From Alishewanella agri BL06 (GTDB lineage: Bacteria > Pseudomonadota > Gammaproteobacteria > Enterobacterales > Alteromonadaceae), in NCBI RefSeq assembly GCF_000272005.1, contig NZ_AKKU01000011.1, positions 248,001-312,000 on the forward strand: a stretch of 64,000 nucleotides of DNA, given 5' to 3'. How positions within the stretch are numbered: position 1 is the stretch's first letter; each line of letters opens with the position of its first letter. Positions 1 to 64,000 of this stretch are shown here, piece after piece. The notes below the pieces were generated by a model. That model made no database searches. It was not told the DNA's origin and worked only from the letters and a program-made list of their open reading frames with translations. The translations under genes and the position numbers were made by a program.

Positions 1-60
1 ACTGCCAGCAGCCAATAAACCTAACGCTGCAAAGCGTTTGCAATTCATTTTTAAGAACAT
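1..60 (-). CDS. Partial exported protein, N-terminus only
   Basis: Only the first 20 codons are inside the window; the gene continues past the left edge. The visible start reads like a signal peptide: basic residues (K4, K8, R9), then a hydrophobic run ending AALGLLAAGS. An AGGA Shine-Dalgarno lies about 8 bases before the ATG at 60. It follows the small Cys/His-rich gene by 44 bases in the same direction as the CsoR-type regulator, so it is probably the third gene of that metal operon. An outer-membrane efflux factor or periplasmic metal protein would fit, but 20 residues do not allow a family call. Confidence 0.55.
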   Translation of the reverse strand, partial: MFLKMNCKRFAALGLLAAGS

Positions 61-104
61 AGCAAAATCCTGTTATAGGTAATGTAAAAACCAAAAAAAC
101 AGAA

Positions 105-467
105 TCAGCTGATGGGTGGGCGGTAAATGCTTCGTTTAGGGGAAGAGGGTAGATAATTTAAGTAAGACACCAGCAATTCATTACCAATTACCGGCAAAGC
201 CGGAGCTGGTTTAAACAAGCCAATATGTGCGGCATGGCAATGACTACAATGGTCGCAACCTGCATGAAGTGAGGCATCAGTTAATGATGATTGTTCTGCG
301 GCTACAACCGTACTGGTGTCAGACCATGATATTTGATGATGAATATCATCAGCAGAATGTTCAACAGCGAAAGCGCTGGAAACTACGCATAACAATTGCA
401 CCACCAGCAGTAATGCCATCAACATTCTGCTTAGTGGTGTTTTAGTCAGTGCGTAGTTGCTTATCAA
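105..467 (-). CDS. Small exported Cys/His-rich protein of a metal-response operon
   Basis: A 120-residue protein with an N-terminal signal sequence (basic start, then LMALLLVVQLLCVVSSAFA). The mature part has a dense metal-ligand cluster near residues 68-83, HAGCDHCSHCHAAH, which could bind a soft or borderline transition metal. The start is a TTG at 467. The ATG at 425 is an alternative but would lose the basic residues of the signal peptide. It lies 30 bases after the CsoR/RcnR-type repressor gene and before another exported protein, so co-transcription is likely. Similar small Cys/His proteins accompany Co/Zn/Cd efflux operons in related bacteria, but the exact role and metal are not known from sequence. 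Confidence 0.6.
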   Translation of the reverse strand: MISNYALTKTPLSRMLMALLLVVQLLCVVSSAFAVEHSADDIHHQISWSDTSTVVAAEQSSLTDASLHAGCDHCSHCHAAHIGLFKPAPALPVIGNELLVSYLNYLPSSPKRSIYRPPIS

Positions 468-497
468 AATAATGACCGCCTTACTAATTTAACGAAG

Positions 498-776
498 TTA
501 GCTTTTAAGGTACGAGCGCAATACGCTAATAACCTGTTCTACATCCGCGTCGCGCTGTAAAGGCTCCAGGTTATCGCCTGCCAGATGATCACGAATATGG
601 TGTTCCAGTATCTCAGTCATCAGGCCATTTATAGCACCTCGCACCGCAGCAATTTGCTGTAGTACTTTACTACAATCACCTTCGGCCAGCAGCTGTTTTT
701 CCAGCCCTTCAACCTGACCTTTAATCCGCCGTACCCGCGTCAGTAACTTGGGTTTATTGGTAATTGAATGAGTCAT
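498..776 (-). CDS. CsoR/RcnR/FrmR-family metal-sensing repressor
   Basis: A 92-residue all-helical repressor of the DUF156 family, which releases DNA on binding a metal or, in FrmR, formaldehyde. Family hallmarks are the RVRRIKGQVEGLEKQL first helix, Cys near residue 35 (GDCSKVLQQ), and the GAINGLMTEILEHHIRDHL segment carrying the conserved histidines near 60-64. The Cys/His pattern resembles RcnR/FrmR more than copper CsoR, which needs a second Cys that is absent here. It is first in a minus-strand operon with two exported proteins. A G4-centred palindrome directly upstream (791-811) suggests autoregulation, and a near-identical site precedes the P-type ATPase at 7287. Target metal (Co/Ni/Zn) is inferred only. 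Confidence 0.85.
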   Translation of the reverse strand: MTHSITNKPKLLTRVRRIKGQVEGLEKQLLAEGDCSKVLQQIAAVRGAINGLMTEILEHHIRDHLAGDNLEPLQRDADVEQVISVLRSYLKS

Positions 777-790
777 ACCGTACTCCGTAA

Positions 791-811
791 CTATACTCCC
801 CTATAGTATAG
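791..811. promoter_or_regulatory. Candidate CsoR/RcnR-type operator
   Basis: On the minus strand this reads TATACTATA-GGGG-AGTATA: TACT and AGTA half-sites around a G4 run, the layout of RcnR/CsoR-family operators (TACT-Gn-AGTA). It begins 15 bases upstream of the repressor gene start at 776. The same architecture occurs at 7243-7262. Confidence 0.7.
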
Positions 812-860
812 TCAGTTTTAATCTTTCTCAAGTCTGTAGCTATAAAAGCTGTCTCTTATT

Positions 861-2255
861 TTATGTTGTTTGTGGCAAAAAGAGCTCTGTTACAAAACGC
901 CCGGTTATGTCTTGTGAAAAAACTAACTTTCCGCCGTGTAAGTTAACAATTTTGCGGGTAATCGATAATCCAAGGCCAGCTCCTGCAACATCCTGATGAC
1001 CATAACTCCGGAAAAAGCGCTCTCCCAATCGGGCTAGCTCAAGCGTAATATCACCATTAATTGCATTACTCACACTTATCACTACAGCGTGCTGTTCTAT
1101 ACGCGCCTTGATACTGACCTCACTTTGAGCAGGTGCATACTTAGCCGCATTGTCCAGTAAATTACGCAATGCAGCATGAAATAATGCAGGATCGACACGA
1201 ACCTGTAGCTGCTTTGGTATATCGACCACCCAAATTACGCGATCAATTAGCGGCAAATCAACCGACGCCAAAGCATCTTCTGTTAGCCTAAGAAGCTGAA
1301 TTTCCTGATATTGCAGTACAATATTATGCTCCAGTTTTTCTGTTTCCATTAACTGCTTAACCAGGTGTGCCAGACGGCGTGTACTTTTTCCAATGGCTTG
1401 TATCGCTGTACGTTGCTCTTGGCTATCGGTCGCTTTTTCCAGATTATCGGTATGCACTTGTAAAACACTAAGCGGGGTTCTTAATTCATGAGATACATCC
1501 GCAATAAACATTTTTTCTTTTTTAAGATAAGCTTTTAACTCAGCCATTAGTTTATTCACAGCGTCCTTGAATGGCTTTAACTCTCGCGGCAACGGCATCT
1601 CAATAGGTTGTAATTCAGTAGGGTTGGTTTCTGCCAGCTTTTTCGATAATTCCCGCACCGGCTTCGTGCCCCATTCCACAGCAAGCCAAACCAGTAATAT
1701 TATTGGCAATATCGCTATCCCCAGCGGTAACAACTGATTCAGTGTTAAATGCCAGCTTAACTCGTCCCGAACATCTTCCCGTTGCGCAGTAAAGATCCAG
1801 GCTTTTTCATCAGGCACATATAAGCTAAAGCCAATCCACAGGTATTGATTATGCCGGATCTCGTGAAAACCTGACTGTTTGGGCAACAATGGCGTTTTGC
1901 CGACATTACCGGAACGGATTAACAGTTGACCATTTTCATGCCAGACCTGAACTGCAATTTTGCTTTCGTACTTATGCCCCTCGGAATACCGTTCTTCTGC
2001 AGAAGTACGCTCTATGCCATCGTCCAGCAAAAATGGCATTTCAATGGCGTGATCACTATCTGCAGTCAGGGGAGTATTGGGCTCTACCAGTAAATGACGA
2101 ACTAACCGTGCATACTGTGCCAACTGAGCATCAAATAACTCGTCAATTTCATGATGAACATTAAACCATGTGTTCAGGCTGGTAATCAGTAACATTAACA
2201 GGATAACCGCATTAACACTGAGCAACAGCATCCGGCGAATACTGTTAATTTTCAC
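861..2255 (-). CDS. Sensor histidine kinase, PmrB/QseC-like
   Basis: A 464-residue membrane kinase. It has TM1 (about residues 10-30), a periplasmic sensor of about 135 residues, TM2 (about 170-190), a HAMP-like linker, and HisKA with the H-box FIADVSHELRTPLS (phospho-His near 255). The HATPase has an N-box (RNLLDNAAKYA) and G-box (GAGLGLSI). Its start overlaps the end of the response-regulator gene by 11 bases, so the two are translationally coupled. With dgkA upstream and eptA nearby it is best read as the PmrB-type sensor of cationic peptides or Fe/low-Mg stress. The periplasmic domain is acidic (EERYSEGHKYE), but no ExxE motif was pinned down. Family assignment is firm; the stimulus is inferred. 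Confidence 0.88.
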   Translation of the reverse strand: MKINSIRRMLLLSVNAVILLMLLITSLNTWFNVHHEIDELFDAQLAQYARLVRHLLVEPNTPLTADSDHAIEMPFLLDDGIERTSAEERYSEGHKYESKIAVQVWHENGQLLIRSGNVGKTPLLPKQSGFHEIRHNQYLWIGFSLYVPDEKAWIFTAQREDVRDELSWHLTLNQLLPLGIAILPIILLVWLAVEWGTKPVRELSKKLAETNPTELQPIEMPLPRELKPFKDAVNKLMAELKAYLKKEKMFIADVSHELRTPLSVLQVHTDNLEKATDSQEQRTAIQAIGKSTRRLAHLVKQLMETEKLEHNIVLQYQEIQLLRLTEDALASVDLPLIDRVIWVVDIPKQLQVRVDPALFHAALRNLLDNAAKYAPAQSEVSIKARIEQHAVVISVSNAINGDITLELARLGERFFRSYGHQDVAGAGLGLSITRKIVNLHGGKLVFSQDITGRFVTELFLPQTT

Positions 2256-2913
2256 GATGACTCACCAGCATATAACCGACTCCTCTGACCGTTTTTATCA
2301 GCGATGCTGTAGTTTTTTTACGGATATTATGAATATGCACCTCTATGGAGTTACTTTCTGTTTCGCCTGTCCAGCCCGAACTGAGTTCATCCAGATACTG
2401 TCTACTCAGAATTTTATCCGGATGTAACATAAACTCTTTCAGGATCAAAAACTCACGTGAAGTCAGTACTATATCCCGCCCCTGATAGCGGCAAAGATGC
2501 TGCTGCATATTCATTTCTACTTCCTGACAAGTCAGGATGTCCTGCTGTCGTTGCTGATAACGCCGCAGTAATACTCTTAAACGGGCTTCAATTTCTCTGC
2601 TATCGCAGGGTTTCAGCACATAATCATCAGCGCCGGCATTTAATGCCTCAACCTTGGTTTCAAGATGATCCCATGCCGTCAGCACCAGAATAGGTGTTGT
2701 AACCTTTTTAGCCCGTAAGGTTTTAATTACATGTAATGCCAACCCGTCTGGCAACCCCAGATCCAGAATAATCACATCAAACCCGCTACTGGTTGCTGCC
2801 ACTATGGCTTGCGAACCGGTAATACAGTGTTCTGTCCGGTAATGCATACGTGATAATGCAGTAATTAACCCCTGCGCAAGCAGGCTATCATCTTCAACCA
2901 GTAACAATCTCAT
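2245..2913 (-). CDS. OmpR/PmrA-family response regulator
   Basis: A 222-residue regulator. The receiver domain has EDD at residues 7-9, the phosphoacceptor in VIILDLGLPDG (Asp near 51), and the Lys of YVLKPCD. The winged-helix DNA-binding domain (about 125-220) has LTSREFLILKEF and SNSIEVHIHNIRKK. It lies between dgkA (20-base gap) and the kinase gene, which it overlaps by 11 bases. The two CTTAAG-N5-CTTAAG sites at 3332 and 5440 match PmrA-type operators, so it probably activates its own operon, the LTA-synthase-like gene and eptA. The gene name pmrA is plausible but other QseB-like regulators look similar. Confidence 0.88.
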   Translation of the reverse strand: MRLLLVEDDSLLAQGLITALSRMHYRTEHCITGSQAIVAATSSGFDVIILDLGLPDGLALHVIKTLRAKKVTTPILVLTAWDHLETKVEALNAGADDYVLKPCDSREIEARLRVLLRRYQQRQQDILTCQEVEMNMQQHLCRYQGRDIVLTSREFLILKEFMLHPDKILSRQYLDELSSGWTGETESNSIEVHIHNIRKKTTASLIKTVRGVGYMLVSHREN

Positions 2914-2933
2914 AAAGGCTTTTTCCAGCTAGC

Positions 2934-3290
2934 TTAGAGTAAAATACATAACCAGACGGCGGCACTGGCAACGAGCGTTATTAATACAGCTGCCGACCCA
3001 ATATCTTTCGCTTTACCGCTTAGCTCGTGATATTCACTGCCAATGCGATCCACCACCACTTCAATGCCGGTATTTAATAGCTCCACGATCAGAATCAGTA
3101 ATGCACTCAATAACAATAGCGCACGCTCGGCCGCAGATACATCAACCCACAAGGCTACAGGTAGCAATACCAGTAATAAGATAATTTCCTGCCGTATTGC
3201 CGCTTCTGATCTCCAGCTACTGGCCAGCCCTTGCCACGAATTGACTCCGGCCAGCATGATCCGTTTAACCCCTTTAGCCTCTGATTTCAT
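2934..3290 (-). CDS. dgkA: Diacylglycerol kinase
   Basis: A 118-residue inner-membrane kinase that phosphorylates diacylglycerol to phosphatidic acid. Family marks are RSEAAIRQE near the N-terminus, ELLNTGIEVVVDRIG with the catalytic Glu, then SGKAKDIGSAAVLI. Three hydrophobic helices are visible. It is first in the dgkA-regulator-kinase operon, with a strong AGGGGGG Shine-Dalgarno. In PmrAB/eptA clusters its job is to recycle the diacylglycerol released when EptA takes phosphoethanolamine from phosphatidylethanolamine. A TATACT -10 at 3321-3316 lies 10 bases from a PmrA-type box, so regulator control is likely. Confidence 0.95.
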   Translation of the reverse strand: MKSEAKGVKRIMLAGVNSWQGLASSWRSEAAIRQEIILLLVLLPVALWVDVSAAERALLLLSALLILIVELLNTGIEVVVDRIGSEYHELSGKAKDIGSAAVLITLVASAAVWLCILL

Positions 3291-3315
3291 ATACCCCCCT
3301 ATGATTGGAGATAAC

Positions 3316-3348
3316 AGTATAAAAGCACAGTCTTAAGAAAGTCTTAAG
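3316..3348. promoter_or_regulatory. PmrA-type box in the dgkA / LTA-synthase-like divergent promoter
   Basis: A perfect CTTAAG-N5-CTTAAG direct repeat lies at 3332-3348. Each half is itself a palindrome, so it can serve both directions. On the minus strand a TATACT (-10) lies at 3321-3316, ten bases past the box and about 25 bases before the dgkA start. The box therefore overlaps the -35 position, as in PmrA-activated promoters. Confidence 0.8.
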
Positions 3349-3399
3349 CATTGTTCGTTAGCCTTGCAGCCACTCTATCTGGCAGTACGGCGAGCCTCT

Positions 3400-5388
3400 A
3401 TGACTAAAGTTTCTGCAGTAAAATTCCCGGTATTACGACAAATAACATGCGGTCCCTACACCTACTTACTACGTATGATTCTTATCGGGTTGGTACTATT
3501 AAGTGCGGCCCGGCTTGGTCTGGTGCTATGGCTATATGACAGGGTAGCACCTACAGACCAATTGGGCATGATATTCCTGCAGGGGATTCGGGCCGACCTG
3601 ATTCTACTTTGTATCTGGTCTGCAATACCCGTTCTGTTATCGCTGTGCTGGGCGCGTCCCGGATTACAGCACAGCTGGTTTCGTTTTAGCTATTGGTGGT
3701 GCCTGACGGGTTTAATCCTTATTGCATTTATCGAACTATCCACCCCTGCCTTTATTCAGCAATACGATATACGGCCAAACCGCTTGTACATTGAGTATCT
3801 GAAATACCCGAAAGAAGTTTTCTCTACCTTATGGCATGGCTTCCGATTGCCACTGGTGGCAGGAACCGTGTTAACTGTCGCAGCCGCTCTACTGCTGCAC
3901 CGGGCGCTAAGGCTACCGAAGCACACATTGCAAGTATGGCCACTGCGCCAGCATTTACTACTGTGGCCCCTGGTGGTTTTTATGGTATTTGCCGGCATCC
4001 GTTCCACTACAGCACACCGCCCTGCTAACCCGGCGCTGTTTGCAATTACCTCTGATGCTATGGTGAATTCTCTCGTCATCAACTCGGGCTATTCGGTTTT
4101 ATTTGCCTTGTATAACCTCAAACATGAAGCCCGTTCCAGCGAAATATACGGTAAACTGCCAGAGACACAAATGCTGAATTTAAGCCTTAACTGGCCCTGG
4201 CTGCAGCAATATGATTTTAATAATGCAGAATACCCAACCTTACACTGGCAACAAGCCGTAAAACAGCGTAATAAACCGCTGAACATAGTAATAGTGTTGA
4301 TGGAAAGCCAGGGCGCCACCTTTGTTGAATCACTTGGCGGCGCACCGGTCACTCCAGAGCTGGAACAGCTGAAACAGCAAGGCATCTGGTTTGACAATCT
4401 GTATGCTACCGGTACTCGCTCAGTACGCGGTATTGAAGCGGTTGTTGCCGGCTTTATGCCGACACCGGCCCAAAGCACGGTAAAGCTGTCAAACAGTCAG
4501 CAAGGTTTTACCACTCTGGCATCCATCTTAAAAAAACAGGGCTACCACACTCAGTTTATTTATGGTGGCGAAGCACACTTTGATAATATGCGTAGCTTTT
4601 TTACCGGCAATGGTTTTCAGGAGATTGTGGATTTACCTAAAATCAGTAATCCGGTGCTGGTAGGTAGTTGGGGAGCCAGCGATGAAGACTTGTTCAGAAC
4701 TGCACATCAGCAGTTATTGGCCCTGCATCAACAGCAGCAACCGTTTTTCAGCCTGATATTTTCCTCTAGCAATCATGAACCTTTCGAATTCCCGGACGGC
4801 CGGATTTCACTATACCAAGAGCCTAAAAATACGGCTTACAATGCAGTGAAATATGCAGACTGGTCAATGGGCCGCTTTTTTGAGCAAGCAATGAAAAGCC
4901 CTTATTGGCAGGATACGCTGTTTCTGGTAGTAGCAGATCATGATAACAGGGTATATGGCAGTAACCTGATCCCGGTGGAAAAGTTTCGCATTCCAGGACT
5001 AATTCTGGGCGCAGACACTCAGCCTGAAATACTCACAACCTTAAGTAGTCAGATTGATCTGGCTCCCACTCTGCTTAGCATGGCTGGGATATCGTCCTGT
5101 CACCCGATGACGGGACGTGATCTGTTGCTGGACAGTACCAGTTCTGGGCGGGCTCTGATACAGTTTGACAATCTGTTTGCCCTGATGACAGAGGATAAAC
5201 TTACTATTCTGAAACCCGATGGTAAGGCGGTTAGTGCCAACTATAATCGTGAACACCAGCAATTAACGCTCTCTGAAGAAGCGGTAAGCCCCTTGCAACA
5301 ACAGCAGGCTTTAGCACAGGTACAACTTCCTTCTTACCTGTATCGTGAACGTAAATACAACGATGATATCCCTTGTGAAAGCCCTTAA
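3400..5388 (+). CDS. LTA-synthase-family phosphoglycerol/phosphoethanolamine transferase
   Basis: A 662-residue inner-membrane alkaline-phosphatase-superfamily enzyme. About five N-terminal membrane helices (residues 20-240) precede a periplasmic sulfatase-like domain. Metal and nucleophile motifs are IVIVLMESQGA (Glu), ATGTRSVRGIE (catalytic Thr), GGEAHFDNMR, and VVADHDNR (Asp-His). I chose the ATG at 3400; an in-frame TTG at 3364 would add 12 residues with no better ribosome site. It is transcribed away from dgkA across a shared PmrA-type box and sits directly before eptA. It probably modifies an envelope glycan or lipid with a head group taken from a phospholipid, releasing diacylglycerol for DgkA. 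The acceptor is unknown; Gram-negatives have no lipoteichoic acid. Confidence 0.82.
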   Translation: MTKVSAVKFPVLRQITCGPYTYLLRMILIGLVLLSAARLGLVLWLYDRVAPTDQLGMIFLQGIRADLILLCIWSAIPVLLSLCWARPGLQHSWFRFSYWWCLTGLILIAFIELSTPAFIQQYDIRPNRLYIEYLKYPKEVFSTLWHGFRLPLVAGTVLTVAAALLLHRALRLPKHTLQVWPLRQHLLLWPLVVFMVFAGIRSTTAHRPANPALFAITSDAMVNSLVINSGYSVLFALYNLKHEARSSEIYGKLPETQMLNLSLNWPWLQQYDFNNAEYPTLHWQQAVKQRNKPLNIVIVLMESQGATFVESLGGAPVTPELEQLKQQGIWFDNLYATGTRSVRGIEAVVAGFMPTPAQSTVKLSNSQQGFTTLASILKKQGYHTQFIYGGEAHFDNMRSFFTGNGFQEIVDLPKISNPVLVGSWGASDEDLFRTAHQQLLALHQQQQPFFSLIFSSSNHEPFEFPDGRISLYQEPKNTAYNAVKYADWSMGRFFEQAMKSPYWQDTLFLVVADHDNRVYGSNLIPVEKFRIPGLILGADTQPEILTTLSSQIDLAPTLLSMAGISSCHPMTGRDLLLDSTSSGRALIQFDNLFALMTEDKLTILKPDGKAVSANYNREHQQLTLSEEAVSPLQQQQALAQVQLPSYLYRERKYNDDIPCESP

Positions 5389-5439
5389 AGGGCTTTCTGC
5401 TATAGGTAGCAGCAATAGTTTGTTAAGGATCCACAGGAA

Positions 5440-5456
5440 TTTAAGCATTTCTTAAG
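5440..5456. promoter_or_regulatory. PmrA-type box upstream of eptA
   Basis: TTTAAG-CATTT-CTTAAG lies 47 bases before the eptA start. It has the same two-hexamer, 5-base-spacer form as the box at 3332-3348, with one mismatch. A weak -10-like CATAAG follows 8 bases downstream. Confidence 0.75.
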
Positions 5457-5503
5457 CACCGCCCCATAAGCTGCGTTGCATATCAGTAGATTATGGAAAG
5501 CTT

Positions 5504-7204
5504 ATGTCAGACCTAACGCCCACCGCACATTTGCAAACAGTACCCCTGCCCCGGCAAACCATAGCATTTAACCATAGCTCGCCACTATGGCATCCGCTCT
5601 GGTTTGCTTTTGTCGGCGCTTTGGCAATGACCCTACTACTGAACACGCCCTTTTTCGATGCCATACAAGCCAGGGCAGCAGGCCAGTATTCATTACAACT
5701 CAGCCTTGTATCATTATTATTTTTACTGAATTTTCTGTTACTCACCTTGTTCAGCTTCCGGCCTGTACAAAAGCCGGTATTTTTATTGCTCTTTCTGCTG
5801 GGCTCAACCGCACTGTATTTTAATACCAGTTACGGTGTCGTCATTGATAAAAGTATGCTGCAAAATGCACTGGAAACCGATCCGGCTGAAGCACAAGGGT
5901 TGTTGTCTGGCGGGATGTTGTGGCAATTGACCAAGCTGATGCTGTTTCCATTGCTGGCGGTTACCGTTATCCGAACCAAAATGGTGCGCAGCAAACGCTT
6001 TTTACTGCACTGGCTGGCGGCAATACTGCTGATTATACTAACGCTGCTCAGTATTGTTACAATCAATTACTCACAGTTAGCGCCTTTTTTTCGCAACTTC
6101 CGCGAAGTACGTTATCTGGCACTGCCCGTCAGCACCCTGTCAGCCACAGTATCGTTGGCCAATAACATCCGTAAAACGGCATTTCCGGTCAGTTTTAATC
6201 AGCTTGGTCTCGATGCCAAACAGCTACCTGCGGCAACGTCCTCGACAAAACCCAAGCTGATTGTTTTGGTGGTCGGAGAAACAGCCAGGGCCGATCACTT
6301 TGGGCTAAATGGTTATGTCAGAAATACCACCCCGCTGCTCAGTGCACTGCCTGTATATAGCTTTAAACAAGCGTCATCATGCGGTACGGCTACGGCTCAC
6401 TCTTTACCTTGTATGTTTTCGGCTCTGTCGCGTACCGACTATATAGAAAGCACTGCCAAAAACAGCAGTAATGTTCTGGATATACTGCAACACGCCGGTG
6501 TTGAAGTGTCTTGGCTTGATAATAACTCAGGCTGCAAAGGCGTGTGCAACCGTGTACCGTCAGAGTTTTTATTTGAGCAACAAAATCACTCCAGCTGTGA
6601 CAAAGGCCAGTGTCTGGACAGTGTACTCACCGAGCGGCTACCGGTTTACCTTAGCAAGGCTAATACCGCCACAAAAGACCGCCTGATCGTGCTTCATCAA
6701 CTGGGCAGTCATGGCCCGGAGTATTACCGGCGCAGTGCAATAACCGACAAAGCTTTTGTGCCGGAATGTCAAAACAAGCAACTACCGTTGTGTTCACAGC
6801 AAGATGTGATCAATGCGTATGATAACAGCATTATTGCAACCGACCAGTTGCTGGCTACCGTTATCAAGCAGTTGTCAGCGGCCAAGGACTATCAAACCGC
6901 CATGCTATATGTTTCAGATCATGGGGAATCTCTGGGCGAAAATGGCATTTACCTGCATGGGCTACCGTACTGGATGGCTCCCACAGCTCAGACACATATA
7001 CCACTGCTATGGTGGATGTCCGAAAACTACATCACAGGTCAAAAGGTAAACACCTCATGTATACAGCAGCAGACAGAACAGAAAGCCAGCCACGACAACC
7101 TTTTTCATACCCTGCTGGCAATATTTAACGTACAAACCACGATGCGAGAAACACAACTTGAATTGTTTAGCCAGTGCCAGAATGATCTATCAGCGTATAA
7201 ATAA
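5504..7204 (+). CDS. eptA: Lipid A phosphoethanolamine transferase (EptA/MCR family)
   Basis: A 566-residue inner-membrane enzyme that moves phosphoethanolamine from phosphatidylethanolamine to lipid A phosphate, reducing surface charge and polymyxin binding. Five N-terminal helices (about residues 30-210) precede the periplasmic catalytic domain. Motifs: VVGETARADHF (metal Glu), SCGTATAHSLPCMF (nucleophile Thr between disulfide Cys), HQLGSHGPEYY, and YVSDHGESLGENGIYLHG (Asp-His, Glu, His). Cys pairs typical of EptA/MCR are present (CKGVC, CDKGQC, CQNKQLPLC). Length and motifs match intrinsic EptA and the MCR-type progenitors of aquatic gammaproteobacteria. A PmrA-type box precedes it. Everything visible argues for an intact, regulated chromosomal copy with no flanking IS. 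Confidence 0.93.
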   Translation: MSDLTPTAHLQTVPLPRQTIAFNHSSPLWHPLWFAFVGALAMTLLLNTPFFDAIQARAAGQYSLQLSLVSLLFLLNFLLLTLFSFRPVQKPVFLLLFLLGSTALYFNTSYGVVIDKSMLQNALETDPAEAQGLLSGGMLWQLTKLMLFPLLAVTVIRTKMVRSKRFLLHWLAAILLIILTLLSIVTINYSQLAPFFRNFREVRYLALPVSTLSATVSLANNIRKTAFPVSFNQLGLDAKQLPAATSSTKPKLIVLVVGETARADHFGLNGYVRNTTPLLSALPVYSFKQASSCGTATAHSLPCMFSALSRTDYIESTAKNSSNVLDILQHAGVEVSWLDNNSGCKGVCNRVPSEFLFEQQNHSSCDKGQCLDSVLTERLPVYLSKANTATKDRLIVLHQLGSHGPEYYRRSAITDKAFVPECQNKQLPLCSQQDVINAYDNSIIATDQLLATVIKQLSAAKDYQTAMLYVSDHGESLGENGIYLHGLPYWMAPTAQTHIPLLWWMSENYITGQKVNTSCIQQQTEQKASHDNLFHTLLAIFNVQTTMRETQLELFSQCQNDLSAYK

Positions 7205-7242
7205 AATCTGCTCAGCAATTGATCCTGCTCAAAACAGCAACT

Positions 7243-7262
7243 ACTATACTGGGGTATAGTAT
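7243..7262. promoter_or_regulatory. Candidate CsoR/RcnR-type operator of the metal ATPase
   Basis: ACTATACT-GGGG-TATAGTAT has TACT/AGTA half-sites around a G4 run, the same form as the site at 791-811. It ends 24 bases before the ATPase ATG and probably overlaps its promoter, so the CsoR-type repressor at 498-776 is the likely controller. Confidence 0.7.
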
Positions 7263-7286
7263 AAAGGTGAGATATAAGGAGCCGAT

Positions 7287-9305
7287 ATGAGCGATAAACA
7301 TAAAGATCACTCTCATTCTGAGACAGAACCCCATTCACATGCCGGTTTTTTAGGCGCCAATACAGAGCTTTTGTTCGCACTTGCCAGTGGTTTTATGCTG
7401 GCGGCTGGTTTTATTATCGGTAAAGTGTCAGCAAGTACGCCTGCCTGGCTACCTTTTATCTGTTACCTTAGCGCCTATTTTTTCGGTGGCTTTTTTACCC
7501 TGCGTGAAGCCATTGAAAACCTTCGCCATAAACGTTTTGAAATTGACACCTTGATGCTGGTTGCGGCGGCTGGTGCGGCTGCTTTGGGTGCCTGGGCTGA
7601 AGGTGCCTTGTTATTGTTCTTGTTTAGTCTGGGACATGCGCTGGAACACTACGCCATGGGCAGAGCTAAACGGGCTATCGAAGCACTGGCGGAGCTGGCC
7701 CCTAAAACAGCGATGGTTCGCCGTAATGAGCAACTGCTGGAAATTCCGGTAGAAACATTGGAAGTGGGCGATATTGTGGTCGTTCGCCCCAACGAACGCC
7801 TGCCTGCAGACGGTTTTCTGATTAAAGGCACCAGCAGCATTAACCAGGCGCCGGTTACCGGGGAAAGTATTCCGGTTGATAAACACCCGGTTGATGATCC
7901 GGAGTTTGCCCGCAAGCGCCCGGATTCTATAGAAGCTGCCAGCAAAGTGTTCGCCGGAACCATAAATGGTGGCGGAGCCATTGAGATAGAAGTGACCAGC
8001 CGCTCCAGCGATTCCGCTCTGGCCCGTGCGGTCAAGATGGTGAGCGAAGCAGAGATACGCAAGTCCCCTACTCAACGCTTTACCGATAAATTCGAGCGTA
8101 TTTTTGTGCCCGCCGTACTGGGACTGGTCGTGATATTGCTGTTTGCCTGGGTCGTTATTGACGAGCCTTTCCGCGATAGTTTTTACCGTGCCATGGCGGT
8201 ACTGGTTGCCGCCAGCCCCTGTGCACTGGCCATTGCCACCCCCAGTGCCGTATTATCCGGTATTGCCAGAGCTGCCCGTGGCGGCGTATTAATTAAAGGC
8301 GGCGCACCATTGGAAGAGCTGGGCGCACTAACCGCCATGGCGTTTGATAAAACCGGCACGCTGACTGAAGGCCGCCCGCATATTACCGATATTGTTGTGG
8401 CACAAGGTGTATCAGAAGAAGAACTGCTGCGTGTAGCCGTTGCAGTAGAAGCACTGAGTGACCACCCGCTGGCCGCAGCAATCACCCGTGATGGCCGCAA
8501 ACGGCTGGCCGGTAAAGAACCAGCCCAGGCAGAAAACCTGCAAAGCTATGCCGGTTTGGGAGTAAGTGCACAACTGGATGGAAAAACGGTCTGGATTGGC
8601 AAAGCCAAGATGTTTGGTAATGAAGAAACCGGTCAAGCTATCGCGCCACTAAACCCGCAGACAACAGAAGCCATCAATGATTTGCGCAACAGTGGCCGTA
8701 CTGTTATGGCAATACGCCACGGAGAGCGCGATTTAGGCGCTATTGGCCTGATGGATACCCCCCGCCCTGCCGCTAAAGCTGCGTTAGCGACCTTACGGCA
8801 GCTGGGTATCTCAAGAATGATTATGATCTCCGGTGATAACCAGCAGGTTGCAGAAGCTGTGGCAAAAGAAGTTGGCCTGGATGAAGCCTGGGGCGATTTA
8901 ATGCCACAGGATAAAGTCACTGCTATCCGTAAATTACGCGAAACAACCCAGGTTGCGATGGTGGGTGATGGTGTTAATGATGCACCGGCTATGGCGAATG
9001 CCAGTGTCGGCATTGCCATGGGCGCAGCCGGCTCTGATGTTGCACTGGAAACCGCAGATGTTGCCCTGATGGCAGACGACCTGCGCCATCTGCCTTTTGC
9101 GGTAGATTTAAGCCGTCGTACCCGCCGCATTATTCTGCAGAATGTATTTGTCAGCCTTGGTATCGTAGCATTACTGGTGCCAGCAACCATAATGGGGCTG
9201 GGCATCGGTGCTGCGGTGGCTGTACATGAAGGTTCAACACTGATTGTGGTATTTAACGCCCTGCGTCTGCTGGCTTATACTCCAGCCAAAAACATAGCGG
9301 AATAA
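7287..9305 (+). CDS. P1B-4-type metal-exporting ATPase
   Basis: A 672-residue heavy-metal P-type ATPase. The N-terminus carries a His-rich tail (KHKDHSHSETEPHSH) in place of an HMA domain. Core motifs: actuator PVTGES, membrane metal site ASPCALAIATPSAV (SPC instead of CPC), phosphorylation site DKTGTLTEG, SDHP nucleotide motif, and GDGVNDAPAM hinge. Helix 6 has VHEGSTLIV, the HEG(G/S)T signature of the P1B-4 subgroup (CoaT/CtpD; Co, Fe(II) or Zn export). A strong AAGGAG ribosome site and the G4 operator precede it, and a methyltransferase-family gene follows after one base. Subgroup is well supported; the exact metal is not. Confidence 0.9.
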   Translation: MSDKHKDHSHSETEPHSHAGFLGANTELLFALASGFMLAAGFIIGKVSASTPAWLPFICYLSAYFFGGFFTLREAIENLRHKRFEIDTLMLVAAAGAAALGAWAEGALLLFLFSLGHALEHYAMGRAKRAIEALAELAPKTAMVRRNEQLLEIPVETLEVGDIVVVRPNERLPADGFLIKGTSSINQAPVTGESIPVDKHPVDDPEFARKRPDSIEAASKVFAGTINGGGAIEIEVTSRSSDSALARAVKMVSEAEIRKSPTQRFTDKFERIFVPAVLGLVVILLFAWVVIDEPFRDSFYRAMAVLVAASPCALAIATPSAVLSGIARAARGGVLIKGGAPLEELGALTAMAFDKTGTLTEGRPHITDIVVAQGVSEEELLRVAVAVEALSDHPLAAAITRDGRKRLAGKEPAQAENLQSYAGLGVSAQLDGKTVWIGKAKMFGNEETGQAIAPLNPQTTEAINDLRNSGRTVMAIRHGERDLGAIGLMDTPRPAAKAALATLRQLGISRMIMISGDNQQVAEAVAKEVGLDEAWGDLMPQDKVTAIRKLRETTQVAMVGDGVNDAPAMANASVGIAMGAAGSDVALETADVALMADDLRHLPFAVDLSRRTRRIILQNVFVSLGIVALLVPATIMGLGIGAAVAVHEGSTLIVVFNALRLLAYTPAKNIAE

Positions 9306-9306
9306 C

Positions 9307-9795
9307 ATGACTCAATATAAAAAACGATGGCATTCCTGCTCTCAGCAACTGGCTCTGAAAGTGCCGCCAGTTGCCCTAACCTTGCTGATTGCCGGTATGA
9401 TGTGGGCCGTTCCTGCCGGAATGTATCTTCCTGGCATAGCGCTATCTTTTTTGCTCACAACCATACTGGCACTGCTTGGTATCATAATCTGCTTGGCAGG
9501 TGTTCTGGCTTTCCGGCTGGCCAGAACTACTGTCGATCCGACAGATCCGGCAAAAGCCAGTTCATTGGTTGTCACAGGGATTTATCACTATACCCGTAAC
9601 CCTATGTACTTAGGTTTTCTGTTACTGTTGCTGGCCTGGGCATTTTTCCTGGGTAAGTTATCTGCCTTTGCCTGTATTCCGGTATTCATCTGGTATCTGA
9701 CAATGTTTCAGATTAAACCTGAAGAAGAAATATTAACAACTCAGTTTGGTAGTGAATACACCCGCTATACAGCCAGTGTGCGCCGCTGGCTGTAA
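9307..9795 (+). CDS. Isoprenylcysteine methyltransferase-family membrane protein
   Basis: A 162-residue membrane protein with about four hydrophobic helices and the ICMT/PEMT signature: GIYHYTRNPMYLGFLLLLLAW, followed by PEEEILTTQFGSEYTRYTASVRRWL. Both are typical of small bacterial methyltransferases that bind SAM at the membrane surface. It starts one base after the ATPase stop, so the two are one transcription unit. Such genes often accompany metal efflux genes, but their substrate is unknown. Lipid or protein methylation is only a possibility. Confidence 0.8.
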   Translation: MTQYKKRWHSCSQQLALKVPPVALTLLIAGMMWAVPAGMYLPGIALSFLLTTILALLGIIICLAGVLAFRLARTTVDPTDPAKASSLVVTGIYHYTRNPMYLGFLLLLLAWAFFLGKLSAFACIPVFIWYLTMFQIKPEEEILTTQFGSEYTRYTASVRRWL

Positions 9796-9807
9796 CAGCA
9801 TGACTGG

Positions 9808-10380
9808 CTACGATACTGCGTTCAAATGTTCATAAAGGATAGTCGTGCCGACTAAGACAAGAATGATGCCTCCGGCAATTTCGGCACGCTTTCCTATTAA
9901 CGATCCAAGAACTCTTCCGGCCATAATGCCTATCGTAACCATCACAAAGGTACAAAATCCGATTACCCCTGCAATGATGAAAATGTTTACCTCGATAAAA
10001 GCAAGGCCGACACCTACCGCCATAGCATCAATACTGGTTGCAAGTCCTGTCAGCAGAATAGGTAGTAATCCCTTTTTCTCCATGCTTTCTGCTTCAGCGG
10101 TGTCATCAGCCTTAAGGGCCTTATAAATCATATGAACACCAAGAGCAGACAACAATCCAAAGGCAATCCAGTGGTCGATATTTTCAATAATGCTGGAAGC
10201 TGCAGAGCCGAGCAGCCATCCGATAACAGGAGTTATGGCTTCAACTACACCAAAGATCAAACCGATACGCAGAGCTTCTGAAAGTCGTGGTTTAAGCATT
10301 CCCGCACCTTTACCCAAAGCAGCGGCAAAAGCATCGGTAGACATGGCAAGGCCAAGTAAAAGAATTGAAACAGGATTCAT
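9808..10380 (-). CDS. mntP: Manganese efflux pump MntP
   Basis: A 190-residue, six-helix membrane protein that exports Mn(II). The two homologous halves carry the ion-pathway motifs [18 protein letters not shown] and [17 protein letters not shown] with membrane Asp residues. I chose the ATG at 10380; upstream in-frame codons would run into the riboswitch leader. The 5' leader contains a yybP-ykoY manganese riboswitch (10420-10562), which agrees with the function. It is convergent with the methyltransferase gene 12 bases away. Confidence 0.95.
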
Positions 10381-10419
10381 GGAAGTTACTCCGGCCGATA
10401 AGACATACAACGAACAGCC

Positions 10420-10562
10420 CATGCGTCCGGCCTTGACGGCGCGGGTTGCCCGTTGGTCTCGCCTACCAATTCGGTTGCCTGCACCACGGTAATACCGAGT
10501 ATGTTGATACAGGCGCTTTCAACACAACGTTCGAAAGCCGGCTACTCCCCAAAGAGAAGCTG
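10420..10562 (-). promoter_or_regulatory. yybP-ykoY manganese riboswitch (mntP leader)
   Basis: Read on the minus strand, the leader contains the diagnostic loop TTTGGGGAGTAGCCGGC (around 10538-10554), and later GGTAGGCGAGACCAACGGGCAACC. These are the conserved loop/junction elements of the mntP-type yybP-ykoY class. The aptamer ends roughly 40 bases before the mntP ATG; the remaining GGCCGG...CCGG sequence could form the expression platform. Boundaries are approximate. Confidence 0.85.
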
Positions 10563-10633
10563 CAGATTCTACCCAAGAATATAGCATGTGTAAATATCAG
10601 GTATTACCGCATACCAGCACTTCTGTGCCAGAC

Positions 10634-10820
10634 TCACCAACCATAGGCTTCATTTCTGATGATCTCTGTACACCAGTCAATAAAAGCACGAATAGCCGGA
10701 GAAAGATGGCGGCTTTGCGGATACAGGATTGAAATAGGTTCAGGGAGCGCAGTGACATCAGCTAACAGTCTGATCAACTGACCATTAGCAAGCTGCTCAC
10801 AAAACCGGCAGCGCACATAG
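10634..10820 (-). pseudogene. LysR-family regulator, C-terminal remnant
   Basis: About 60 codons resembling the last part of a LysR effector-binding domain: a CEQLANGQLIRLL segment followed by ISILYPQSRHLSPAIRAFIDW. The helix-turn-helix and most of the sensor domain are missing. The reading frame meets a plus-strand monooxygenase fragment at about 10,820, so the 5' ends of both genes are gone. It cannot act as a regulator. Confidence 0.7.
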
Positions 10821-10824
10821 CGGC

Positions 10825-11730
10825 GTGGACATTCATGCACCACACGGTGTGCATTTGGCTCACATCCCTACACCTCCGATTGGCGGAGATGAATTACCGG
10901 GCTCAGGCGCTATTATGCGACCGGCTTTGGCGAAAATTCTTGCAGAGAAGACCCGGCAGGCTGGTACTAATGTTAAACTCGGTATCACATTCTCTAAACT
11001 TGAAAACTCAGAGAATGGCGTTGTTGTCACCTTTTCTGATGGTACCAGCGCAAACTATGATCTAGTTGTCGGTTCAGACGGCCTACTATCGCAGGTGCGC
11101 AAAGCTGTATTTCCGAACGCTCAGCCGCCCGAGTACATTGGACAAGGTGTGTGGCGGGCAGTTTTGCCTCGGCTGCCAGAAGTAAACAACACCATGATGT
11201 GGGTAAGTCAGCATCTAAAGGTTGGCGTTAATCCAATGTCAGCTGATTCTATGTATCTTTTCCTGACAGAAAATCGCGTAAATAACGATTTTATCGAACC
11301 GTCGACTTTTTTGTCTGGGCTAAAAGAACTCTTAAAAGCATTCCCTGCCCCGCTGGTGCAACAAATGGCTTCGATGTTAAATGAAACTTCGTTAATCCAG
11401 TATAGACCACTGGAACGTGTGCTAATGCCGGCGCCTTGGTACAAAAATCGGATCGTGCTAATCGGCGATGCAGTTCATGCAACAACACCTCATTTAGCTT
11501 CAGGTGCCTGTATTGGCATCGAGGATGCATTGGTGCTTGCTGAAGAGTTAGCTACAAAGCACACCGCAGAACTCGCCTTAGCCAGCTTTCAGAAAAGACG
11601 CTATGAGCGCTGTAAAATGGTGGTCGAAAACTCTGGTCGCTTAGCACAAATTGAAATTGAGGGTGGCAACAAAGAGGAGCACACACAAATTATGCGCAGC
11701 TCTCTTCAAGCTCTCGCCCAACCGATTTAG
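10825..11730 (+). pseudogene. FAD-dependent monooxygenase lacking its N-terminus
   Basis: About 300 codons of a PHBH-fold FAD monooxygenase. Visible are GSGAIMRPALAKILAEKTR, the DLVVGSDGLLSQVR motif, and the second FAD motif RIVLIGDAVHATTPHLASGACIGIEDA. The first 70-80 residues, including the GxGxxG dinucleotide fold, are missing, so FAD binding should fail. The open frame begins with a GTG only by chance. It faces the LysR remnant head to head, the usual layout for a regulated monooxygenase, and one deletion explains both truncations. Substrate unknown. Confidence 0.75.
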
Positions 11731-11858
11731 TGGTCCTTTCCCCCTGGGAGGAAGCGCATGGCCTGGTTGTGCGCTTTTGTTGAGATGGTGGTCTACCTGT
11801 TTCAGTTTTGAAGCAAACCCGCATAGCCTGCATCAGACCATCAAATTGCAACGAAGCG

Positions 11859-12785
11859 CTACTCTAATAAGTTCAAACGTGACTTGGATTTGGTGCCGTG
11901 CAAGTCACTCCCTAAGCCATAGCGCGGGCTTTTTTGGTCTCGGAAGCTTTCTTCAATTTGCATCCGGCTGCTGTAGCATTTGGCGATTTTATCCGCATAG
12001 TCAAGACACTCAGGTAACGATGACACCAATAACCAGGGTTCTTTGTAAGATTTATTTCTATCGCGCTTCAATAGCTTATAGCCTTTACCTACCAGAATGG
12101 CGCGGGTTTCATATTGCTGCGTCTGAGTCAGCACGATTGTGCCTAAGTGTTTGGGTGTAGCGCGAGCTTTTTTATAAAGTGCATTCACGGTTATAAATTC
12201 TGTTTGCTCTGTAAGCTTAAGTTTCACGTTGCCTCTGACTCTGGCGACATAATGCCAGCCTAATTTGCGTACCTGTTTAAGCCAAGGTACTTTGAAGCCA
12301 GCATCGGTGACGATAACGGGCTTGCAGTCTTTGGGTAACATGGCCTTGAGTTGTTTTAAAAACGCGCGGTGTAAATGTGGGCAAGTATAATCTTCTGCCG
12401 CCGCCACTTTTTGTAATAGCGTCAGTGCTCTGCCATCTGCGGCCATGCTGGCTCGCAGTATAAAGTGCCGTTTCGCGGTATCAGCGTTGCTCCAGTCAAC
12501 TAAAATGAGCGGCTGAGATTTACTACTCACGATAGACTGAGTCATTGCCGCATAGATAAGAGGCAGTTCCCGTTGCAGATTGGCATTGTTGAGTAATCTG
12601 TCTGCGCGCTTAATGCTGACTTTGTCAGAAGAGCCTGGCATAGCCCGCCCAATGGCGGTCACAGTACAGCGCGCGTCTTTAGTAAGCGCAGTAACCGCGT
12701 CTAACAAGACAGAAAATCGTGCTTTATGCATGGTTTTGGGGGTGACAAATCGGAGGAAATCAGCGAGCATGGTTTTAACATTCAT
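11859..12785 (-). pseudogene. IS4-family (IS10-like) transposase, C-terminally truncated
   Basis: 308 codons of a DDE transposase. Catalytic segments are ILVDWSNAD (first Asp), VIVTDAGFKVPWLKQ (second Asp) and the YREK-type SSRMQIEESFRDQKSPRYGLG (Glu). IS10-type enzymes are about 400 residues, and this one ends abruptly after SRLNLLE. The three catalytic residues survive, but the C-terminal helical region and left terminal repeat are gone, so the copy should be immobile by itself. Confidence 0.85.
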
Positions 12786-12899
12786 GGCGTTACTTCAATT
12801 TGAATTTTTTTGGCGAAAGATCAGATCGGGAACGGCCATGAATGTTCCCTAATCGCCTAACTTTTTATTTTAAATGCAGAATTTCTGGGGATACCTCAG
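11859..12899 (-). mobile_element. Truncated IS10-like element (IS4 family)
   Basis: The intact outer end lies at 12899: read inward on the minus strand it begins CTGAGGTATCCCCAGAAATT, close to the IS10 terminal repeat (CTGAG-N-GATCCCCT). The transposase runs from 12785 and stops early at 11859, and no matching inverted repeat was found on the left. The left end, with about 95 transposase codons, has therefore been lost. It lies between two gene-fusion scars (about 10,820 and 13,360). Confidence 0.75.
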
Positions 12900-13140
12900 C
12901 AAAATAGGACAATCCAAATTGAGCATTTTGTTTTTTGAGCTTAGAGTGATATTTTAAAAGTATCTAATTCACTGGTTGGCTCGACTTAGTTCAGAACAGG
13001 CGCACTGGTGCGACAGTTTCCTGATGTTCGCGTCCAACAGGCAAATCGGTTGTGGTTTTTTTTCCAAATTTGATTTTGGCTTTCCACCTAAATTATCAGC
13101 CCCATCCTTTTTATATCAATCGGAGCTTCCTAAGCATTAA

Positions 13141-13377
13141 ATGAAGTCACTTATCTCAGTTCCCAAGTTTTCATTACGCAGTTGGTTGATGTCATTATGG
13201 CTACCGTTAGGGCTATTAGTTATTGGCTACTTTGTGGCAACATCAATGGTAGAACAGCAACAACAAACCCAAGCAAAGCGCATTAGTGATGCGGTTACTG
13301 CAAGGTTAAATCTGATTGCAAAAGGGGTTCAGGAAAAGGTCACGCTGTATCAATATGGTTTGCGCAGTAACCTGTAA
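13141..13377 (+). pseudogene. CHASE-domain sensor protein, N-terminal fragment
   Basis: 78 codons: a first membrane helix (SLWLPLGLLVIGYFVATSM) followed by the start of a periplasmic domain ending VQEKVTLYQYGLRSN, which resembles the opening of a CHASE domain (typically fused to GGDEF/EAL or kinase modules). The frame stops where antisense DEAD-box helicase sequence begins (about 13,355-13,375). The sensor core and output domain are lost. Family call is tentative because little remains. Confidence 0.5.
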
Positions 13378-13497
13378 ATCTTTGCCGCGCCGCGCCGGCA
13401 CTATCGCCTGCGCCTGCACTGGCGTAAGCTCACTAAAACCACATGCCGTTAAGCCACGCAGTAAGTCTGGTGCCAAATTTAAAGCTGAAAATTGCAT
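13355..13497 (-). pseudogene. DEAD-box RNA helicase (RhlE-like), N-terminal fragment
   Basis: About 47 codons with a good AGAGGA ribosome site. They encode the Q-motif region (FSALNLAPDLLRGLTACGF, then LTPVQAQAIVPARRGKDL) and stop at VTAQT, just before the GTGKT Walker A motif. Beyond that the frame reads the complement of the CHASE fragment. It follows the DUF6172 gene by 41 bases in the same direction, so it was probably the second gene of that operon before the deletion. Confidence 0.75.
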
Positions 13498-13538
13498 AAG
13501 AATTCCTCTGCAGCCTGGCTGCAGCTTATAAGTGAAGC

Positions 13539-13841
13539 TTACTCAAGATCGCTATCCGGGCGCGGCTTATGATTGCAGGCGCGAGCCAGAATTTCGATAT
13601 AAAACTGCGGCCACTGCTGCGCAGCCGCTGCATCGATATGTTGATTGATTTCAGAGGTGAACATCGGTTTCGCTTCCGCCTCTGAGGCGCCAAAGCGGCA
13701 ATCAAAGGTCCAATAGTCTTTATCGGCTGGCACCGCTTTACGCCGTTCGCGCGCCAGATATTTGCGAATTTCGTGTTTAATAGCGTCAACCAAACGCGCC
13801 GGTTGCAGCTTGGGGTGAGTTAACGCAAAGGTTTTTTTCAT
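13539..13841 (-). CDS. DUF6172-family protein
   Basis: A 100-residue soluble protein that begins MKKTFALTHPKLQPARLVDAIKHEIRKY when counted from the ATG at 13841, which has a GGATC ribosome site. Further family-like segments are DYWTFDCRFGASEAEA and NQHIDAAAAQQWPQFYIEIL. The aromatic and charged pattern matches the small DUF6172 family common near DEAD-box helicase genes in gammaproteobacteria. Function is not known. It is intact, unlike the helicase fragment downstream. Confidence 0.7.
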   Translation of the reverse strand: MKKTFALTHPKLQPARLVDAIKHEIRKYLARERRKAVPADKDYWTFDCRFGASEAEAKPMFTSEINQHIDAAAAQQWPQFYIEILARACNHKPRPDSDLE

Positions 13842-13994
13842 AACAGATCCTACAGGTGGGCGCTGAACAAAGACGGCAGACGCGCAAATAAAGGCGTATT
13901 CTACCTGTAAGTGTAGAAGATAGCCGCCAAAACCTGAGATAAATAACTTATCTCAGGTTTTGCTGTGCAAAATCAGCACTGTTTTAACCCGGTT

Positions 13995-15143
13995 TTATTG
14001 CGGTAGCGCCGCTAACACCTTAGCAACCAGTTGATTCAACTCATCGCCATTACCAATCCAGCGCGCAACCAGTAACAGATCGTGCTCACGATCGAGATAA
14101 ATAATATTACGCCCGGCACCCTGAAAGGTTATCGCCGTCTCAGGTGCACTGGGCAATGCTTTGCGCCCCGGGTTTAAAAACCAGTTGGCAAAACCATATT
14201 CCGGGTTAACGCCGCCCGTACTGGCCAGCCTGATCCATTCCCGGCTCACCAGTTGCTGCCCTTGCCATTGGCCATCGCGTAAAAACAAATAACCAAAACG
14301 CGCCAGATCCCAGGCGTTAATAAAGATCCCGCCGCCCCAGTGCCCGCCGCCGGACACCGACTGCACCCGCTGGCCATCCAGCTCAATCCAGCTGTTATCG
14401 TAGCCATACCAACGCCAGGTAGACGAAGCCCCAATGGGCTGCATAATTTGCTCATTTAAGACTTCGGGTAAGGGTTTGCGCCAGACGTAAAGCGTTGACA
14501 GCGCTAACAGATTTATCCGCACATCATTGTATTTATAGTGACTGCCTGGCGTTCGCAACGGGCGGTTTGGCCAGTCGGCCGGCGTTTTTCCTTCCGGACG
14601 ATCAGCCCAGTCCGGTTTCCCCCACAGCGTGCCCTGCCAATCACTGGTTTGCCGCAGTAGATGATCCCAACGGATTTGGCTGTTGTGTTCGCCCTGATAC
14701 AAAGCCACACCATGCGGCATATAAGGGCCAACCCGATCCTGCAGATCGCGGATCAGCCCACGCTGCCAGGCCAGGCCGGTTACCGTGGTTAAAAAGGTTT
14801 TGGCGATGCTGTGCGTCATATCAACGCTGTCCACCTCGCCCCACTGCGCGATGACTTTGCCGCGATAAATAATCAGGCCATTCGCTGCTGCGCGCACCCC
14901 CATCGGGCCGATAATCTGATCATAGGGCTCTCTGGCGCCAAAGGTTGTCGCCTGCACTATCGCCTGATCTTTCGACGCCGGATTTTCACTCGCAATGGCA
15001 TAAGCCACCGCGTCCGCCAGTTTTTGCTCATCCACATTTAATGACGCCGGCGCTGCCGTTGCCCACTGCCCCGCCGGCGGATAATAAGGCTCGGCGGCCA
15101 GTGGCAACGCCAGTAATAATAATAATGCAGCAGTTAAACGCAC
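13995..15143 (-). CDS. Exported serine hydrolase, beta-lactamase (class C/PBP4*) fold
   Basis: A 382-residue secreted serine hydrolase with a signal peptide (RLTAALLLLLALPLAAE). Catalytic motifs are S-x-x-K in MTHSIAKTF and Y-x-N in HYKYNDVR; the third motif is replaced by FQGAG near the C-terminus. These suit the beta-lactamase-related esterase/peptidase group rather than a true beta-lactamase. I chose the GTG at 15143, which has GGGAG seven bases upstream and opens directly into the signal peptide; a TTG at 15176 is possible. It stands alone. Substrate unknown. Confidence 0.8.
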   Translation of the reverse strand: MRLTAALLLLLALPLAAEPYYPPAGQWATAAPASLNVDEQKLADAVAYAIASENPASKDQAIVQATTFGAREPYDQIIGPMGVRAAANGLIIYRGKVIAQWGEVDSVDMTHSIAKTFLTTVTGLAWQRGLIRDLQDRVGPYMPHGVALYQGEHNSQIRWDHLLRQTSDWQGTLWGKPDWADRPEGKTPADWPNRPLRTPGSHYKYNDVRINLLALSTLYVWRKPLPEVLNEQIMQPIGASSTWRWYGYDNSWIELDGQRVQSVSGGGHWGGGIFINAWDLARFGYLFLRDGQWQGQQLVSREWIRLASTGGVNPEYGFANWFLNPGRKALPSAPETAITFQGAGRNIIYLDREHDLLLVARWIGNGDELNQLVAKVLAALPQ

Positions 15144-15442
15144 TGTAGGCTCCCTTAACGCATTAGCAAATGACAATAAACACTATACTGCAAGTTGACA
15201 GGCCAATCCGCAACGGACTTCGACAGGCTTTGCGGCTGAGTCACACGATACTGCGATTCGTAGCGCGGCCAGATAACAAAGGTGCATAAACAGGCAATTT
15301 TCGGGATATAGTTCAGCGTCGATACTTTCCTATGCCTGACGCAGGTCTTAAGCAATGTAAAGACTAAAATCTATTCCGGCCAACACACCACGCCTTTTAA
15401 AACCCCCATCATCTCCTTATCCGACAAAAATAATCAGCTAAC

Positions 15443-16402
15443 TTATTTAACTTTCTGCTGTAACAAGGTCAGTAACTGCTCACTATTGTGCATTTCATGA
15501 TTTAATATCAACGAGGTTTTAATACTGCCGCCGCCGGCATCGCAAAAATGCAAAATATAACGCTGGCCAAACCCAATCCGAAACCAGGCTTGCCAGCCAG
15601 GGGCTGGCTCAACGGCCACTAACCGCGTAAGCGGAATTACCTGCCTGGAGAATAAGCTTTGCTTGATCAAGGTATCTCCTTGTACCAACAGCCGGTTGTT
15701 TACTATGGTTGCGCCGAGGATCCCGGTACAGGCGATATAAACCATAAACAGATTGACAGCAAGATGGGTACTCGCCATAAAGCCTATATTAAATATCCCA
15801 AGCAAAGCGGCACTACCGACAAACAGCATCAATAGCATCAAAATTGCGGCGGCAGCTTTACTGGCGGGCGGCGAGAAAACCTCTAATGTCTCACCCGGCT
15901 CAAGGGACTCGATACGTTGTGTTGTTTTTGCCGGTGCCTGACCAAAGGTTAAATAAGCAGCCATAACATTGCCGAAAAACAAAAAATAAAACATAAACAT
16001 CGCTATATATCCGGACCATGAGCTTTCCTGCGTTGTCTCCGAGCTAAAGCTAAAAAGCGTCATAAATACCGCATAAGGCAGCCCGGTGCTCAGCATCATA
16101 TTAACGTAAAATGCACGACGCTCCTGACGCTGAGCTTGACCTCGTGCTGCTGCCGGGCCGAGCTGCTGTACTGCGGCCAAACTGGCAGTTGTTGCCTCCG
16201 TGCCATCTGCAATTGAGCTCGTTTTTTGTGCGATTAGCTGTTCCCGAACTGCAGCCAAAGTATGGTTACGTACCGTTTTGGCCCCCACCAACTCAGCGTC
16301 CAGAGCCTGCAGATACTGGTCAAGGTGAGTGTCACCGGTGGCCAACTGTTGATCGAATTTTGGTGAAGGCAGACGGGAAAGTGTCCGTAACATAGTCATC
16401 AC
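15443..16402 (-). CDS. Unknown membrane protein with cytoplasmic helical N-terminus
   Basis: A 319-residue protein of no recognised family. The first 100 residues are soluble and helical (FDQQLATGDTHLDQYLQALDAEL, then a VREQLIAQ region), loosely like the HAAS/DUF1700 domain. Four hydrophobic segments follow, in two pairs (about 108-165 and 190-240). A beta-rich C-terminal part (VIPLTRLVAVEPAPGWQAW, YILHFCDAGGG) could be a PH-like domain. An in-frame second Met two codons in is a possible start. No neighbour suggests a role. Confidence 0.65.
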   Translation of the reverse strand: MMTMLRTLSRLPSPKFDQQLATGDTHLDQYLQALDAELVGAKTVRNHTLAAVREQLIAQKTSSIADGTEATTASLAAVQQLGPAAARGQAQRQERRAFYVNMMLSTGLPYAVFMTLFSFSSETTQESSWSGYIAMFMFYFLFFGNVMAAYLTFGQAPAKTTQRIESLEPGETLEVFSPPASKAAAAILMLLMLFVGSAALLGIFNIGFMASTHLAVNLFMVYIACTGILGATIVNNRLLVQGDTLIKQSLFSRQVIPLTRLVAVEPAPGWQAWFRIGFGQRYILHFCDAGGGSIKTSLILNHEMHNSEQLLTLLQQKVK

Positions 16403-16707
16403 AGCTCCTTAGTTATAAAAGTTCCCAATCCACAGCGTTAACTGCCATTAACGCTAATCGGCCAGACCTTACTACAACCGGGAAAAGCTGTAAAACAAAA
16501 TAAGCAGGCATGTTTTTTTAATGAAATATTACGCTTTTTTAGGTTAACCATACCCGAGTCGAAATCGCGGTAAGGCTCAGGATCACGGCAGATTTGCCGT
16601 CTGCTGTTAATCTCTCTCAACGAACTTAAGCTACTGTGGCGCCAACGGCTTTATCTCAGCCCTGATATCGTGAATACTGAGCCAAAGTGTATTTAGCGGA
16701 GAACAGC
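16403..16707. other. Intergenic region between divergent membrane-protein genes
   Basis: About 300 bases between genes transcribed outward. It must hold both promoters, but no convincing -35/-10 pair stands out. A 60-codon minus-strand frame at 16438-16620 has no ribosome site and no recognisable sequence. Confidence 0.5.
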
Positions 16708-17595
16708 ATGCGTTTTTTCAGCAAACTCAGTACCGGGCAGCGGCTATTGGTGCTACTGCTCTGCCTACTTACACTGGCCGCTGGTCTCTATAGCGGTGTG
16801 CTGCAACAGCGGTTAGTAAACCCGGCACTGGCGCCACTGGATCAAAAAGCCGAGCAGGCTTTGCAACAAAGTTTATTGCTAAGCAGTGCCTCCTATGCCA
16901 CGGCGCGGCTGATTGACCGCGGTATCGCTTTTGTTTCTGAAGCCGAGGTTGGCGTCGGTGTTGCCAGCGTAAAACCGGGCCAACTATTAAAGCCACTGCA
17001 GGATATGGCCGTGCGCTACTCGGATGTGATGGTGATTGCGATGACTTCGGTTGGGTTGCAGCTCTTTTTACTGCACTTTGGTCAGCTGGCCGCCTTGCCA
17101 CTCTTTGGCAGCGGCATCCTGGCCTCGGCAGCATTGCTGTTATGCGGGCCTGCCAGCTGGCGCAACAGTTGCCGCTATCTGCTGCGGCTTTTTGTGGCGC
17201 TGTTGCTGATTATCCGTATCGGTATTCCTCTGACGGCCTATGGTGTGGCCGAACTGTCGGATTGGGTACTTACGCCACAACGCGAAGCCGCCGAAGCGGC
17301 ACTTAACCAAGAAACGGCTGCTTTGCAGCAAATTGATCAGCCCATGAGCAATACAGAGGATGGCTCAGTTAGCTGGCTGCGGCAAATGGCCGCCAAAGCC
17401 AGTGATATGCTGGGTGCAATGCGCAGCTTCTCCGACAATATGGTAGAAAAGTTAATCCAACTGATTGTGATCTACAGCCTGAAAACTTTGCTATTTCCGC
17501 TGTTATCCATGTATTTGCTGTGGCAGCTGGGCCGCTGGTTTGTTAGCCGGCCAATGCCGCAGCCAGAGGCGGCAGATAAAATAGCAGCGGTGTAG
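16708..17595 (+). CDS. Unknown multi-span membrane protein
   Basis: A 295-residue membrane protein. One helix lies near the N-terminus (LLVLLLCLLTLAAGLYSGV), a central pair at about residues 110-155, another at about 163-187, and a last one near 255-280. A soluble Gln/Ala-rich stretch (about 195-245) separates the last two. I chose the ATG at 16708, which has GGAG seven bases before it; the upstream GTG adds only seven residues. No family was recognised. Its hydrophobic pattern with long helical linkers suggests a structural or regulatory membrane role. Confidence 0.65.
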   Translation: MRFFSKLSTGQRLLVLLLCLLTLAAGLYSGVLQQRLVNPALAPLDQKAEQALQQSLLLSSASYATARLIDRGIAFVSEAEVGVGVASVKPGQLLKPLQDMAVRYSDVMVIAMTSVGLQLFLLHFGQLAALPLFGSGILASAALLLCGPASWRNSCRYLLRLFVALLLIIRIGIPLTAYGVAELSDWVLTPQREAAEAALNQETAALQQIDQPMSNTEDGSVSWLRQMAAKASDMLGAMRSFSDNMVEKLIQLIVIYSLKTLLFPLLSMYLLWQLGRWFVSRPMPQPEAADKIAAV

Positions 17596-17643
17596 CCCCC
17601 TCAATAGCGGCTTATCTGGCAATGAGTTGCCGTTTAAACCACC

Positions 17644-18921
17644 TTAGGTGACTTTTTGTTTTACGGCATACTCTGGCTTTAAATATTCCTGCGAATCCAT
17701 AATGTCGGCCAAAATCGCAACCGCATTACCCATATCCGCGTAGCGTAAATACAAGGGCGTAAAACCTAATCGTAAAATATTGGGTGCCCGAAAATCAGCA
17801 ATAACACCCCGTTTGATCAAAGCTTGGCACAGTGCATAAGCCTGTGGATGCTGATAAGCCAATTGGCTGCCTCTGGCGTGGGGTTGCAGTGGCGTAATTA
17901 AATTAAGGGATGCTAAAGCAGGCTGTTGTTCGACTAACTGATGAAAGCAGTGACTTAGCGCCAGCGATTTATACCGCACATCTTGCATAGTAATATCAGC
18001 AAATACCGTTAAGGCCGCGTCTAACACGCTCATCGCAATAATCGCCGGAGTGCCACTCAGAAATTGTGCTATGCCGGGCGCTTTTTGATAGGTGGTTGTA
18101 AAGCTAAAAGGCGCCTGATGGCCCATCCAACCGGTTAAGGGTTGCGTTAAATGGGTATGGTGACGACTGGCCGCATACAAAAACGCCGGCGCACCGGGGC
18201 CGCCGTTCAAGTATTTGTAGCCACAGCCCACCGCAAAATCTACCTGCCAGGCGTCAAGCTCAATAGGCAAGGCCCCTGCACTGTGCGCCAAGTCCCAAAT
18301 CACTAACACGCCTTGCGCATGAGCCAGCGCGGTTAAGCGTTGCATATCCAGTAAGCGGCCACTGCGAAAATCGACTTGCGTTAGCAGCAATACCGCAATC
18401 TCTGCCGTGATCGCGCGCTCAAGCGCATCAGGATCTTCGCTATCATCCACTAGCACTAACTGACAATTTTGCTCGCCCAATAAACTGGCTAAGCCCTGCA
18501 CCATGTAAAGATCGGTTGGGAAATTACCCGCTTGCGATAATATTTTGCTGCGCCCCGGCTGCATCAGCATGGCGCAGCTTAACACTTTGAATAAATTTAC
18601 CGAGGTAGAATCACAACAAATTACCTGACCCGGCGCAGCACCCAGCAAAGGCGCGATTTTTTCACCCACGGTATGGGGCAGATCAATCCAGTTATGATTA
18701 TTCCAACTTTTAATTAAATCTTGCGACCATTGCTCAGTCAGCACCTGATTCGCTCGCAACGCTGCCACCTTTGGCATCGCACCTAGCGAGTTGCCATCCA
18801 AGTAAATGGTGTCTTTGGGTAACACAAATTCTTCACGTTTAGCCGCCAAAGGATCTGTCGCATCCAGTAAAGCTAAGGTCGTTGTCGTTAAATCGGGTAA
18901 TTGGAACATCAGGCGGCTCAC
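17644..18921 (-). CDS. kynU: Kynureninase
   Basis: A 425-residue fold-type I PLP enzyme that cleaves kynurenine to anthranilate and alanine. Recognised segments: TIYLDGNSLGAMP near the N-terminus, ICCDSTSVNLFKVL (phosphate site), GNFPTDLYMVQGLA, VIWDLAHSAGALP (PLP-contact Asp) and CGYKYLNGGPGAPAF with the Schiff-base Lys. The GTG start at 18921 overlaps the stop of the upstream hydrolase gene by 4 bases; an ATG at 18909 is possible. Neither tryptophan dioxygenase nor anthranilate genes are in the window. The upstream HGGXW hydrolase may supply the formamidase step. Confidence 0.93.
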   Translation of the reverse strand: MSRLMFQLPDLTTTTLALLDATDPLAAKREEFVLPKDTIYLDGNSLGAMPKVAALRANQVLTEQWSQDLIKSWNNHNWIDLPHTVGEKIAPLLGAAPGQVICCDSTSVNLFKVLSCAMLMQPGRSKILSQAGNFPTDLYMVQGLASLLGEQNCQLVLVDDSEDPDALERAITAEIAVLLLTQVDFRSGRLLDMQRLTALAHAQGVLVIWDLAHSAGALPIELDAWQVDFAVGCGYKYLNGGPGAPAFLYAASRHHTHLTQPLTGWMGHQAPFSFTTTYQKAPGIAQFLSGTPAIIAMSVLDAALTVFADITMQDVRYKSLALSHCFHQLVEQQPALASLNLITPLQPHARGSQLAYQHPQAYALCQALIKRGVIADFRAPNILRLGFTPLYLRYADMGNAVAILADIMDSQEYLKPEYAVKQKVT

Positions 18922-19868
18922 TTAGCGATTAATGCTTGCAGCGTTAACAAAAAATACTGAAAGGCGTCGGTTTGCGGATGGATCCAATCAAAATGTCCGG
19001 CGTTATCTAACAGGTAAAGCGGCAGGCCGCTGTCGGTAGCCTGAGACAATGGCACTATGCTGTCAGCGCCGCCATGCAGTAAGAAAGTGGCAGGATGTGC
19101 AGGCTGTTGCGTGGGGCTGGCCGCTTGATATTGCTCAGCAAGATCCGGGTAGTTGCCGCCGATAAATTGACGGGCAGCCCGCTGACAGCCTGTGGCATCA
19201 CTTTGATAACTGGGTAAATCCGTAATCGCCGCCAGACCAATCACAGCTTTTATCGGCTTTAATGCCGTGCCGTGCGCACCGGTGTTAGACGACTGAACAG
19301 ATGCCCCTGCCGCCAATAACGCTAAATGCCCACCCGCTGAGTGCCCTGCTAACACCACTTGATTAACATCGATGGGATAAGGGTGTAATGCCGTTTGGGC
19401 ATGCGCAACGGCGGCTAACACATCATGATAGCTGCCAGGCCAACCGCCGCCCTCATCACCCACCCGACGATATTCTATCGACCACACGGCAACACCGGCT
19501 GCGGCAACCGCTTCACTAAATGCCTGCGTATGCTGGATATCAAAGGCATTAAGCCAACAACCGCCATGAATAAAAATAAGCAACGGCACCTTTTGAGATG
19601 GGGAGTTTGCCGTTATGTCAGGCAAATATAACTGACCAAATTGCAGTGGATTTTCACCATAGGCGAGCGTTTTGCCGTTCCCCGCCACAGGCAACGCCAA
19701 GATACTATTGTAACTCACTTGCGACAACGACTGAGGCTCAGGCTGAGTCTCAGGACGCTGCGCCGTATGATTAACACACGCACTAAGTAACAGGCAGCTT
19801 AGCAGGACCGTTAAAGGCGACAATAATGCCGAATGTTTAGCGGTTAGATGTTTAAAAGTTATAGGCAT
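18918..19868 (-). CDS. Alpha/beta hydrolase lipoprotein, kynurenine-formamidase-like
   Basis: A 316-residue alpha/beta hydrolase with oxyanion motif FIHGGCWLNAF (HGGXW, as in eukaryote-type formamidases), nucleophile elbow AGHSAGGHLALL, Asp in LLHGGADSIVPLS and His in NAGHFDWIHPQ. The N-terminus is a lipoprotein signal ending LLSAC, so the mature enzyme should be lipid-anchored outside the cytoplasm. That is unusual for a kynurenine-pathway enzyme. It overlaps kynU by 4 bases. I used the ATG at 19868; a GTG lies one codon earlier. It may be N-formylkynurenine formamidase or a general carboxylesterase. Confidence 0.78.
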   Translation of the reverse strand: MPITFKHLTAKHSALLSPLTVLLSCLLLSACVNHTAQRPETQPEPQSLSQVSYNSILALPVAGNGKTLAYGENPLQFGQLYLPDITANSPSQKVPLLIFIHGGCWLNAFDIQHTQAFSEAVAAAGVAVWSIEYRRVGDEGGGWPGSYHDVLAAVAHAQTALHPYPIDVNQVVLAGHSAGGHLALLAAGASVQSSNTGAHGTALKPIKAVIGLAAITDLPSYQSDATGCQRAARQFIGGNYPDLAEQYQAASPTQQPAHPATFLLHGGADSIVPLSQATDSGLPLYLLDNAGHFDWIHPQTDAFQYFLLTLQALIAK

Positions 19869-20246
19869 CACAGTTATCTCACCGGTATGTTGCCACCGGG
19901 TGGGTTTATTGATAACGATACGCTAAACCAAAGCCGAATAAGTTCCTAGTGCTTTGCGCCATAAAGCCCGTTTAGGCCTGCAAGTAGCATGATTAATATA
20001 AGCTAATCAGGAGATCCAATAGTTGCGGCGTTCAATCCAACCGGCAAAGGCTGGCAAACCCGAATGAACGCTGCGCTGCGCGATTGGCTTAAAACGCACT
20101 CGCCAAAGGATTATCATTAAGACACTAAAAATCTATTACAAAGTTCCACGACTCTGGTTTACTTGCATATCCAAAGTCGCAATCACAGACATCAAAGAAC
20201 ATCTAACAATCGAGACTACTTTGTTCTGAAATATTAACGTTATTAA
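19869..20246. other. Intergenic region, hydrolase-kynU promoter side
   Basis: About 375 bases between the AraC-type gene and the hydrolase start, both genes on the minus strand. No RNA gene, terminator or coding frame was recognised. A GGTGAG ribosome site precedes the hydrolase. Confidence 0.4.
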
Positions 20247-21278
20247 TCAAACTTGTTTACTTTCCGAAATCCGGTGATGCTGGCGAAACTTCATCAGCGA
20301 ATACTGCTTTGGACTTACTCCGTTCCAGTTTCGAAAAGCGCGTTTGAAACTTCTGACGTCTGAGAAATCCAGTTTGCTTGCGATCTCCTCTAATGACAGG
20401 TGTTGGGTCAATAACAGTTTCGCTTCTTGGTTAAGTACCAACTCTCTGGATTGACGAAAGCTGGTGCGATAAGCGGAGAGTCTGCGTCTTAGTGTCGCGA
20501 CACTGCACCCGAGACTCCTTGCAACACTTTGCTGGTCTCGCAAGCCTGCCTCTAATGCGCCTCGAACTCTGACCAGAAAGCTCTGACAGGCATCAGTTGA
20601 TGGTACCGTTCCCAACCGCTGTAGTTCACTATAAACCATCGCAGTATTCAGCGTGTTATTGCATGATTGTGTTGTTTCAAGCTCCGCCAGCGTCAGAGGA
20701 TAATGCAGCTCAAAACAACCCATTTTGTAGCTAATTGCTGTTTCGGGAAAGGCAGTGCTCAAAGGCGACTGCCCGGCCTCTGTGTTACGACTTTTTATTT
20801 TTAACAGCGCGACAGGAGCTCCAGAGAGGGTGGTGACGATAGCATGAATAAAGATCAACACCATATCCAGGTTGAACATTACATATTGCCCTGCCTCAGC
20901 CGCATACGGGAAGGTTCGGTCATCAATTCGATAGACGAGGGCATCTGTGGTTTTTTCAACCTGATTGTAATTTCCTCCATGAATAAAGTTATAGGCGTTA
21001 GCCAGTTGCCGACATGCCCCTTCAATTGTACGGCAGTGACTCAGGCTTGAGAGTACATAGTCATTGGTACCCGGCATCAAAGGCCTGGCCGATAAATGCA
21101 GCGATTCATCCTGAACCTCGATGGCAAATCTCTCGAGCAGTCTGAGCAAGTTCGCCGGATCTTCCGTCTCTTCGCCTGCATTAATTGCAGTTAGCGTATC
21201 AAGAGAAATCCCCTGCGAGGCCATCATTTCGGCTAATATCTGCCTACTAACACCGCAACGTTGGTTAACTGTTGCCAT
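20247..21278 (-). CDS. AraC-family regulator (OruR/ArgR-like)
   Basis: A 343-residue regulator. The N-terminal ligand domain (about 20-210, Arabinose_bd type) contains NDYVLSSLSHCRTIEGACRQ. A C-terminal double helix-turn-helix (about 235-335) contains SVARSLGCSVATLRRRLSA and SLEEIASKLDFSDVRSFKRAFRNWNGVSPKQY. This subfamily often controls lipase, lipid or amino-acid uptake genes next to it. It lies 99 bases downstream of the secreted lipase in the same direction as the TonB receptor-esterase-lipase series, so it is the likely regulator of that locus. Effector unknown. Confidence 0.85.
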   Translation of the reverse strand: MATVNQRCGVSRQILAEMMASQGISLDTLTAINAGEETEDPANLLRLLERFAIEVQDESLHLSARPLMPGTNDYVLSSLSHCRTIEGACRQLANAYNFIHGGNYNQVEKTTDALVYRIDDRTFPYAAEAGQYVMFNLDMVLIFIHAIVTTLSGAPVALLKIKSRNTEAGQSPLSTAFPETAISYKMGCFELHYPLTLAELETTQSCNNTLNTAMVYSELQRLGTVPSTDACQSFLVRVRGALEAGLRDQQSVARSLGCSVATLRRRLSAYRTSFRQSRELVLNQEAKLLLTQHLSLEEIASKLDFSDVRSFKRAFRNWNGVSPKQYSLMKFRQHHRISESKQV

Positions 21279-21377
21279 AACGTCTCTGCACGTGCTGAAT
21301 TATTACATGAATAAAGCACAGCGCAGAACAGCTGGCAACAGTACGAAAGTACAGTTTGGGTTAAATATACGTTGCGG

Positions 21378-22613
21378 TCAGATAGCGTTTAACCAATTTC
21401 TGATTTGCGTCATCCCTGAACTCTGCCAACCTAAAGCTAAATGGTTCAAATATAACACCGCTGAACCGCCGTGATTACTGATGCCAGTACTGTCATTACA
21501 GCTCGCGACAAAAACAACACCATCCGATGGCCCGGTATGCTCGTTATGAATCAGTGCGATATTCGCTCTGTCACCACAAAGATTATGTACTCTGACATCG
21601 GCAGGTGTACCGGCAGCCCTGAGCTGATCCACCAAAGATAAATGCATAAAGGCTTGAATACCCTGCCCACCACTATAAAAGCCCTGCCCACCATAATAGG
21701 TGGTGTACCAGTCTTGCTCATAACTAGGTAGCGGATAAGTCGCGTCCCAACGTTTCAACATTTGCACAGATCCCGGGAAAAAGCTTGATGCATAACTCCA
21801 CTGCGGGCCAGTATTCCAAACACCGTAACACATGATGCTGGTATGTGCAGTGGGACCATTTATAACACCACCGCACCCGGGATAAACCGCAAAGGTATGC
21901 GTCCAACCATGACGAAACGACCAGTCAATACCGTTATTTGGCGCACCAAGCATAATTAAGCGTCTTACATCCCCACGATAACGAGTACCCCAGGGGCGAG
22001 TAACAGAAGAGATATACATTCGGGCATTAAATGCACTTTTTGACCAGGTGATAACATCCACTTTGCTTGCACCCGTTTTTGTCTTTATCACTGTTATCGC
22101 ATTGGCAATTTGCTCGGCCCAGAAATAACCATCACCATTTTTATGAGCTAAAGATAATGCAAACACTTTAAAATTGTCTGCTGCCAACGACTGCATCAAA
22201 CCAGTGCTTGGACAAGTTTGCTGGCCACAGCCATAACCGCCGGCATCATTCGGGTTAGCCCAGGCGATATCAGCGTCCTGATTTGCACCATGAACCAACA
22301 ACACCGGGACGGACTTAGTATTGCTGCTCCAGCCCGGTGCGTGATAAAGAAGAAAACGCGCAGAGCTTGGTTTAGACGTACCGAAAAACGTGGCGCGTTG
22401 TCCGGTTTGATCACCTCTACCATCTGTTGGAAAGTCCTCTGCAGAGAGGTTTCCACTGGTATCCCGCCAGCGCTCTACCCGGTTCCAACCATTCGAAATG
22501 CCAGTAGTAAATGAAGCTTCATGTACTGGATTCGCAGCAACATAACTGCTAGAAACACTACACATCAGTATCGAACAAAGTACAAAGCTTATCAGTTTGT
22601 TAATGAAACACAT
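21378..22613 (-). CDS. Secreted lipase-like alpha/beta hydrolase
   Basis: A 411-residue exported protein. The signal peptide (NKLISFVLCSILMCSVSSSYVAA) begins at the ATG at 22613, which has GGAGG seven bases upstream; an earlier ATG at 22655 is less likely. Fold marks: VPVLLVHGANQDADIAW (oxyanion strand), DVITWSKSAFNARMYI (nucleophile elbow), LIMLGAPNNGIDW, and a C-terminal YLNHLALGW with the presumed His. The elbow reads T-W-S-K-S, lacking the usual glycines of GxSxG. Cys pairs suggest disulfides. It is third after a TonB receptor and an HSL-type esterase. Substrate probably an ester polymer or lipid; not determined. Confidence 0.8.
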   Translation of the reverse strand: MCFINKLISFVLCSILMCSVSSSYVAANPVHEASFTTGISNGWNRVERWRDTSGNLSAEDFPTDGRGDQTGQRATFFGTSKPSSARFLLYHAPGWSSNTKSVPVLLVHGANQDADIAWANPNDAGGYGCGQQTCPSTGLMQSLAADNFKVFALSLAHKNGDGYFWAEQIANAITVIKTKTGASKVDVITWSKSAFNARMYISSVTRPWGTRYRGDVRRLIMLGAPNNGIDWSFRHGWTHTFAVYPGCGGVINGPTAHTSIMCYGVWNTGPQWSYASSFFPGSVQMLKRWDATYPLPSYEQDWYTTYYGGQGFYSGGQGIQAFMHLSLVDQLRAAGTPADVRVHNLCGDRANIALIHNEHTGPSDGVVFVASCNDSTGISNHGGSAVLYLNHLALGWQSSGMTQIRNWLNAI

Positions 22614-22651
22614 TTTGACCTCCGGTTGCACGATACTGCAGTGCTGCATTT

Positions 22652-23599
22652 TCACGTTAAAAGATCTTCACGAATTTGTCGCGCCAACTGGCTTCTGGCT
22701 TGCTGTGAAATCGGCAATACACCAAACGAAAAAAATGCGTGAATACTGGGGAAGCGAGCTAAACGCCGCAATAATCCTACCGACTTTAGACGCTCGGCCA
22801 GTATGTATCCCTCATCGAAAAGTGGGTCAAAGTCGGCAAGCAATATGCTGGTAGGCGGCAGGTCATCGAGATGAGACAACAATAACGGTGACACTTCCGA
22901 GTTGTCGCTGGTTTCATCCGCCGTTAAATACCAATTGCGCGTATCATCAATGGCAGAGCGCGCAAGAAGATAATCACCGTTACCAAACTGCATTCGGGAT
23001 GGATAAACATCATGTGGTTGATGCACATCCAGCACCGGATAAATCAGGTATTGTGCGGCCACTGGCAACTTCAACATCCGGGCAGCACGTACACTTAATG
23101 CTATCGCCAGATTTCCACCAGCACTGTCGCCCATTAAAGCAACTTTGTCAGTCGTAATGGATAATGCAGCAGCATTCTGATGCAGCCAGCTCAGAGCGGT
23201 ACTCACATCATCTAACCCTGCAGGATATGGATGTTCAGGCGCCAGCCGATATTCAACACTTAAAAAACGCACACCACTTTGCTGACATAAAGAACGCACC
23301 AGCCCATCATAACAATCAAGATCGCCAAGGCTCCAGCCCCCGCCATGGATGAAGAGCACTATGGCATCAGGTACCAGCAGTTGTTGCGGATGATACAAAC
23401 GTGCCGGAATATCATGTGTGCCCGCAGGCAGTCGCAAGGCTTCAACCTGACAACCCGGCTCATTGTCACCGGCCAACGACAAAAACATCGCCCTCGCCCC
23501 TATCCGTGATTCCTCGATAGTGGGTTTATGTGGTTGCATGGTGGCAGACTGCTGATTAAATTGCGTTAATAACGCTTCGGTTGCTAAATCTATAGTCAT
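22652..23599 (-). CDS. HSL-family (Aes-like) esterase
   Basis: A 315-residue cytoplasmic alpha/beta hydrolase of the hormone-sensitive-lipase family. It has the HGGGW oxyanion motif (VLFIHGGGWSLGD), VEYRLAPEHPYPAGLDD, nucleophile elbow LMGDSAGGNLAIAL, Asp in ADFDPLFDEG and His in FPSIHAFFSF. It acts on short acyl esters in this family. Its ATG overlaps the TonB receptor stop by one base (TAATG), so translation is coupled. It probably finishes hydrolysis of fragments produced by the secreted lipase and imported through the receptor. Confidence 0.88.
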   Translation of the reverse strand: MTIDLATEALLTQFNQQSATMQPHKPTIEESRIGARAMFLSLAGDNEPGCQVEALRLPAGTHDIPARLYHPQQLLVPDAIVLFIHGGGWSLGDLDCYDGLVRSLCQQSGVRFLSVEYRLAPEHPYPAGLDDVSTALSWLHQNAAALSITTDKVALMGDSAGGNLAIALSVRAARMLKLPVAAQYLIYPVLDVHQPHDVYPSRMQFGNGDYLLARSAIDDTRNWYLTADETSDNSEVSPLLLSHLDDLPPTSILLADFDPLFDEGYILAERLKSVGLLRRLARFPSIHAFFSFGVLPISQQARSQLARQIREDLLT

Positions 23600-25863
23600 T
23601 AGAAATACCTGTAAGTAAGTTGTAGGCCATAGGTACGGGGATCGCCGTAATAGCCAAGCTGCACACCAGGCGAGGCGCTCAAATCAAAACCATGTTGGCG
23701 ATAGCGTTTGTCGGTAAGGTTTTTACCAAATAAGTTAAGCTGCCACCGCTCGTCTTGGCTCTGCCAATTGACATAAAGGTCGTAAAGGGTGAACCCTGGC
23801 TGCGCCAACAAATCGCTGCTGCTAACTGTCAGATAAGTTTTACTTTTAAAACTCGCACCAGCATTCACTGACAAAGTGCCCCGACTGCCCAGATCAAACC
23901 AGTAATCCAACCCAAGGCGGCCATTCCAACGCGGCGCATTTACCAACTCGCGCTCATCGCTGACTTCCTGTTCGAAATCACCTATCAATTTATCGTAACC
24001 ACCGTTTAAATAGCCCAGATTCATATTCAGTGTCAGGCTGTCGGTTAGTAACGCCTGCAGCTCAAGCTCTGCACCATAAGTTGTTGCTTTACCTGAATTT
24101 TCGAAAAGTGAGAGAAAGGCACCAGTATCAGGATCGATAGAAAAACGGCTAAGTTGAAAGTTTTTATAATCGTTGTAAAAGAATGCCGTGTTCAAACGTA
24201 ATTGCTGGTTAAGCAATAAGGATTTTGCTCCGGCTTCATAGCTCCAAAGCGTTTCAGGATCGTAAGGTTGTGCGAACGAAGTTAACCGACCATTAAAACC
24301 ACCGCTTTTGAACCCTTTACTCACACTACTGTAGAGCATGGTTTGGCTGGAATACTGGTAGTTCAGTACGGCGCGTGGTGAAAAATCATTCCAACGCTGG
24401 CTCGCATCATATCCGGTTAAACTATGACCAATACCGGTACCGAATACCGCCTGCATGCCTTGGGGGGTATCAATACCCGTACCAAAAAACTCCTCTCCAC
24501 TATTAGATACTTGTTTCTTTTCGCTGGTCCAACGGGCTCCCAGAGTGATACTGAGCGGCTCGCTTAATTGCCAACTCATATTGCTGTATACGGCATAGCT
24601 GGTATTGGTTTGGTCACGTAACCCGGCACTGATCACTGGAAATGGGAAGAATACACCATTCCCTAAAGGTACAAAGAAGTCTGGAGCAATGGCACCACCA
24701 AGACTCCAGGAATTTTCCCTAAAATAAAATAATCCCGAAACCAATGACAGAGATTCACTTCGGTATAACCACTGCAACTCCTGACTCAGCTGATCCTGAT
24801 CTTCGTAACTGTAAATACCAAAGCTGGCATCTGGCGTACCGTCTAAATCAAGGTGAGTACGATAGTTCATCTCCCTATAAGCCGTTATCGACTTCAGGGT
24901 AGATTGCTGCAATTGATAGTCTAGCGTTAGTGCAACACCTTTGGTGCGTAATTCTTCGCGGTCGTTAAAATTTGCGTTGACGACAAAAGGGTCCTCCCCT
25001 ACTGGCAAAAAATCCCCGCTAGGCAAGGAGTAGATCGGCGTTTCTCGGTGTGGCGTTCTTGAGTAATCAGGATTCTGATTTGAACCATCTAACACTAAAT
25101 ACGCAGTAAACTCTGATACCGGAGTAAACAGTAAACTGCCGCGCCAAGTTAAGGAGTCCTTATCGTAATCATTCTTCCCAGTGTATTGGTTAAAGCTAAA
25201 ACCGTCGCGGCTGCTTTTGGCAATAGCGAAGCGTCCGGCAAGCTGCTCGTCAATTAGTGGCCCGGTTAAGCTGGCTTTAACACCACGCTGCTGATAATTG
25301 CCTGCCAACACACTTACGTACCCCTCAGTAGTCTCTGATGGGCGGGCACTGGTAAATTTTACTGCTCCACCAATAGTGTTACGGCCATAAAGTGTACCTT
25401 GCGGCCCACGCAATACCTCTATTTGCTGTGGATCAACCACATCCAAAAACGCGCCCTGCACCCGTCCTAAATACACATCATCCAGGTAAATCCCCACTCC
25501 GGGGTCATTAAATGAAATAGAATCCAACTGCCCAACGCCCCGGATGTAAACAACCGCATTAGCTGCATCACCAACATGTAAATTCAAATTTGGCACTAAT
25601 GCTTCCAGTTGCCCCAGATTTTGAATTTGATATTGCTCTAACTCTGCACCAGATAGTGCGGTAACCGCTATCGGAACTCTTTGCAGATTCTCGGTTTGCC
25701 GCGTAGCTGTTACTTCAATAACTTCAATTACTCTGGCTTTCTCCTTTTCAGCGTCTGTTTCGTCAGCTAATATCGGAGATGCCGTCAGCGCAGTCAAAAC
25801 AGCCAAAGGGAGTATTGCGGGTTGGCACAGCTTAAGGCGATATTTTTGTTGTTGTAGTTTCAT
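23599..25863 (-). CDS. TonB-dependent outer-membrane receptor
   Basis: A 754-residue receptor: signal peptide (to about residue 33), TonB box region (EVIEVTATRQTE), plug domain (about 50-165) with VYIRGVGQLDS and the LRGPQGTLYGRNTIGGAV signature, then a 22-strand barrel. It closes with LGYYGDPRTYGLQLTYRYF, ending in an aromatic residue as barrels do. It heads a coupled series with an HSL esterase and a secreted lipase, so its ligand is probably an ester-containing carbon source rather than a siderophore. An AAGGAA ribosome site precedes the ATG. Ligand unknown. Confidence 0.9.
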   Translation of the reverse strand: MKLQQQKYRLKLCQPAILPLAVLTALTASPILADETDAEKEKARVIEVIEVTATRQTENLQRVPIAVTALSGAELEQYQIQNLGQLEALVPNLNLHVGDAANAVVYIRGVGQLDSISFNDPGVGIYLDDVYLGRVQGAFLDVVDPQQIEVLRGPQGTLYGRNTIGGAVKFTSARPSETTEGYVSVLAGNYQQRGVKASLTGPLIDEQLAGRFAIAKSSRDGFSFNQYTGKNDYDKDSLTWRGSLLFTPVSEFTAYLVLDGSNQNPDYSRTPHRETPIYSLPSGDFLPVGEDPFVVNANFNDREELRTKGVALTLDYQLQQSTLKSITAYREMNYRTHLDLDGTPDASFGIYSYEDQDQLSQELQWLYRSESLSLVSGLFYFRENSWSLGGAIAPDFFVPLGNGVFFPFPVISAGLRDQTNTSYAVYSNMSWQLSEPLSITLGARWTSEKKQVSNSGEEFFGTGIDTPQGMQAVFGTGIGHSLTGYDASQRWNDFSPRAVLNYQYSSQTMLYSSVSKGFKSGGFNGRLTSFAQPYDPETLWSYEAGAKSLLLNQQLRLNTAFFYNDYKNFQLSRFSIDPDTGAFLSLFENSGKATTYGAELELQALLTDSLTLNMNLGYLNGGYDKLIGDFEQEVSDERELVNAPRWNGRLGLDYWFDLGSRGTLSVNAGASFKSKTYLTVSSSDLLAQPGFTLYDLYVNWQSQDERWQLNLFGKNLTDKRYRQHGFDLSASPGVQLGYYGDPRTYGLQLTYRYF

Positions 25864-26081
25864 AACATATTCCTTACCTTGTCGTTGCTCCTATACTAGG
25901 GAACATCTACACAACCGCAAGGACAGAACACGTCAATTTTGGGGGTCAAAATCGCTCAACTCTCAAACTGTTAAAGCAATAGGATCAGAAACTTTCTTCC
26001 AGATCGAATATTATTCAGCAATAAGCTTGATAAAACAGCTTACAAGACACCCACCACCAAATAGCGATATCACTTTACTGC

Positions 26082-26090
26082 TGCTATAAT
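26082..26090 (+). promoter_or_regulatory. Extended -10 promoter of the rsgA leader
   Basis: TGCTATAAT is a consensus TATAAT with the TG extension. No good -35 lies 17 bases upstream, as is usual for extended -10 promoters. Transcription would begin near 26097, about 27 bases before the upstream ORF. Confidence 0.6.
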
Positions 26091-26123
26091 TTCACCGTGT
26101 TCTAAATTAAGAAGGAGAGTTTG

Positions 26124-26165
26124 ATGATTGCAGTAATTACCCACCCGGCGAAGGCTGCGGCGTAA
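26124..26165 (+). CDS. Candidate 13-residue leader peptide upstream of rsgA
   Basis: ATG to TAA encodes MIAVITHPAKAAA. It has a near-perfect ribosome site (AAGGAG, seven bases upstream), stronger than that of rsgA itself. A G/C-rich hairpin and a 150-base leader separate it from rsgA, as in attenuation or translational-coupling leaders. No known leader peptide with this sequence is recognised, and translation is only inferred. Confidence 0.4.
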   Translation: MIAVITHPAKAAA

Positions 26166-26318
26166 GTTAAACTTTTCGCTTTTTAATTTCACCTGCCTTA
26201 GCCCGGTGTTTGCTGACCGGGATCTCTGAAAGCCCATTCGGGTTACCTTAACTTTTCCAGAGTTCCTCACCATTTTTACTGTGTGCGCAGTGCTTAGCTG
26301 TGCGCAGAAGGAAATGCA

Positions 26319-27359
26319 ATGAACTTAGCCTTAACTTTACCACAACTGGGCTGGCAAGCCTTTTTTCAACAACAACTGACGCTGGCAGAATTTGAACAGG
26401 CGCTAATCGCCCGCGTCACAGCGCATCATCGCAGTGGCTATCAGCTAATGACGCAGCAAGGACCTGGCCATTTAACCACCAGCCCGGCCTTACCTGCGAT
26501 GACGATTGGCGATTGGCTGCTATTGGATCAAGCTGGCAATTTTATCCGCTTATTAACACGAAAGTCGCTGTTTAAACGTAAAGCCGCTGGTAGCCAGCTG
26601 GTCGAACAGCTGATTGCCGCCAACGTTGATACGTTGCTTATCGTTTGCTCGTTAAACCACGACTTTAACTTAAGCCGTATTGAGCGTTATCTGGCACTGG
26701 CGCACGAAGCCGGTGCCGAGCCATTATTGGTGCTGACCAAGGCAGATCTTTGCGCCGATGTGGACGCCTATATCCAGCAGGTTACTAAGCTTGACTCTAT
26801 GCTGCTGGTCGAGGTTGTGAATGCCCTCGACAGCAGTTGCAGTAGCAAATTACAGCACTGGTGCCGACTTGGTAATACGCTGGCGGTAGTAGGTTCGTCT
26901 GGGGTGGGTAAATCAACCCTGGTAAATACCCTGACCGGCAATACGGCACAAAAAACCGCGGCTATCCGCACTGATGACAGCAAAGGCCGGCATACCACCA
27001 CCGCCCGCTCGATGCACTTTACTGCCGCCGGCGCGGTACTCATTGATACGCCCGGTATGCGCGAACTGCAACTGACAGACTGCGATGCCGGTATTCGCCG
27101 CACCTTTGCCGACATTGATGCCCTGGCCAGCGAGTGCCGCTTTAGCAACTGCCAGCATCAGACTGAGCCAGGCTGTGCGGTACAACAGGCTATCGCGCGG
27201 GGGGAGTTAGACGCCAGACGGCTCGCCAACTACCAGAAACTTAATGCCGAACAAGCACGTAATGCGGCATCTTTGCATGAACGCCGTGAAAAAGAGCGGC
27301 AGTTTAGTAAGCTGGTTAAGTCGGTAACGTCACTTAAAGCCAAGAAATACGCTGACTAG
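26319..27359 (+). CDS. rsgA: Ribosome small subunit-dependent GTPase A (RsgA-like)
   Basis: A 346-residue circularly permuted GTPase. An OB-fold N-domain (about 40-85) is followed by permuted motifs: LVLTKADLC (G4), [17 protein letters not shown] (G1/Walker A), [10 protein letters not shown] (G2), [12 protein letters not shown] (G3). A C-terminal zinc finger has [14 protein letters not shown]. It acts in late 30S maturation by removing assembly factors. It is not beside orn or psd as in E. coli. It could be a second, stand-alone copy (the YloQ/RsgA2 type found in several marine gammaproteobacteria); one window cannot settle that. The long leader suggests special regulation. Confidence 0.88.
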
Positions 27360-27377
27360 CAGTTTAGTGACCTAACA

Positions 27378-27410
27378 GCAACGCCGGTTTGCTTGCCAAG
27401 CCGGCGTTGC
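27378..27410. terminator. Strong hairpin between rsgA and the toxin-antitoxin genes
   Basis: A 10-bp perfect stem, GCAACGCCGG / CCGGCGTTGC, with a 13-base loop lies 18 bases after the rsgA stop, between convergent genes. There is no U-tract on either strand, so it may be a Rho-type or bidirectional transcript end rather than a classical intrinsic terminator. Confidence 0.45.
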
Positions 27411-27471
27411 AATCTTGGATCGCGATATTACAGTAAGGCCAACGATGGCTTGGATCCGGGAGATAACAAAT

Positions 27472-27756
27472 TTAATGCTCAGCCAGTTGGCGATAAAACT
27501 CCGGGTTATCCTGAATCGTCGCCAGCACTTTCGCCGCCAGACCCGTTGGGTTACGCCGCTTGCTTTCCCAGCTTTTAATCGTATCAACGCTGGTACCCAG
27601 TGCCTGTGCTAATTGCGCCTGCGTGATAGCCAGACGCTCTCGTAAGGCTTTGACATCGGCCACCTCATAGCGGGTCACCCGGCTCGCCGGTTTGCGGCCT
27701 TGTTTAATGTCCACTGCCTCAGTCAGAGAATCCTTTAGTTCATTAAAGATACTCAT
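27472..27756 (-). CDS. HigA/NadS-type antitoxin (Xre family)
   Basis: A 94-residue protein. A basic N-terminal segment (RKPASRVTRYEV) precedes a helix-turn-helix (about 35-75) reading VKALRERLAITQAQLAQALGTSVDTIKSWESKRRNPTG in overall pattern. This is the antitoxin partner in toxin-first HigBA2-type modules and both neutralises the toxin and represses the operon. It starts one base after the toxin stop. The candidate operator at 28118-28136 precedes the toxin. Confidence 0.85.
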   Translation of the reverse strand: MSIFNELKDSLTEAVDIKQGRKPASRVTRYEVADVKALRERLAITQAQLAQALGTSVDTIKSWESKRRNPTGLAAKVLATIQDNPEFYRQLAEH

Positions 27757-27757
27757 A

Positions 27758-28093
27758 CTACACCTCGCCTTTAAGTATCCGGGTTAACTGCTTTAACTCC
27801 GCCTTTTCCGCTGCGGTAAGGCTCTCTTTTTCATTCTTCGCATAGGCTAGTAGCAAGTAGATAACCTCAGCCGTAGCTAAAAAATAGATCACTCTGGCGC
27901 TACTACTTTTACCTTGGTTATCCGTTGCCATTCTAACCTTTCGTAGCCCGCCGGTACCGGCGATCAAATCGCCTTTCGTCGGCTGAGCTATCAGTTCTTC
28001 CTGTAGCGCCCTTAACTCGTCATCGGTAGCAAGTTGCTTTATCTGCTTAGTAAAGAGAGTTGTTTCAATAAACTCGATAGCATGCCATGCCAC
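27758..28093 (-). CDS. HigB/RelE-superfamily toxin
   Basis: A 111-residue toxin of the HigB2-like RelE superfamily, which cleaves mRNA on the ribosome. Segments seen: IEFIETTLFTKQIKQL, IAGTGGLRKVRMA, ARVIYFLATAEVIYLLLAYAKNEKESLT and the closing AEKAELKQLTRIL. Toxin-first order with the Xre antitoxin directly behind is the HigBA arrangement. The start is a GTG at 28093 with AGGAGG seven bases upstream. The pair marks the left side of the accessory island. Confidence 0.85.
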   Translation of the reverse strand: MAWHAIEFIETTLFTKQIKQLATDDELRALQEELIAQPTKGDLIAGTGGLRKVRMATDNQGKSSSARVIYFLATAEVIYLLLAYAKNEKESLTAAEKAELKQLTRILKGEV

Positions 28094-28117
28094 GACCTAC
28101 CTCCTTGCAAGTCAAAC

Positions 28118-28136
28118 AAGGTACATAGTACACCTT
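28118..28136. promoter_or_regulatory. Candidate operator of the HigBA-like module
   Basis: An imperfect palindrome, AAGGTAC-ATA-GTACACCTT on the plus strand with core GTAC-ATA-GTAC, lies 25 bases upstream of the toxin start. This is where the antitoxin or toxin-antitoxin complex usually binds. Confidence 0.45.
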
Positions 28137-28934
28137 TCGAGCCGGAATTCCAGAAAAATTCAAAAGCCCCCTCAGGATCTAACTCGGGGTATAGCATTAA
28201 CTGACGCTACTCGACCAGAGTTACTCGCTAATATCAGAGTTATCCCAATCATTGGCGCTAGCCGCACTCTTTGTCATTACACGATCCCTCGACTCCGGTA
28301 TGCTTGCGTACCGGAGTCGGTCCTGCGATAGTGGGTTAGAAGCCTTGGGCGTGGTATGTAAACAATTCAGTTGTGAAGTAATGCTGCTTTGTGCCAATTG
28401 CAGACAATTAACTATACAGGCATTAAAGTCCGTTTTTAGGAGTAAGCCGATATTCATTCGTGATGCTTTGAGGTAAAAGTTTTAATCAGGCTGAAACCAC
28501 TCAGATCTGAGTAGCTGATAAAAAATTCTGGGCTATTTCCCCGTCACCAAACTGGTAAATATTGGTAAATTAAGGACGCTGTGCCTGAAAATATTGTGTT
28601 TTGATAAGATTAACGACATTCGTTCAAGGTCTGGGCTTTTAATTAACCCGCTTAACTTATCTCTCAACATAGGTGATCTCATAGAAATTTTACGAAATTT
28701 AGATAACCTGAATTATCAATTACGCGGCCATTTTTTCGTGCAATGGATATCCAAAGGTATTTATCAAAAACGCGACGTCTAAAAGCGTCAGGATTGTCAT
28801 TGAAGTATAAAAATGCATCGGTATTTTCAAAATGGCTTAAGGTGTCCAGCGCACTGGAACTGCTAGAAACAAAAGATGGTCGCGACTTGTTACGAAAAGA
28901 GATTTCAGCCAAAGATTTGCGGTCGGAAACGCTC
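28137..28934. other. Gene-poor stretch at the left side of the island
   Basis: About 800 bases without a convincing gene. It contains an 11-bp perfect inverted repeat at 28290-28319 (CGACTCCGGTA / TACCGGAGTCG, 8-base loop) with no U-tract. Short plus-strand frames at 28594-28782 and 28743-28991 lie in different phases and lack ribosome sites; they could be a frameshifted relic. The base composition is clearly AT-richer than the rsgA region. Confidence 0.5.
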
Positions 28935-29570
28935 TCAAAAGAGCTTATTTCCGATCAATTCGAGTCCATAAACCCCAAGGCTGGAGAGTAACGCTATTGT
29001 AATCATCAATAGTCCAACCGCTCTCGTCCCCCAAAATCCTGTATCGAAAGTCAAACCTTCTATTGGTTGTAACAACTTCCCCATCGACTGATTAGCCGAC
29101 ATTACTAATATGGGAAAGATGAGTGAAAAGAGAAAAAATATCCAAAGCAAGCTATCAAAATCCAACATCAGATTCAGTAGTGTGACAGCCAGTAAAACGC
29201 CGATCATCGCCCGACAGAGCGATGAAAAAAAAGCCACAATTGGATTCAACAACTTTTGCTTAACGAAGCCGGCAACACGCTCATTGGTGCCAAAAACTAA
29301 CCGACAGCAAGATACAAGCAAGAAAAGTAATGCCACACTATAAACTATGGTAGTTGGCGCAAAATGCTCCAGCGGTGCTAGCCTAATCTGTCGTGACAAA
29401 CTGAAATCACTCCCCACAAGGTTATTGATCATAGCCGCAATACCTAAGGATTCAGCTATATAAGCAATAGCAAAGCACGCAAACGTAAATAGGATAAAAG
29501 AGAGGTAATTCCACTTGTGTGTTTTATATTCAATTCTCAAAGCGTCAGCGACTTCGGCAAATTTAGTCAT
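28935..29570 (-). CDS. Multi-span membrane protein coupled to an HNH nuclease
   Basis: A 211-residue protein with about five hydrophobic segments: residues 25-45, 75-95, 115-135, 140-157 and 182-203. Short polar linkers separate them. No family was recognised. I chose the ATG at 29570, which overlaps the HNH gene stop by 8 bases (ATGACTAA) and has GGAGG directly before it, so translation is tightly coupled. A protein with no enzymatic motif made together with a glycine-zipper nuclease suggests a membrane partner, immunity or anchoring role, which is inference only. Confidence 0.7.
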   Translation of the reverse strand: MTKFAEVADALRIEYKTHKWNYLSFILFTFACFAIAYIAESLGIAAMINNLVGSDFSLSRQIRLAPLEHFAPTTIVYSVALLFLLVSCCRLVFGTNERVAGFVKQKLLNPIVAFFSSLCRAMIGVLLAVTLLNLMLDFDSLLWIFFLFSLIFPILVMSANQSMGKLLQPIEGLTFDTGFWGTRAVGLLMITIALLSSLGVYGLELIGNKLF

Positions 29571-29985
29571 TGGCACCTCCTACCAAAGAGCCCAGCGAAC
29601 CACCAATGACAATACCCAAAGGGCCAAAGATTGAGCCAAATCCTGCACCCACGGCAAAGCCTGCCAAAGCCCTGCTATTTTGGCGTTGCTCTTTGGCCTT
29701 TTTTGATAGCGGTGCGACTAATAAGCCATGTGGCTTTCTGGCAACCATACTACTGCTATTGCCTTTTTTACGATTACATGGAATGCATGCAGCGTATAGA
29801 TTATTTAGGTGATTAGTCCCCCCTTTGGAAATGGGGATAGAATGATCTATCTCCCACGCGCCCCTCATGCCAATAACACCATAGTTTTTCTTGGCTAATG
29901 TTTTATGGCAAATGTGGCAGCGCGTATTTGTTTTCTCTAGCACCTTAGCTCGAATGTCTTCTGTAAAAGGTATTCTCGTTGTCAT
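29563..29985 (-). CDS. HNH endonuclease with glycine-zipper C-terminus
   Basis: A 140-residue protein in two parts. Residues 15-80 form an HNH domain: CHIC zinc knuckle, EIDHSIPISKGGTNHLNNL (catalytic His and Asn) and a second CIPC knuckle. The last 40 residues are a Gly/Ala-rich hydrophobic stretch, GFAVGAGFGSIFGPLGIVIG and onward, of the glycine-zipper type that inserts in membranes. HNH nucleases rarely carry such a tail. It is the middle gene of a three-gene minus-strand unit: DUF1508 gene (27-base gap) and membrane protein (8-base overlap). Beside a type I restriction operon, a defence role is plausible but unproven. Confidence 0.8.
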   Translation of the reverse strand: MTTRIPFTEDIRAKVLEKTNTRCHICHKTLAKKNYGVIGMRGAWEIDHSIPISKGGTNHLNNLYAACIPCNRKKGNSSSMVARKPHGLLVAPLSKKAKEQRQNSRALAGFAVGAGFGSIFGPLGIVIGGSLGSLVGGAND

Positions 29986-30012
29986 TCATAATCTCCGTGA
30001 AAAGCTAGAGCA

Positions 30013-30369
30013 TTACGCTCTAGCCTGTTGAATTGAAAGATCAACGACATTTGCTAATGGTGCATTCCGCTTCACCGAGTCGATGCCATTTTCACGGCCT
30101 TGTTGCGAAACATATAGCTCGCTCGTGCCGATAATCTGGCTGTTGTGCATAGACTTAAGGTTAAAGTAATACTGACCATTATTAGCGGTTAGCCTGAGAT
30201 AATTTGAGTCAAATGGGGAATTCAACTTCACAGAGGCAACACCATTTAGACAATTCTCTTTGGTCGTATAGCCTTCACTGGATAAGATTATCTGGCCATT
30301 TTCCGCTTTGAGGCGAAAATAGTATTGGTTGTTGCTGTTACTTCTAAATACTTCAAATACTGGGTGCAT
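30013..30369 (-). CDS. DUF1508 (YegP-family) protein, two repeats
   Basis: A 118-residue protein with two tandem YegP repeats. The first contains FEVFRSNSNNQYYFRLKAENG and ILSSEGYTTKENCLNGV; the second contains NGQYYFNLKSMHNSQIIGTS and YVSQQGRENGIDSVKRNA. YegP-like proteins are small beta-rich proteins of unknown function. I chose the ATG at 30369; an in-frame codon four residues earlier is possible. It is the first gene of the HNH unit and is preceded by a large stem-loop (30454-30498). Confidence 0.8.
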   Translation of the reverse strand: MHPVFEVFRSNSNNQYYFRLKAENGQIILSSEGYTTKENCLNGVASVKLNSPFDSNYLRLTANNGQYYFNLKSMHNSQIIGTSELYVSQQGRENGIDSVKRNAPLANVVDLSIQQARA

Positions 30370-30453
30370 ACGCACCTCCATAATTAATTAGCGCTGTTAT
30401 TGGCGCAATAAGGTTTAAATTCAGAGGGAAGTATTGAATTGCAAAACAACAGC

Positions 30454-30498
30454 AGATAAGCTCATAAACGAGATGTATATCGGTTTACGAGCTTATCT
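30454..30498. repeat. Long stem-loop upstream of the YegP-HNH unit
   Basis: Perfect 10-base arms, AGATAAGCTC (30454-30463) and GAGCTTATCT (30489-30498), are extended after one mismatch by TAAAC/GTTTA. This gives a stem of about 16 positions over 45 bases. It lies about 85 bases before the YegP start. No U-tract follows on either strand, so it is more like an operator, structured RNA or mobile-element end than a terminator. Confidence 0.55.
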
Positions 30499-30570
30499 AA
30501 AGGGCTAATCACTCAAAGCTCAGCCTGCATCAAACCATCTGCCAATGGTCTAGTGCATGTTTCACAAAAA

Positions 30571-30600
30571 AGGCATTGGTTTTACCCAATGCCTATTTTT
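30571..30600. terminator. Bidirectional intrinsic terminator
   Basis: A nine-base stem, AGGCATTGG / CCAATGCCT, with loop TTTTAC. On the minus strand it is followed by TTTTTT, a strong terminator for the small gene at 30593-30766 whose stop lies inside the stem. On the plus strand ATTTTTCTTT follows. Confidence 0.8.
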
Positions 30601-30766
30601 CTTTGCGCACCCCTTTAAAAGGTGTCTTGTCACTGGTTTTTACATCCATGAATTGCCCGGTATCAGTGTCCCGCTTCACCCAGTGCCCACTTGGGGTTTG
30701 AGTTTGCGAGCGATCTCTCACCGCGCCATGTCTTCTGTTATCACCGGATTTGCCATTTGTCGCCAT
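30593..30766 (-). CDS. Small conserved hypothetical protein
   Basis: A 57-residue basic, hydrophilic protein beginning MATNGKSGDNRRHGAVRDRS, then GHWVKRDTDTGQFMDVKT and ending KGVRKEK. This pattern (GDNRRHGAVRxRSQ ... WVKRDTxTGxFMDVK ... PFKGVRKE) is a recurring small-protein family in proteobacteria; its function is unknown to me. The ATG at 30766 has AGGAGT upstream. It has its own terminator and is divergent from the WYL regulator gene. Confidence 0.7.
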   Translation of the reverse strand: MATNGKSGDNRRHGAVRDRSQTQTPSGHWVKRDTDTGQFMDVKTSDKTPFKGVRKEK

Positions 30767-30915
30767 TTCAGGACTCCTGCATCTGTAGACCAATCACATA
30801 AGCATCACACCATGCGATACTTATTTACTTTATATCTGATCATTTTGATGATGTAAAGTTATAATTTTTGTTTTACTATGTGCTCATTAGAACTATAAAT
30901 TCAGGTAGGAAATGC

Positions 30916-31824
30916 ATGAAAGACATCAGTGAGTTACCTAAGAATGTGCACGACAGGCTTGAGTACCTTGAGTTTATGCTGCGTTTTCGGGGGTGGGTCT
31001 CCCGTGCTGATTTAACCGAACGTTTTGGGTTAGGCGAAGCCGCTGCCACACGAGATATAAGGCTCTACCGTGAGTATGCGGAGCAAAATCTTACGCTGAA
31101 TCAAAAAACGAAGAAGTACGAAATCAACGAAGACACCTTCGAACCTCTTTTTGCTTTTTCTATTCAAAGCGCGTTATCAAAGTTACGCACGACCAAAGTC
31201 GCCGAAGCACTGGGACTTTCCGAGTTTGACGGTGTGATGAGTCCTCCGAGATTAGCCTATCCAACGGTGGATATCTTATCCGCTGTCACCCGTGCGATTT
31301 CCTCTTCAGTAGCGCTTAGAGTAACGTATCATGCTTTGAAAAGCGGTCAATCTGACAAACTTCTATTTCCACTAGCCATATTTGATAACGGCATTCACTG
31401 GTATTTAAGAGCATTTGATCCTGACAAAAATGACAATGAAGATAAGTATCGCGTCTACGCCCTTACACGGTTTGAGTCGGCTGAAATAGAACACGATGTA
31501 CGAGTAAAAGCAGAAGTGAAAAATCAGGATCATCAGTGGAATCGAATGGTAGATCTGGAGCTTGTGCCACATCCAAATCGTAAAAACGTCAAAAAGCCAG
31601 AAACCATTATTCACGATTTCAATATGAAAGACGGCAAATTAAAGATAGCGGTCAGGGCTACGGTAGCAGGCTATTGGCTAAGACATTGGAACGTTGATTG
31701 TACTGAAGATCACAGTCTTGAAGGCTTCCATTATCAGCTATGGCTGAACAATCATCACACGTTATATGGTGTTGAGAGCAGAAGTTTAGCTCCCGGCCTA
31801 TCTGAATATCACGAACAGCATTAA
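30916..31824 (+). CDS. WYL-domain regulator (BrxR/CapW-like)
   Basis: A 302-residue regulator. The N-terminal winged helix (about 12-60) has VSRADLTERFGLGEAAATRDIRLY. A WYL domain (about 125-205) carries LLFPLAIFDNGIHWYLRAFD and YRVYALTRF, followed by a WCX-type C-terminal extension (about 225-300). This three-part layout is that of BrxR/CapW/BrxR-like repressors placed in front of phage-defence operons. The ATG at 30916 has AGGTAGGA upstream. It is first before hsdM (29-base gap) and probably represses the restriction-reverse transcriptase operon until phage or DNA damage is sensed. Confidence 0.85.
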   Translation: MKDISELPKNVHDRLEYLEFMLRFRGWVSRADLTERFGLGEAAATRDIRLYREYAEQNLTLNQKTKKYEINEDTFEPLFAFSIQSALSKLRTTKVAEALGLSEFDGVMSPPRLAYPTVDILSAVTRAISSSVALRVTYHALKSGQSDKLLFPLAIFDNGIHWYLRAFDPDKNDNEDKYRVYALTRFESAEIEHDVRVKAEVKNQDHQWNRMVDLELVPHPNRKNVKKPETIIHDFNMKDGKLKIAVRATVAGYWLRHWNVDCTEDHSLEGFHYQLWLNNHHTLYGVESRSLAPGLSEYHEQH

Positions 31825-31853
31825 TGAGCAGCGACGCTCACGAGGTTTAATCA

Positions 31854-34241
31854 ATGGATCACAGCGTACATAACAAATTAGTGTCTTTCATCTGGTCGAT
31901 TGCCGACGACTGTTTACGCGATGTTTATGTTCGCGGTAAGTACCGGGATGTTATTTTACCAATGGTGGTATTACGTCGTCTCGATACACTGCTCGAAGCA
32001 AGTAAAGAAGCGGTACTTGAGGAAGTTAAGTACCAAAAAGAAGAGATGGAAGCCACTGAGCTGGATGACGAGGCTTTAAAGCATGCGTCTGGACAGGTGT
32101 TCTACAATATTTCGAAATGGACGCTGCAAAGCCTGAAAGATACAGCCACCAATAACCAACAGATCTTGCTGGCTAACTTCGAAGAATACCTCAACGGTTT
32201 CAGTGCCAACGTAAAAGAAATCATTGAGCTATTCGAACTGAAGTCAAAAATCCGCCATATGGCTGGGAAAGATGTACTTTTAGACGTGTTGGAAAAGTTT
32301 GTCTCGCCTTACATCAACCTCACACCTAACCCAGCGGAAGACCCTGAAGGCAATAAACTGCCAGCGCTGACCAACTTGGGCATGGGCTACGTTTTCGAAG
32401 AGCTGATCCGCAAGTTTAATGAAGAAAATAACGAGGAAGCTGGTGAACACTTCACTCCCCGTGAAGTAATAGAGCTGATGACGCACCTTGTGTTTGATCC
32501 AATAAAGGATTCACTACCGCTAACTATCTCTATTTACGACCCCGCATGCGGTAGCGGCGGCATGCTGACTGAATCGCAAAACTTTATTGATGAAAAATAC
32601 CCAGCGTCCAATCGTGATATTTATTTATTCGGTAAAGAAATCAACGACGAGACTTACGCCATCTGTAAGTCCGACATGATGATCAAGGGTAACAACCCGG
32701 AAAACATCAAAGTGGGTTCTACCCTATCAACCGACGAGTTCGCCTCAGATCGATTCGACTTTATGTTATCCAACCCGCCTTATGGCAAAAGCTGGACGTC
32801 AGAGCAGAAGAACATCAAAGATAACGGCGAGATTATTGATCCCCGTTTCAAAGTTGAGCTGAAAGATTACTGGGGTAATAAAGAAACTGCGGATGCTACG
32901 CCACGTTCTAGTGATGGGCAGTTGTTGTTCCTGATGGAAATGGTCAGCAAAATGAAGTCTCCAGATGTTAGCCCTCTGGGTAGCCGTATTGCGTCCGTTC
33001 ATAATGGTTCCAGTTTGTTTACTGGCGATGCAGGTGGTGGTGAGAGCAATATTCGCCGCTTTATCATCGAAAACGATATGCTCGACGCTATTGTGCAATT
33101 ACCTAACAACCTGTTTTACAACACGGGAATTACTACCTACATCTGGCTGTTAAATAACAAGAAGCCGGCCAACCGCAAAGGTAAGGTGCAACTTATCGAC
33201 GCCAGCTTACTATATCGTAAACTGCGTAAGAATCTGGGTAACAAAAACTGTGAATTTGCCCCGGAGCATATCGAAGAAATCACCCGAACTTATCTGGATT
33301 GTGCAGCCATAGAGCGTAAGTTAGACGAGAACAACGACCCTATCGGTATCGCTAGCCAAGTATTCGATAACGGCGACTTTGGCTACTACAAAGTTACGAT
33401 TGAACGGCCTGATCGCCGTAAAGCCAAGTTCACGCCAGAGGCTATTGCATCACTACGTTTCGATAAATCGTTGTCAGAGGTCATGGAGCACTTGTTTGAA
33501 CTGCATGGCGATAAAGTTTATGAAAAAGGCTTCTTAAAAGCCATCAGTAAAGACATCATTGAATGGTGTGATGAAAATGACATCAGTATCAATGCCAAAG
33601 CAAAAGTCAAATTGCTGGATGAAAAATACTGGCAAAAATTGCGTGAAATTTTAGAAGCGGCAGCGCTATTGATGGCGGAGATTGGTTCAGAAGAATTCAA
33701 CGACTTTAACCTTTTTAAAGATAAAGTAGATGCGGTACTTAAACCAAGTAAGTTTAAACTCACAGGCCCAGAAAAAAATGCCATTTTGAATGCCGTTAGC
33801 TGGTACGACGAAAGCGCTGAGAAAGTCGTGAAAAAGGTGGTGAAACTTTCAGGCAGTAAACTGGATGAACTGCTTGACCACCTTGGTTGCAGTAAAGACC
33901 AACTGCCAGACTATGGCTATTACCCTACAGGCAAAGCAGCCGAGTATGTTACCTATGAAGCCAGTACAGATTTACGAGATGCAGAGTCTATCCCCCTAAA
34001 GGATAGTATCTATCGCTACTTCCTCGCCGAAGTGAAGCCGCATGTGGACGAGGCATGGATCAATCTGGACAGTACCAAAATAGGCTACGAGATCAGCTTT
34101 AATAAGTACTTCTATCAGCACAAACCACTTCGTTCACTGGAAGAAGTCGCCAAGGATATTATTGGACTTGAGCAAAAGGCCGAAGGCCTAATAGCACAGA
34201 TTTTAGGAATTGATGTTGCTGACGTTCAGGGAGAGGCCTAA
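31854..34241 (+). CDS. hsdM: Type I restriction-modification, methyltransferase subunit
   Basis: A 795-residue N6-adenine methyltransferase subunit. An HsdM N-terminal helical domain (about 1-150) leads to NEENNEEAGEHFTPREVIELM, SAM-binding DPACGSGGMLTE, and catalytic NPPYGKSW (N/DPPY). It is about 250-300 residues longer than classical HsdM. The extra C-terminal part (about 520-795) is helical and includes GYYPTGKAAEYVTYEASTDL and the conserved tail IGYEISFNKYFYQHKPLRSLEEV seen in long-form HsdM proteins. It shares one base with hsdS (TAATG). It methylates the recognition site for self-protection. Confidence 0.95.
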   Translation: MDHSVHNKLVSFIWSIADDCLRDVYVRGKYRDVILPMVVLRRLDTLLEASKEAVLEEVKYQKEEMEATELDDEALKHASGQVFYNISKWTLQSLKDTATNNQQILLANFEEYLNGFSANVKEIIELFELKSKIRHMAGKDVLLDVLEKFVSPYINLTPNPAEDPEGNKLPALTNLGMGYVFEELIRKFNEENNEEAGEHFTPREVIELMTHLVFDPIKDSLPLTISIYDPACGSGGMLTESQNFIDEKYPASNRDIYLFGKEINDETYAICKSDMMIKGNNPENIKVGSTLSTDEFASDRFDFMLSNPPYGKSWTSEQKNIKDNGEIIDPRFKVELKDYWGNKETADATPRSSDGQLLFLMEMVSKMKSPDVSPLGSRIASVHNGSSLFTGDAGGGESNIRRFIIENDMLDAIVQLPNNLFYNTGITTYIWLLNNKKPANRKGKVQLIDASLLYRKLRKNLGNKNCEFAPEHIEEITRTYLDCAAIERKLDENNDPIGIASQVFDNGDFGYYKVTIERPDRRKAKFTPEAIASLRFDKSLSEVMEHLFELHGDKVYEKGFLKAISKDIIEWCDENDISINAKAKVKLLDEKYWQKLREILEAAALLMAEIGSEEFNDFNLFKDKVDAVLKPSKFKLTGPEKNAILNAVSWYDESAEKVVKKVVKLSGSKLDELLDHLGCSKDQLPDYGYYPTGKAAEYVTYEASTDLRDAESIPLKDSIYRYFLAEVKPHVDEAWINLDSTKIGYEISFNKYFYQHKPLRSLEEVAKDIIGLEQKAEGLIAQILGIDVADVQGEA

Positions 34242-35542
34242 TGGACTCAATGCCTAAATATGCATCTTACAAAGATTCAGGAGTTGAGTGGCTTGGCAAT
34301 ATTCCAAGTGACTGGAATTTAAAGCCCGGATTTGTTGCTTTTACCGAAAATAAACGGAACAACAAAGGGATGAAGGAAAATACTGTTCTGTCCTTAAGTT
34401 ACGGCAAGATAGTTATTAAGCCTGAAGAAAAGCTCGTTGGTCTTGTTCCTGAGTCATTTGAAACTTACCAGTTAGTTGAACCAAATGACATTATTGTCCG
34501 CTGCACCGATCTTCAAAATGATAAAGTAAGTTTGAGAACAGGCTTAGCGAAAGATAACGGTATAATCACAAGTGCTTATCTCAATCTCAAAGTTAGGCGC
34601 GGATTTAACTCTCGCTTTCTGCATTATTACCTGCACTCTCTCGACACTACCAAGGTCATTTACAAATTTGGTTCAGGGTTGAGACAAAACCTGAGTTTTC
34701 TCGATTTCAAACGACTCCCTGTCTTTGATATCTCTGAATCTATTCAAATCGCTGTCGCTGATTATCTTGACCAAAAAACCGCTCAGATTGACGAAGCAAT
34801 TGCCATTAAAGAACAACAAATCGCGCTTTTAAAAGAGCGTAAGCAGATCATTATCCAGCAAGCAGTCACCCAAGGCCTTGATCCCAACGTGCCAATGAAA
34901 GACTCAGGTGTGGAGTGGATTGGCCGTATCCCTAAGCATTGGCACTATGAGCCAATTAAATATTCTTTAAAAGGAATTGTCGATTGTGAACATAAAACTG
35001 CACCATTTGTTGATGAAGAAGAATTTTTTGTTGTAAGAACCACTAATGTAAAGGATGGAAAAATTAACTTAACTGGTGCTAAGTATACCCATGCTAAAGG
35101 TTATAAAGAATGGACTAGACGGGGAATTCCAACTCCCGGTGATATTCTTCTAACAAGGGAGGCTCCAGCGGGCGAGGCGTGTACAGTTCCAGAAGACCTA
35201 AAACTATGTCTTGGCCAAAGAATGGTATGGCTTAAGGTAGATAGAACTAGATTAGTACCTGAATTTGGTGTCGCACTTATATATTCATCAATTGGAAGAA
35301 CATATATTGATTTCCTGTCAGCAGGTTCGACAGTATTGCATTTCAATATGTCAGATATTGCTAATATTCCTGTTGTATTGCCACCACTTGATGAACAAAA
35401 AGCTCTAGTGGAATATATTAATTGTAAATCAGTGGAAATAGAAAACTCGTCAAAGATACTATCACAACAGATTGAAAAACTAAGAGAATACAAAACCACA
35501 CTGATCAATAGTGCTGTTACAGGCAAAATCAAAGTGGCATAA
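34241..35542 (+). CDS. hsdS: Type I restriction-modification, specificity subunit
   Basis: A 433-residue specificity subunit in two halves. Each target-recognition domain is introduced by the same phrase: YKDSGVEWLGNIPSDW near residue 6 and MKDSGVEWIGRIPKHW near residue 219. Each ends in a helical spacer, QKTAQIDEAIAIKEQQIALL and later EIENSSKILSQQIEKLREYK, then AVTQGLD or AVTGKIK. The two domains therefore read a bipartite target that cannot be predicted here. The ATG overlaps the hsdM stop by one base. Confidence 0.93.
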   Translation: MDSMPKYASYKDSGVEWLGNIPSDWNLKPGFVAFTENKRNNKGMKENTVLSLSYGKIVIKPEEKLVGLVPESFETYQLVEPNDIIVRCTDLQNDKVSLRTGLAKDNGIITSAYLNLKVRRGFNSRFLHYYLHSLDTTKVIYKFGSGLRQNLSFLDFKRLPVFDISESIQIAVADYLDQKTAQIDEAIAIKEQQIALLKERKQIIIQQAVTQGLDPNVPMKDSGVEWIGRIPKHWHYEPIKYSLKGIVDCEHKTAPFVDEEEFFVVRTTNVKDGKINLTGAKYTHAKGYKEWTRRGIPTPGDILLTREAPAGEACTVPEDLKLCLGQRMVWLKVDRTRLVPEFGVALIYSSIGRTYIDFLSAGSTVLHFNMSDIANIPVVLPPLDEQKALVEYINCKSVEIENSSKILSQQIEKLREYKTTLINSAVTGKIKVA

Positions 35543-35554
35543 CAAGGAGGTAAG

Positions 35555-38500
35555 ATGGTTAGCCAAACGAATGAACAGGCACTGGAATCGGCTATTGAAA
35601 AGTATCTGACGGGCACGTGCTTGGAAGAGCTAAAAGCTGGCGTGCAGGAAGCCAGCCCCGACTTTAACAATCGGCTTTATCGTATTGGCCAACCATCCGA
35701 CTTTAATATGCAGTTTGCGCTGGATGAGCGATTCTTCTGGGCATTTCTGGAAAAAACACAGGAAGATGAACTCGACAAAGTTAAGCGCAATAACCCCAAT
35801 GACTGGCAGCGCAAAATTTATGAACGTTTTGACAGGCTGATTAAGAAACACGGCATTCTGCATTTGCTTAAAAAAGGCCTAAGCGTCGATGATGCCCACT
35901 TTAACCTGATGTATCCAGCACCATTGGCTAGCAGCAGTGATAAAGTTAAACAACACTTTGCTGCCAACCTGTTTAGCTGTACCCGCCAACTGCGTTACTC
36001 CTTAGCTAACCCACTGCAAGAAATCGACATGGTATTGTTTATCAATGGCATACCATTAATAACGCTGGAGCTTAAAAATGCATGGACAAACCAAACAGCA
36101 CGGTATCATGGCCAAAAACAATATCGTGAAGACAGGGATACCAACCAGCCACTGTTGAACTTTGGCCGCTGCTTGGTGCATATGGCGGTAGATACCGATG
36201 AAGTGTATATGACCACCAAATTGGCAGGAAAAAGCACTTTCTTCTTGCCGTTCAACAAGGGGCACAACTTAGGGCAAGGCAATCCGCCAAACGATAATGG
36301 GCATAAAACAGCTTATTTATGGGAAGAAGTGTTCCAGAAAGAGAGCTTAGCGAACATTATCCAGCATTTCGTCAGACTGGACGGCACCAGCAAAGACCCA
36401 CTGAATAAACGCACTTTGTTCTTCCCTCGTTACCATCAAATGGATGTGGTCAGGCGATTGGTTGGCCATGCCGCTGAGAACGGTGTGGGACAAACTTACC
36501 TAATTCAACACTCAGCAGGCTCAGGTAAATCGAACTCGATTACATGGGCGGCTTACCAGCTAATTGAAACTTACCCTGTTTCCGATAAGGTTCCCGGCAG
36601 CCGTGGCTTGGATCAGCCGTTATTTGATTCTGTTATTGTGGTCACCGACAGACGCCTGTTAGACAAACAGCTTCGCGATAACATCAAAGAGTTTTCTGAG
36701 GTGAAAAACATTGTCGCGCCTGCACACAAATCTTCCGAACTTAAGTCTGCATTGGAAAACGGCAAAAAGATCATCATCACCACCATTCAGAAGTTCCCGT
36801 TCATCATTGATGGCATTGCTGATTTAAGTGACAAGCGGTTTGCGGTGATCATTGACGAGGCGCACAGTTCACAATCTGGTTCCGCTCATGACAATATGAA
36901 CAGAGCAATGGGGCGTGCTGAAGTGGAAGAAGCTGAAGACGCACAAGATAAAATTTTACAGGCCATGAAATCACGCAAAATGCGTGGTAATGCGTCGTAT
37001 CTTGCATTTACAGCGACCCCCAAGAACACAACGTTGGAAAAATTTGGCCAAAGGCAGGCTGACGGCAGCTATAAACCTTTCGATCTGTACTCCATGAAGC
37101 AGGCAATTGAGGAAGGCTTTATCCTTGACGTGTTAGCTAATTACACCACCTATAAAAGCTATTACGAGATTGAAAAGTCCATCGAGGATAACCCGGAGTT
37201 CGATACGAAGAAGGCGCAAAAAAAGCTTAGAGCTTATGTAGAGCGCAGTCAACAGACCATCGATATCAAAGCCGAAATAATGCTGGACCATTTTATCCCG
37301 CACGTGGTAAATGCCAAGAAACTAAAAGGCAAAGCCAAAGGGATGGTGGTCACCCAAAACATTGAAACGGCTATTCGATATTACAAAGCCATCACCCGGA
37401 TTTTGGCTGGGCAAGGCAATCCGTTTAAGGCTGTAATTGCATTTTCTGGCACCAAAGAGGTTGATGGAGTTGAGTATACCGAAGCTGATATAAACGGATT
37501 TTCCGAAGCCGATACCAAAGACAAGTTTGATACCGATGAGTATCGTTTGCTAATTGTGGCCAACAAATACCTGACAGGTTTTGACCAACCGAAACTTTGC
37601 GCTATGTACGTTGATAAAAAGTTGGCCAGTGTACTCTGTGTGCAAACCCTATCCCGGTTAAATCGTGCGGCACCTAAGTGGGGTAAAAAGACGGAAGACC
37701 TTTTTGTGCTGGACTTCTTTAACTCGGTTGACGACATCAAAACCGCATTTGATGATTTTTATACCTCAACCTCTTTATCTGAAGCCACCGATATTAACGT
37801 TTTACACGAACTGAAAGACGAGATGGATGAAGTCGGTGTATACGAATGGATGGAAGTTGAAGAATTCATAAAACGCTATTTCAACGACGAAGATGCACAG
37901 CGGCTTAGTCCGCTCATCGATATTGCCGCAGCACGATTTAACATTGAGCTAGAATTAGAAAATGATGCAAAGGCTGATTTTAAAATCAAAGCCAAGCAAT
38001 TTGTGAAGATTTACGGCCAGATGGCCTCAATCATGCCCTATGAAATAGCCGCATGGGAAAAGCTATTCTGGTTCCTAAAATTCCTCATTCCCAAGCTTAA
38101 AGTGGAAGATCCAGATGCAGAGCTGCTGGATGAGCTGCTGGATTCAGTTGACCTAAGCTCCTATGGCCTCCAGCGCGTTAAACTGGGTCATACAATAGAA
38201 CTGGATAGTGCCGAAACAGAGCTGGACCCGCAGAACCCTAACCCGCGTGGTGCTCATGGCGGTGATAAGCAAAAAGATCCACTAGACGAAATTGTACGAA
38301 GCTTCAACGAGCGCTGGTTCCAAGGCTGGAGCGCAACACCAGAAGAGCAGCGGGTTCGGTTGCTAAGTATGGCCGAGTCAATCAAAGCGCATCCAGATTT
38401 CAAAGATAAGTACCAAAACAATGCCGATCCACATAGCCAGAACCTCGCTTTTGAAAAGCTGTTTAAAGAAATCATGCTACAGCGGCGTAAAGATGATTTG

Positions 38501-38593
38501 GAGTTCTACAAGCTGTTTGCCGGCGATGAAGCATTTAAGTCATCACTAATGCAAAGCATGCAGCGTATTGTTGGTATGTCGGCCTCTAAGTAA
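35555..38593 (+). CDS. hsdR: Type I restriction-modification, endonuclease/translocase subunit
   Basis: A 1012-residue restriction subunit. The N-terminal nuclease has INGIPLITLELKNAW (PD-ExK core) and a Q-motif-like GQKQYREDRD. The SF2 motor has Walker A QHSAGSGKSNSI, VVTDRRLLDKQL, DEAH box IIDEAHSSQSG, FTATPKNTTL, and the later motifs VVTQNIETAI and ANKYLTGFDQP. A helical C-terminus binds HsdM. AAGGAGG precedes the ATG. A type I complex pumps DNA past itself and cuts at a distance. The reverse transcriptase gene follows after 40 bases in the same direction. Confidence 0.95.
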   Translation: MVSQTNEQALESAIEKYLTGTCLEELKAGVQEASPDFNNRLYRIGQPSDFNMQFALDERFFWAFLEKTQEDELDKVKRNNPNDWQRKIYERFDRLIKKHGILHLLKKGLSVDDAHFNLMYPAPLASSSDKVKQHFAANLFSCTRQLRYSLANPLQEIDMVLFINGIPLITLELKNAWTNQTARYHGQKQYREDRDTNQPLLNFGRCLVHMAVDTDEVYMTTKLAGKSTFFLPFNKGHNLGQGNPPNDNGHKTAYLWEEVFQKESLANIIQHFVRLDGTSKDPLNKRTLFFPRYHQMDVVRRLVGHAAENGVGQTYLIQHSAGSGKSNSITWAAYQLIETYPVSDKVPGSRGLDQPLFDSVIVVTDRRLLDKQLRDNIKEFSEVKNIVAPAHKSSELKSALENGKKIIITTIQKFPFIIDGIADLSDKRFAVIIDEAHSSQSGSAHDNMNRAMGRAEVEEAEDAQDKILQAMKSRKMRGNASYLAFTATPKNTTLEKFGQRQADGSYKPFDLYSMKQAIEEGFILDVLANYTTYKSYYEIEKSIEDNPEFDTKKAQKKLRAYVERSQQTIDIKAEIMLDHFIPHVVNAKKLKGKAKGMVVTQNIETAIRYYKAITRILAGQGNPFKAVIAFSGTKEVDGVEYTEADINGFSEADTKDKFDTDEYRLLIVANKYLTGFDQPKLCAMYVDKKLASVLCVQTLSRLNRAAPKWGKKTEDLFVLDFFNSVDDIKTAFDDFYTSTSLSEATDINVLHELKDEMDEVGVYEWMEVEEFIKRYFNDEDAQRLSPLIDIAAARFNIELELENDAKADFKIKAKQFVKIYGQMASIMPYEIAAWEKLFWFLKFLIPKLKVEDPDAELLDELLDSVDLSSYGLQRVKLGHTIELDSAETELDPQNPNPRGAHGGDKQKDPLDEIVRSFNERWFQGWSATPEEQRVRLLSMAESIKAHPDFKDKYQNNADPHSQNLAFEKLFKEIMLQRRKDDLEFYKLFAGDEAFKSSLMQSMQRIVGMSASK

Positions 38594-38633
38594 CAGGTGC
38601 TGGTGTAATCTGATGTGGTAACCGGAGGGTTTA

Positions 38634-40121
38634 GTGACATCAACAGTGAAATTCTTTGAAGATGATTTCGCGGGAACATTATTCCCGCTCAAAACTAACT
38701 TACTTTTAGTGCAGAAACATAGCACTGAAATCTCCGATTACATCTATCAAAAAATTTTAAGTGACTCACATCCCGCGGATAATTTTTTGCCTCAGCAAAG
38801 AGTATTTGCGACGAAGCCACAAGGACATCTGCGTCGAACTGTAAAGCTCGACCCAATAGCGGAATACTTTTTATATGACTTGGTTTATCGAAATCGAGGT
38901 ATTTTTCGTCCAGAGGTAAGTGAGTTTAGAAGGAGCTTTGGCTATCGATTCGAGAAAGGAAAACATATTCCGGTTCACATTGCTTACTCTACATATAAAC
39001 AAGAATTGGCAGAATGCTCTTCCAACTTCAAACACAGTATTCAGTTCGATGTTGCTTCGTATTTTAACAGCATGTATCACCATGATGTCGCTCACTGGTT
39101 TGAAAGTAAAAGCGGTGTAACATCTGTCGATTCTAAAGCTCTTGCCCAATTTTTTAGAGAAATAAATTCAGGGAGAAGTATCGATTTTATGCCGCACGGC
39201 ATATACCCAGCAAAGATGATTGGAAATGAGTTTTTAAAATTCATTGATCTTTATGGTCCTCTAAAGTCTAAGAAAATCGTTAGATTTATGGACGATATTA
39301 CCCTTTTCGACAATGATAGAAATGTCTTGATGGCAGATTTCCATGTGATACAGAGACTATTAGGACAGTTCGCTCTCAACGTAAATCCATCGAAAACTGC
39401 CTTTGACCACTCTGTGGGTGACGTAAAAGCAACATTGTCAGAAATTAGAGAATCGTTAAAGGAAATCATTACTGAATATGAAGAAGTGCCAACAGCATCA
39501 GGCGTAGAAGTTGAAGAGCTTGATGTAGAAATTGAGAATACATTAAGTACGCAACAAGTTGATGCTTTGCTAGAGCTACTACAAAGGGATTCCCTTGAGG
39601 AGTCAGATGCTGACCGTATCCTAAGCTTTCTGAGAACTCATAGTGATAGTTTGATCGAGTACTTACCAATTTTGTTTCGCCGATTCCCAAATCTAATCAA
39701 GCATATTCACTCTGTCTGTGGAGAAGTAAAGGAGAAAGCAGAACTATCCAATGTGCTTCTAGATTATCTGAATGAGTCGAACGACTTTTTGGAGTACCAG
39801 TTATTCTGGATTGGAGCGATAGTCGAAGACTATTTGATTGGTCATGGCAGCTATGGAAGTGTATTACTCAGGCTTTACGAACTTACAGCAAATATGAAGA
39901 TCGCAAGAGCAAAAATTCTTGAGATCCCTGTCCAAGACTTTGGTTTCAAGGAAATTCGAGGGGAATATCTTAAAACTGGCCAATCTGATTGGCTCTCATG
40001 GTCATCTGCGATTGGGACACAAAGCTTAAAGCCTGCCGAGCGTAACTACTTGCTGGCATATTTTGCTAAAGCATCAGCGATGAATTTTTTAATTTCTGAG
40101 GGAGTCAAAAAGTGCACGTAA
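38634..40121 (+). CDS. UG/Abi-type reverse transcriptase in a type I R-M operon
   Basis: A 495-residue reverse transcriptase. Fingers begin at TVKLDPIAEYFLYDLVYRN. Motif A is QFDVASYFNSMYHHD with the first Asp, motif B is PHGIYPAKMIGNEFL (His-Gly, not the usual Gln-Gly), motif C is VRFMDDITLF (FMDD), and motif D-E region is NVNPSKTAF. All catalytic Asp residues are present. After an acidic linker (about 285-305) comes a 190-residue helical domain, as in Abi and defence-associated (DRT) enzymes. It lacks group II maturase parts and a retron-type RNA was not seen. The GTG start at 38634 has GGAGG seven bases upstream. Family subgroup could not be assigned. Confidence 0.85.
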   Translation: MTSTVKFFEDDFAGTLFPLKTNLLLVQKHSTEISDYIYQKILSDSHPADNFLPQQRVFATKPQGHLRRTVKLDPIAEYFLYDLVYRNRGIFRPEVSEFRRSFGYRFEKGKHIPVHIAYSTYKQELAECSSNFKHSIQFDVASYFNSMYHHDVAHWFESKSGVTSVDSKALAQFFREINSGRSIDFMPHGIYPAKMIGNEFLKFIDLYGPLKSKKIVRFMDDITLFDNDRNVLMADFHVIQRLLGQFALNVNPSKTAFDHSVGDVKATLSEIRESLKEIITEYEEVPTASGVEVEELDVEIENTLSTQQVDALLELLQRDSLEESDADRILSFLRTHSDSLIEYLPILFRRFPNLIKHIHSVCGEVKEKAELSNVLLDYLNESNDFLEYQLFWIGAIVEDYLIGHGSYGSVLLRLYELTANMKIARAKILEIPVQDFGFKEIRGEYLKTGQSDWLSWSSAIGTQSLKPAERNYLLAYFAKASAMNFLISEGVKKCT

Positions 40122-40195
40122 TTGTCGGTGTCCATCGAGTTGAATTTACCCTAGGGAAAAGAAGATCCAAAAACGACATCGGCTTAATGTCATAA
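40112..40195 (+). CDS. Candidate 27-residue ORF overlapping the reverse transcriptase
   Basis: GTG to TAA, overlapping the reverse transcriptase stop by 10 bases, with AGGGAG seven bases upstream. It encodes VHVIVGVHRVEFTLGKRRSK and seven more residues. The overlap and ribosome site look like translational coupling. It is either a real micro-ORF or the stump of a third gene cut off at the island edge. A terminator follows within 10 bases. Confidence 0.35.
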   Translation: MHVIVGVHRVEFTLGKRRSKNDIGLMS

Positions 40196-40203
40196 ACGTA
40201 CAA

Positions 40204-40230
40204 TAAAAAACCGCCCTAAGGCGGTTTTTA
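40204..40230. terminator. Bidirectional terminator, reverse transcriptase / gcvP
   Basis: A perfect stem, AAAACCGCC / GGCGGTTTT, with loop CTAA and T-runs on both strands. It ends the plus-strand defence operon and the minus-strand gcvTHP operon. Confidence 0.9.
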
Positions 40231-40246
40231 TTAAAGTTACAATTCC

Positions 40247-40303
40247 CAGTCGCAAAGTTAATTGCAGTCGCAGACATAATTAATTCTGGTCGCAGAGTTA
40301 ATT
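40247..40303. repeat. Three short tandem repeats at the right island edge
   Basis: Imperfect copies of GTCGCAgAGTTAATT: CAGTCGCAAAGTTAATT (40247), CAGTCGCAGACATAATTAATT (40265) and CTGGTCGCAGAGTTAATT (40286). They lie between the terminator and the gcvP stop. Confidence 0.6.
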
Positions 40304-40327
40304 ACGCTGCACATTACGCAGTAAACC

Positions 40328-43219
40328 TTACCGGTAAGCCTCCGGGCTTGGGCATGAACACATCAGGTTGCGGTCGCCGTACACGTCGTCGATACGGGTA
40401 ACCGTTGGCCAGAACTTGTTTTCTGCCACAAACTGCGCCGGGAAGGCGGCGTAGGTGCGCTCGTAGGCGCGATCCCAGCTTGGGTCCAGAATGTCGGCCA
40501 TAGTATGTGGTGCATAAGCCAGTGGGTTGTTATCCACTGTCCACTCGCCGGCTTCTACCTTGGCAATTTCCGCACGGATGGTCGTCATCGCTTCGATAAA
40601 CTTATCCAGCTCAGCTTTGCTTTCTGATTCGGTTGGTTCAATCATTAGCGTGCCGGCTACCGGGAAGCTCATGGTTGGTGAGTGGTAACCAAAGTCCATT
40701 AAGCGCTTGGCGATATCCATCTCGGTAATACCGCTGGCTTCTTTTAATGGCCGAATATCGATAATACATTCGTGCGCCACGCGGCCATGGGTACCGACAT
40801 ACAGCACCGGGAAGTGCGGGTTCAGTTTCTTGGCAACGTAGTTCGCGTTCAGGATCGCGAATTCAGTGGCTTGTTTTAAGCCTTCGCTACCCATCATCGC
40901 GATATACATCCAGCTGATTGGCAGAATACCGGCGCTACCAAAAGGTGCTGCCGATACTGCGCCATTACTGGCGCCGGTGCCGTCGATTTTTACGACCGCA
41001 TGGTTAGGTAAAAACGGCGCTAAATGGCTCTTCACGCCGATTGGGCCCATACCCGGGCCACCACCGCCGTGCGGGATACAGAAGGTTTTGTGCAGGTTTA
41101 GGTGCGATACGTCTGAGCCGATAAAGCCTGGCGAGGTTAAGCCCACCTGCGCGTTCATATTGGCACCGTCCATATACACCTGGCCGCCGTAGGAGTGGAT
41201 CACTTCACACAGCTCGGCGATGGTTTCTTCAAATACACCGTGCGTAGACGGGTAAGTCACCATAATGGCTGCTAAGCGATCACCGACTTCGGCTGCTTTG
41301 GCTTTTAAGTCGGCCATATCGATATTGCCTGACTTATCGCAGTCTACCAGCACAACTTCGTAGTTGGTCATGGCCGCAGTAGCCGGGTTAGTACCGTGCG
41401 CCGATACCGGAATTAAACAGATATTACGATGGCCTTCGCCACGGCTTTCGTGGTACTTACGAATGGCCACCATACCGGCGTATTCGCCCTGCGCGCCTGA
41501 GTTTGGCTGCATCGAGATATTGTCGTAGCCAGTGATATTCACCAGCCAGTCGCCAAGCTCGTTAATCATCTGGTAGTAACCTTCGGCCTGATCACGTGGC
41601 ACGAACGGGTGCAGAGACGCGAACTCTGGCCAGGTGATCGGGATCATCTCGGCGGTGGCGTTCAGTTTCATCGTGCATGAACCTAACGAAATCATCGAGT
41701 GGTTCAATGCTAAGTCTTTGTTTTCCAGCTTTTTGATATAACGCAGTATCTCAGTTTCGCTGTGATACTGGTTAAATACCGGATGGCTTAATACGGCAGA
41801 GGTGCGTACTAAATCGGCCGGGATAGAGGTAGAGCCATTAGCAACGATCTGTGCATCTAAGGCGTTAACGTCTAAACCATGGCCGGCACCTAATACGATA
41901 TCAAACAGCTGTGCGATATCCCCAGCCTGCGTGGCTTCGCTAAAGCTTACCGCCAGGCTATCAGCCACGTCCGTACGCAGGTTAACACCGGCTGCTAAAG
42001 CGCGGGCAACAACGGCAGCGCGATCGGCAACTTTAAAGGTCACTGTATCAAACCAGTGGCTATTCACCAGGGCAACGCCTTTGGCTTTTAAACCAGCAGC
42101 GAAGATATCGGCGCTGCGGTGAATGCGCCCGGCGATATCTTTTAAGCCTTGCGGGCCATGGTACACCGCATAGAAAGAGGCGATATTGGCCAGTAATACC
42201 TGAGCAGTACAGATGTTCGAGTTCGCTTTTTCACGGCGGATATGCTGCTCACGGGTTTGCATTGCCATCCGCAGTGCCTGATTGCCACGGCGATCTTTTG
42301 ATACACCGATAATGCGGCCCGGCATAGAGCGCTTATAGGCATCGCGGGTCGCGAAGAAGGCAGCGTGTGGGCCACCAAAGGCCATTGGCACACCAAAGCG
42401 CTGCATAGAGCCTAATACGACATCGGCACCCAGCTCGCCCGGTGCTTTTAACAGCATTAACGCCATTGGGTCTGTTGCTACCGCAACAATGGCTTTTTTC
42501 GCCTGCAGCGCGGCAATTAAGGCGCTGTCGTTACGGATATCACCGTTAGTGGTTGGGTACTGTAATAAGGCACCGAATACGTCCTGCTCAGCCGCTTCGT
42601 TGGCTTTACCCACCACAATATCAAAACCAAACATTTCGGCGCGGGTTTTTACCACGTCGATAGTTTGTGGGTGCACGTCGTCAGCAATAAAGTACAGGTT
42701 AGACTTGCTCTTGGTGACGCGCTTGGCCAGGGCCATGGCTTCGGCAGCAGCAGTTGCTTCGTCCAGCAGCGAGGCGCTGGCCAGTTCCATACCAGTTAAG
42801 TCTAAAGATAACTGTTGGAAGTTTAACAGCGACTCTAAACGGCCCTGGGCAATTTCCGGCTGGTATGGCGTGTACGCGGTGTACCAGCCCGGGTTTTCCA
42901 GCACGTTACGTAAAATAACATGCGGGGTCAGTGTTGGGTGGTAACCCATACCAATGTAAGACTTATACATTTTATTTTTTGACGCAGCAGCCTTTAAATA
43001 CGCCAGGGCGTCTACTTCAGTGCGGCTGTCGCCAATGGCCAAAGGTTTTGGCAGGCGAATGCTCTGCGGCACGGTTTGCGCAATCAGCTGCTCGATGCTG
43101 TCTACGCCAAGTTCCTGCAGCATAGCAGCTGTTTCGGCAGCATCCGGGCCAATATGGCGCTGGATAAATTCGTCGTGTTTCGCAAGTTGCGTCAGGGTTT
43201 TCACAGCGGTATGGGTCAT
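40328..43219 (-). CDS. gcvP: Glycine decarboxylase (P protein)
   Basis: A 963-residue PLP enzyme of the glycine cleavage system. It decarboxylates glycine and passes the aminomethyl group to the lipoyl arm of GcvH. Seen: FIQRHIGP near the start, and in the second half [25 protein letters not shown] with the Schiff-base Lys. The last residues include [12 protein letters not shown], typical of bacterial P proteins. The fused alpha-beta form is full length. I chose the ATG at 43219, with AGGA 8 bases upstream; ATGs at 43225 and 43249 are in frame. It is third in gcvT-gcvH-gcvP, after a hairpin at 43250-43274. Confidence 0.97.
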
Positions 43220-43249
43220 GCTCATTATCCTGGTAGTGCTTTCTAACAT

Positions 43250-43274
43250 AAAGCCCCGTTATCTACGGGGCTTT
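43250..43274 (-). terminator. Hairpin between gcvH and gcvP
   Basis: A 10-bp stem, AAAGCCCCGT / ACGGGGCTTT, with loop TATCT. On the minus strand TTTATGTT follows, a weak U-tract. It lies 24 bases after the gcvH stop and 30 before gcvP, so it may be a partial terminator or stabiliser that sets gcvH above gcvP expression. Confidence 0.55.
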
Positions 43275-43298
43275 AGGGTGGCAGGATCTGCCGTAATA

Positions 43299-43688
43299 TT
43301 AAGCTTCGTCAATCGCGCTCTGATAACCGGCGGCGTCTAACAGGGCGCCGAGCTCAGCTTCGTCTGCGATTTTAATTTTAAACATCCAGCCATCTTCGTA
43401 CGGGCTGCTGTTTACCAGCTCTGGCGAGTCGCTCAGGGCATCGTTTACGGCAACAATTTCACCTGAAACCGGCGCATAAATATCTGACGCCGCTTTTACT
43501 GATTCCGCAACGGCGCAATCGTCGCCCTGGCCTACCGTTTCGCCCACTTCCGGTAATTCTACGAATACCATATCACCCAGTAATTCCTGAGCGTGCTCAG
43601 TGATACCTACGGTGTAGATGCCATCGCCTTCAGCGCGCAGCCATTCGTGACTGGATGCGTATTTTAAGTTTGCAGGAATGTTGCTCAT
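43299..43688 (-). CDS. gcvH: Glycine cleavage system H protein
   Basis: A 129-residue lipoyl carrier that shuttles the aminomethyl intermediate between GcvP, GcvT and the L protein. The lipoylation site is in [20 protein letters not shown], with Lys near residue 65. N- and C-terminal signatures are [14 protein letters not shown] and [12 protein letters not shown]. Length matches E. coli GcvH. It is second in the gcvTHP operon, with a 132-base spacer from gcvT and a hairpin-bearing gap to gcvP. Confidence 0.97.
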
Positions 43689-43716
43689 TGTAAGTTCCTT
43701 AGCTGTGTGTTCTTGC

Positions 43717-43752
43717 CACCTGCCGCCCTGTTAGCACAGGCACAGCCAGGTG
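43717..43752 (-). repeat. Stem-loop in the gcvT-gcvH spacer
   Basis: Arms CACCTG/CAGGTG enclose a second stem CCTGT/ACAGG, with internal loops, inside a spacer unusually long for this operon. On the minus strand it lies about 30-60 bases before the gcvH start. It could protect or modulate the gcvH message. No aptamer of the glycine riboswitch class was recognised. Confidence 0.4.
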
Positions 43753-43820
43753 AAGCCTCTCTGGTCTTTCCGGCAGCAGGCCGGCATCGTTATTGTATTA
43801 TTCTTGGCCAGCTATAAAGC

Positions 43821-44900
43821 TTAGACCAGTTTTTTACCCATGCGCACAAAGGCCGGTTTTACTACTTTTACCGGTACCAGTTTACCGCGAATATCCACTT
43901 CTGCGGTATCGCCGGTCGCGGCAGGTACCCGCGCCATCGCAATACTAAAGCCCAGTGTCGGCGAGAAAGTACCAGAGGTAATTTCACCTTCACCGGCGGC
44001 AGTAATCACTTTCTGACCATGGCGCAATACCCCTTTTTGCTCCATCACCAAACCCACCAGCTTAGCGGTGCCGGCGGCTTTGGCCTGCTCCAGCGCGGTG
44101 CGGCCGATAAAGTTACGATCGCCAGGCTCCCAGGCAATGGTCCAGCCCATATTGGCGGCCAGTGGTGATACCGTTTCGTCCATATCCTGACCGTACAGGT
44201 TCATACCGGCTTCTAAGCGCAGGGTGTCGCGGGCGCCTAAACCACTGGGTTTTACGCCGGCAGTTACCAGCTGTTGCCAGAAGTCTGCCGCCTGCTCGTT
44301 TGGCAGCGCAATTTCGTAACCGTCTTCACCGGTATAACCGGTGGTAGCGATAAACAAGTTACCCGCCTGCACGCCAAAAAATGGCTTCATGCCGGCGACG
44401 GCCGCTTGCTGCTCCGCCGTTAATAAGGTTGCCACCTTGGCTTTGGCATTCGGGCCCTGCACGGCAATCATCGCAAATTCCGGACGCTCGGTTACCGTAA
44501 CATTAAAGGCTTTGGCTTCAGCGTTGATATGGGCTAAGTCTTTTTCGCGGGTGGCAGAGTTCACTACTAAGCGGAAGAAATCTTCTTGCAGGAAGTACAC
44601 AATTAAATCGTCAATGACGCCGCCGGTGCTGTTTAACATGCCGCTGTACAGGGCTTTGCCGGGGGTGGTGAGTTTGGCAACGTCGTTGGCTAATAAATAA
44701 CGCAGGAAGTTACGGGTATTGGCACCGGTTAAATCAACAATGGTCATATGCGACACATCAAACATGCCGGCATCCTGACGGACGGCGTGGTGTTCTTCAA
44801 TCTGAGAGCCGTAGTTAATTGGCATTTCCCAGCCGAAGAAATCGACCATTTTCGCACCTGCAGCCAGATGGCTGGCGTGTAACGCGGTTTTTTGAGCCAT
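43821..44900 (-). CDS. gcvT: Aminomethyltransferase (T protein)
   Basis: A 359-residue enzyme that transfers the methylene from lipoyl-GcvH to tetrahydrofolate and frees ammonia. Seen: [31 protein letters not shown] (folate-site Asp), the [17 protein letters not shown] motif, [12 protein letters not shown], and [20 protein letters not shown]. Length matches the family. It is first in the gcvTHP operon. The 150 bases upstream were checked for a glycine riboswitch and none was evident. Confidence 0.97.
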
Positions 44901-45131
44901 TATTTTTTCCTGTTTATTATGCGGGCCGGCAGCTTAATATTGAGCTTGGCAAATAAACCTTTGTTATCAGCCTATTACGCAATATTGCTACCAGTCTGAC
45001 TAAAAAATACTGCTCGATTATACCCGATCAACCCGCCAGCAAACAGCCCAATTTGGATTACTTTTTGTAATGCGACAACCGGGGTTACCAAAAAAGCTAA
45101 GGCAAATTTATGACAGCAATAATTGCTACAG

Positions 45132-46331
45132 CTATGGTTTGGCTAAAGCCGGTAAATCACCGCTATTACCCAGCGCCTGTGCCATCAGCTGCTGTTTAAC
45201 AAAAGGCAGTTTATCGGCCAGCAGCAAACCAGCGCCGCGCAAAAATTTTAATGCCGGCTGCTCATTACTAAAACCACGTTTGAAAACTTCCATCGCCGCG
45301 ATCATGCTTTGCGCTTCGGCCTTACGCCAGCGCTGATACGCCTGTAACACGCGGGGGGCAAATAGCGGCTTGCCCGCCTGCTGTTGTTTGCCTAACAATT
45401 CGGCCAAGGCAGTCACATCCATTAAACCCAGGTTCATGCCCTGCCCGGCCAACGGATGAATACTATGTGCTGCATCGGCCACCAGCACCACACGGCCACG
45501 CACCCAGTCACTGGCATAACGCATCCGTAGCGGATGCACACTGCGCGCTGTTGCCAGCGTTAAACAACCCAAGACACTCTGGCTGGCAGCGGTTAGGGCG
45601 CGCGCAAAGGCAGCATCATCCAACGCCATCAGTTCGCTGGCACGGCTCGTTTCGGCACTCCAGACAATAGAGCAATGCTTAGGATCCGGTAGCGGCAGTA
45701 GCGCCAGTGGTCCGGTCGGTAAAAATACCTGCCGTGCCGTCGCCTGATGTGGCTCGTCGCAGTGGATCACCGCCACTATCGCATCCTGCTGGTAGTCCCA
45801 GTGTGTCAGGGGTAACTGTAGTTGTTGCCGTACATATGAATTCACGCCATCGGCGCCAACCAGTAATTCGCTGAGTAAGATCTCACCGCTGCTCAGTTGC
45901 AGCAGCACCTCACGTTCCGATTGCACTAACTGCTGAATTTGGGCAGCGAAATAACAGCGGATCGCCGGCTGTTGCTGTACTTTTTGATACAGCTGCTGGC
46001 GAATCGCTTCGTTATCGCAGATCCAGCCTAGATCTGCCGGCTGTGGTGGCTCGGCGGCAAAATGAATGCGGCCAAAGCTGTCGGCATCCCACACCTGCAT
46101 TTGCTGATAAGCAGCGGCCTGCGCGGCTATGCCATCCCACACACCTAAATGGGCCAGCACCCGTTGTGAAGCCGGATTAAGGGCGCTTACCCGCAGATAA
46201 GCAGGGTTTGCCGGCAGTGGCTCGGCGCCCTTTTCCACCAGCGCCACCTTTAGGCCTTGCTCTGCCAATAACAGCGCCAGGGTCAAGCCAGCACTACCGG
46301 CGCCAACAATGGTGACATCAAGATTTTGCAT
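45132..46331 (-). CDS. ubiI: Ubiquinone-biosynthesis FAD monooxygenase (UbiI/VisC)
   Basis: A 399-residue FAD hydroxylase that inserts the C5 hydroxyl during ubiquinone synthesis. FAD motifs: TIVGAGSAGLTLALLLAEQG at the N-terminus, LLVGADGVNSYVRQQ, and VVLVADAAHSIHPLAGQGMNLGLMD. It follows ubiH with its first possible start (46343) inside the ubiH end. I chose the ATG at 46331, which opens directly into the FAD strand. The pepP-ubiH-ubiI order is the usual one in gammaproteobacteria. UbiF-like paralogs look similar, so the exact position hydroxylated rests on gene order. Confidence 0.88.
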   Translation of the reverse strand: MQNLDVTIVGAGSAGLTLALLLAEQGLKVALVEKGAEPLPANPAYLRVSALNPASQRVLAHLGVWDGIAAQAAAYQQMQVWDADSFGRIHFAAEPPQPADLGWICDNEAIRQQLYQKVQQQPAIRCYFAAQIQQLVQSEREVLLQLSSGEILLSELLVGADGVNSYVRQQLQLPLTHWDYQQDAIVAVIHCDEPHQATARQVFLPTGPLALLPLPDPKHCSIVWSAETSRASELMALDDAAFARALTAASQSVLGCLTLATARSVHPLRMRYASDWVRGRVVLVADAAHSIHPLAGQGMNLGLMDVTALAELLGKQQQAGKPLFAPRVLQAYQRWRKAEAQSMIAAMEVFKRGFSNEQPALKFLRGAGLLLADKLPFVKQQLMAQALGNSGDLPALAKP

Positions 46332-47526
46332 AAAGAGTTCCATAACCCATAGTTTGCCGCGCGAGTGGCGTCTTAAGCGGATCGCACAGCAGCATCGCCG
46401 TCAGGCCAAGATTACGCGCCAGCGCCACCAGGCGTGAACGGTTAGAAAAGGTGCGCACTAAGGCGTCGGTCAGCCAAATCACCTGCTGCATATCGGCCTG
46501 GCGTTGCTGTTGATAGGCACGCAGCAGCGCATAGCCACCGGCATCGGCTAAACCTTGCTCTGACAGCAGTTGGCTTAAACAGGCAATATCTCGCAGTGCC
46601 AGATTAAAGCCCTGGCCGGCAATAGGGTGCAGGTTATGTAAGCTGTTACCTAACAGTGCGGTGCGGTGATTCACCACCTGTTGGCTTTGCTTTAACACCA
46701 GCGGGTAAGCGGCACGGCTGCCCACCGCCGTAAAGACGCCGGCCCGATAACCAAATGCCTGTTGAATTTGCGCTAAAAATTCGCTGTCACTGAGTGCCAG
46801 TAATAGCGGCACCTGCTCCGGCGGTACCGTCCAGACCAGCGAATAGCGGTTTTGGGTCAGCGGTAATAAAGCAATAGGGCCATGCTCGGTAAAGCGCTCG
46901 AACGCCTTGTACTGATGCGCACTGCTGAGCGCCAGATTGGCGATAATGGCCGATTGCGGATAAGGCTGCTCCGTTAAACTAAAACCGGCCAGCTGCCGGG
47001 TATTGGAAGCACCGCCTTCGGCGATCACCAGTAAGCGGGTACTCACACTCTCGCCGTCATCTAAGGTTAGCTGTTGCCAAGCTTGCTGTTTGTCGATGGC
47101 GGCGATGCTGCGCGGCTGTAGCCGGCTTAAATTCGGATGTTCCGCTAACGCCTGATACAGCGCGGCACCAATATGCTCCACTTCGATCACCTGCCCCAGG
47201 GCGGGCAAACGGTATTCGTCGGCACTAAGCCAGGTTTTGCCAAAATGGCCACGATCGGACACCGCTATGGTTTTGATTGGGCAGGCCTGCTGGGCCAGTT
47301 GTGGCCAGAGTTGCCAGCGTTGTAATAATTCGACACTGGCCGCCGCCAGCGCAATACTACGGCTGTCAAAACTGGCTTTGGATACCGGCGTTTCAGCCTG
47401 CTCGATAATGGCAACCTTTAATGCCGGCGCCTGGCGTAATAATGCCATCGCCAGCATCGAGCCGGCCATGCCACCGCCGGCAATCACCAGATCAAAATCG
47501 ACTGTGGTAGTGCTTGTTGCTTGCAC
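46318..47526 (-). CDS. ubiH: 2-octaprenyl-6-methoxyphenol hydroxylase
   Basis: A 402-residue FAD hydroxylase of ubiquinone synthesis (C1 hydroxylation). Motifs: LVIAGGGMAGSMLAMALL, ASFDSRSIALA (UbiH-like segment after the first FAD loop), and TALLGNSLHNLHPIAGQGFNLALRD. It lies between pepP and ubiI; the 57-base gap to pepP and the overlap with ubiI suggest one transcript. Divergence between this and ubiI is what is expected for the two successive ring hydroxylases. Confidence 0.9.
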   Translation of the reverse strand: MQATSTTTVDFDLVIAGGGMAGSMLAMALLRQAPALKVAIIEQAETPVSKASFDSRSIALAAASVELLQRWQLWPQLAQQACPIKTIAVSDRGHFGKTWLSADEYRLPALGQVIEVEHIGAALYQALAEHPNLSRLQPRSIAAIDKQQAWQQLTLDDGESVSTRLLVIAEGGASNTRQLAGFSLTEQPYPQSAIIANLALSSAHQYKAFERFTEHGPIALLPLTQNRYSLVWTVPPEQVPLLLALSDSEFLAQIQQAFGYRAGVFTAVGSRAAYPLVLKQSQQVVNHRTALLGNSLHNLHPIAGQGFNLALRDIACLSQLLSEQGLADAGGYALLRAYQQQRQADMQQVIWLTDALVRTFSNRSRLVALARNLGLTAMLLCDPLKTPLARQTMGYGTLYAKS

Positions 47527-47583
47527 GGCTTACCTTATTTGTTGTGTATTTGTGCTGTTACTGGTTACTGTCAGAGCGTCAGG

Positions 47584-48891
47584 CTAACGATTGGCCATCA
47601 GGGCTTCTACTTCCGCCAGGGTTTTGACACAGCCAGCAGTCAGGTTGTCATAGCCGTCCGCGGTCACCAGAATATTATCTTCGATCCGGATTGCCAGGCC
47701 CCACCATTTTTCGGCCGCCTCGCTACCCGGTGCGATATACAGGCCGGGTTCAATCGTCAGCACCATGCCGGGTTGAAACGGCCGATCGTCACCAGCGACC
47801 TTATAGGCGCCGACATCATGTACGTCCAGCCCCAGCCAATGGCCTATACCATGCATAAAATACTGCTTACAGGCTTTACTGGTTATGAGCTCGGTCAAAT
47901 CGCCGTGCAAAATACCTAATTCCAGCAACCCTTTGGTCAGCACCTGCTCGGCAATGGTATTTAACTGTGCAAAGGTGCAACCGGGTTTAACTGCAGCAAT
48001 ACAGCAAAGCTGGGCGTCTAATACCAGCTGATACAGCGCCGCCTGCTCCGGGGTAAAACGGCCATTTACCGGGAAGGTGCGGCTAATATCAGCGGCATAG
48101 CCCTGTAACTCACAGCCGGCATCAATTAATACCAGCTCACCGTCAGTCAGCTGGCTGCTATTTTCGGTGTAATGCAAAATACAGCCGTTGTCGCCACTGC
48201 CGACTATGCTGTTATAGGCAGCGAAACGGGCACCATGCAGCGCAAATTCATGCAGGATCTCGGCTTCTAACTGATATTCCCAGCCACCGGCATGGCAAAA
48301 GCGCATGGCGCGATGATGAGCCTGAGTACTGATTTGGCCGGCGCGACGCATTATCGCAATTTCATCGGCACTTTTTATCAGCCGTTGTTCGCTGCTATAA
48401 GGCCTAAGGTCCATCAGCGCCACCGGCGCCTGCTCACCGCGTTTTTCACGCTGTATGAGCCCCTGCATAATGGTCAGCACTTCCTGCTGTAATGCCGGTT
48501 CATCACCTAAATTCAGATACACCGCCTGCATACCATTTAATGCCTGCTGCAAGCTGGCGCTACGTTCACTCAGACTGATGGCATTTAAGCCCAGGGTAGT
48601 CAGCGCCGCAGCTGGCCCCAGCCGCCGGCCCTGCCACATTTCGGCAAAGGGATCTTTGTCGCGACAGAGCAACAAGCTGCGACACTCGCCCGCAGTGATT
48701 TTAGTTAAAATCAGTAAGGCATCAGGCTCGTTAAAGCCGGTGTAATACCAAAAGTCACTGTGCTGGCGAAACGGATATTCGGTATCGCGGCTGCGGGTTT
48801 GCTCGGCGGCTGCACTCAGTAATACCACAGAGCGCTCTGGCAGTTGCGCCAGCAGTTGCTGACGCCGCTGCTGATAGACTTCGATTTGCAT
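47584..48891 (-). CDS. pepP: Xaa-Pro aminopeptidase (AMPP)
   Basis: A 435-residue pita-bread metallopeptidase that removes N-terminal residues preceding proline. The N-terminal creatinase-like domain (about 1-170) is followed by the dimetal site: LVLIDAGCELQGYAADISR (two Asp), MHGIGHWLGLDVHD (His), MVLTIEPGLYIAP (Glu) and IRIEDNILVT (Glu). Length is close to the 441-residue E. coli protein. It is 8 bases downstream of ygfB and upstream of ubiH. Confidence 0.95.
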   Translation of the reverse strand: MQIEVYQQRRQQLLAQLPERSVVLLSAAAEQTRSRDTEYPFRQHSDFWYYTGFNEPDALLILTKITAGECRSLLLCRDKDPFAEMWQGRRLGPAAALTTLGLNAISLSERSASLQQALNGMQAVYLNLGDEPALQQEVLTIMQGLIQREKRGEQAPVALMDLRPYSSEQRLIKSADEIAIMRRAGQISTQAHHRAMRFCHAGGWEYQLEAEILHEFALHGARFAAYNSIVGSGDNGCILHYTENSSQLTDGELVLIDAGCELQGYAADISRTFPVNGRFTPEQAALYQLVLDAQLCCIAAVKPGCTFAQLNTIAEQVLTKGLLELGILHGDLTELITSKACKQYFMHGIGHWLGLDVHDVGAYKVAGDDRPFQPGMVLTIEPGLYIAPGSEAAEKWWGLAIRIEDNILVTADGYDNLTAGCVKTLAEVEALMANR

Positions 48892-48899
48892 AGCAGACC

Positions 48900-49481
48900 T
48901 TAATGTAAGGTTTTATTTAACGGGCCCTTTACCGCCGGCCGCTGCCCGACTTCGTTATAGCAGCTAAACACCATCAGCCGGATATGTTCCAGTACCAGGA
49001 AATAGGCTTCTTCGTTTTCTTCGGCGCTGGCATCGTCTTGCGTACTAAGGTCAACCTTAGTCACTTCGCTAAGCTGATTCACGGCTTCGCGCACTTCTTC
49101 GCTTAATAACGATAAATCGGTTTGTTGTACCGAAAATCCGACTAAAAATGCTTGCGCCCACTCCACCATCGCTTCCAGCCGCTCGATCAGTGCATCATCG
49201 TCATGCGGCAGCAACAACGCGAAATCATAGTCGGCAGCACTCAGGCTTTGTGAGGTATTGCTGATCAGCTGCTGCACGTCGGTTCTTAGCGCCTGAGGCA
49301 AGGCCTGACCGTCATTTAAAAAGTCGTGCAGCACCGGCAAAAACTCGCTGGCATCGGCTGGCATACCGCCGCACAGCAGGCCACTGATTAAACCATGCAA
49401 TTCTGCGGCAGAAGCCATCACATAGGCTGCATCCAGGGCTGCGCTCCAGCGTTCATAGCTTTGTACCAGTGATAATGGCAT
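48900..49481 (-). CDS. ygfB: UPF0149/YgfB-family protein
   Basis: A 193-residue soluble, mostly helical and acidic protein. The family core is seen in AAELHGLISGLLCGG near residue 25, WAQAFLVGFSV near 130, and a C-terminal EAYFLVLEHIRLMVF. In other gammaproteobacteria YgfB lies next to pepP and ubiH, as here, and has been linked to regulation, but its biochemical action is not clear. It heads the ygfB-pepP-ubiH-ubiI unit. zapA, normally divergent from it, is absent from the 120 bases before 6S RNA. Confidence 0.93.
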   Translation of the reverse strand: MPLSLVQSYERWSAALDAAYVMASAAELHGLISGLLCGGMPADASEFLPVLHDFLNDGQALPQALRTDVQQLISNTSQSLSAADYDFALLLPHDDDALIERLEAMVEWAQAFLVGFSVQQTDLSLLSEEVREAVNQLSEVTKVDLSTQDDASAEENEEAYFLVLEHIRLMVFSCYNEVGQRPAVKGPLNKTLH

Positions 49482-49623
49482 AAAGTGCCCCTTTATTAAC
49501 TAAACCTGGCTATGCTACCACTGCGCAACAGCTACGCCAACCTGTGCCTAAACAAGCAGCAGTTGGCCGCTTTTTGCCGGGCTTTGTTTCTCATCACGAT
49601 TAAAGCGGTGTTATACTGAGGGC

Positions 49624-49808
49624 GTTCTCTGGGTTGTTCGTGTTTTGTCGATGTCCCTGAGCCGATAATTGTTTTGTTAAGGGATGTTTCTGCGTCGCTT
49701 TTGTGCAGGCCCGGCTAGTACCGGGAAGCCTACGGTGGCCATTGGCGTTCCGCCTTGAACCTTGGGTTCAAGGGCTGATACAGGGCACGGCAACTTCGGA
49801 GAACACTT
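49624..49808 (+). ncRNA. ssrS: 6S RNA
   Basis: About 185 bases with the 6S layout. The 5' arm GTTCTCTGGGTTGTTCG pairs with the 3' arm CGGAGAAC. TGTCCCTGAGCCGATAATTG is the conserved closing stem, and GCCTTGAACCTTGGGTTCAAGG is the 3' hairpin shared with E. coli 6S. A TATACT -10 lies at 49612-49617. It binds sigma-70 RNA polymerase in stationary phase. The 5-formyl-THF cyclo-ligase gene follows directly, as in E. coli. Ends are approximate. Confidence 0.93.
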
Positions 49809-49844
49809 CTGCACTTTCTTCTTCCTGACAGCAAGGATTTTGCA

Positions 49845-50423
49845 TTGCTAAATCGGGCACAACTGCGAATTGAAATCCGTAACCGGCGGCAACAGCTAAG
49901 CGCTCAGGCGCAGCAGGACGCAGCTATCGGATTAGTGCGGCAACTGCTCCCCTGTGCTGAGGTATTAGCGGCGCAACATATCGCGCTCTATCTGAGTAAT
50001 GACAGCGAGATTGATACCACGGCGCTAATCCAGGCCTTATGGCAGGCCGGCAAAACCCTCTACCTACCTATTTTGCATCCGTTTTGTGCCGGCTATCTGA
50101 TATTTCAGCACTATCAGCCGACTACGCCATTAGTACCCAATCGCTTTGGTATTCCGGAGCCGAAACTAAACTGCGCTGAATTACTGCCGGTGCAGCAACT
50201 GGATCTGATTTTTACCCCTTTAGTCGCGTTCGATAGCCTCGGGCAACGCCTTGGCATGGGCGGCGGTTTTTATGACCGAACCCTGTCGCAATTAGCCGCC
50301 AATCATCGTTGCCGGCTAATCGGTTTGGCGCATGATTGCCAACAAGTGCCACAGTTACCCGTCGAGCCCTGGGATCAACCGCTGCATGCGGTAGCGACCG
50401 GCAGCCGGCTGCTGCGCTTTTAG
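49845..50423 (+). CDS. 5-formyltetrahydrofolate cyclo-ligase
   Basis: A 192-residue ATP-dependent enzyme that converts 5-formyl-THF to 5,10-methenyl-THF. Seen: an Arg-rich N-terminus (IRNRRQQLSAQA), LYLPILHPFCAGYLIF, VPNRFGIPEP, LIFTPLVAFDSLGQRLGMGGGFYDRTL (ATP loop) and IGLAHDCQQV. The start is a TTG at 49845 with AAGGA 8 bases upstream; no ATG suits. It lies about 35 bases behind 6S RNA and may be processed from the same transcript. The E. coli locus is ygfA (fau). Confidence 0.92.
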   Translation: MLNRAQLRIEIRNRRQQLSAQAQQDAAIGLVRQLLPCAEVLAAQHIALYLSNDSEIDTTALIQALWQAGKTLYLPILHPFCAGYLIFQHYQPTTPLVPNRFGIPEPKLNCAELLPVQQLDLIFTPLVAFDSLGQRLGMGGGFYDRTLSQLAANHRCRLIGLAHDCQQVPQLPVEPWDQPLHAVATGSRLLRF

Positions 50424-50546
50424 TCACGACTTTTTATTAATCGCGGCTTTTCACGGCGAATTATCCGCGCTAACTAACACTGTCTTTTTTTCTGGCAGCC
50501 GATATACTATCCATCTTTATGGCTAAACGCATAAAGCGAACCCTCC

Positions 50547-51203
50547 ATGACGCAAGATGAAATGAAACGCAACGCGGCCCGCGCCGCCGTGGCCTATATC
50601 GAGCCACAGACCATTGTCGGTGTCGGCACCGGCTCGACCGTAAACCACTTTATTGACGCCCTGGCCGAGATCAAAGATCAAATCGCCGGTGCCGTCTCCA
50701 GCTCTGAACAATCTACCGCCCGCTTAAAGGCACTGGGCATTCCGGTACTGGATTTAAACAGCATCAGCGGCTTTGGCGTCTATGTTGATGGCGCCGACGA
50801 AATTAACGCCGCTAAACAAATGATTAAAGGCGGTGGTGCCGCCCTGACCCGCGAAAAAATTGTCGCCGCTGTCGCCAAAACCTTTATCTGTATTGTCGAT
50901 AGCACCAAGCAGGTTGAGGTATTGGGCAAGTTCCCGCTACCGGTTGAAGTGATCCCGATGGCCAGCAGCTATGTCAGCCGCGAACTGGCAAAACTGGGTG
51001 GTAAACCGGTAGTACGCGAAGGCGTGGTCACCGATAACGGTAATCTGATTATTGATGTTCACGGTTTACGTATCAGCGAGCCGTTAGCGCTGGAGCAGCA
51101 GATTAATAATATCGTTGGTGTTGTTACCAATGGCATCTTTGCCGCTCGCGCCGCCGATCTGGTCTTGGTGGGTAGCGCTGAGGGTACTCAGGTACTGCGC
51201 TAA
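50547..51203 (+). CDS. rpiA: Ribose-5-phosphate isomerase A
   Basis: A 218-residue enzyme interconverting ribose-5-phosphate and ribulose-5-phosphate in the pentose-phosphate pathway. Motifs: [16 protein letters not shown] (phosphate site), [26 protein letters not shown] (catalytic Asp and Lys), and [18 protein letters not shown]. Length matches the E. coli enzyme (219). It precedes serA, as in E. coli and relatives. Confidence 0.97.
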
Positions 51204-51244
51204 GACTAAGCAAAGCTTTTGATAGAACTGTTTTTATAACAATA

Positions 51245-51260
51245 GCCCCGCTTAAGGGGC
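51245..51260. terminator. GC hairpin between rpiA and serA
   Basis: GCCCC-GCTTAA-GGGGC lies 41 bases after the rpiA stop. No U-tract follows, so termination would be partial or the hairpin has another role. Confidence 0.4.
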
Positions 51261-51308
51261 AGTGAAGACAACCGGGCAGCATTTATATTAAGCACAAGAG
51301 AAGTGACC

Positions 51309-52535
51309 ATGGAAAAATTTTCGCTGGCAAAAGACAAAATTAAGATCCTGCTGCTGGAAGGCCTGCACCAGAGTGCCGTACAAACCTTTAAAGATCACGG
51401 CTACAGCAATATCGAGTATCTGAAAACCTCGCTGCCGGAAGACGAGTTGATTGAGCGGATTAAAGATGCCCACTTTATCGGCATTCGCTCGCGCACCCAG
51501 CTTACCGATAAGGTGTTAGAAGCGGCATCTAAGCTGGTGGCGATCGGCTGCTTCTGTATCGGTACCAATCAGGTGGATCTGGACGCAGCCTTAAGACGCG
51601 CCATCCCGGTGTTTAATGCGCCATTCTCCAACACTCGTTCGGTAGCCGAGCTGGTGTTGGGCCAAATTATTATGTTACTGCGTGGTATTCCACAGCGTAA
51701 TGCGGCGGCGCATCGCGGCGAATGGTTAAAAACTGCCGACCAATCCTTTGAAGCTCGCGGTAAAACCCTTGGTATTATTGGCTACGGTCATATCGGTACT
51801 CAACTTAGCATTATGGCCGAGCAACTCGGGATGCGCGTGCAATTTTACGATATCGAAAGCAAGTTAGTGTTAGGTAATGCCACTCAGGTTGACTTAGCTA
51901 CCGTGCTAAAAACGTCAGATGTGATTAGCTTACATGTGCCGGAAACCCCGCAAACCCAAAATATGATTGGCGAAGCCGAATTTTCATTAATGAAACACGG
52001 CGCCATCTTAATTAACGCTTCTCGAGGCACTGTAGTAGATATCGCTGCATTAACAGCAACGCTTGAAAGTAAGAAACTTGCAGGTGCCGCTATTGACGTA
52101 TTCCCGGTAGAGCCAAAAGGTAATAACGAAGAATTTATCTCGCCACTACGCCAGTTTGATAACGTGATCCTAACCCCGCATATCGGTGGCTCAACTCAGG
52201 AAGCGCAGGAGAATATCGGCTTTGAAGTCGCCGGTAAGCTGGTGAAATACAGTGATAACGGCTCGACTCTGTCGGCGGTGAATTTCCCGGAAGTGTCGCT
52301 GCCAGAGCATAAAGGCCGCTCACGCCTGCTGCATATCCATAAAAACCAACCGGGTATGCTGACCAAGATCAACGAAGCCTTTGCCCGGCATAATATCAAT
52401 ATCTCCGGCCAGTATCTGCAAACGGTGCAGGACATTGGTTATGTGGTGATTGATATTGACTCGGCCGATCACGAGCTGGCACTGAATGAGCTAAAAGCTA
52501 TTCCCGGTACCTTAAGAGCGCGGGTGCTGCATTAA
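51309..52535 (+). CDS. serA: D-3-phosphoglycerate dehydrogenase
   Basis: A 408-residue enzyme for the first step of serine synthesis. Seen: KFSLAKDKIKILLLEGLHQS at the N-terminus (as in E. coli SerA), FCIGTNQVDLDAA, GKTLGIIGYGHIGTQLSIM (NAD fold), catalytic segment ILTPHIGGSTQEAQ, and a C-terminal ACT domain (about 335-408) LLHIHKNQPGMLTKINEAF. The ACT domain confers serine feedback. I chose the ATG at 51309, with GAGAAG upstream, over the GTG two codons earlier. Confidence 0.97.
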   Translation: MEKFSLAKDKIKILLLEGLHQSAVQTFKDHGYSNIEYLKTSLPEDELIERIKDAHFIGIRSRTQLTDKVLEAASKLVAIGCFCIGTNQVDLDAALRRAIPVFNAPFSNTRSVAELVLGQIIMLLRGIPQRNAAAHRGEWLKTADQSFEARGKTLGIIGYGHIGTQLSIMAEQLGMRVQFYDIESKLVLGNATQVDLATVLKTSDVISLHVPETPQTQNMIGEAEFSLMKHGAILINASRGTVVDIAALTATLESKKLAGAAIDVFPVEPKGNNEEFISPLRQFDNVILTPHIGGSTQEAQENIGFEVAGKLVKYSDNGSTLSAVNFPEVSLPEHKGRSRLLHIHKNQPGMLTKINEAFARHNINISGQYLQTVQDIGYVVIDIDSADHELALNELKAIPGTLRARVLH

Positions 52536-52556
52536 ACGCAGTATCTCAAAATGACG

Positions 52557-52582
52557 AGGGCAGCGATAAGCTGCCCTTTTTA
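52557..52582 (+). terminator. serA intrinsic terminator
   Basis: Stem GGGCAGC / GCTGCCC with loop GATAA, then TTTTTAT, 22 bases after the serA stop. Confidence 0.85.
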
Positions 52583-52598
52583 TAGGTTATCGCTAGTA

Positions 52599-53387
52599 TC
52601 AGAATGAATAGACTAATGAGGCTGACGTTTCAGTATCAGTCGTTTGCAGGTTACCTTCCGGACGAGAGTTATGATTCACCGAAAAACTTACCCGCATCGC
52701 TAAGCGACCATTAATTTGTGACGTTAATGAGCTGCGACTGGTAAACATCGAGTTTTCACCATCCAGCGACACATTACCTTCAAAGGTTTGCCGGAACCGG
52801 CTGCCTTTATAGATTTCCTGCTCAAAGTTTGCCGCTAAAAACCAGATAAAACCCATAGTCGTATTGCGGCTGGCACCTTCACGATACGCAAAACCCGGAC
52901 CGGTCTCTAAATCCAGGTAATTAGATTGCTTTTCATAAACCCGGTTAGCATAACCAGTAGCCAGCGAGCCGACCTGCCGGAATGAACCGAACATATCGTA
53001 CGCATAGGCACCGCGACCAAAGAACGAGGTGGTGCCGGTCAGAAACTTATAGTTGCTCTGGGCTGACAAAGCATAACGCTTTACGGTCGGTTCGCTGCGT
53101 ACCTCACCGGTGGCGGTATCGGTAAACTGATTTTTCTGTACCCGGCCCTGAATATTATAGCGGTTACGGAAAAAATCATTTTCGTGCACCATTTCGGTAT
53201 TGACCCGCCAGCCGCGGGCGTCGGTATTACCGTCGATAAACAGAAATCCAAGCTCAATATCGCCGGTAATAGTCCCTAAAACTCCGAGATCTCGCAGTTC
53301 GGGTACCAGCGGTTCAGCCTCTTCGGGCTCTTCATTGGCAACGGCATTAAATGCCAGTAACCCCAGTAAAAAAATTAAGACAGGCAT
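52599..53387 (-). CDS. DUF481 outer-membrane protein (YdiY-like)
   Basis: A 262-residue exported protein with a signal peptide (MPVLIFLLGLLAFNAVANE). The mature part is a predicted beta-barrel of DUF481: LGFLFIDGNTDARGWRVNTEM, YALSAQSNYKFLTGTTSFFGRG, GPGFAYREGASRN, and a C-terminal ASLVYSF ending in Phe. The acidic Pro/Glu segment (EEPEEAEPLVPEL) lies just after cleavage. I used the ATG at 53387; the open frame runs further upstream without a signal sequence. Function unknown. Confidence 0.85.
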   Translation of the reverse strand: MPVLIFLLGLLAFNAVANEEPEEAEPLVPELRDLGVLGTITGDIELGFLFIDGNTDARGWRVNTEMVHENDFFRNRYNIQGRVQKNQFTDTATGEVRSEPTVKRYALSAQSNYKFLTGTTSFFGRGAYAYDMFGSFRQVGSLATGYANRVYEKQSNYLDLETGPGFAYREGASRNTTMGFIWFLAANFEQEIYKGSRFRQTFEGNVSLDGENSMFTSRSSLTSQINGRLAMRVSFSVNHNSRPEGNLQTTDTETSASLVYSF

Positions 53388-53431
53388 GTTCAGATCTGAA
53401 TAGTTAGAATTAATAATACTGCCGCCTGCAA

Positions 53432-53455
53432 CAACGCCAGGGCCACCTGGCGTTG
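53432..53455. terminator. Hairpin downstream of gltX
   Basis: A 10-bp perfect stem, CAACGCCAGG / CCTGGCGTTG, with a 4-base loop, starts 15 bases after the gltX stop and before the DUF481 gene. Only TTGTTG follows on the minus strand, so terminator strength is doubtful. Confidence 0.45.
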
Positions 53456-53470
53456 ACAACCTTAAGTTGC

Positions 53471-54883
53471 TCAGGCCGACGCAGTGTGTTGCCGGATATA
53501 AGCCAGCGCCATTTCAATCCGTGCCAGACAACGGGCTTTACCAATCAGGGTTAGCGTAATATCCAGCGCTGGCGAATTACCGCCACCCGTTACAGCTACC
53601 CGTAATGGCATCCCGACTTTGCCCATACCGAGGTTTAGTTCAGTCGCTGTATCTTTGATTTGCGACTGGATCTGCTCAGCAGACCAATCCGACAAACTGG
53701 TTAATTTGGCCAGTAATAGCGCCAAAGGTTCAGCCGCCGCTGCAGTTAAATGTTTAGCTGCCGCACTGGTTTCAAATTCGCTAAAGTCTTCATAGAAATA
53801 ACGGCTGACTTCCACCATTTCTTTTAAGGTTTTTACCCGCTCGGCTTGTACCTGCACCAGCTGCGCCAGACTTGGCCCGGTGCTGATATCCAGTTTTTGC
53901 TCAGCAACATGCCAGGCTAAATGACTGGCAACGTCCTGTGCCGGCAGGGTTTTCATATAGTGTTGATTTAACCAGATCAGCTTATCGGTATTAAAGGCCG
54001 ATGGGGCACGGTTACAAGATGACAGGTCGAACAGCTGTACCAGCTCGTCCAGACTAAAGATTTCCTGGTCACCGTGTGACCAACCCAGACGAACTAAATA
54101 GTTGATCAGTGCCTGTGGTAAAAAGCCGTTATCGCGGTACTGCATCACACCAACAGCGCCGTGACGTTTTGATAACCGCTTACCATCGTCGCCAAGAATC
54201 ATCGGCACGTGGGCATACTTAGGAATATCGGCACCCAAGGCCGCCAGAATATTCATCTGCCGTGGGGTGTTATTAACGTGGTCATCACCACGGATCACAT
54301 GGGTAATGCCCATTTTCCAGTCATCAACCACCACCGTCAGGTTATAGGTTGGGGTGCCGTCACTGCGGGCAATTACCAGATCATCCAGCTCAGCATTGGC
54401 GATTTCGATGCGGCCTTTAATCATATCGTCAATCACAACCACGCCATCCAGCGGGTTTTTAAAGCGAATGACATAAGGCTTATCGGCCGGATGATCAGTG
54501 CGATCGCGCCACATACCGTTGTACTTTGGTTTTTCACCGGCAGCCATTTGTGCTTCGCGCATCGCATCCAGTTCTTCCACCGTGCAGAAGCACTTATAGG
54601 CTTTGCCTTCTGCCAACAGCTGCGCCACCACTTCTTTATACAGGTCAAAGCGTTTGGTTTGATAGTACGGGCCCTCGTCGTGATCCAGTCCCAGCCACTG
54701 CATACCTTCTAAAATCGCATCTACCGATTCCTGGGTTGAGCGTTCCAGATCGGTATCTTCGATGCGCAGGATAAATTTACCGCCATTTTTTCTGGCAAAC
54801 AGCCAGCTGTATAAAGCAGTACGGGCACCACCAACGTGCAAATAGCCAGTTGGGCTGGGAGCAAAACGGGTCACTAACGACAT
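53471..54883 (-). CDS. gltX: Glutamyl-tRNA synthetase
   Basis: A 470-residue class I synthetase that charges tRNA-Glu. Signatures: [20 protein letters not shown] (HIGH region), a [15 protein letters not shown] zinc-type segment, and [16 protein letters not shown] (KMSKS region). The C-terminal helical anticodon domain follows (about 320-470). The ATG at 54883 has GGAAAG upstream; the open frame extends 23 codons further with no family match. It is divergent from the tRNA-Val array. Confidence 0.97.
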
Positions 54884-55035
54884 AATCTTTCCATTTCTGA
54901 CGGGCAAATAACTAAGGGGCGGTATTGTAGCAATCCGCGCCGGCAGATGCACCCGAGGCGTAGCGGCAAAAGCTGGTTTTTTTCACTCTACTGTTTACTT
55001 TTGCGGCATACAGCGTACTTTGCCCGAAAATAAAG

Positions 55036-55063
55036 TTGACAGCTAAATCACGCTCCCTATAAT
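55036..55063 (+). promoter_or_regulatory. Promoter of the tRNA-Val array
   Basis: A consensus sigma-70 promoter: TTGACA (55036-55041), 16-base spacer, TATAAT (55058-55063). A GC-rich discriminator (GTGCGCC) follows, as in stringently controlled stable-RNA promoters. Transcription would start about 10 bases before the first tRNA. Confidence 0.9.
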
Positions 55064-55080
55064 GTGCGCCATCGCAGCGT

Positions 55081-55156
55081 GGATTGTTAGCTCAGCTGGG
55101 AGAGCACCGCCCTTACAAGGCGGGGGTCACTGGTTCGAACCCAGTACAATCCACCA
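55081..55156 (+). tRNA. valT: tRNA-Val(UAC), copy 1
   Basis: 76 bases with CCA encoded. Acceptor GGATTGT pairs with ACAATCC; D arm GCTCAGCTGGGAGAGC; anticodon stem CCGCC/GGCGG with loop CTTACAA (anticodon TAC); T arm CTGGTTCGAACCCAG. All helices pair perfectly. Confidence 0.97.
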
Positions 55157-55192
55157 ATTTTTTAATTTAATTATGATTTGCGATACTCCCAT

Positions 55193-55268
55193 GGATTGTT
55201 AGCTCAGCTGGGAGAGCACCGCCCTTACAAGGCGGGGGTCACTGGTTCGAACCCAGTACAATCCACCA
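55193..55268 (+). tRNA. tRNA-Val(UAC), copy 2
   Basis: Identical to copy 1 over all 76 bases including CCA. A 36-base A/T-rich spacer precedes it. Confidence 0.97.
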
Positions 55269-55280
55269 ATTTTTTAAAAT

Positions 55281-55349
55281 CGTTGAGAGCACCGCCCGCT
55301 CTTTACGAAGAGACGGTTGTCACTGGGTCGAACCCAGTACAATCCACCA
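55281..55349 (+). pseudogene. Altered tRNA-Val copy 3
   Basis: The 5' acceptor strand and most of the D arm are missing. The T arm and 3' end (ACCCAGTACAATCCACCA) are kept. The anticodon arm is expanded to CCGCCCGCTCTTTACGAAGA and GACGG, with an internal CTCTT-TACG-AAGAG hairpin. It should not be a working tRNA. Confidence 0.8.
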
Positions 55350-55374
55350 ATATTCTACACAGCGATACTCCCAT

Positions 55375-55450
55375 GGATTGTTAGCTCAGCTGGGAGAGCA
55401 CCGCCCTTACAAGGCGGGGGTCACTGGTTCGAACCCAGTACAATCCACCA
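55375..55450 (+). tRNA. tRNA-Val(UAC), copy 4 (third intact copy)
   Basis: Identical to copies 1 and 2 across 76 bases including CCA. It lies between two altered copies, so decay has not proceeded simply from one end of the array. Confidence 0.97.
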
Positions 55451-55475
55451 ATATTCTATACAGCGATACTCTAAT

Positions 55476-55559
55476 GGATTTTTAGCTCAGCTGGGAGAGC
55501 ACCGCCCGCTTTTTACAAAAATACGGTTGCCACTGGTTCGAACCCAGTACAATCCACCA
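55476..55559 (+). pseudogene. Altered tRNA-Val copy 5
   Basis: 84 bases. Acceptor (one change: GGATTTT), D arm, T arm and CCA are intact, but the anticodon arm is eight bases longer, reading CCGCCCGCTTTTTACAAAAA and TACGG. It cannot form the normal 5-bp stem around TAC. Confidence 0.8.
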
Positions 55560-55583
55560 AATTCTGCACAGCAATATCTCCTT

Positions 55584-55667
55584 CGATTGTTATCTCAGCT
55601 GGGAAAGCACCACCCGCTTTTTACAAAAATACGGTTGCCACTGGTTCGAACCCAGTACAATCCACCA
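55584..55667 (+). pseudogene. Altered tRNA-Val copy 6
   Basis: 84 bases with the same expanded anticodon arm as copy 5 (CCCGCTTTTTACAAAAATAC). It also has changes in the acceptor (CGATTGT), D arm (TATCTCAGCTGGGAAAGC) and CACCACCC. The T arm and CCA are intact. Confidence 0.8.
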
Positions 55668-55690
55668 ATTCTACACAGCAATATCTCCTT

Positions 55691-55724
55691 CGATTGTTAG
55701 CTCAGCTGGGAAAGCACCGCCCGC
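55691..55724 (+). pseudogene. Truncated tRNA-Val copy 7
   Basis: Only the 5' third remains: CGATTGTTAGCTCAGCTGGG, AAAGC and ACCGCCCG, then unrelated sequence. It marks the end of the array. Confidence 0.75.
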
Positions 55725-55821
55725 GCACCACTCAAAATCGCATTTATTGATCTCGCCCCGTTAACTCAAGCCAAAAAATTGCTATAGTAACTAAAGTACT
55801 TTCTCTCAGGCACCGCCAGTA

Positions 55822-57450
55822 ATGGAACATGTACCCAAGCGGGACGAACGCATTCTAATCATTGATGAGCAACAGCTGTCGCAAAGTTATTTGCGTTACA
55901 CGCTGGAGCAACTCGGTTATCAGAACATTACCATTGCCGACCGCGCCCAACTGGCGCTTAATCTTTGCCGTAACAACCTGTTTGATCTGATTATTTGCTC
56001 CTTCAACCAGGCTGAAGGCAAGGACGGTTTTCAACTGTTTGCTGAGTTGAAGTTTAGTGGGTTGCAAAAGCATGCTACGGCACTAATTTTTATCAGCGCG
56101 GAAACCGATCCGACCCTGGTGCATAGCGTGATTGAGTTACAGCCAGATGAATTTCTGGCCAAACCCTTCGCGATTAAAGATCTGCAGCTGCGGATTGAGC
56201 GCGTGCTTAAACGCAAACAACAACTGCGGCCTTTATATCAGTTATTAGATAACCAGCAATATCCGTCAGCGTTGCGCCATATTGATGAACAGCTGTCAGA
56301 TGCCAGCCAGCACAAGTGGTTTCCACTGCTCCTTAAGCTCAAAGGCGATATCTTACTTGCACAGCAAGACTATGAGGATGCCGAACATTTCTTTTTAGCC
56401 ATGCTCAGCATCCAACCCTTTAGCTGGGCACGCATGGGGCTGGTTAGATGCTATGTGCAGCAAGGCCGGGAACAGCAAGCTTTTAATGAGTTAGAGCCCT
56501 TGTTATTGCGAACGGAAAGTCGTCTGTTTGCGCTGGATTTACTGTCGGAGCTCGAATTTAAACAGCAGCGCTATCAGCAAGCTCAGCAGCATTTAATTGA
56601 TGCCGCAGAGCTGGCACCGCGTAATTTGCTGCGCCAGCAAAAGCTACTGCAGCTATCACGTTTAAATCATGACTATGAAACTCAGTATCGTGCTGCCAAA
56701 GATATGGTGAAATATGCCCGTTACTCGATGTTTGAACAGCCGGACTTATATCTGAACCTGGCACGTGCCAGTATTGATTATGCGCTGGCCAGCGAAGACG
56801 AAGAGCAACAAAGCCGCTTAAACCGGCAGGTGACCCTCAGTTTACAGGCGCTGCAAAAGCAATTCGGTAAACAGGATCTCAGCGAACAGCAACTGATCTT
56901 ACAAGCCCGTTTATTGTATCTGCAGGACCATAAAGACAAAGCCAAAGCACTGCTGCGGGATCTGAAAAACGACCAACCGATTAGCTCTCTGGAAGATGCG
57001 CTGGATAAAGCAAAAGCCTTGCATGAACTCGGCTTAGCAGATGCCGCCGAGCAACTGTTTCAGCAAATTAGTGACTATTGTAAACAGCAGCAGGCTGATC
57101 CGGTGCTGACCGCTTATCTGCAGCAGGAACGAGCCGAACGGGTACAAATGAAGCAAGGACCGCGTGAGCTCAATAACAGTGCAGTGCAACTGTATCAGCG
57201 TGGCCACTGGGAACAAGCCTTCGAAGCCTTTAACCTGGCACATAAAGTGATGCCGAAAAATGCCGGTATCGCCTTAAACCTGCTGCAAACGCTGTTAACC
57301 AGCCCCCGGCCTTTGTGTGGGGTACAAGAGAAATTGCAACTGCAGCAGCAATGTGAACAGGTTATTGCAGCCGCCAGCCTGAAACCGGAACAGCAACGTC
57401 GTTATGAGCAGCTAAAAAGCAAGCAACAGCCGTTACAAATGAACGGCTGA
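55822..57450 (+). CDS. Receiver-TPR protein with altered phosphoacceptor
   Basis: A 542-residue cytoplasmic protein. Residues 10-130 are a CheY-like receiver: RILIIDEQQLSQSYLRYTLEQ, then LFDLIICSFNQAEGKDGFQLF, and FLAKPFAIKDLQLRIERVL. The position that is normally Asp (ICDYN) is Ser here, while the acidic pair and Lys are kept. The rest (about 140-540) is a chain of helical TPR-like repeats rich in Gln and Leu. This receiver-TPR layout occurs in marine gammaproteobacteria. No partner kinase is adjacent, so it may work as a phosphorylation-independent scaffold. Confidence 0.8.
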   Translation: MEHVPKRDERILIIDEQQLSQSYLRYTLEQLGYQNITIADRAQLALNLCRNNLFDLIICSFNQAEGKDGFQLFAELKFSGLQKHATALIFISAETDPTLVHSVIELQPDEFLAKPFAIKDLQLRIERVLKRKQQLRPLYQLLDNQQYPSALRHIDEQLSDASQHKWFPLLLKLKGDILLAQQDYEDAEHFFLAMLSIQPFSWARMGLVRCYVQQGREQQAFNELEPLLLRTESRLFALDLLSELEFKQQRYQQAQQHLIDAAELAPRNLLRQQKLLQLSRLNHDYETQYRAAKDMVKYARYSMFEQPDLYLNLARASIDYALASEDEEQQSRLNRQVTLSLQALQKQFGKQDLSEQQLILQARLLYLQDHKDKAKALLRDLKNDQPISSLEDALDKAKALHELGLADAAEQLFQQISDYCKQQQADPVLTAYLQQERAERVQMKQGPRELNNSAVQLYQRGHWEQAFEAFNLAHKVMPKNAGIALNLLQTLLTSPRPLCGVQEKLQLQQQCEQVIAAASLKPEQQRRYEQLKSKQQPLQMNG

Positions 57451-57516
57451 GGCTATTGTTGTAAGCCAGTCCTGCAATAAGTTTCTGGCCAACACGCTTT
57501 CACTTGCAAAGGCACT

Positions 57517-57980
57517 TTACTTCACCACCGGCTCTGGCCACTCGCTAAAAATCTGGGGCAAGGTTTTCGAGCGGATTAACCAGAATACCCCCAGCCCCAA
57601 ACCGATCACCGAAACCAATCGCCAGGGCGCATCCAGAATCACATCGGCGGGCAGCTCATAGAGGCTGTAAGCCAAATCGGCCATGCAGCTAACCAAGAGT
57701 AACCAACGGCTAACACGCCAGATCGGACGCCAGGCGGCGCTGCGTTTATCGCTGCGTTGACTCAGTGCCACCACCACCAGCAATACCGGCAAGGCGATGA
57801 TACAGGCGATCAAAAAGTCTTGCTGTTGCGGATAGAACAGTTTTAGTAAGTCTTTTTGTTGCGGCGGTAAGGTCAGTACCATCACCCAGCTTAAATAGGG
57901 CCGTAACAACAATACTAATAACCAATAGAAACGCTGCGGTATCGGTATCAGGCCGTATTTGTCCAGCAGAGGCCAGTCTT

Positions 57981-57984
<4 letters not shown>
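57517..57984 (-). CDS. DUF2919-family membrane protein (YfeZ-like)
   Basis: A 155-residue membrane protein with about four hydrophobic helices (20-40, 60-78, 94-110, 122-140). It opens LLDKYGLIPIPQRFYWLLVL, a DUF2919-like beginning in which a short polar start leads to the first helix. Its ATG overlaps the stop of a 29-codon ORF that itself overlaps ligA, so the three are probably translated in series. Function unknown. Confidence 0.7.
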
Positions 57985-60135
<2,151 letters not shown>

Positions 60136-60154
60136 TTAGATTAAAGCCTGGCAA

Positions 60155-61042
60155 TCAACCGCGGATCAGTTGTTGCCGCTGAAACTCGCGGATCCGCTCC
60201 ACATAATGCCGCACGGTTTGCACCGTCAGTACACTGCGCTGACCATCTAACACCTGACCACCGAACTCTTCTGCCAGTTTTTTCGCTGCGTTATTCATCA
60301 GGTTAAAGTTTTGCAGCGGCTCGCCCGGTCCGGGTAAGGTCATAAACAAGCTCAAGCCCCGAGTGCTCAGCTCATCCATGCGTTCAATATCAAAGGTGCC
60401 GGGGTTAAACATATTCGCCAGACTAAACAGCACCTCACCGGTACCAGCACTGTCCTGATGGCGGTGGAAAATATCCATGTCGCCGTATTTAAAGCCCAGC
60501 ATGGTCAGTACTGACAACAGTTCCTGCCCACCAATATGTTGCTGCTCAGGCACCAGCACATACAGGATCAGCACTTCTGAAGGTGCTGCATCCGTTTCTT
60601 GCGCTGGCTCATCTTCAACAACGTCATCATAACCATAGTCGGCGTCTTCCGGCAGCAGCTCTTCCTGCTCAGGAATACTGTTTTCATCCAATGCCGAGAA
60701 ATTCAGTACCGGCTCTTTCGGCTCAGCAAACAGGTCAGTTTGCTCGGCTGGTCGTTTTACATCAATGGGCCGGCTGGTAGGTTTGGTCGCCGTTCTGGGC
60801 GGCACTAACTTGCTGCGTTGTTCCGTCTGACCTTTACCCGCGCCCTTAACGACCCGCACCTGACCAATACCATACTCATCGAAGCCCTCGCCCGGACTGT
60901 CATCTTTCGCATTTTCTTCCGGATGATAGCGATGCTGCACCTTGTTACTGTTTTTGCGCACCGTCCATAAGCCGTGTAAAAACAACGCCCCCAATACCAG
61001 GGCACCGATAATAATTAATACCAAACGCAACTCGTCAGCCAT
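60155..61042 (-). CDS. zipA: Cell division protein ZipA
   Basis: A 295-residue division protein that anchors FtsZ to the inner membrane. An N-terminal helix (LRLVLIIIGALVLGALFLHGLW) is followed by a basic region, an acidic Pro/Glu-rich linker (about 95-155, EELLPEDADYGYDDVVEDEP), and the C-terminal FtsZ-binding domain (about 160-295) with LFSLANMFNPGTFDIERM and FMTLPGPGEPLQNFNLM. It lies between smc and ligA, the usual order. Confidence 0.95.
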   Translation of the reverse strand: MADELRLVLIIIGALVLGALFLHGLWTVRKNSNKVQHRYHPEENAKDDSPGEGFDEYGIGQVRVVKGAGKGQTEQRSKLVPPRTATKPTSRPIDVKRPAEQTDLFAEPKEPVLNFSALDENSIPEQEELLPEDADYGYDDVVEDEPAQETDAAPSEVLILYVLVPEQQHIGGQELLSVLTMLGFKYGDMDIFHRHQDSAGTGEVLFSLANMFNPGTFDIERMDELSTRGLSLFMTLPGPGEPLQNFNLMNNAAKKLAEEFGGQVLDGQRSVLTVQTVRHYVERIREFQRQQLIRG

Positions 61043-61058
61043 TTGTTATACCTTTTCT

Positions 61059-64000
61059 TTAGGCTACTGCCAGTTTGACAGCATCATCCACATCTACTGC
61101 GACCACGCGTGACACGCCGGGCTCCTGCATCGTCACCCCCATCAATTGCGCAGCCATTTCCATAGCAATTTTATTGTGGCTGATATAAATAAATTGTACG
61201 GTATCCGACATTTCCCGCACCAGATTACAGAAGCGCCCTACGTTAGCATCATCTAACGGAGCATCAACCTCATCCAACATACAAAACGGCGCCGGGTTTA
61301 GTCTAAATATTGAAAACACTAATGATAAAGCGGTTAAGGCTTTTTCACCACCCGATAATAAATGAATTGTACTGTTTTTTTTACCCGGCGGCCTCGCCAT
61401 AATACTGACCCCGGTTTCCAGTAAATCTTCATCAGTCAAATCAAGGTAGGCACTGCCACCGCCGAAGACTTTCGGGAACAGTTGTTTTAAGCCATCGTTT
61501 ACCTGATCAAAGGTGTCTTTAAAACGTTGTCGCGTTTCACGATCGATTTTGCGGATCGCGGTTTCCAGCGTCTCCAGCGCCGAAGTCAGATCCTGATGCT
61601 GGGCATCCAGATAGGCTTTGCGCTCGGCCTGTTGCTCATACTCTTCAATCGCTGCAAGATTTATCGCGCCAAGCCGGCTGACTGCTTCGACAGTCTTATC
61701 CAGCTGTTGCTGCCACTGTGCTTCATCAGCACCGGCCGGCAGTTCAGCCAGTACCTGTTTCATATTCACCTGCTGCTCACGCAACAACTCCAGCATATTA
61801 TTGGCGCGGATCCGGTAGCCTTCCGCATCCAGCCGCAGGTTTTCCAGCGCTTTTTGCTGGCTGCTTAAACGCTGGGTAATGCCGCTTTGTCCCTGCTCCA
61901 GCTCACGGATCTGTTGTTGGATAGTGGCTAGCTGCTGATTGGCACTGGTTAGCGCCTGTTCAGCGTCGCTGCGCTGCAGCAAGGTTGCCTGTAATTCCTC
62001 TTGCAGTTGCAATGCCGGATCCTGTTGCTCGTTCAGCTGTAGCTGCAATTCGGCCAGTTGTTCCAGCCATTGCTGTTGTTGCAAGGCTGCGCGGCTTAAA
62101 CTCAATTCGACACTTTGCAATTGCTGCTGACAGAGCCGTTGCTGCATTTGCAGCTGGCTTTGCTGACCTTGCTGTTGTTGCAATTGCTGGCGCAGCGCCT
62201 CTTCCTGTGCCCTCGCCTGTTGCTGCCGTTGCTGTAACTGCTGTTCCCGCGTTAACGCCTGCTGATACTCTTGCTCCGCTTCAGCAAGCTGCAGTTCAGT
62301 GTGTTCTGCACTTGCCGCCAGCTCCTGTTGCTGTAACTGTAATTCTGCCAGCTGCTGCTGCAGCTCTGTGCTCTGTTGCTTTACTTGCTGCAGCGCCTGC
62401 TGTTTTAATTGCGCCACCGTATGCTGTTGCTGCAAGGTTTGTTGCTGGCTGCTGAGCGCTGCATTAAGCTGGCTAAGTTGCTGCTGTGCCTGTTGTTGCA
62501 ATTCAAGCTGTTGTTGCTCGGCTGCCGCAGCGGCTGCAAGCTCCTGCTCAACCTCAGCTAACTCCTGCCCTAATTGTTGTAACCGCTCTTGGCGTAACAA
62601 ACGGCTATCGGTCAGCGACGCCTGGCTTTGCTGGCCCCAGTTAGCACCGAACCATTTACCCTGTGCACAGATCACCGATTGTCCGGGCTTAAGCTGTGCC
62701 AGCATCGTTAGCGCCTGCGCTTCATCCGCCGCCAATAAAATCTGCCGGAAATAATCCGGATACATCCCTGAGCGCACCACGCTGGCCAGGGTATTAGCCG
62801 GCGCCGCGTTGTCGCCAGCCGCTGCGGTGACATACAGCGCTTTGCCCTCATCATGAGCAGCCAGCTCAGCCTGTTGTAGTGCGCCCAGTGCCAGCGTAAC
62901 AGCCAGCGCCCAGCCGTCGGCAATTTGCAGCTGCTCTGCCAGTAAAGGTCCGCTGCTGCTGGGTTGCTGTTGACTGTGGCTAAGACGTTGTTGCTCTATT
63001 CTCAACACTTGCTGTTGGTTTTGCCACTGTTGACGTTGTTGGGTTGCCTGCGCGCTCAGCTGTTGCTGCTGCGCCAACGTGTTAGTCAGCTCAGCCTGTT
63101 CAAGCTGCAACGCCGCGACTTGCTCTGCCAGCTCCTGATGCCCGGCTTCTGCCAACGCCAGCTCTTGTTCTGCCTGCTCAGGCTCCAGCCGGGCCAGCTG
63201 CTCAGTCAACTTGTGTTGCTGTGCGGCCAACTGATGTTGTTGCTGCGCCCAATGTTGCAGTTGCAGCCGCCACTGCTGCAGTTGCTCGCGGCGCTGATAA
63301 TGCTGTTGTTGCCAGTCTTGCCAGTTAAGCTGTGCCTCGGCTGCCTGCTCCGTCGCTTCCAGCAATTGAGCCTGTAACTCTTCCTGCTGCTCAGTCAACA
63401 CTAGCAGTTCCGGTATCAGCTCTTCCAACTGCGCTTCAAGCTCGGCGCGTTGCAGCTGCTCCTGCTGCTGTTGCTCATGAAAACCGGCCAGACTCAGCTG
63501 CTTTTGCTGGATCTGCTGACTAAGTAACTGTTGTTGCTGACGCTGGCCGACAATTTGCTGCTCCAGCGCACTGATCCTGTTACCCAACTGATAATACTGC
63601 TGCTGACACTGCTCCTGCTGTTGCCGTGCAGTATTGGCTTGTTCACGTAATTCGGTCAGCACCCGCTCATCGCCCGCCTGCGCCGCCTGATATTTCTGCA
63701 GCTCGGTTTCCTGCTCGCGCAGCTGCTGTTCCAGCTTGTTTAGCGTGTCATTAAAACCCAGCCATTTAATCGTTGTCAGCTGGGCACGCAGTGTGCGTTC
63801 CTGCGCTTTCAGCTCTTTATAGCGCTGTGCGGTAGCTGCCTGCCGCTTGAGTTTATCGATATTTTTACCCAGCTCTTCGCGCACGTCGGTCAGGCGATCC
63901 AGATTATCCCGGGTATGTTTAATGCGGTTTTCGGTTTCGCGCCGCCGCTCTTTGTAGCGGGAAATGCCGGCGGCCTCTTCAATAAAGACCCTCAGCTCCT
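61059..64000 (-). CDS. smc: Chromosome segregation protein SMC, 3' part
   Basis: About 980 codons are visible; the ATPase head with Walker A lies beyond the right edge. At the edge the frame reads LRVFIEEAAGISRYKERRRE, the conserved SMC region after the head. Two coiled coils flank a hinge (GWALAVTLALGALQQAEL onward). The C-terminal head has HLLSGGEKALTALSLVFSIF (signature) and FCMLDEVDAPLDDANVGRFC (Walker B). The coiled coils are very rich in Gln and Leu (QQQ, QLQQQ runs). The stop is 16 bases from the zipA start. Confidence 0.93.
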   Translation of the reverse strand, partial: ELRVFIEEAAGISRYKERRRETENRIKHTRDNLDRLTDVREELGKNIDKLKRQAATAQRYKELKAQERTLRAQLTTIKWLGFNDTLNKLEQQLREQETELQKYQAAQAGDERVLTELREQANTARQQQEQCQQQYYQLGNRISALEQQIVGQRQQQQLLSQQIQQKQLSLAGFHEQQQQEQLQRAELEAQLEELIPELLVLTEQQEELQAQLLEATEQAAEAQLNWQDWQQQHYQRREQLQQWRLQLQHWAQQQHQLAAQQHKLTEQLARLEPEQAEQELALAEAGHQELAEQVAALQLEQAELTNTLAQQQQLSAQATQQRQQWQNQQQVLRIEQQRLSHSQQQPSSSGPLLAEQLQIADGWALAVTLALGALQQAELAAHDEGKALYVTAAAGDNAAPANTLASVVRSGMYPDYFRQILLAADEAQALTMLAQLKPGQSVICAQGKWFGANWGQQSQASLTDSRLLRQERLQQLGQELAEVEQELAAAAAAEQQQLELQQQAQQQLSQLNAALSSQQQTLQQQHTVAQLKQQALQQVKQQSTELQQQLAELQLQQQELAASAEHTELQLAEAEQEYQQALTREQQLQQRQQQARAQEEALRQQLQQQQGQQSQLQMQQRLCQQQLQSVELSLSRAALQQQQWLEQLAELQLQLNEQQDPALQLQEELQATLLQRSDAEQALTSANQQLATIQQQIRELEQGQSGITQRLSSQQKALENLRLDAEGYRIRANNMLELLREQQVNMKQVLAELPAGADEAQWQQQLDKTVEAVSRLGAINLAAIEEYEQQAERKAYLDAQHQDLTSALETLETAIRKIDRETRQRFKDTFDQVNDGLKQLFPKVFGGGSAYLDLTDEDLLETGVSIMARPPGKKNSTIHLLSGGEKALTALSLVFSIFRLNPAPFCMLDEVDAPLDDANVGRFCNLVREMSDTVQFIYISHNKIAMEMAAQLMGVTMQEPGVSRVVAVDVDDAVKLAVA

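Follow-up and report, generated by a model that had tools for sequence, protein, structure and literature searches.

The window, a stretch of 64,000 nucleotides from Alishewanella agri BL06 (contig NZ_AKKU01000011.1), contains a type I restriction operon with a reverse transcriptase (RT) gene at its tail. The genes are tightly spaced on one strand in the order WYL-hsdM-hsdS-hsdR-drt5 (Table 1). The hsdR stop lies at 38593 and drt5 starts after a gap of 40 bases, within which an apparent ribosome-binding site, CCGGAGGG, can be recognized by eye just 5' of the start. A preliminary description of the locus had placed the RT last in a type I operon at this same distance from hsdR, which stands, while its end for the gene (40195) lay 74 bases too far. 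It had also named the upstream genes as a WYL regulator and HsdMSR, in agreement with the family matches to WYL, HsdM, HsdS and HsdR. The WYL start used here is an ATG picked by eye; the listed open reading frame (ORF) begins at 30868 (TTG).

Table 1. Genes and terminator of the WYL-hsd-drt5 operon, in window coordinates.
Feature	Position	Strand	Description
WYL-domain regulator	30916-31824	+	302 aa; Pfam WYL 38.6 bits (cut-off 21.8)
hsdM, type I DNA methyltransferase	31854-34241	+	795 aa; N6_Mtase (1e-57), HsdM_N
hsdS, specificity subunit	34241-35542	+	433 aa; PADLOC Specificity_I (3.8e-112); Methylase_S
hsdR, type I restriction/translocase subunit	35555-38593	+	1012 aa; HSDR_N, SWI2_SNF2, T1R_D3-like
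drt5	38634-40121	+	495 aa, GTG start, TAA stop; Drt5 (UG16) defence-associated reverse transcriptase
Likely intrinsic terminator	40206-40229	+	10-bp stem, 4-base loop, T tract in 3' arm

HsdM carries DPACGSG and NPPY, and HsdR carries AGSGKS, DEAH and EIDMVLF...ELK. We take these strings to be characteristic of type I methyltransferase and restriction subunits, and because they are kept the restriction system looks intact. A pattern scan lists no terminator-like site between hsdR and drt5. The closest forward promoter-like site 5' of drt5 is at 37938-37966 (9 of 12 in the promoter scan), and such sites are rarer in the region than in shuffles (15 vs a mean of 24). The terminator hairpin lies where drt5 and the core gene gcvP converge; it was not listed by the pattern scanner, and the sequence from 40122 to 40235 folds at -28 kcal/mol (z -2.79).

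The GC content of drt5 (0.39) and of the WYL and hsd genes (0.39-0.45) differs from that of adjoining core genes (0.53-0.56), so the operon is, by composition, a foreign, horizontally acquired island. Among 31 genomes of the genus (E 1e-60), no other member has an HsdR above 49% identity, and the only Drt5 match is the window's own. The eight same-genus flanks that were fetched align with the window to the gcvP end and beyond it in short pieces only, and they define no empty insertion site. Drt5 scores above its cut-off in 1 of 394 genomes of the order and 1 of 398 of the phylum, in both cases the window's own genome; genomes with matches only below the cut-off (52/394 and 30/398) presumably contain other RTs and were set aside. 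No Drt5 match occurs among 50,697 phage records.

Two further gene groups lie on the opposite strand of the window. At 28935-29985 (-) an HNH endonuclease gene overlaps a hydrophobic ORF of 213 aa without a Pfam match, possibly a small defence pair. The adjacent small genes at 27472-28093 (-) match RelE toxin (36.4 bits, cut-off 27) and HTH_3 (37.3, cut-off 23) and are likely to form a toxin-antitoxin pair.

Family assignment and predicted fold of the reverse transcriptase

The RT had been left without a UG subgroup in the preliminary description; profile searches now place it in Drt5/UG16. It matches the NCBIfam Drt5 model (NF041750) at 689.1 bits, against a curated equivalog cut-off of 550, with the whole profile covered (1-484 of 484). 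PADLOC scores it at 729 bits for Drt5, and the next subgroup, Drt8, reaches 94.7. It is distant in sequence from AbiK, AbiA and Abi-P2 (28.5 bits for the AbiA model and 28.2 for AbiP2) and falls far under the cut-off of the retron RT model (18.8 vs 235 bits). UG16 corresponds to DRT type 5, which is listed with a single RT component (PMC7699616). The earlier statement that the catalytic site is intact is borne out: FDVASYF, the motif B string PHGIYPAKMIGNEFL and RFMDD are all found, and the catalytic aspartates D139, D220 and D221 are invariant in all 43 rows of alignment A3, window included, as are R217, P187, G189, Y191 and K194. RVT_1 is the sole Pfam domain above cut-off in the 495-residue protein. 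Judged from sequence, the window RT is thus a Drt5 (NF041750; PADLOC PDLC02181), with a match far beyond chance: it shares with this family its full-length match, the RT motifs and the lack of any fused effector domain found, and differs in location only, at the end of a type I hsd operon. Antiphage activity is known for the family from reviews (PMC7699616, PMC13213688, PMC13314766) and would extend to the window copy through family membership.

No PDB sequence is matched by the window protein on its own, and a profile built from A3 gives three RT matches at E < 0.001. The AF2 model of the window protein (pLDDT 81.4, pTM 0.80) predicts an RT core (~1-260), a low-confidence hairpin linker (~276-301) and an all-helical C-terminal domain (~306-492), in keeping with the helical C-terminal domain described earlier. 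In a structural alignment the model matches DRT6, DRT4 and AbiK over almost its entire length, with 430-435 aligned residues for DRT4/DRT6, and its RT core and helical domain are arranged as in those two proteins. The list used by the structure aligner barely tests residues beyond 393, and this agreement refers to the helical domain as aligned within the whole protein. S289 was considered as a priming residue and rejected: it is invariant in A3 (43 rows) and only nearly invariant in A2, it sits in the low-confidence linker, and the Roseobacter plasmid copies in A2 do not have that stretch. Y36, Y81, Y104, Y148, Y191 and Y476 are as invariant in A3 as S289, and therefore no primer residue is named.

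RNA partners were sought by comparing up to 250 bases on each side of drt5 at 19 loci including the window; L012 contributes ~110 bases upstream, and the upstream piece of the partial copy L015 lies in coding sequence. The only conserved flank at E 0.01 on the plus strand is that of L074 and L075, two near-identical plasmids, and Rfam has no match over window positions 27000-44000. Neither search gave a sign of a retron-type msr-msd RNA beside the gene. Within this scope the results argue against a noncoding RNA template, leaving an RNA inside the coding sequence or one from elsewhere as the possible sources.

Among known systems, DRT4 (UG15) and DRT6 share with Drt5 the two-part fold; both are single-gene systems (PMC13213688), and no conserved flanking RNA was found here for Drt5. 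They belong to other families at ~13-14% identity, and untemplated synthesis is reported for DRT4 (PMC13213688) and not for Drt5. DRT4 makes random single-stranded DNA without a template; a phage DNA-binding protein protects the product, and the same protein activates DRT6 (PMC13213688; PMC13314766). The mechanism of DRT5 is called unestablished in these two 2026 reviews. Because the fold matches and there is no sign of RNA, DRT4-like untemplated DNA synthesis is our best guess for Drt5, at somewhat better than even chances; a shared fold alone does not establish a shared product, and the carry-over spans the low identity given above. Protein-primed, template-free synthesis is also reported for “DRT5S/DRT5L” (PMC13275509, 2026), which that paper places in class 3, the class marked by a nitrilase or phosphohydrolase domain. 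Pfam finds neither domain in the window protein, which separates it from DRT1 and the other class 3 DRTs, defence RTs though they are. For this reason the paper is set aside for Drt5/UG16, and its “DRT5S/L” is probably UG5 short/long. If the name did mean UG16, the paper would directly support the template-free route.

Genomic contexts of Drt5 and of related hsd operons

Outside the window 22 Drt5 loci were compared: genome contigs (L002-L015), one E. coli (L072) standing for the 7 of 5426 genomes that match by nucleotide sequence, three plasmids (L073-L075) from 4 matching records among 72,556, and four viral contigs (L151-L154). Of these, 13 extend 5 kb or further upstream of Drt5 (L002, L004, L006, L008, L009, L010, L011, L072, L073, L075, L152, L153, L154), and hsd genes occur upstream in one, L004, a Zixiibacteriota metagenome-assembled genome; the other 12/13 have none there. 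In L004, hsdM, hsdS and hsdR lie ahead of PIN, AbiH, one unnamed ORF, NYN and Drt5, all in the same orientation, and Drt5 starts 30 bases after the NYN gene; HsdS and HsdR were confirmed, and this HsdR is 24% identical to that of the window. Window HsdM, HsdS and HsdR have no match at E 0.001 in the other 21 Drt5 loci, a level at which distant hsd genes could escape. N6_Mtase (E 1e-15) occurs on the Drt5 contig in at least 2/21 records, a lower bound given the short contigs: G753, which is L004, and G760 (Providencia), where the gene lies ~15 kb upstream of Drt5. The E. coli locus is not among the 21, and its annotation has no hsd gene within ~10 kb of Drt5. On plasmid L075 an HsdR N-terminal domain is annotated in a gene that ends ~3.4 kb upstream of Drt5; this was rejected as a type I operon, since Pfam gives HSDR_N_2 with STAND/NACHT and the plasmid has no N6_Mtase.

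Elsewhere Drt5 has as its neighbour a MobQ relaxase (E. coli), a gene for a protein kinase (L010), or a WYL gene together with a weak match to DUF3584 (L009). Divergent Drt5 copies (~41-42% identical) lie directly behind a HerA-type ATPase gene in L074 (331-3627) and L075 (6573-11455), a possible recurrent pairing on Roseobacter plasmids; in L075 Drt5 is also behind SIR2. Some copies in draft assemblies have an internal stop (L003, L005) or are matched as two pieces (L013), by decay or assembly error. Repeats common to the Drt5 flanks and the rest of the locus occur only in L003, L008 and L073 (17 loci). An integron-cassette origin was rejected for window drt5, which has no attC-like pair; among the 19 loci tested such pairs occur in the upstream flank of L006 and, more weakly, downstream of L008, with shuffled flanks positive in 8/1520. 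The 60-base attC-like site (GCCTAAC...GTTAGAC) that precedes Drt5 in L006 suggests an integron cassette, and in L012 and L013 small ORFs follow one another on one strand in the manner of cassettes.

In a tree of 44 Drt5 proteins, which L004 entered as P0037 (493/494 residues identical, start residue left out of the comparison), the window and L004 proteins are sisters in 0/200 bootstrap trees. A random pair gives the same count (500/500 shuffles) and context is known for only a minority of the P rows, so the tree shows only that the two are separate, and no significance is attached to this.

Looked at from the side of the restriction genes, the order sample of 394 genomes includes 10 others whose HsdR is 68-85% identical across almost the full length. 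For five of these HsdR matches a single stop is counted, either within the gene or at its terminus, and no genome among the 10 contains Drt5 above cut-off anywhere. Twelve related hsd places were analysed (L134-L141, L106, L131, L132 and L133), which represent nine of the ten genomes and three annotated records; the tenth genome, G370, was left out as its coordinates equal those of L132 (Vibrio gigantis), and L142 (HsdR 41-43%), likewise without Drt5, was excluded as too distant. Drt5 is found at E 0.001 in 0/12. WYL relatives precede the operon in L132 (39% identical) and L135 (45% over 152 aa, a contig-end copy), so that by sequence the operon type appears WYL-headed in at least these two and the window.

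Different genes occupy the slots of these operons. Between hsdS and hsdR lie DUF4268 (L131-L133 by annotation; L134, L135 and L137 by Pfam, with L134 also PADLOC PDC-S11), GmrSD-type genes (L134, L136, L137), Fic (L106) and RhuM (L141), and between hsdM and hsdS an AlbA_2/HATPase protein that PADLOC also scores as pAgo-like (L140). ATPase or Schlafen-like genes are also among the occupants of the slots. The slot after hsdR is readable in 10/12, as L106 and L141 end within ~300 bases of hsdR. It holds a weak HATPase match under the Pfam cut-off (L132, L135, then an HTH gene in L132), an unnamed 362-aa ORF with a MkoA-like gene three ORFs on (L134), AAA_15 139 bases after hsdR (L138), an unnamed 331-aa ORF overlapping hsdR by 4 bases (L139), an unnamed 163-aa ORF (L137) or transposase pieces (L131, L133, L136). 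Over 130 bases past the hsdR stop codon, compared by eye, the window is unlike all 12, and L131, L132, L133 and L135 are alike.

Relation between Drt5 and restriction

The WYL gene, HsdMSR and the RT had been proposed to form one inducible composite defence unit, and it is the WYL gene that would make it inducible. As an obligate pair this fails, and Drt5 is rejected as an obligate type I component: hsd genes lie upstream in 1/13 Drt5 loci with 5 kb or more of upstream sequence, and Drt5 is present in 0/12 hsd relatives, 10 of which are readable after hsdR. The co-occurrence survey had been set beforehand as the test that could refute the proposal, and it places Drt5 homologs mostly outside type I operons (12/13). 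The second outcome named beforehand as refuting, placement in a DRT class characterised as acting alone, is suggested in part by the single RT component listed for DRT type 5. The pairing looks like cargo riding on the operon rather than a new machine, because Drt5 occurs in unrelated contexts and related operons exchange cargo. A looser functional link between Drt5 and restriction is kept possible by the second type I-linked Drt5, in L004, a tail-end placement that fits coupling as well as chance.

PrrC is a nuclease encoded in a type I operon and physically linked to HsdMSR, and it fires when restriction is disabled by a phage anti-restriction protein. Drt5 shares with PrrC-type genes its place within an hsd operon as a second line of defence, and differs from them as a polymerase rather than a nuclease; the physical link to HsdMSR is PrrC's. 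A comparable guard would have the HsdMSR complex or its DNA products hold Drt5 in check, so that an anti-restriction protein that disables restriction fires it. The tail position 40 bases after hsdR, and the second one in the hsd-containing run of L004, where PIN, AbiH, one unnamed ORF and NYN intervene, count in favour of such a guard. Against it, upstream hsd genes are absent from 12/13 Drt5 loci and Drt5 from 12/12 related operons, and the 24% identity between the two HsdR proteins makes a shared contact surface unlikely. We consider this guard very unlikely. Coupling could also be part of a broader arrangement, in which a WYL-controlled restriction core takes interchangeable back-up defence genes at fixed slots and the Drt5 at its tail is primed, for example, by restriction fragments or released when an anti-restriction protein binds HsdMSR; the chances of this seem slim.

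Drt5 could also be a mere neighbour in a defence island, behind hsdR by chance, with its own promoter inside hsdR and no common control. Its varied company elsewhere (MobQ relaxase, HerA-type, SIR2, WYL, weak DUF3584, protein kinase) would suit this, but the shared strand, the short gap with no terminator-like site listed and the sparse promoter-like sites, the nearest being that at 37938-37966, speak against it, and the explanation is unlikely. We favour the cargo reading, and taken as a whole (an intact Drt5 swapped in behind hsdR, with shared transcription and self-sufficient action) it is quite probable.

On the cargo reading, Drt5 would have joined a WYL-headed type I operon of horizontal origin, taking the place behind hsdR, and would be expressed by read-through from the hsd promoter, which would bring it under control of the WYL gene. 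It would be a self-sufficient abortive-infection enzyme, an oligomer of RT and helical domain that, in the manner reported for DRT4, makes DNA without an RNA template and stays held back as long as no phage factor stabilises or releases what it has made. The two would form independent layers: restriction would cut unmodified DNA first, and Drt5 would arrest the cell if a phage escapes.

Implications for type I restriction operons

The RT itself is of a kind already known, an ordinary Drt5 in an unusual seat. In a limited search we found no paper that joins a defence RT with a type I restriction operon, and absence from print is not claimed. The locus offers a natural two-layer test case, in which restriction and Drt5 are apparently under one regulator, and it is useful because Drt5 is among the defence RTs listed in 2026 without an established mechanism. 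The more interesting part is the hsd operon type, which accepts exchangeable defence genes. Should the cargo prove to be coupled to restriction, the accumulation of such genes within hsd operons would be easier to understand.
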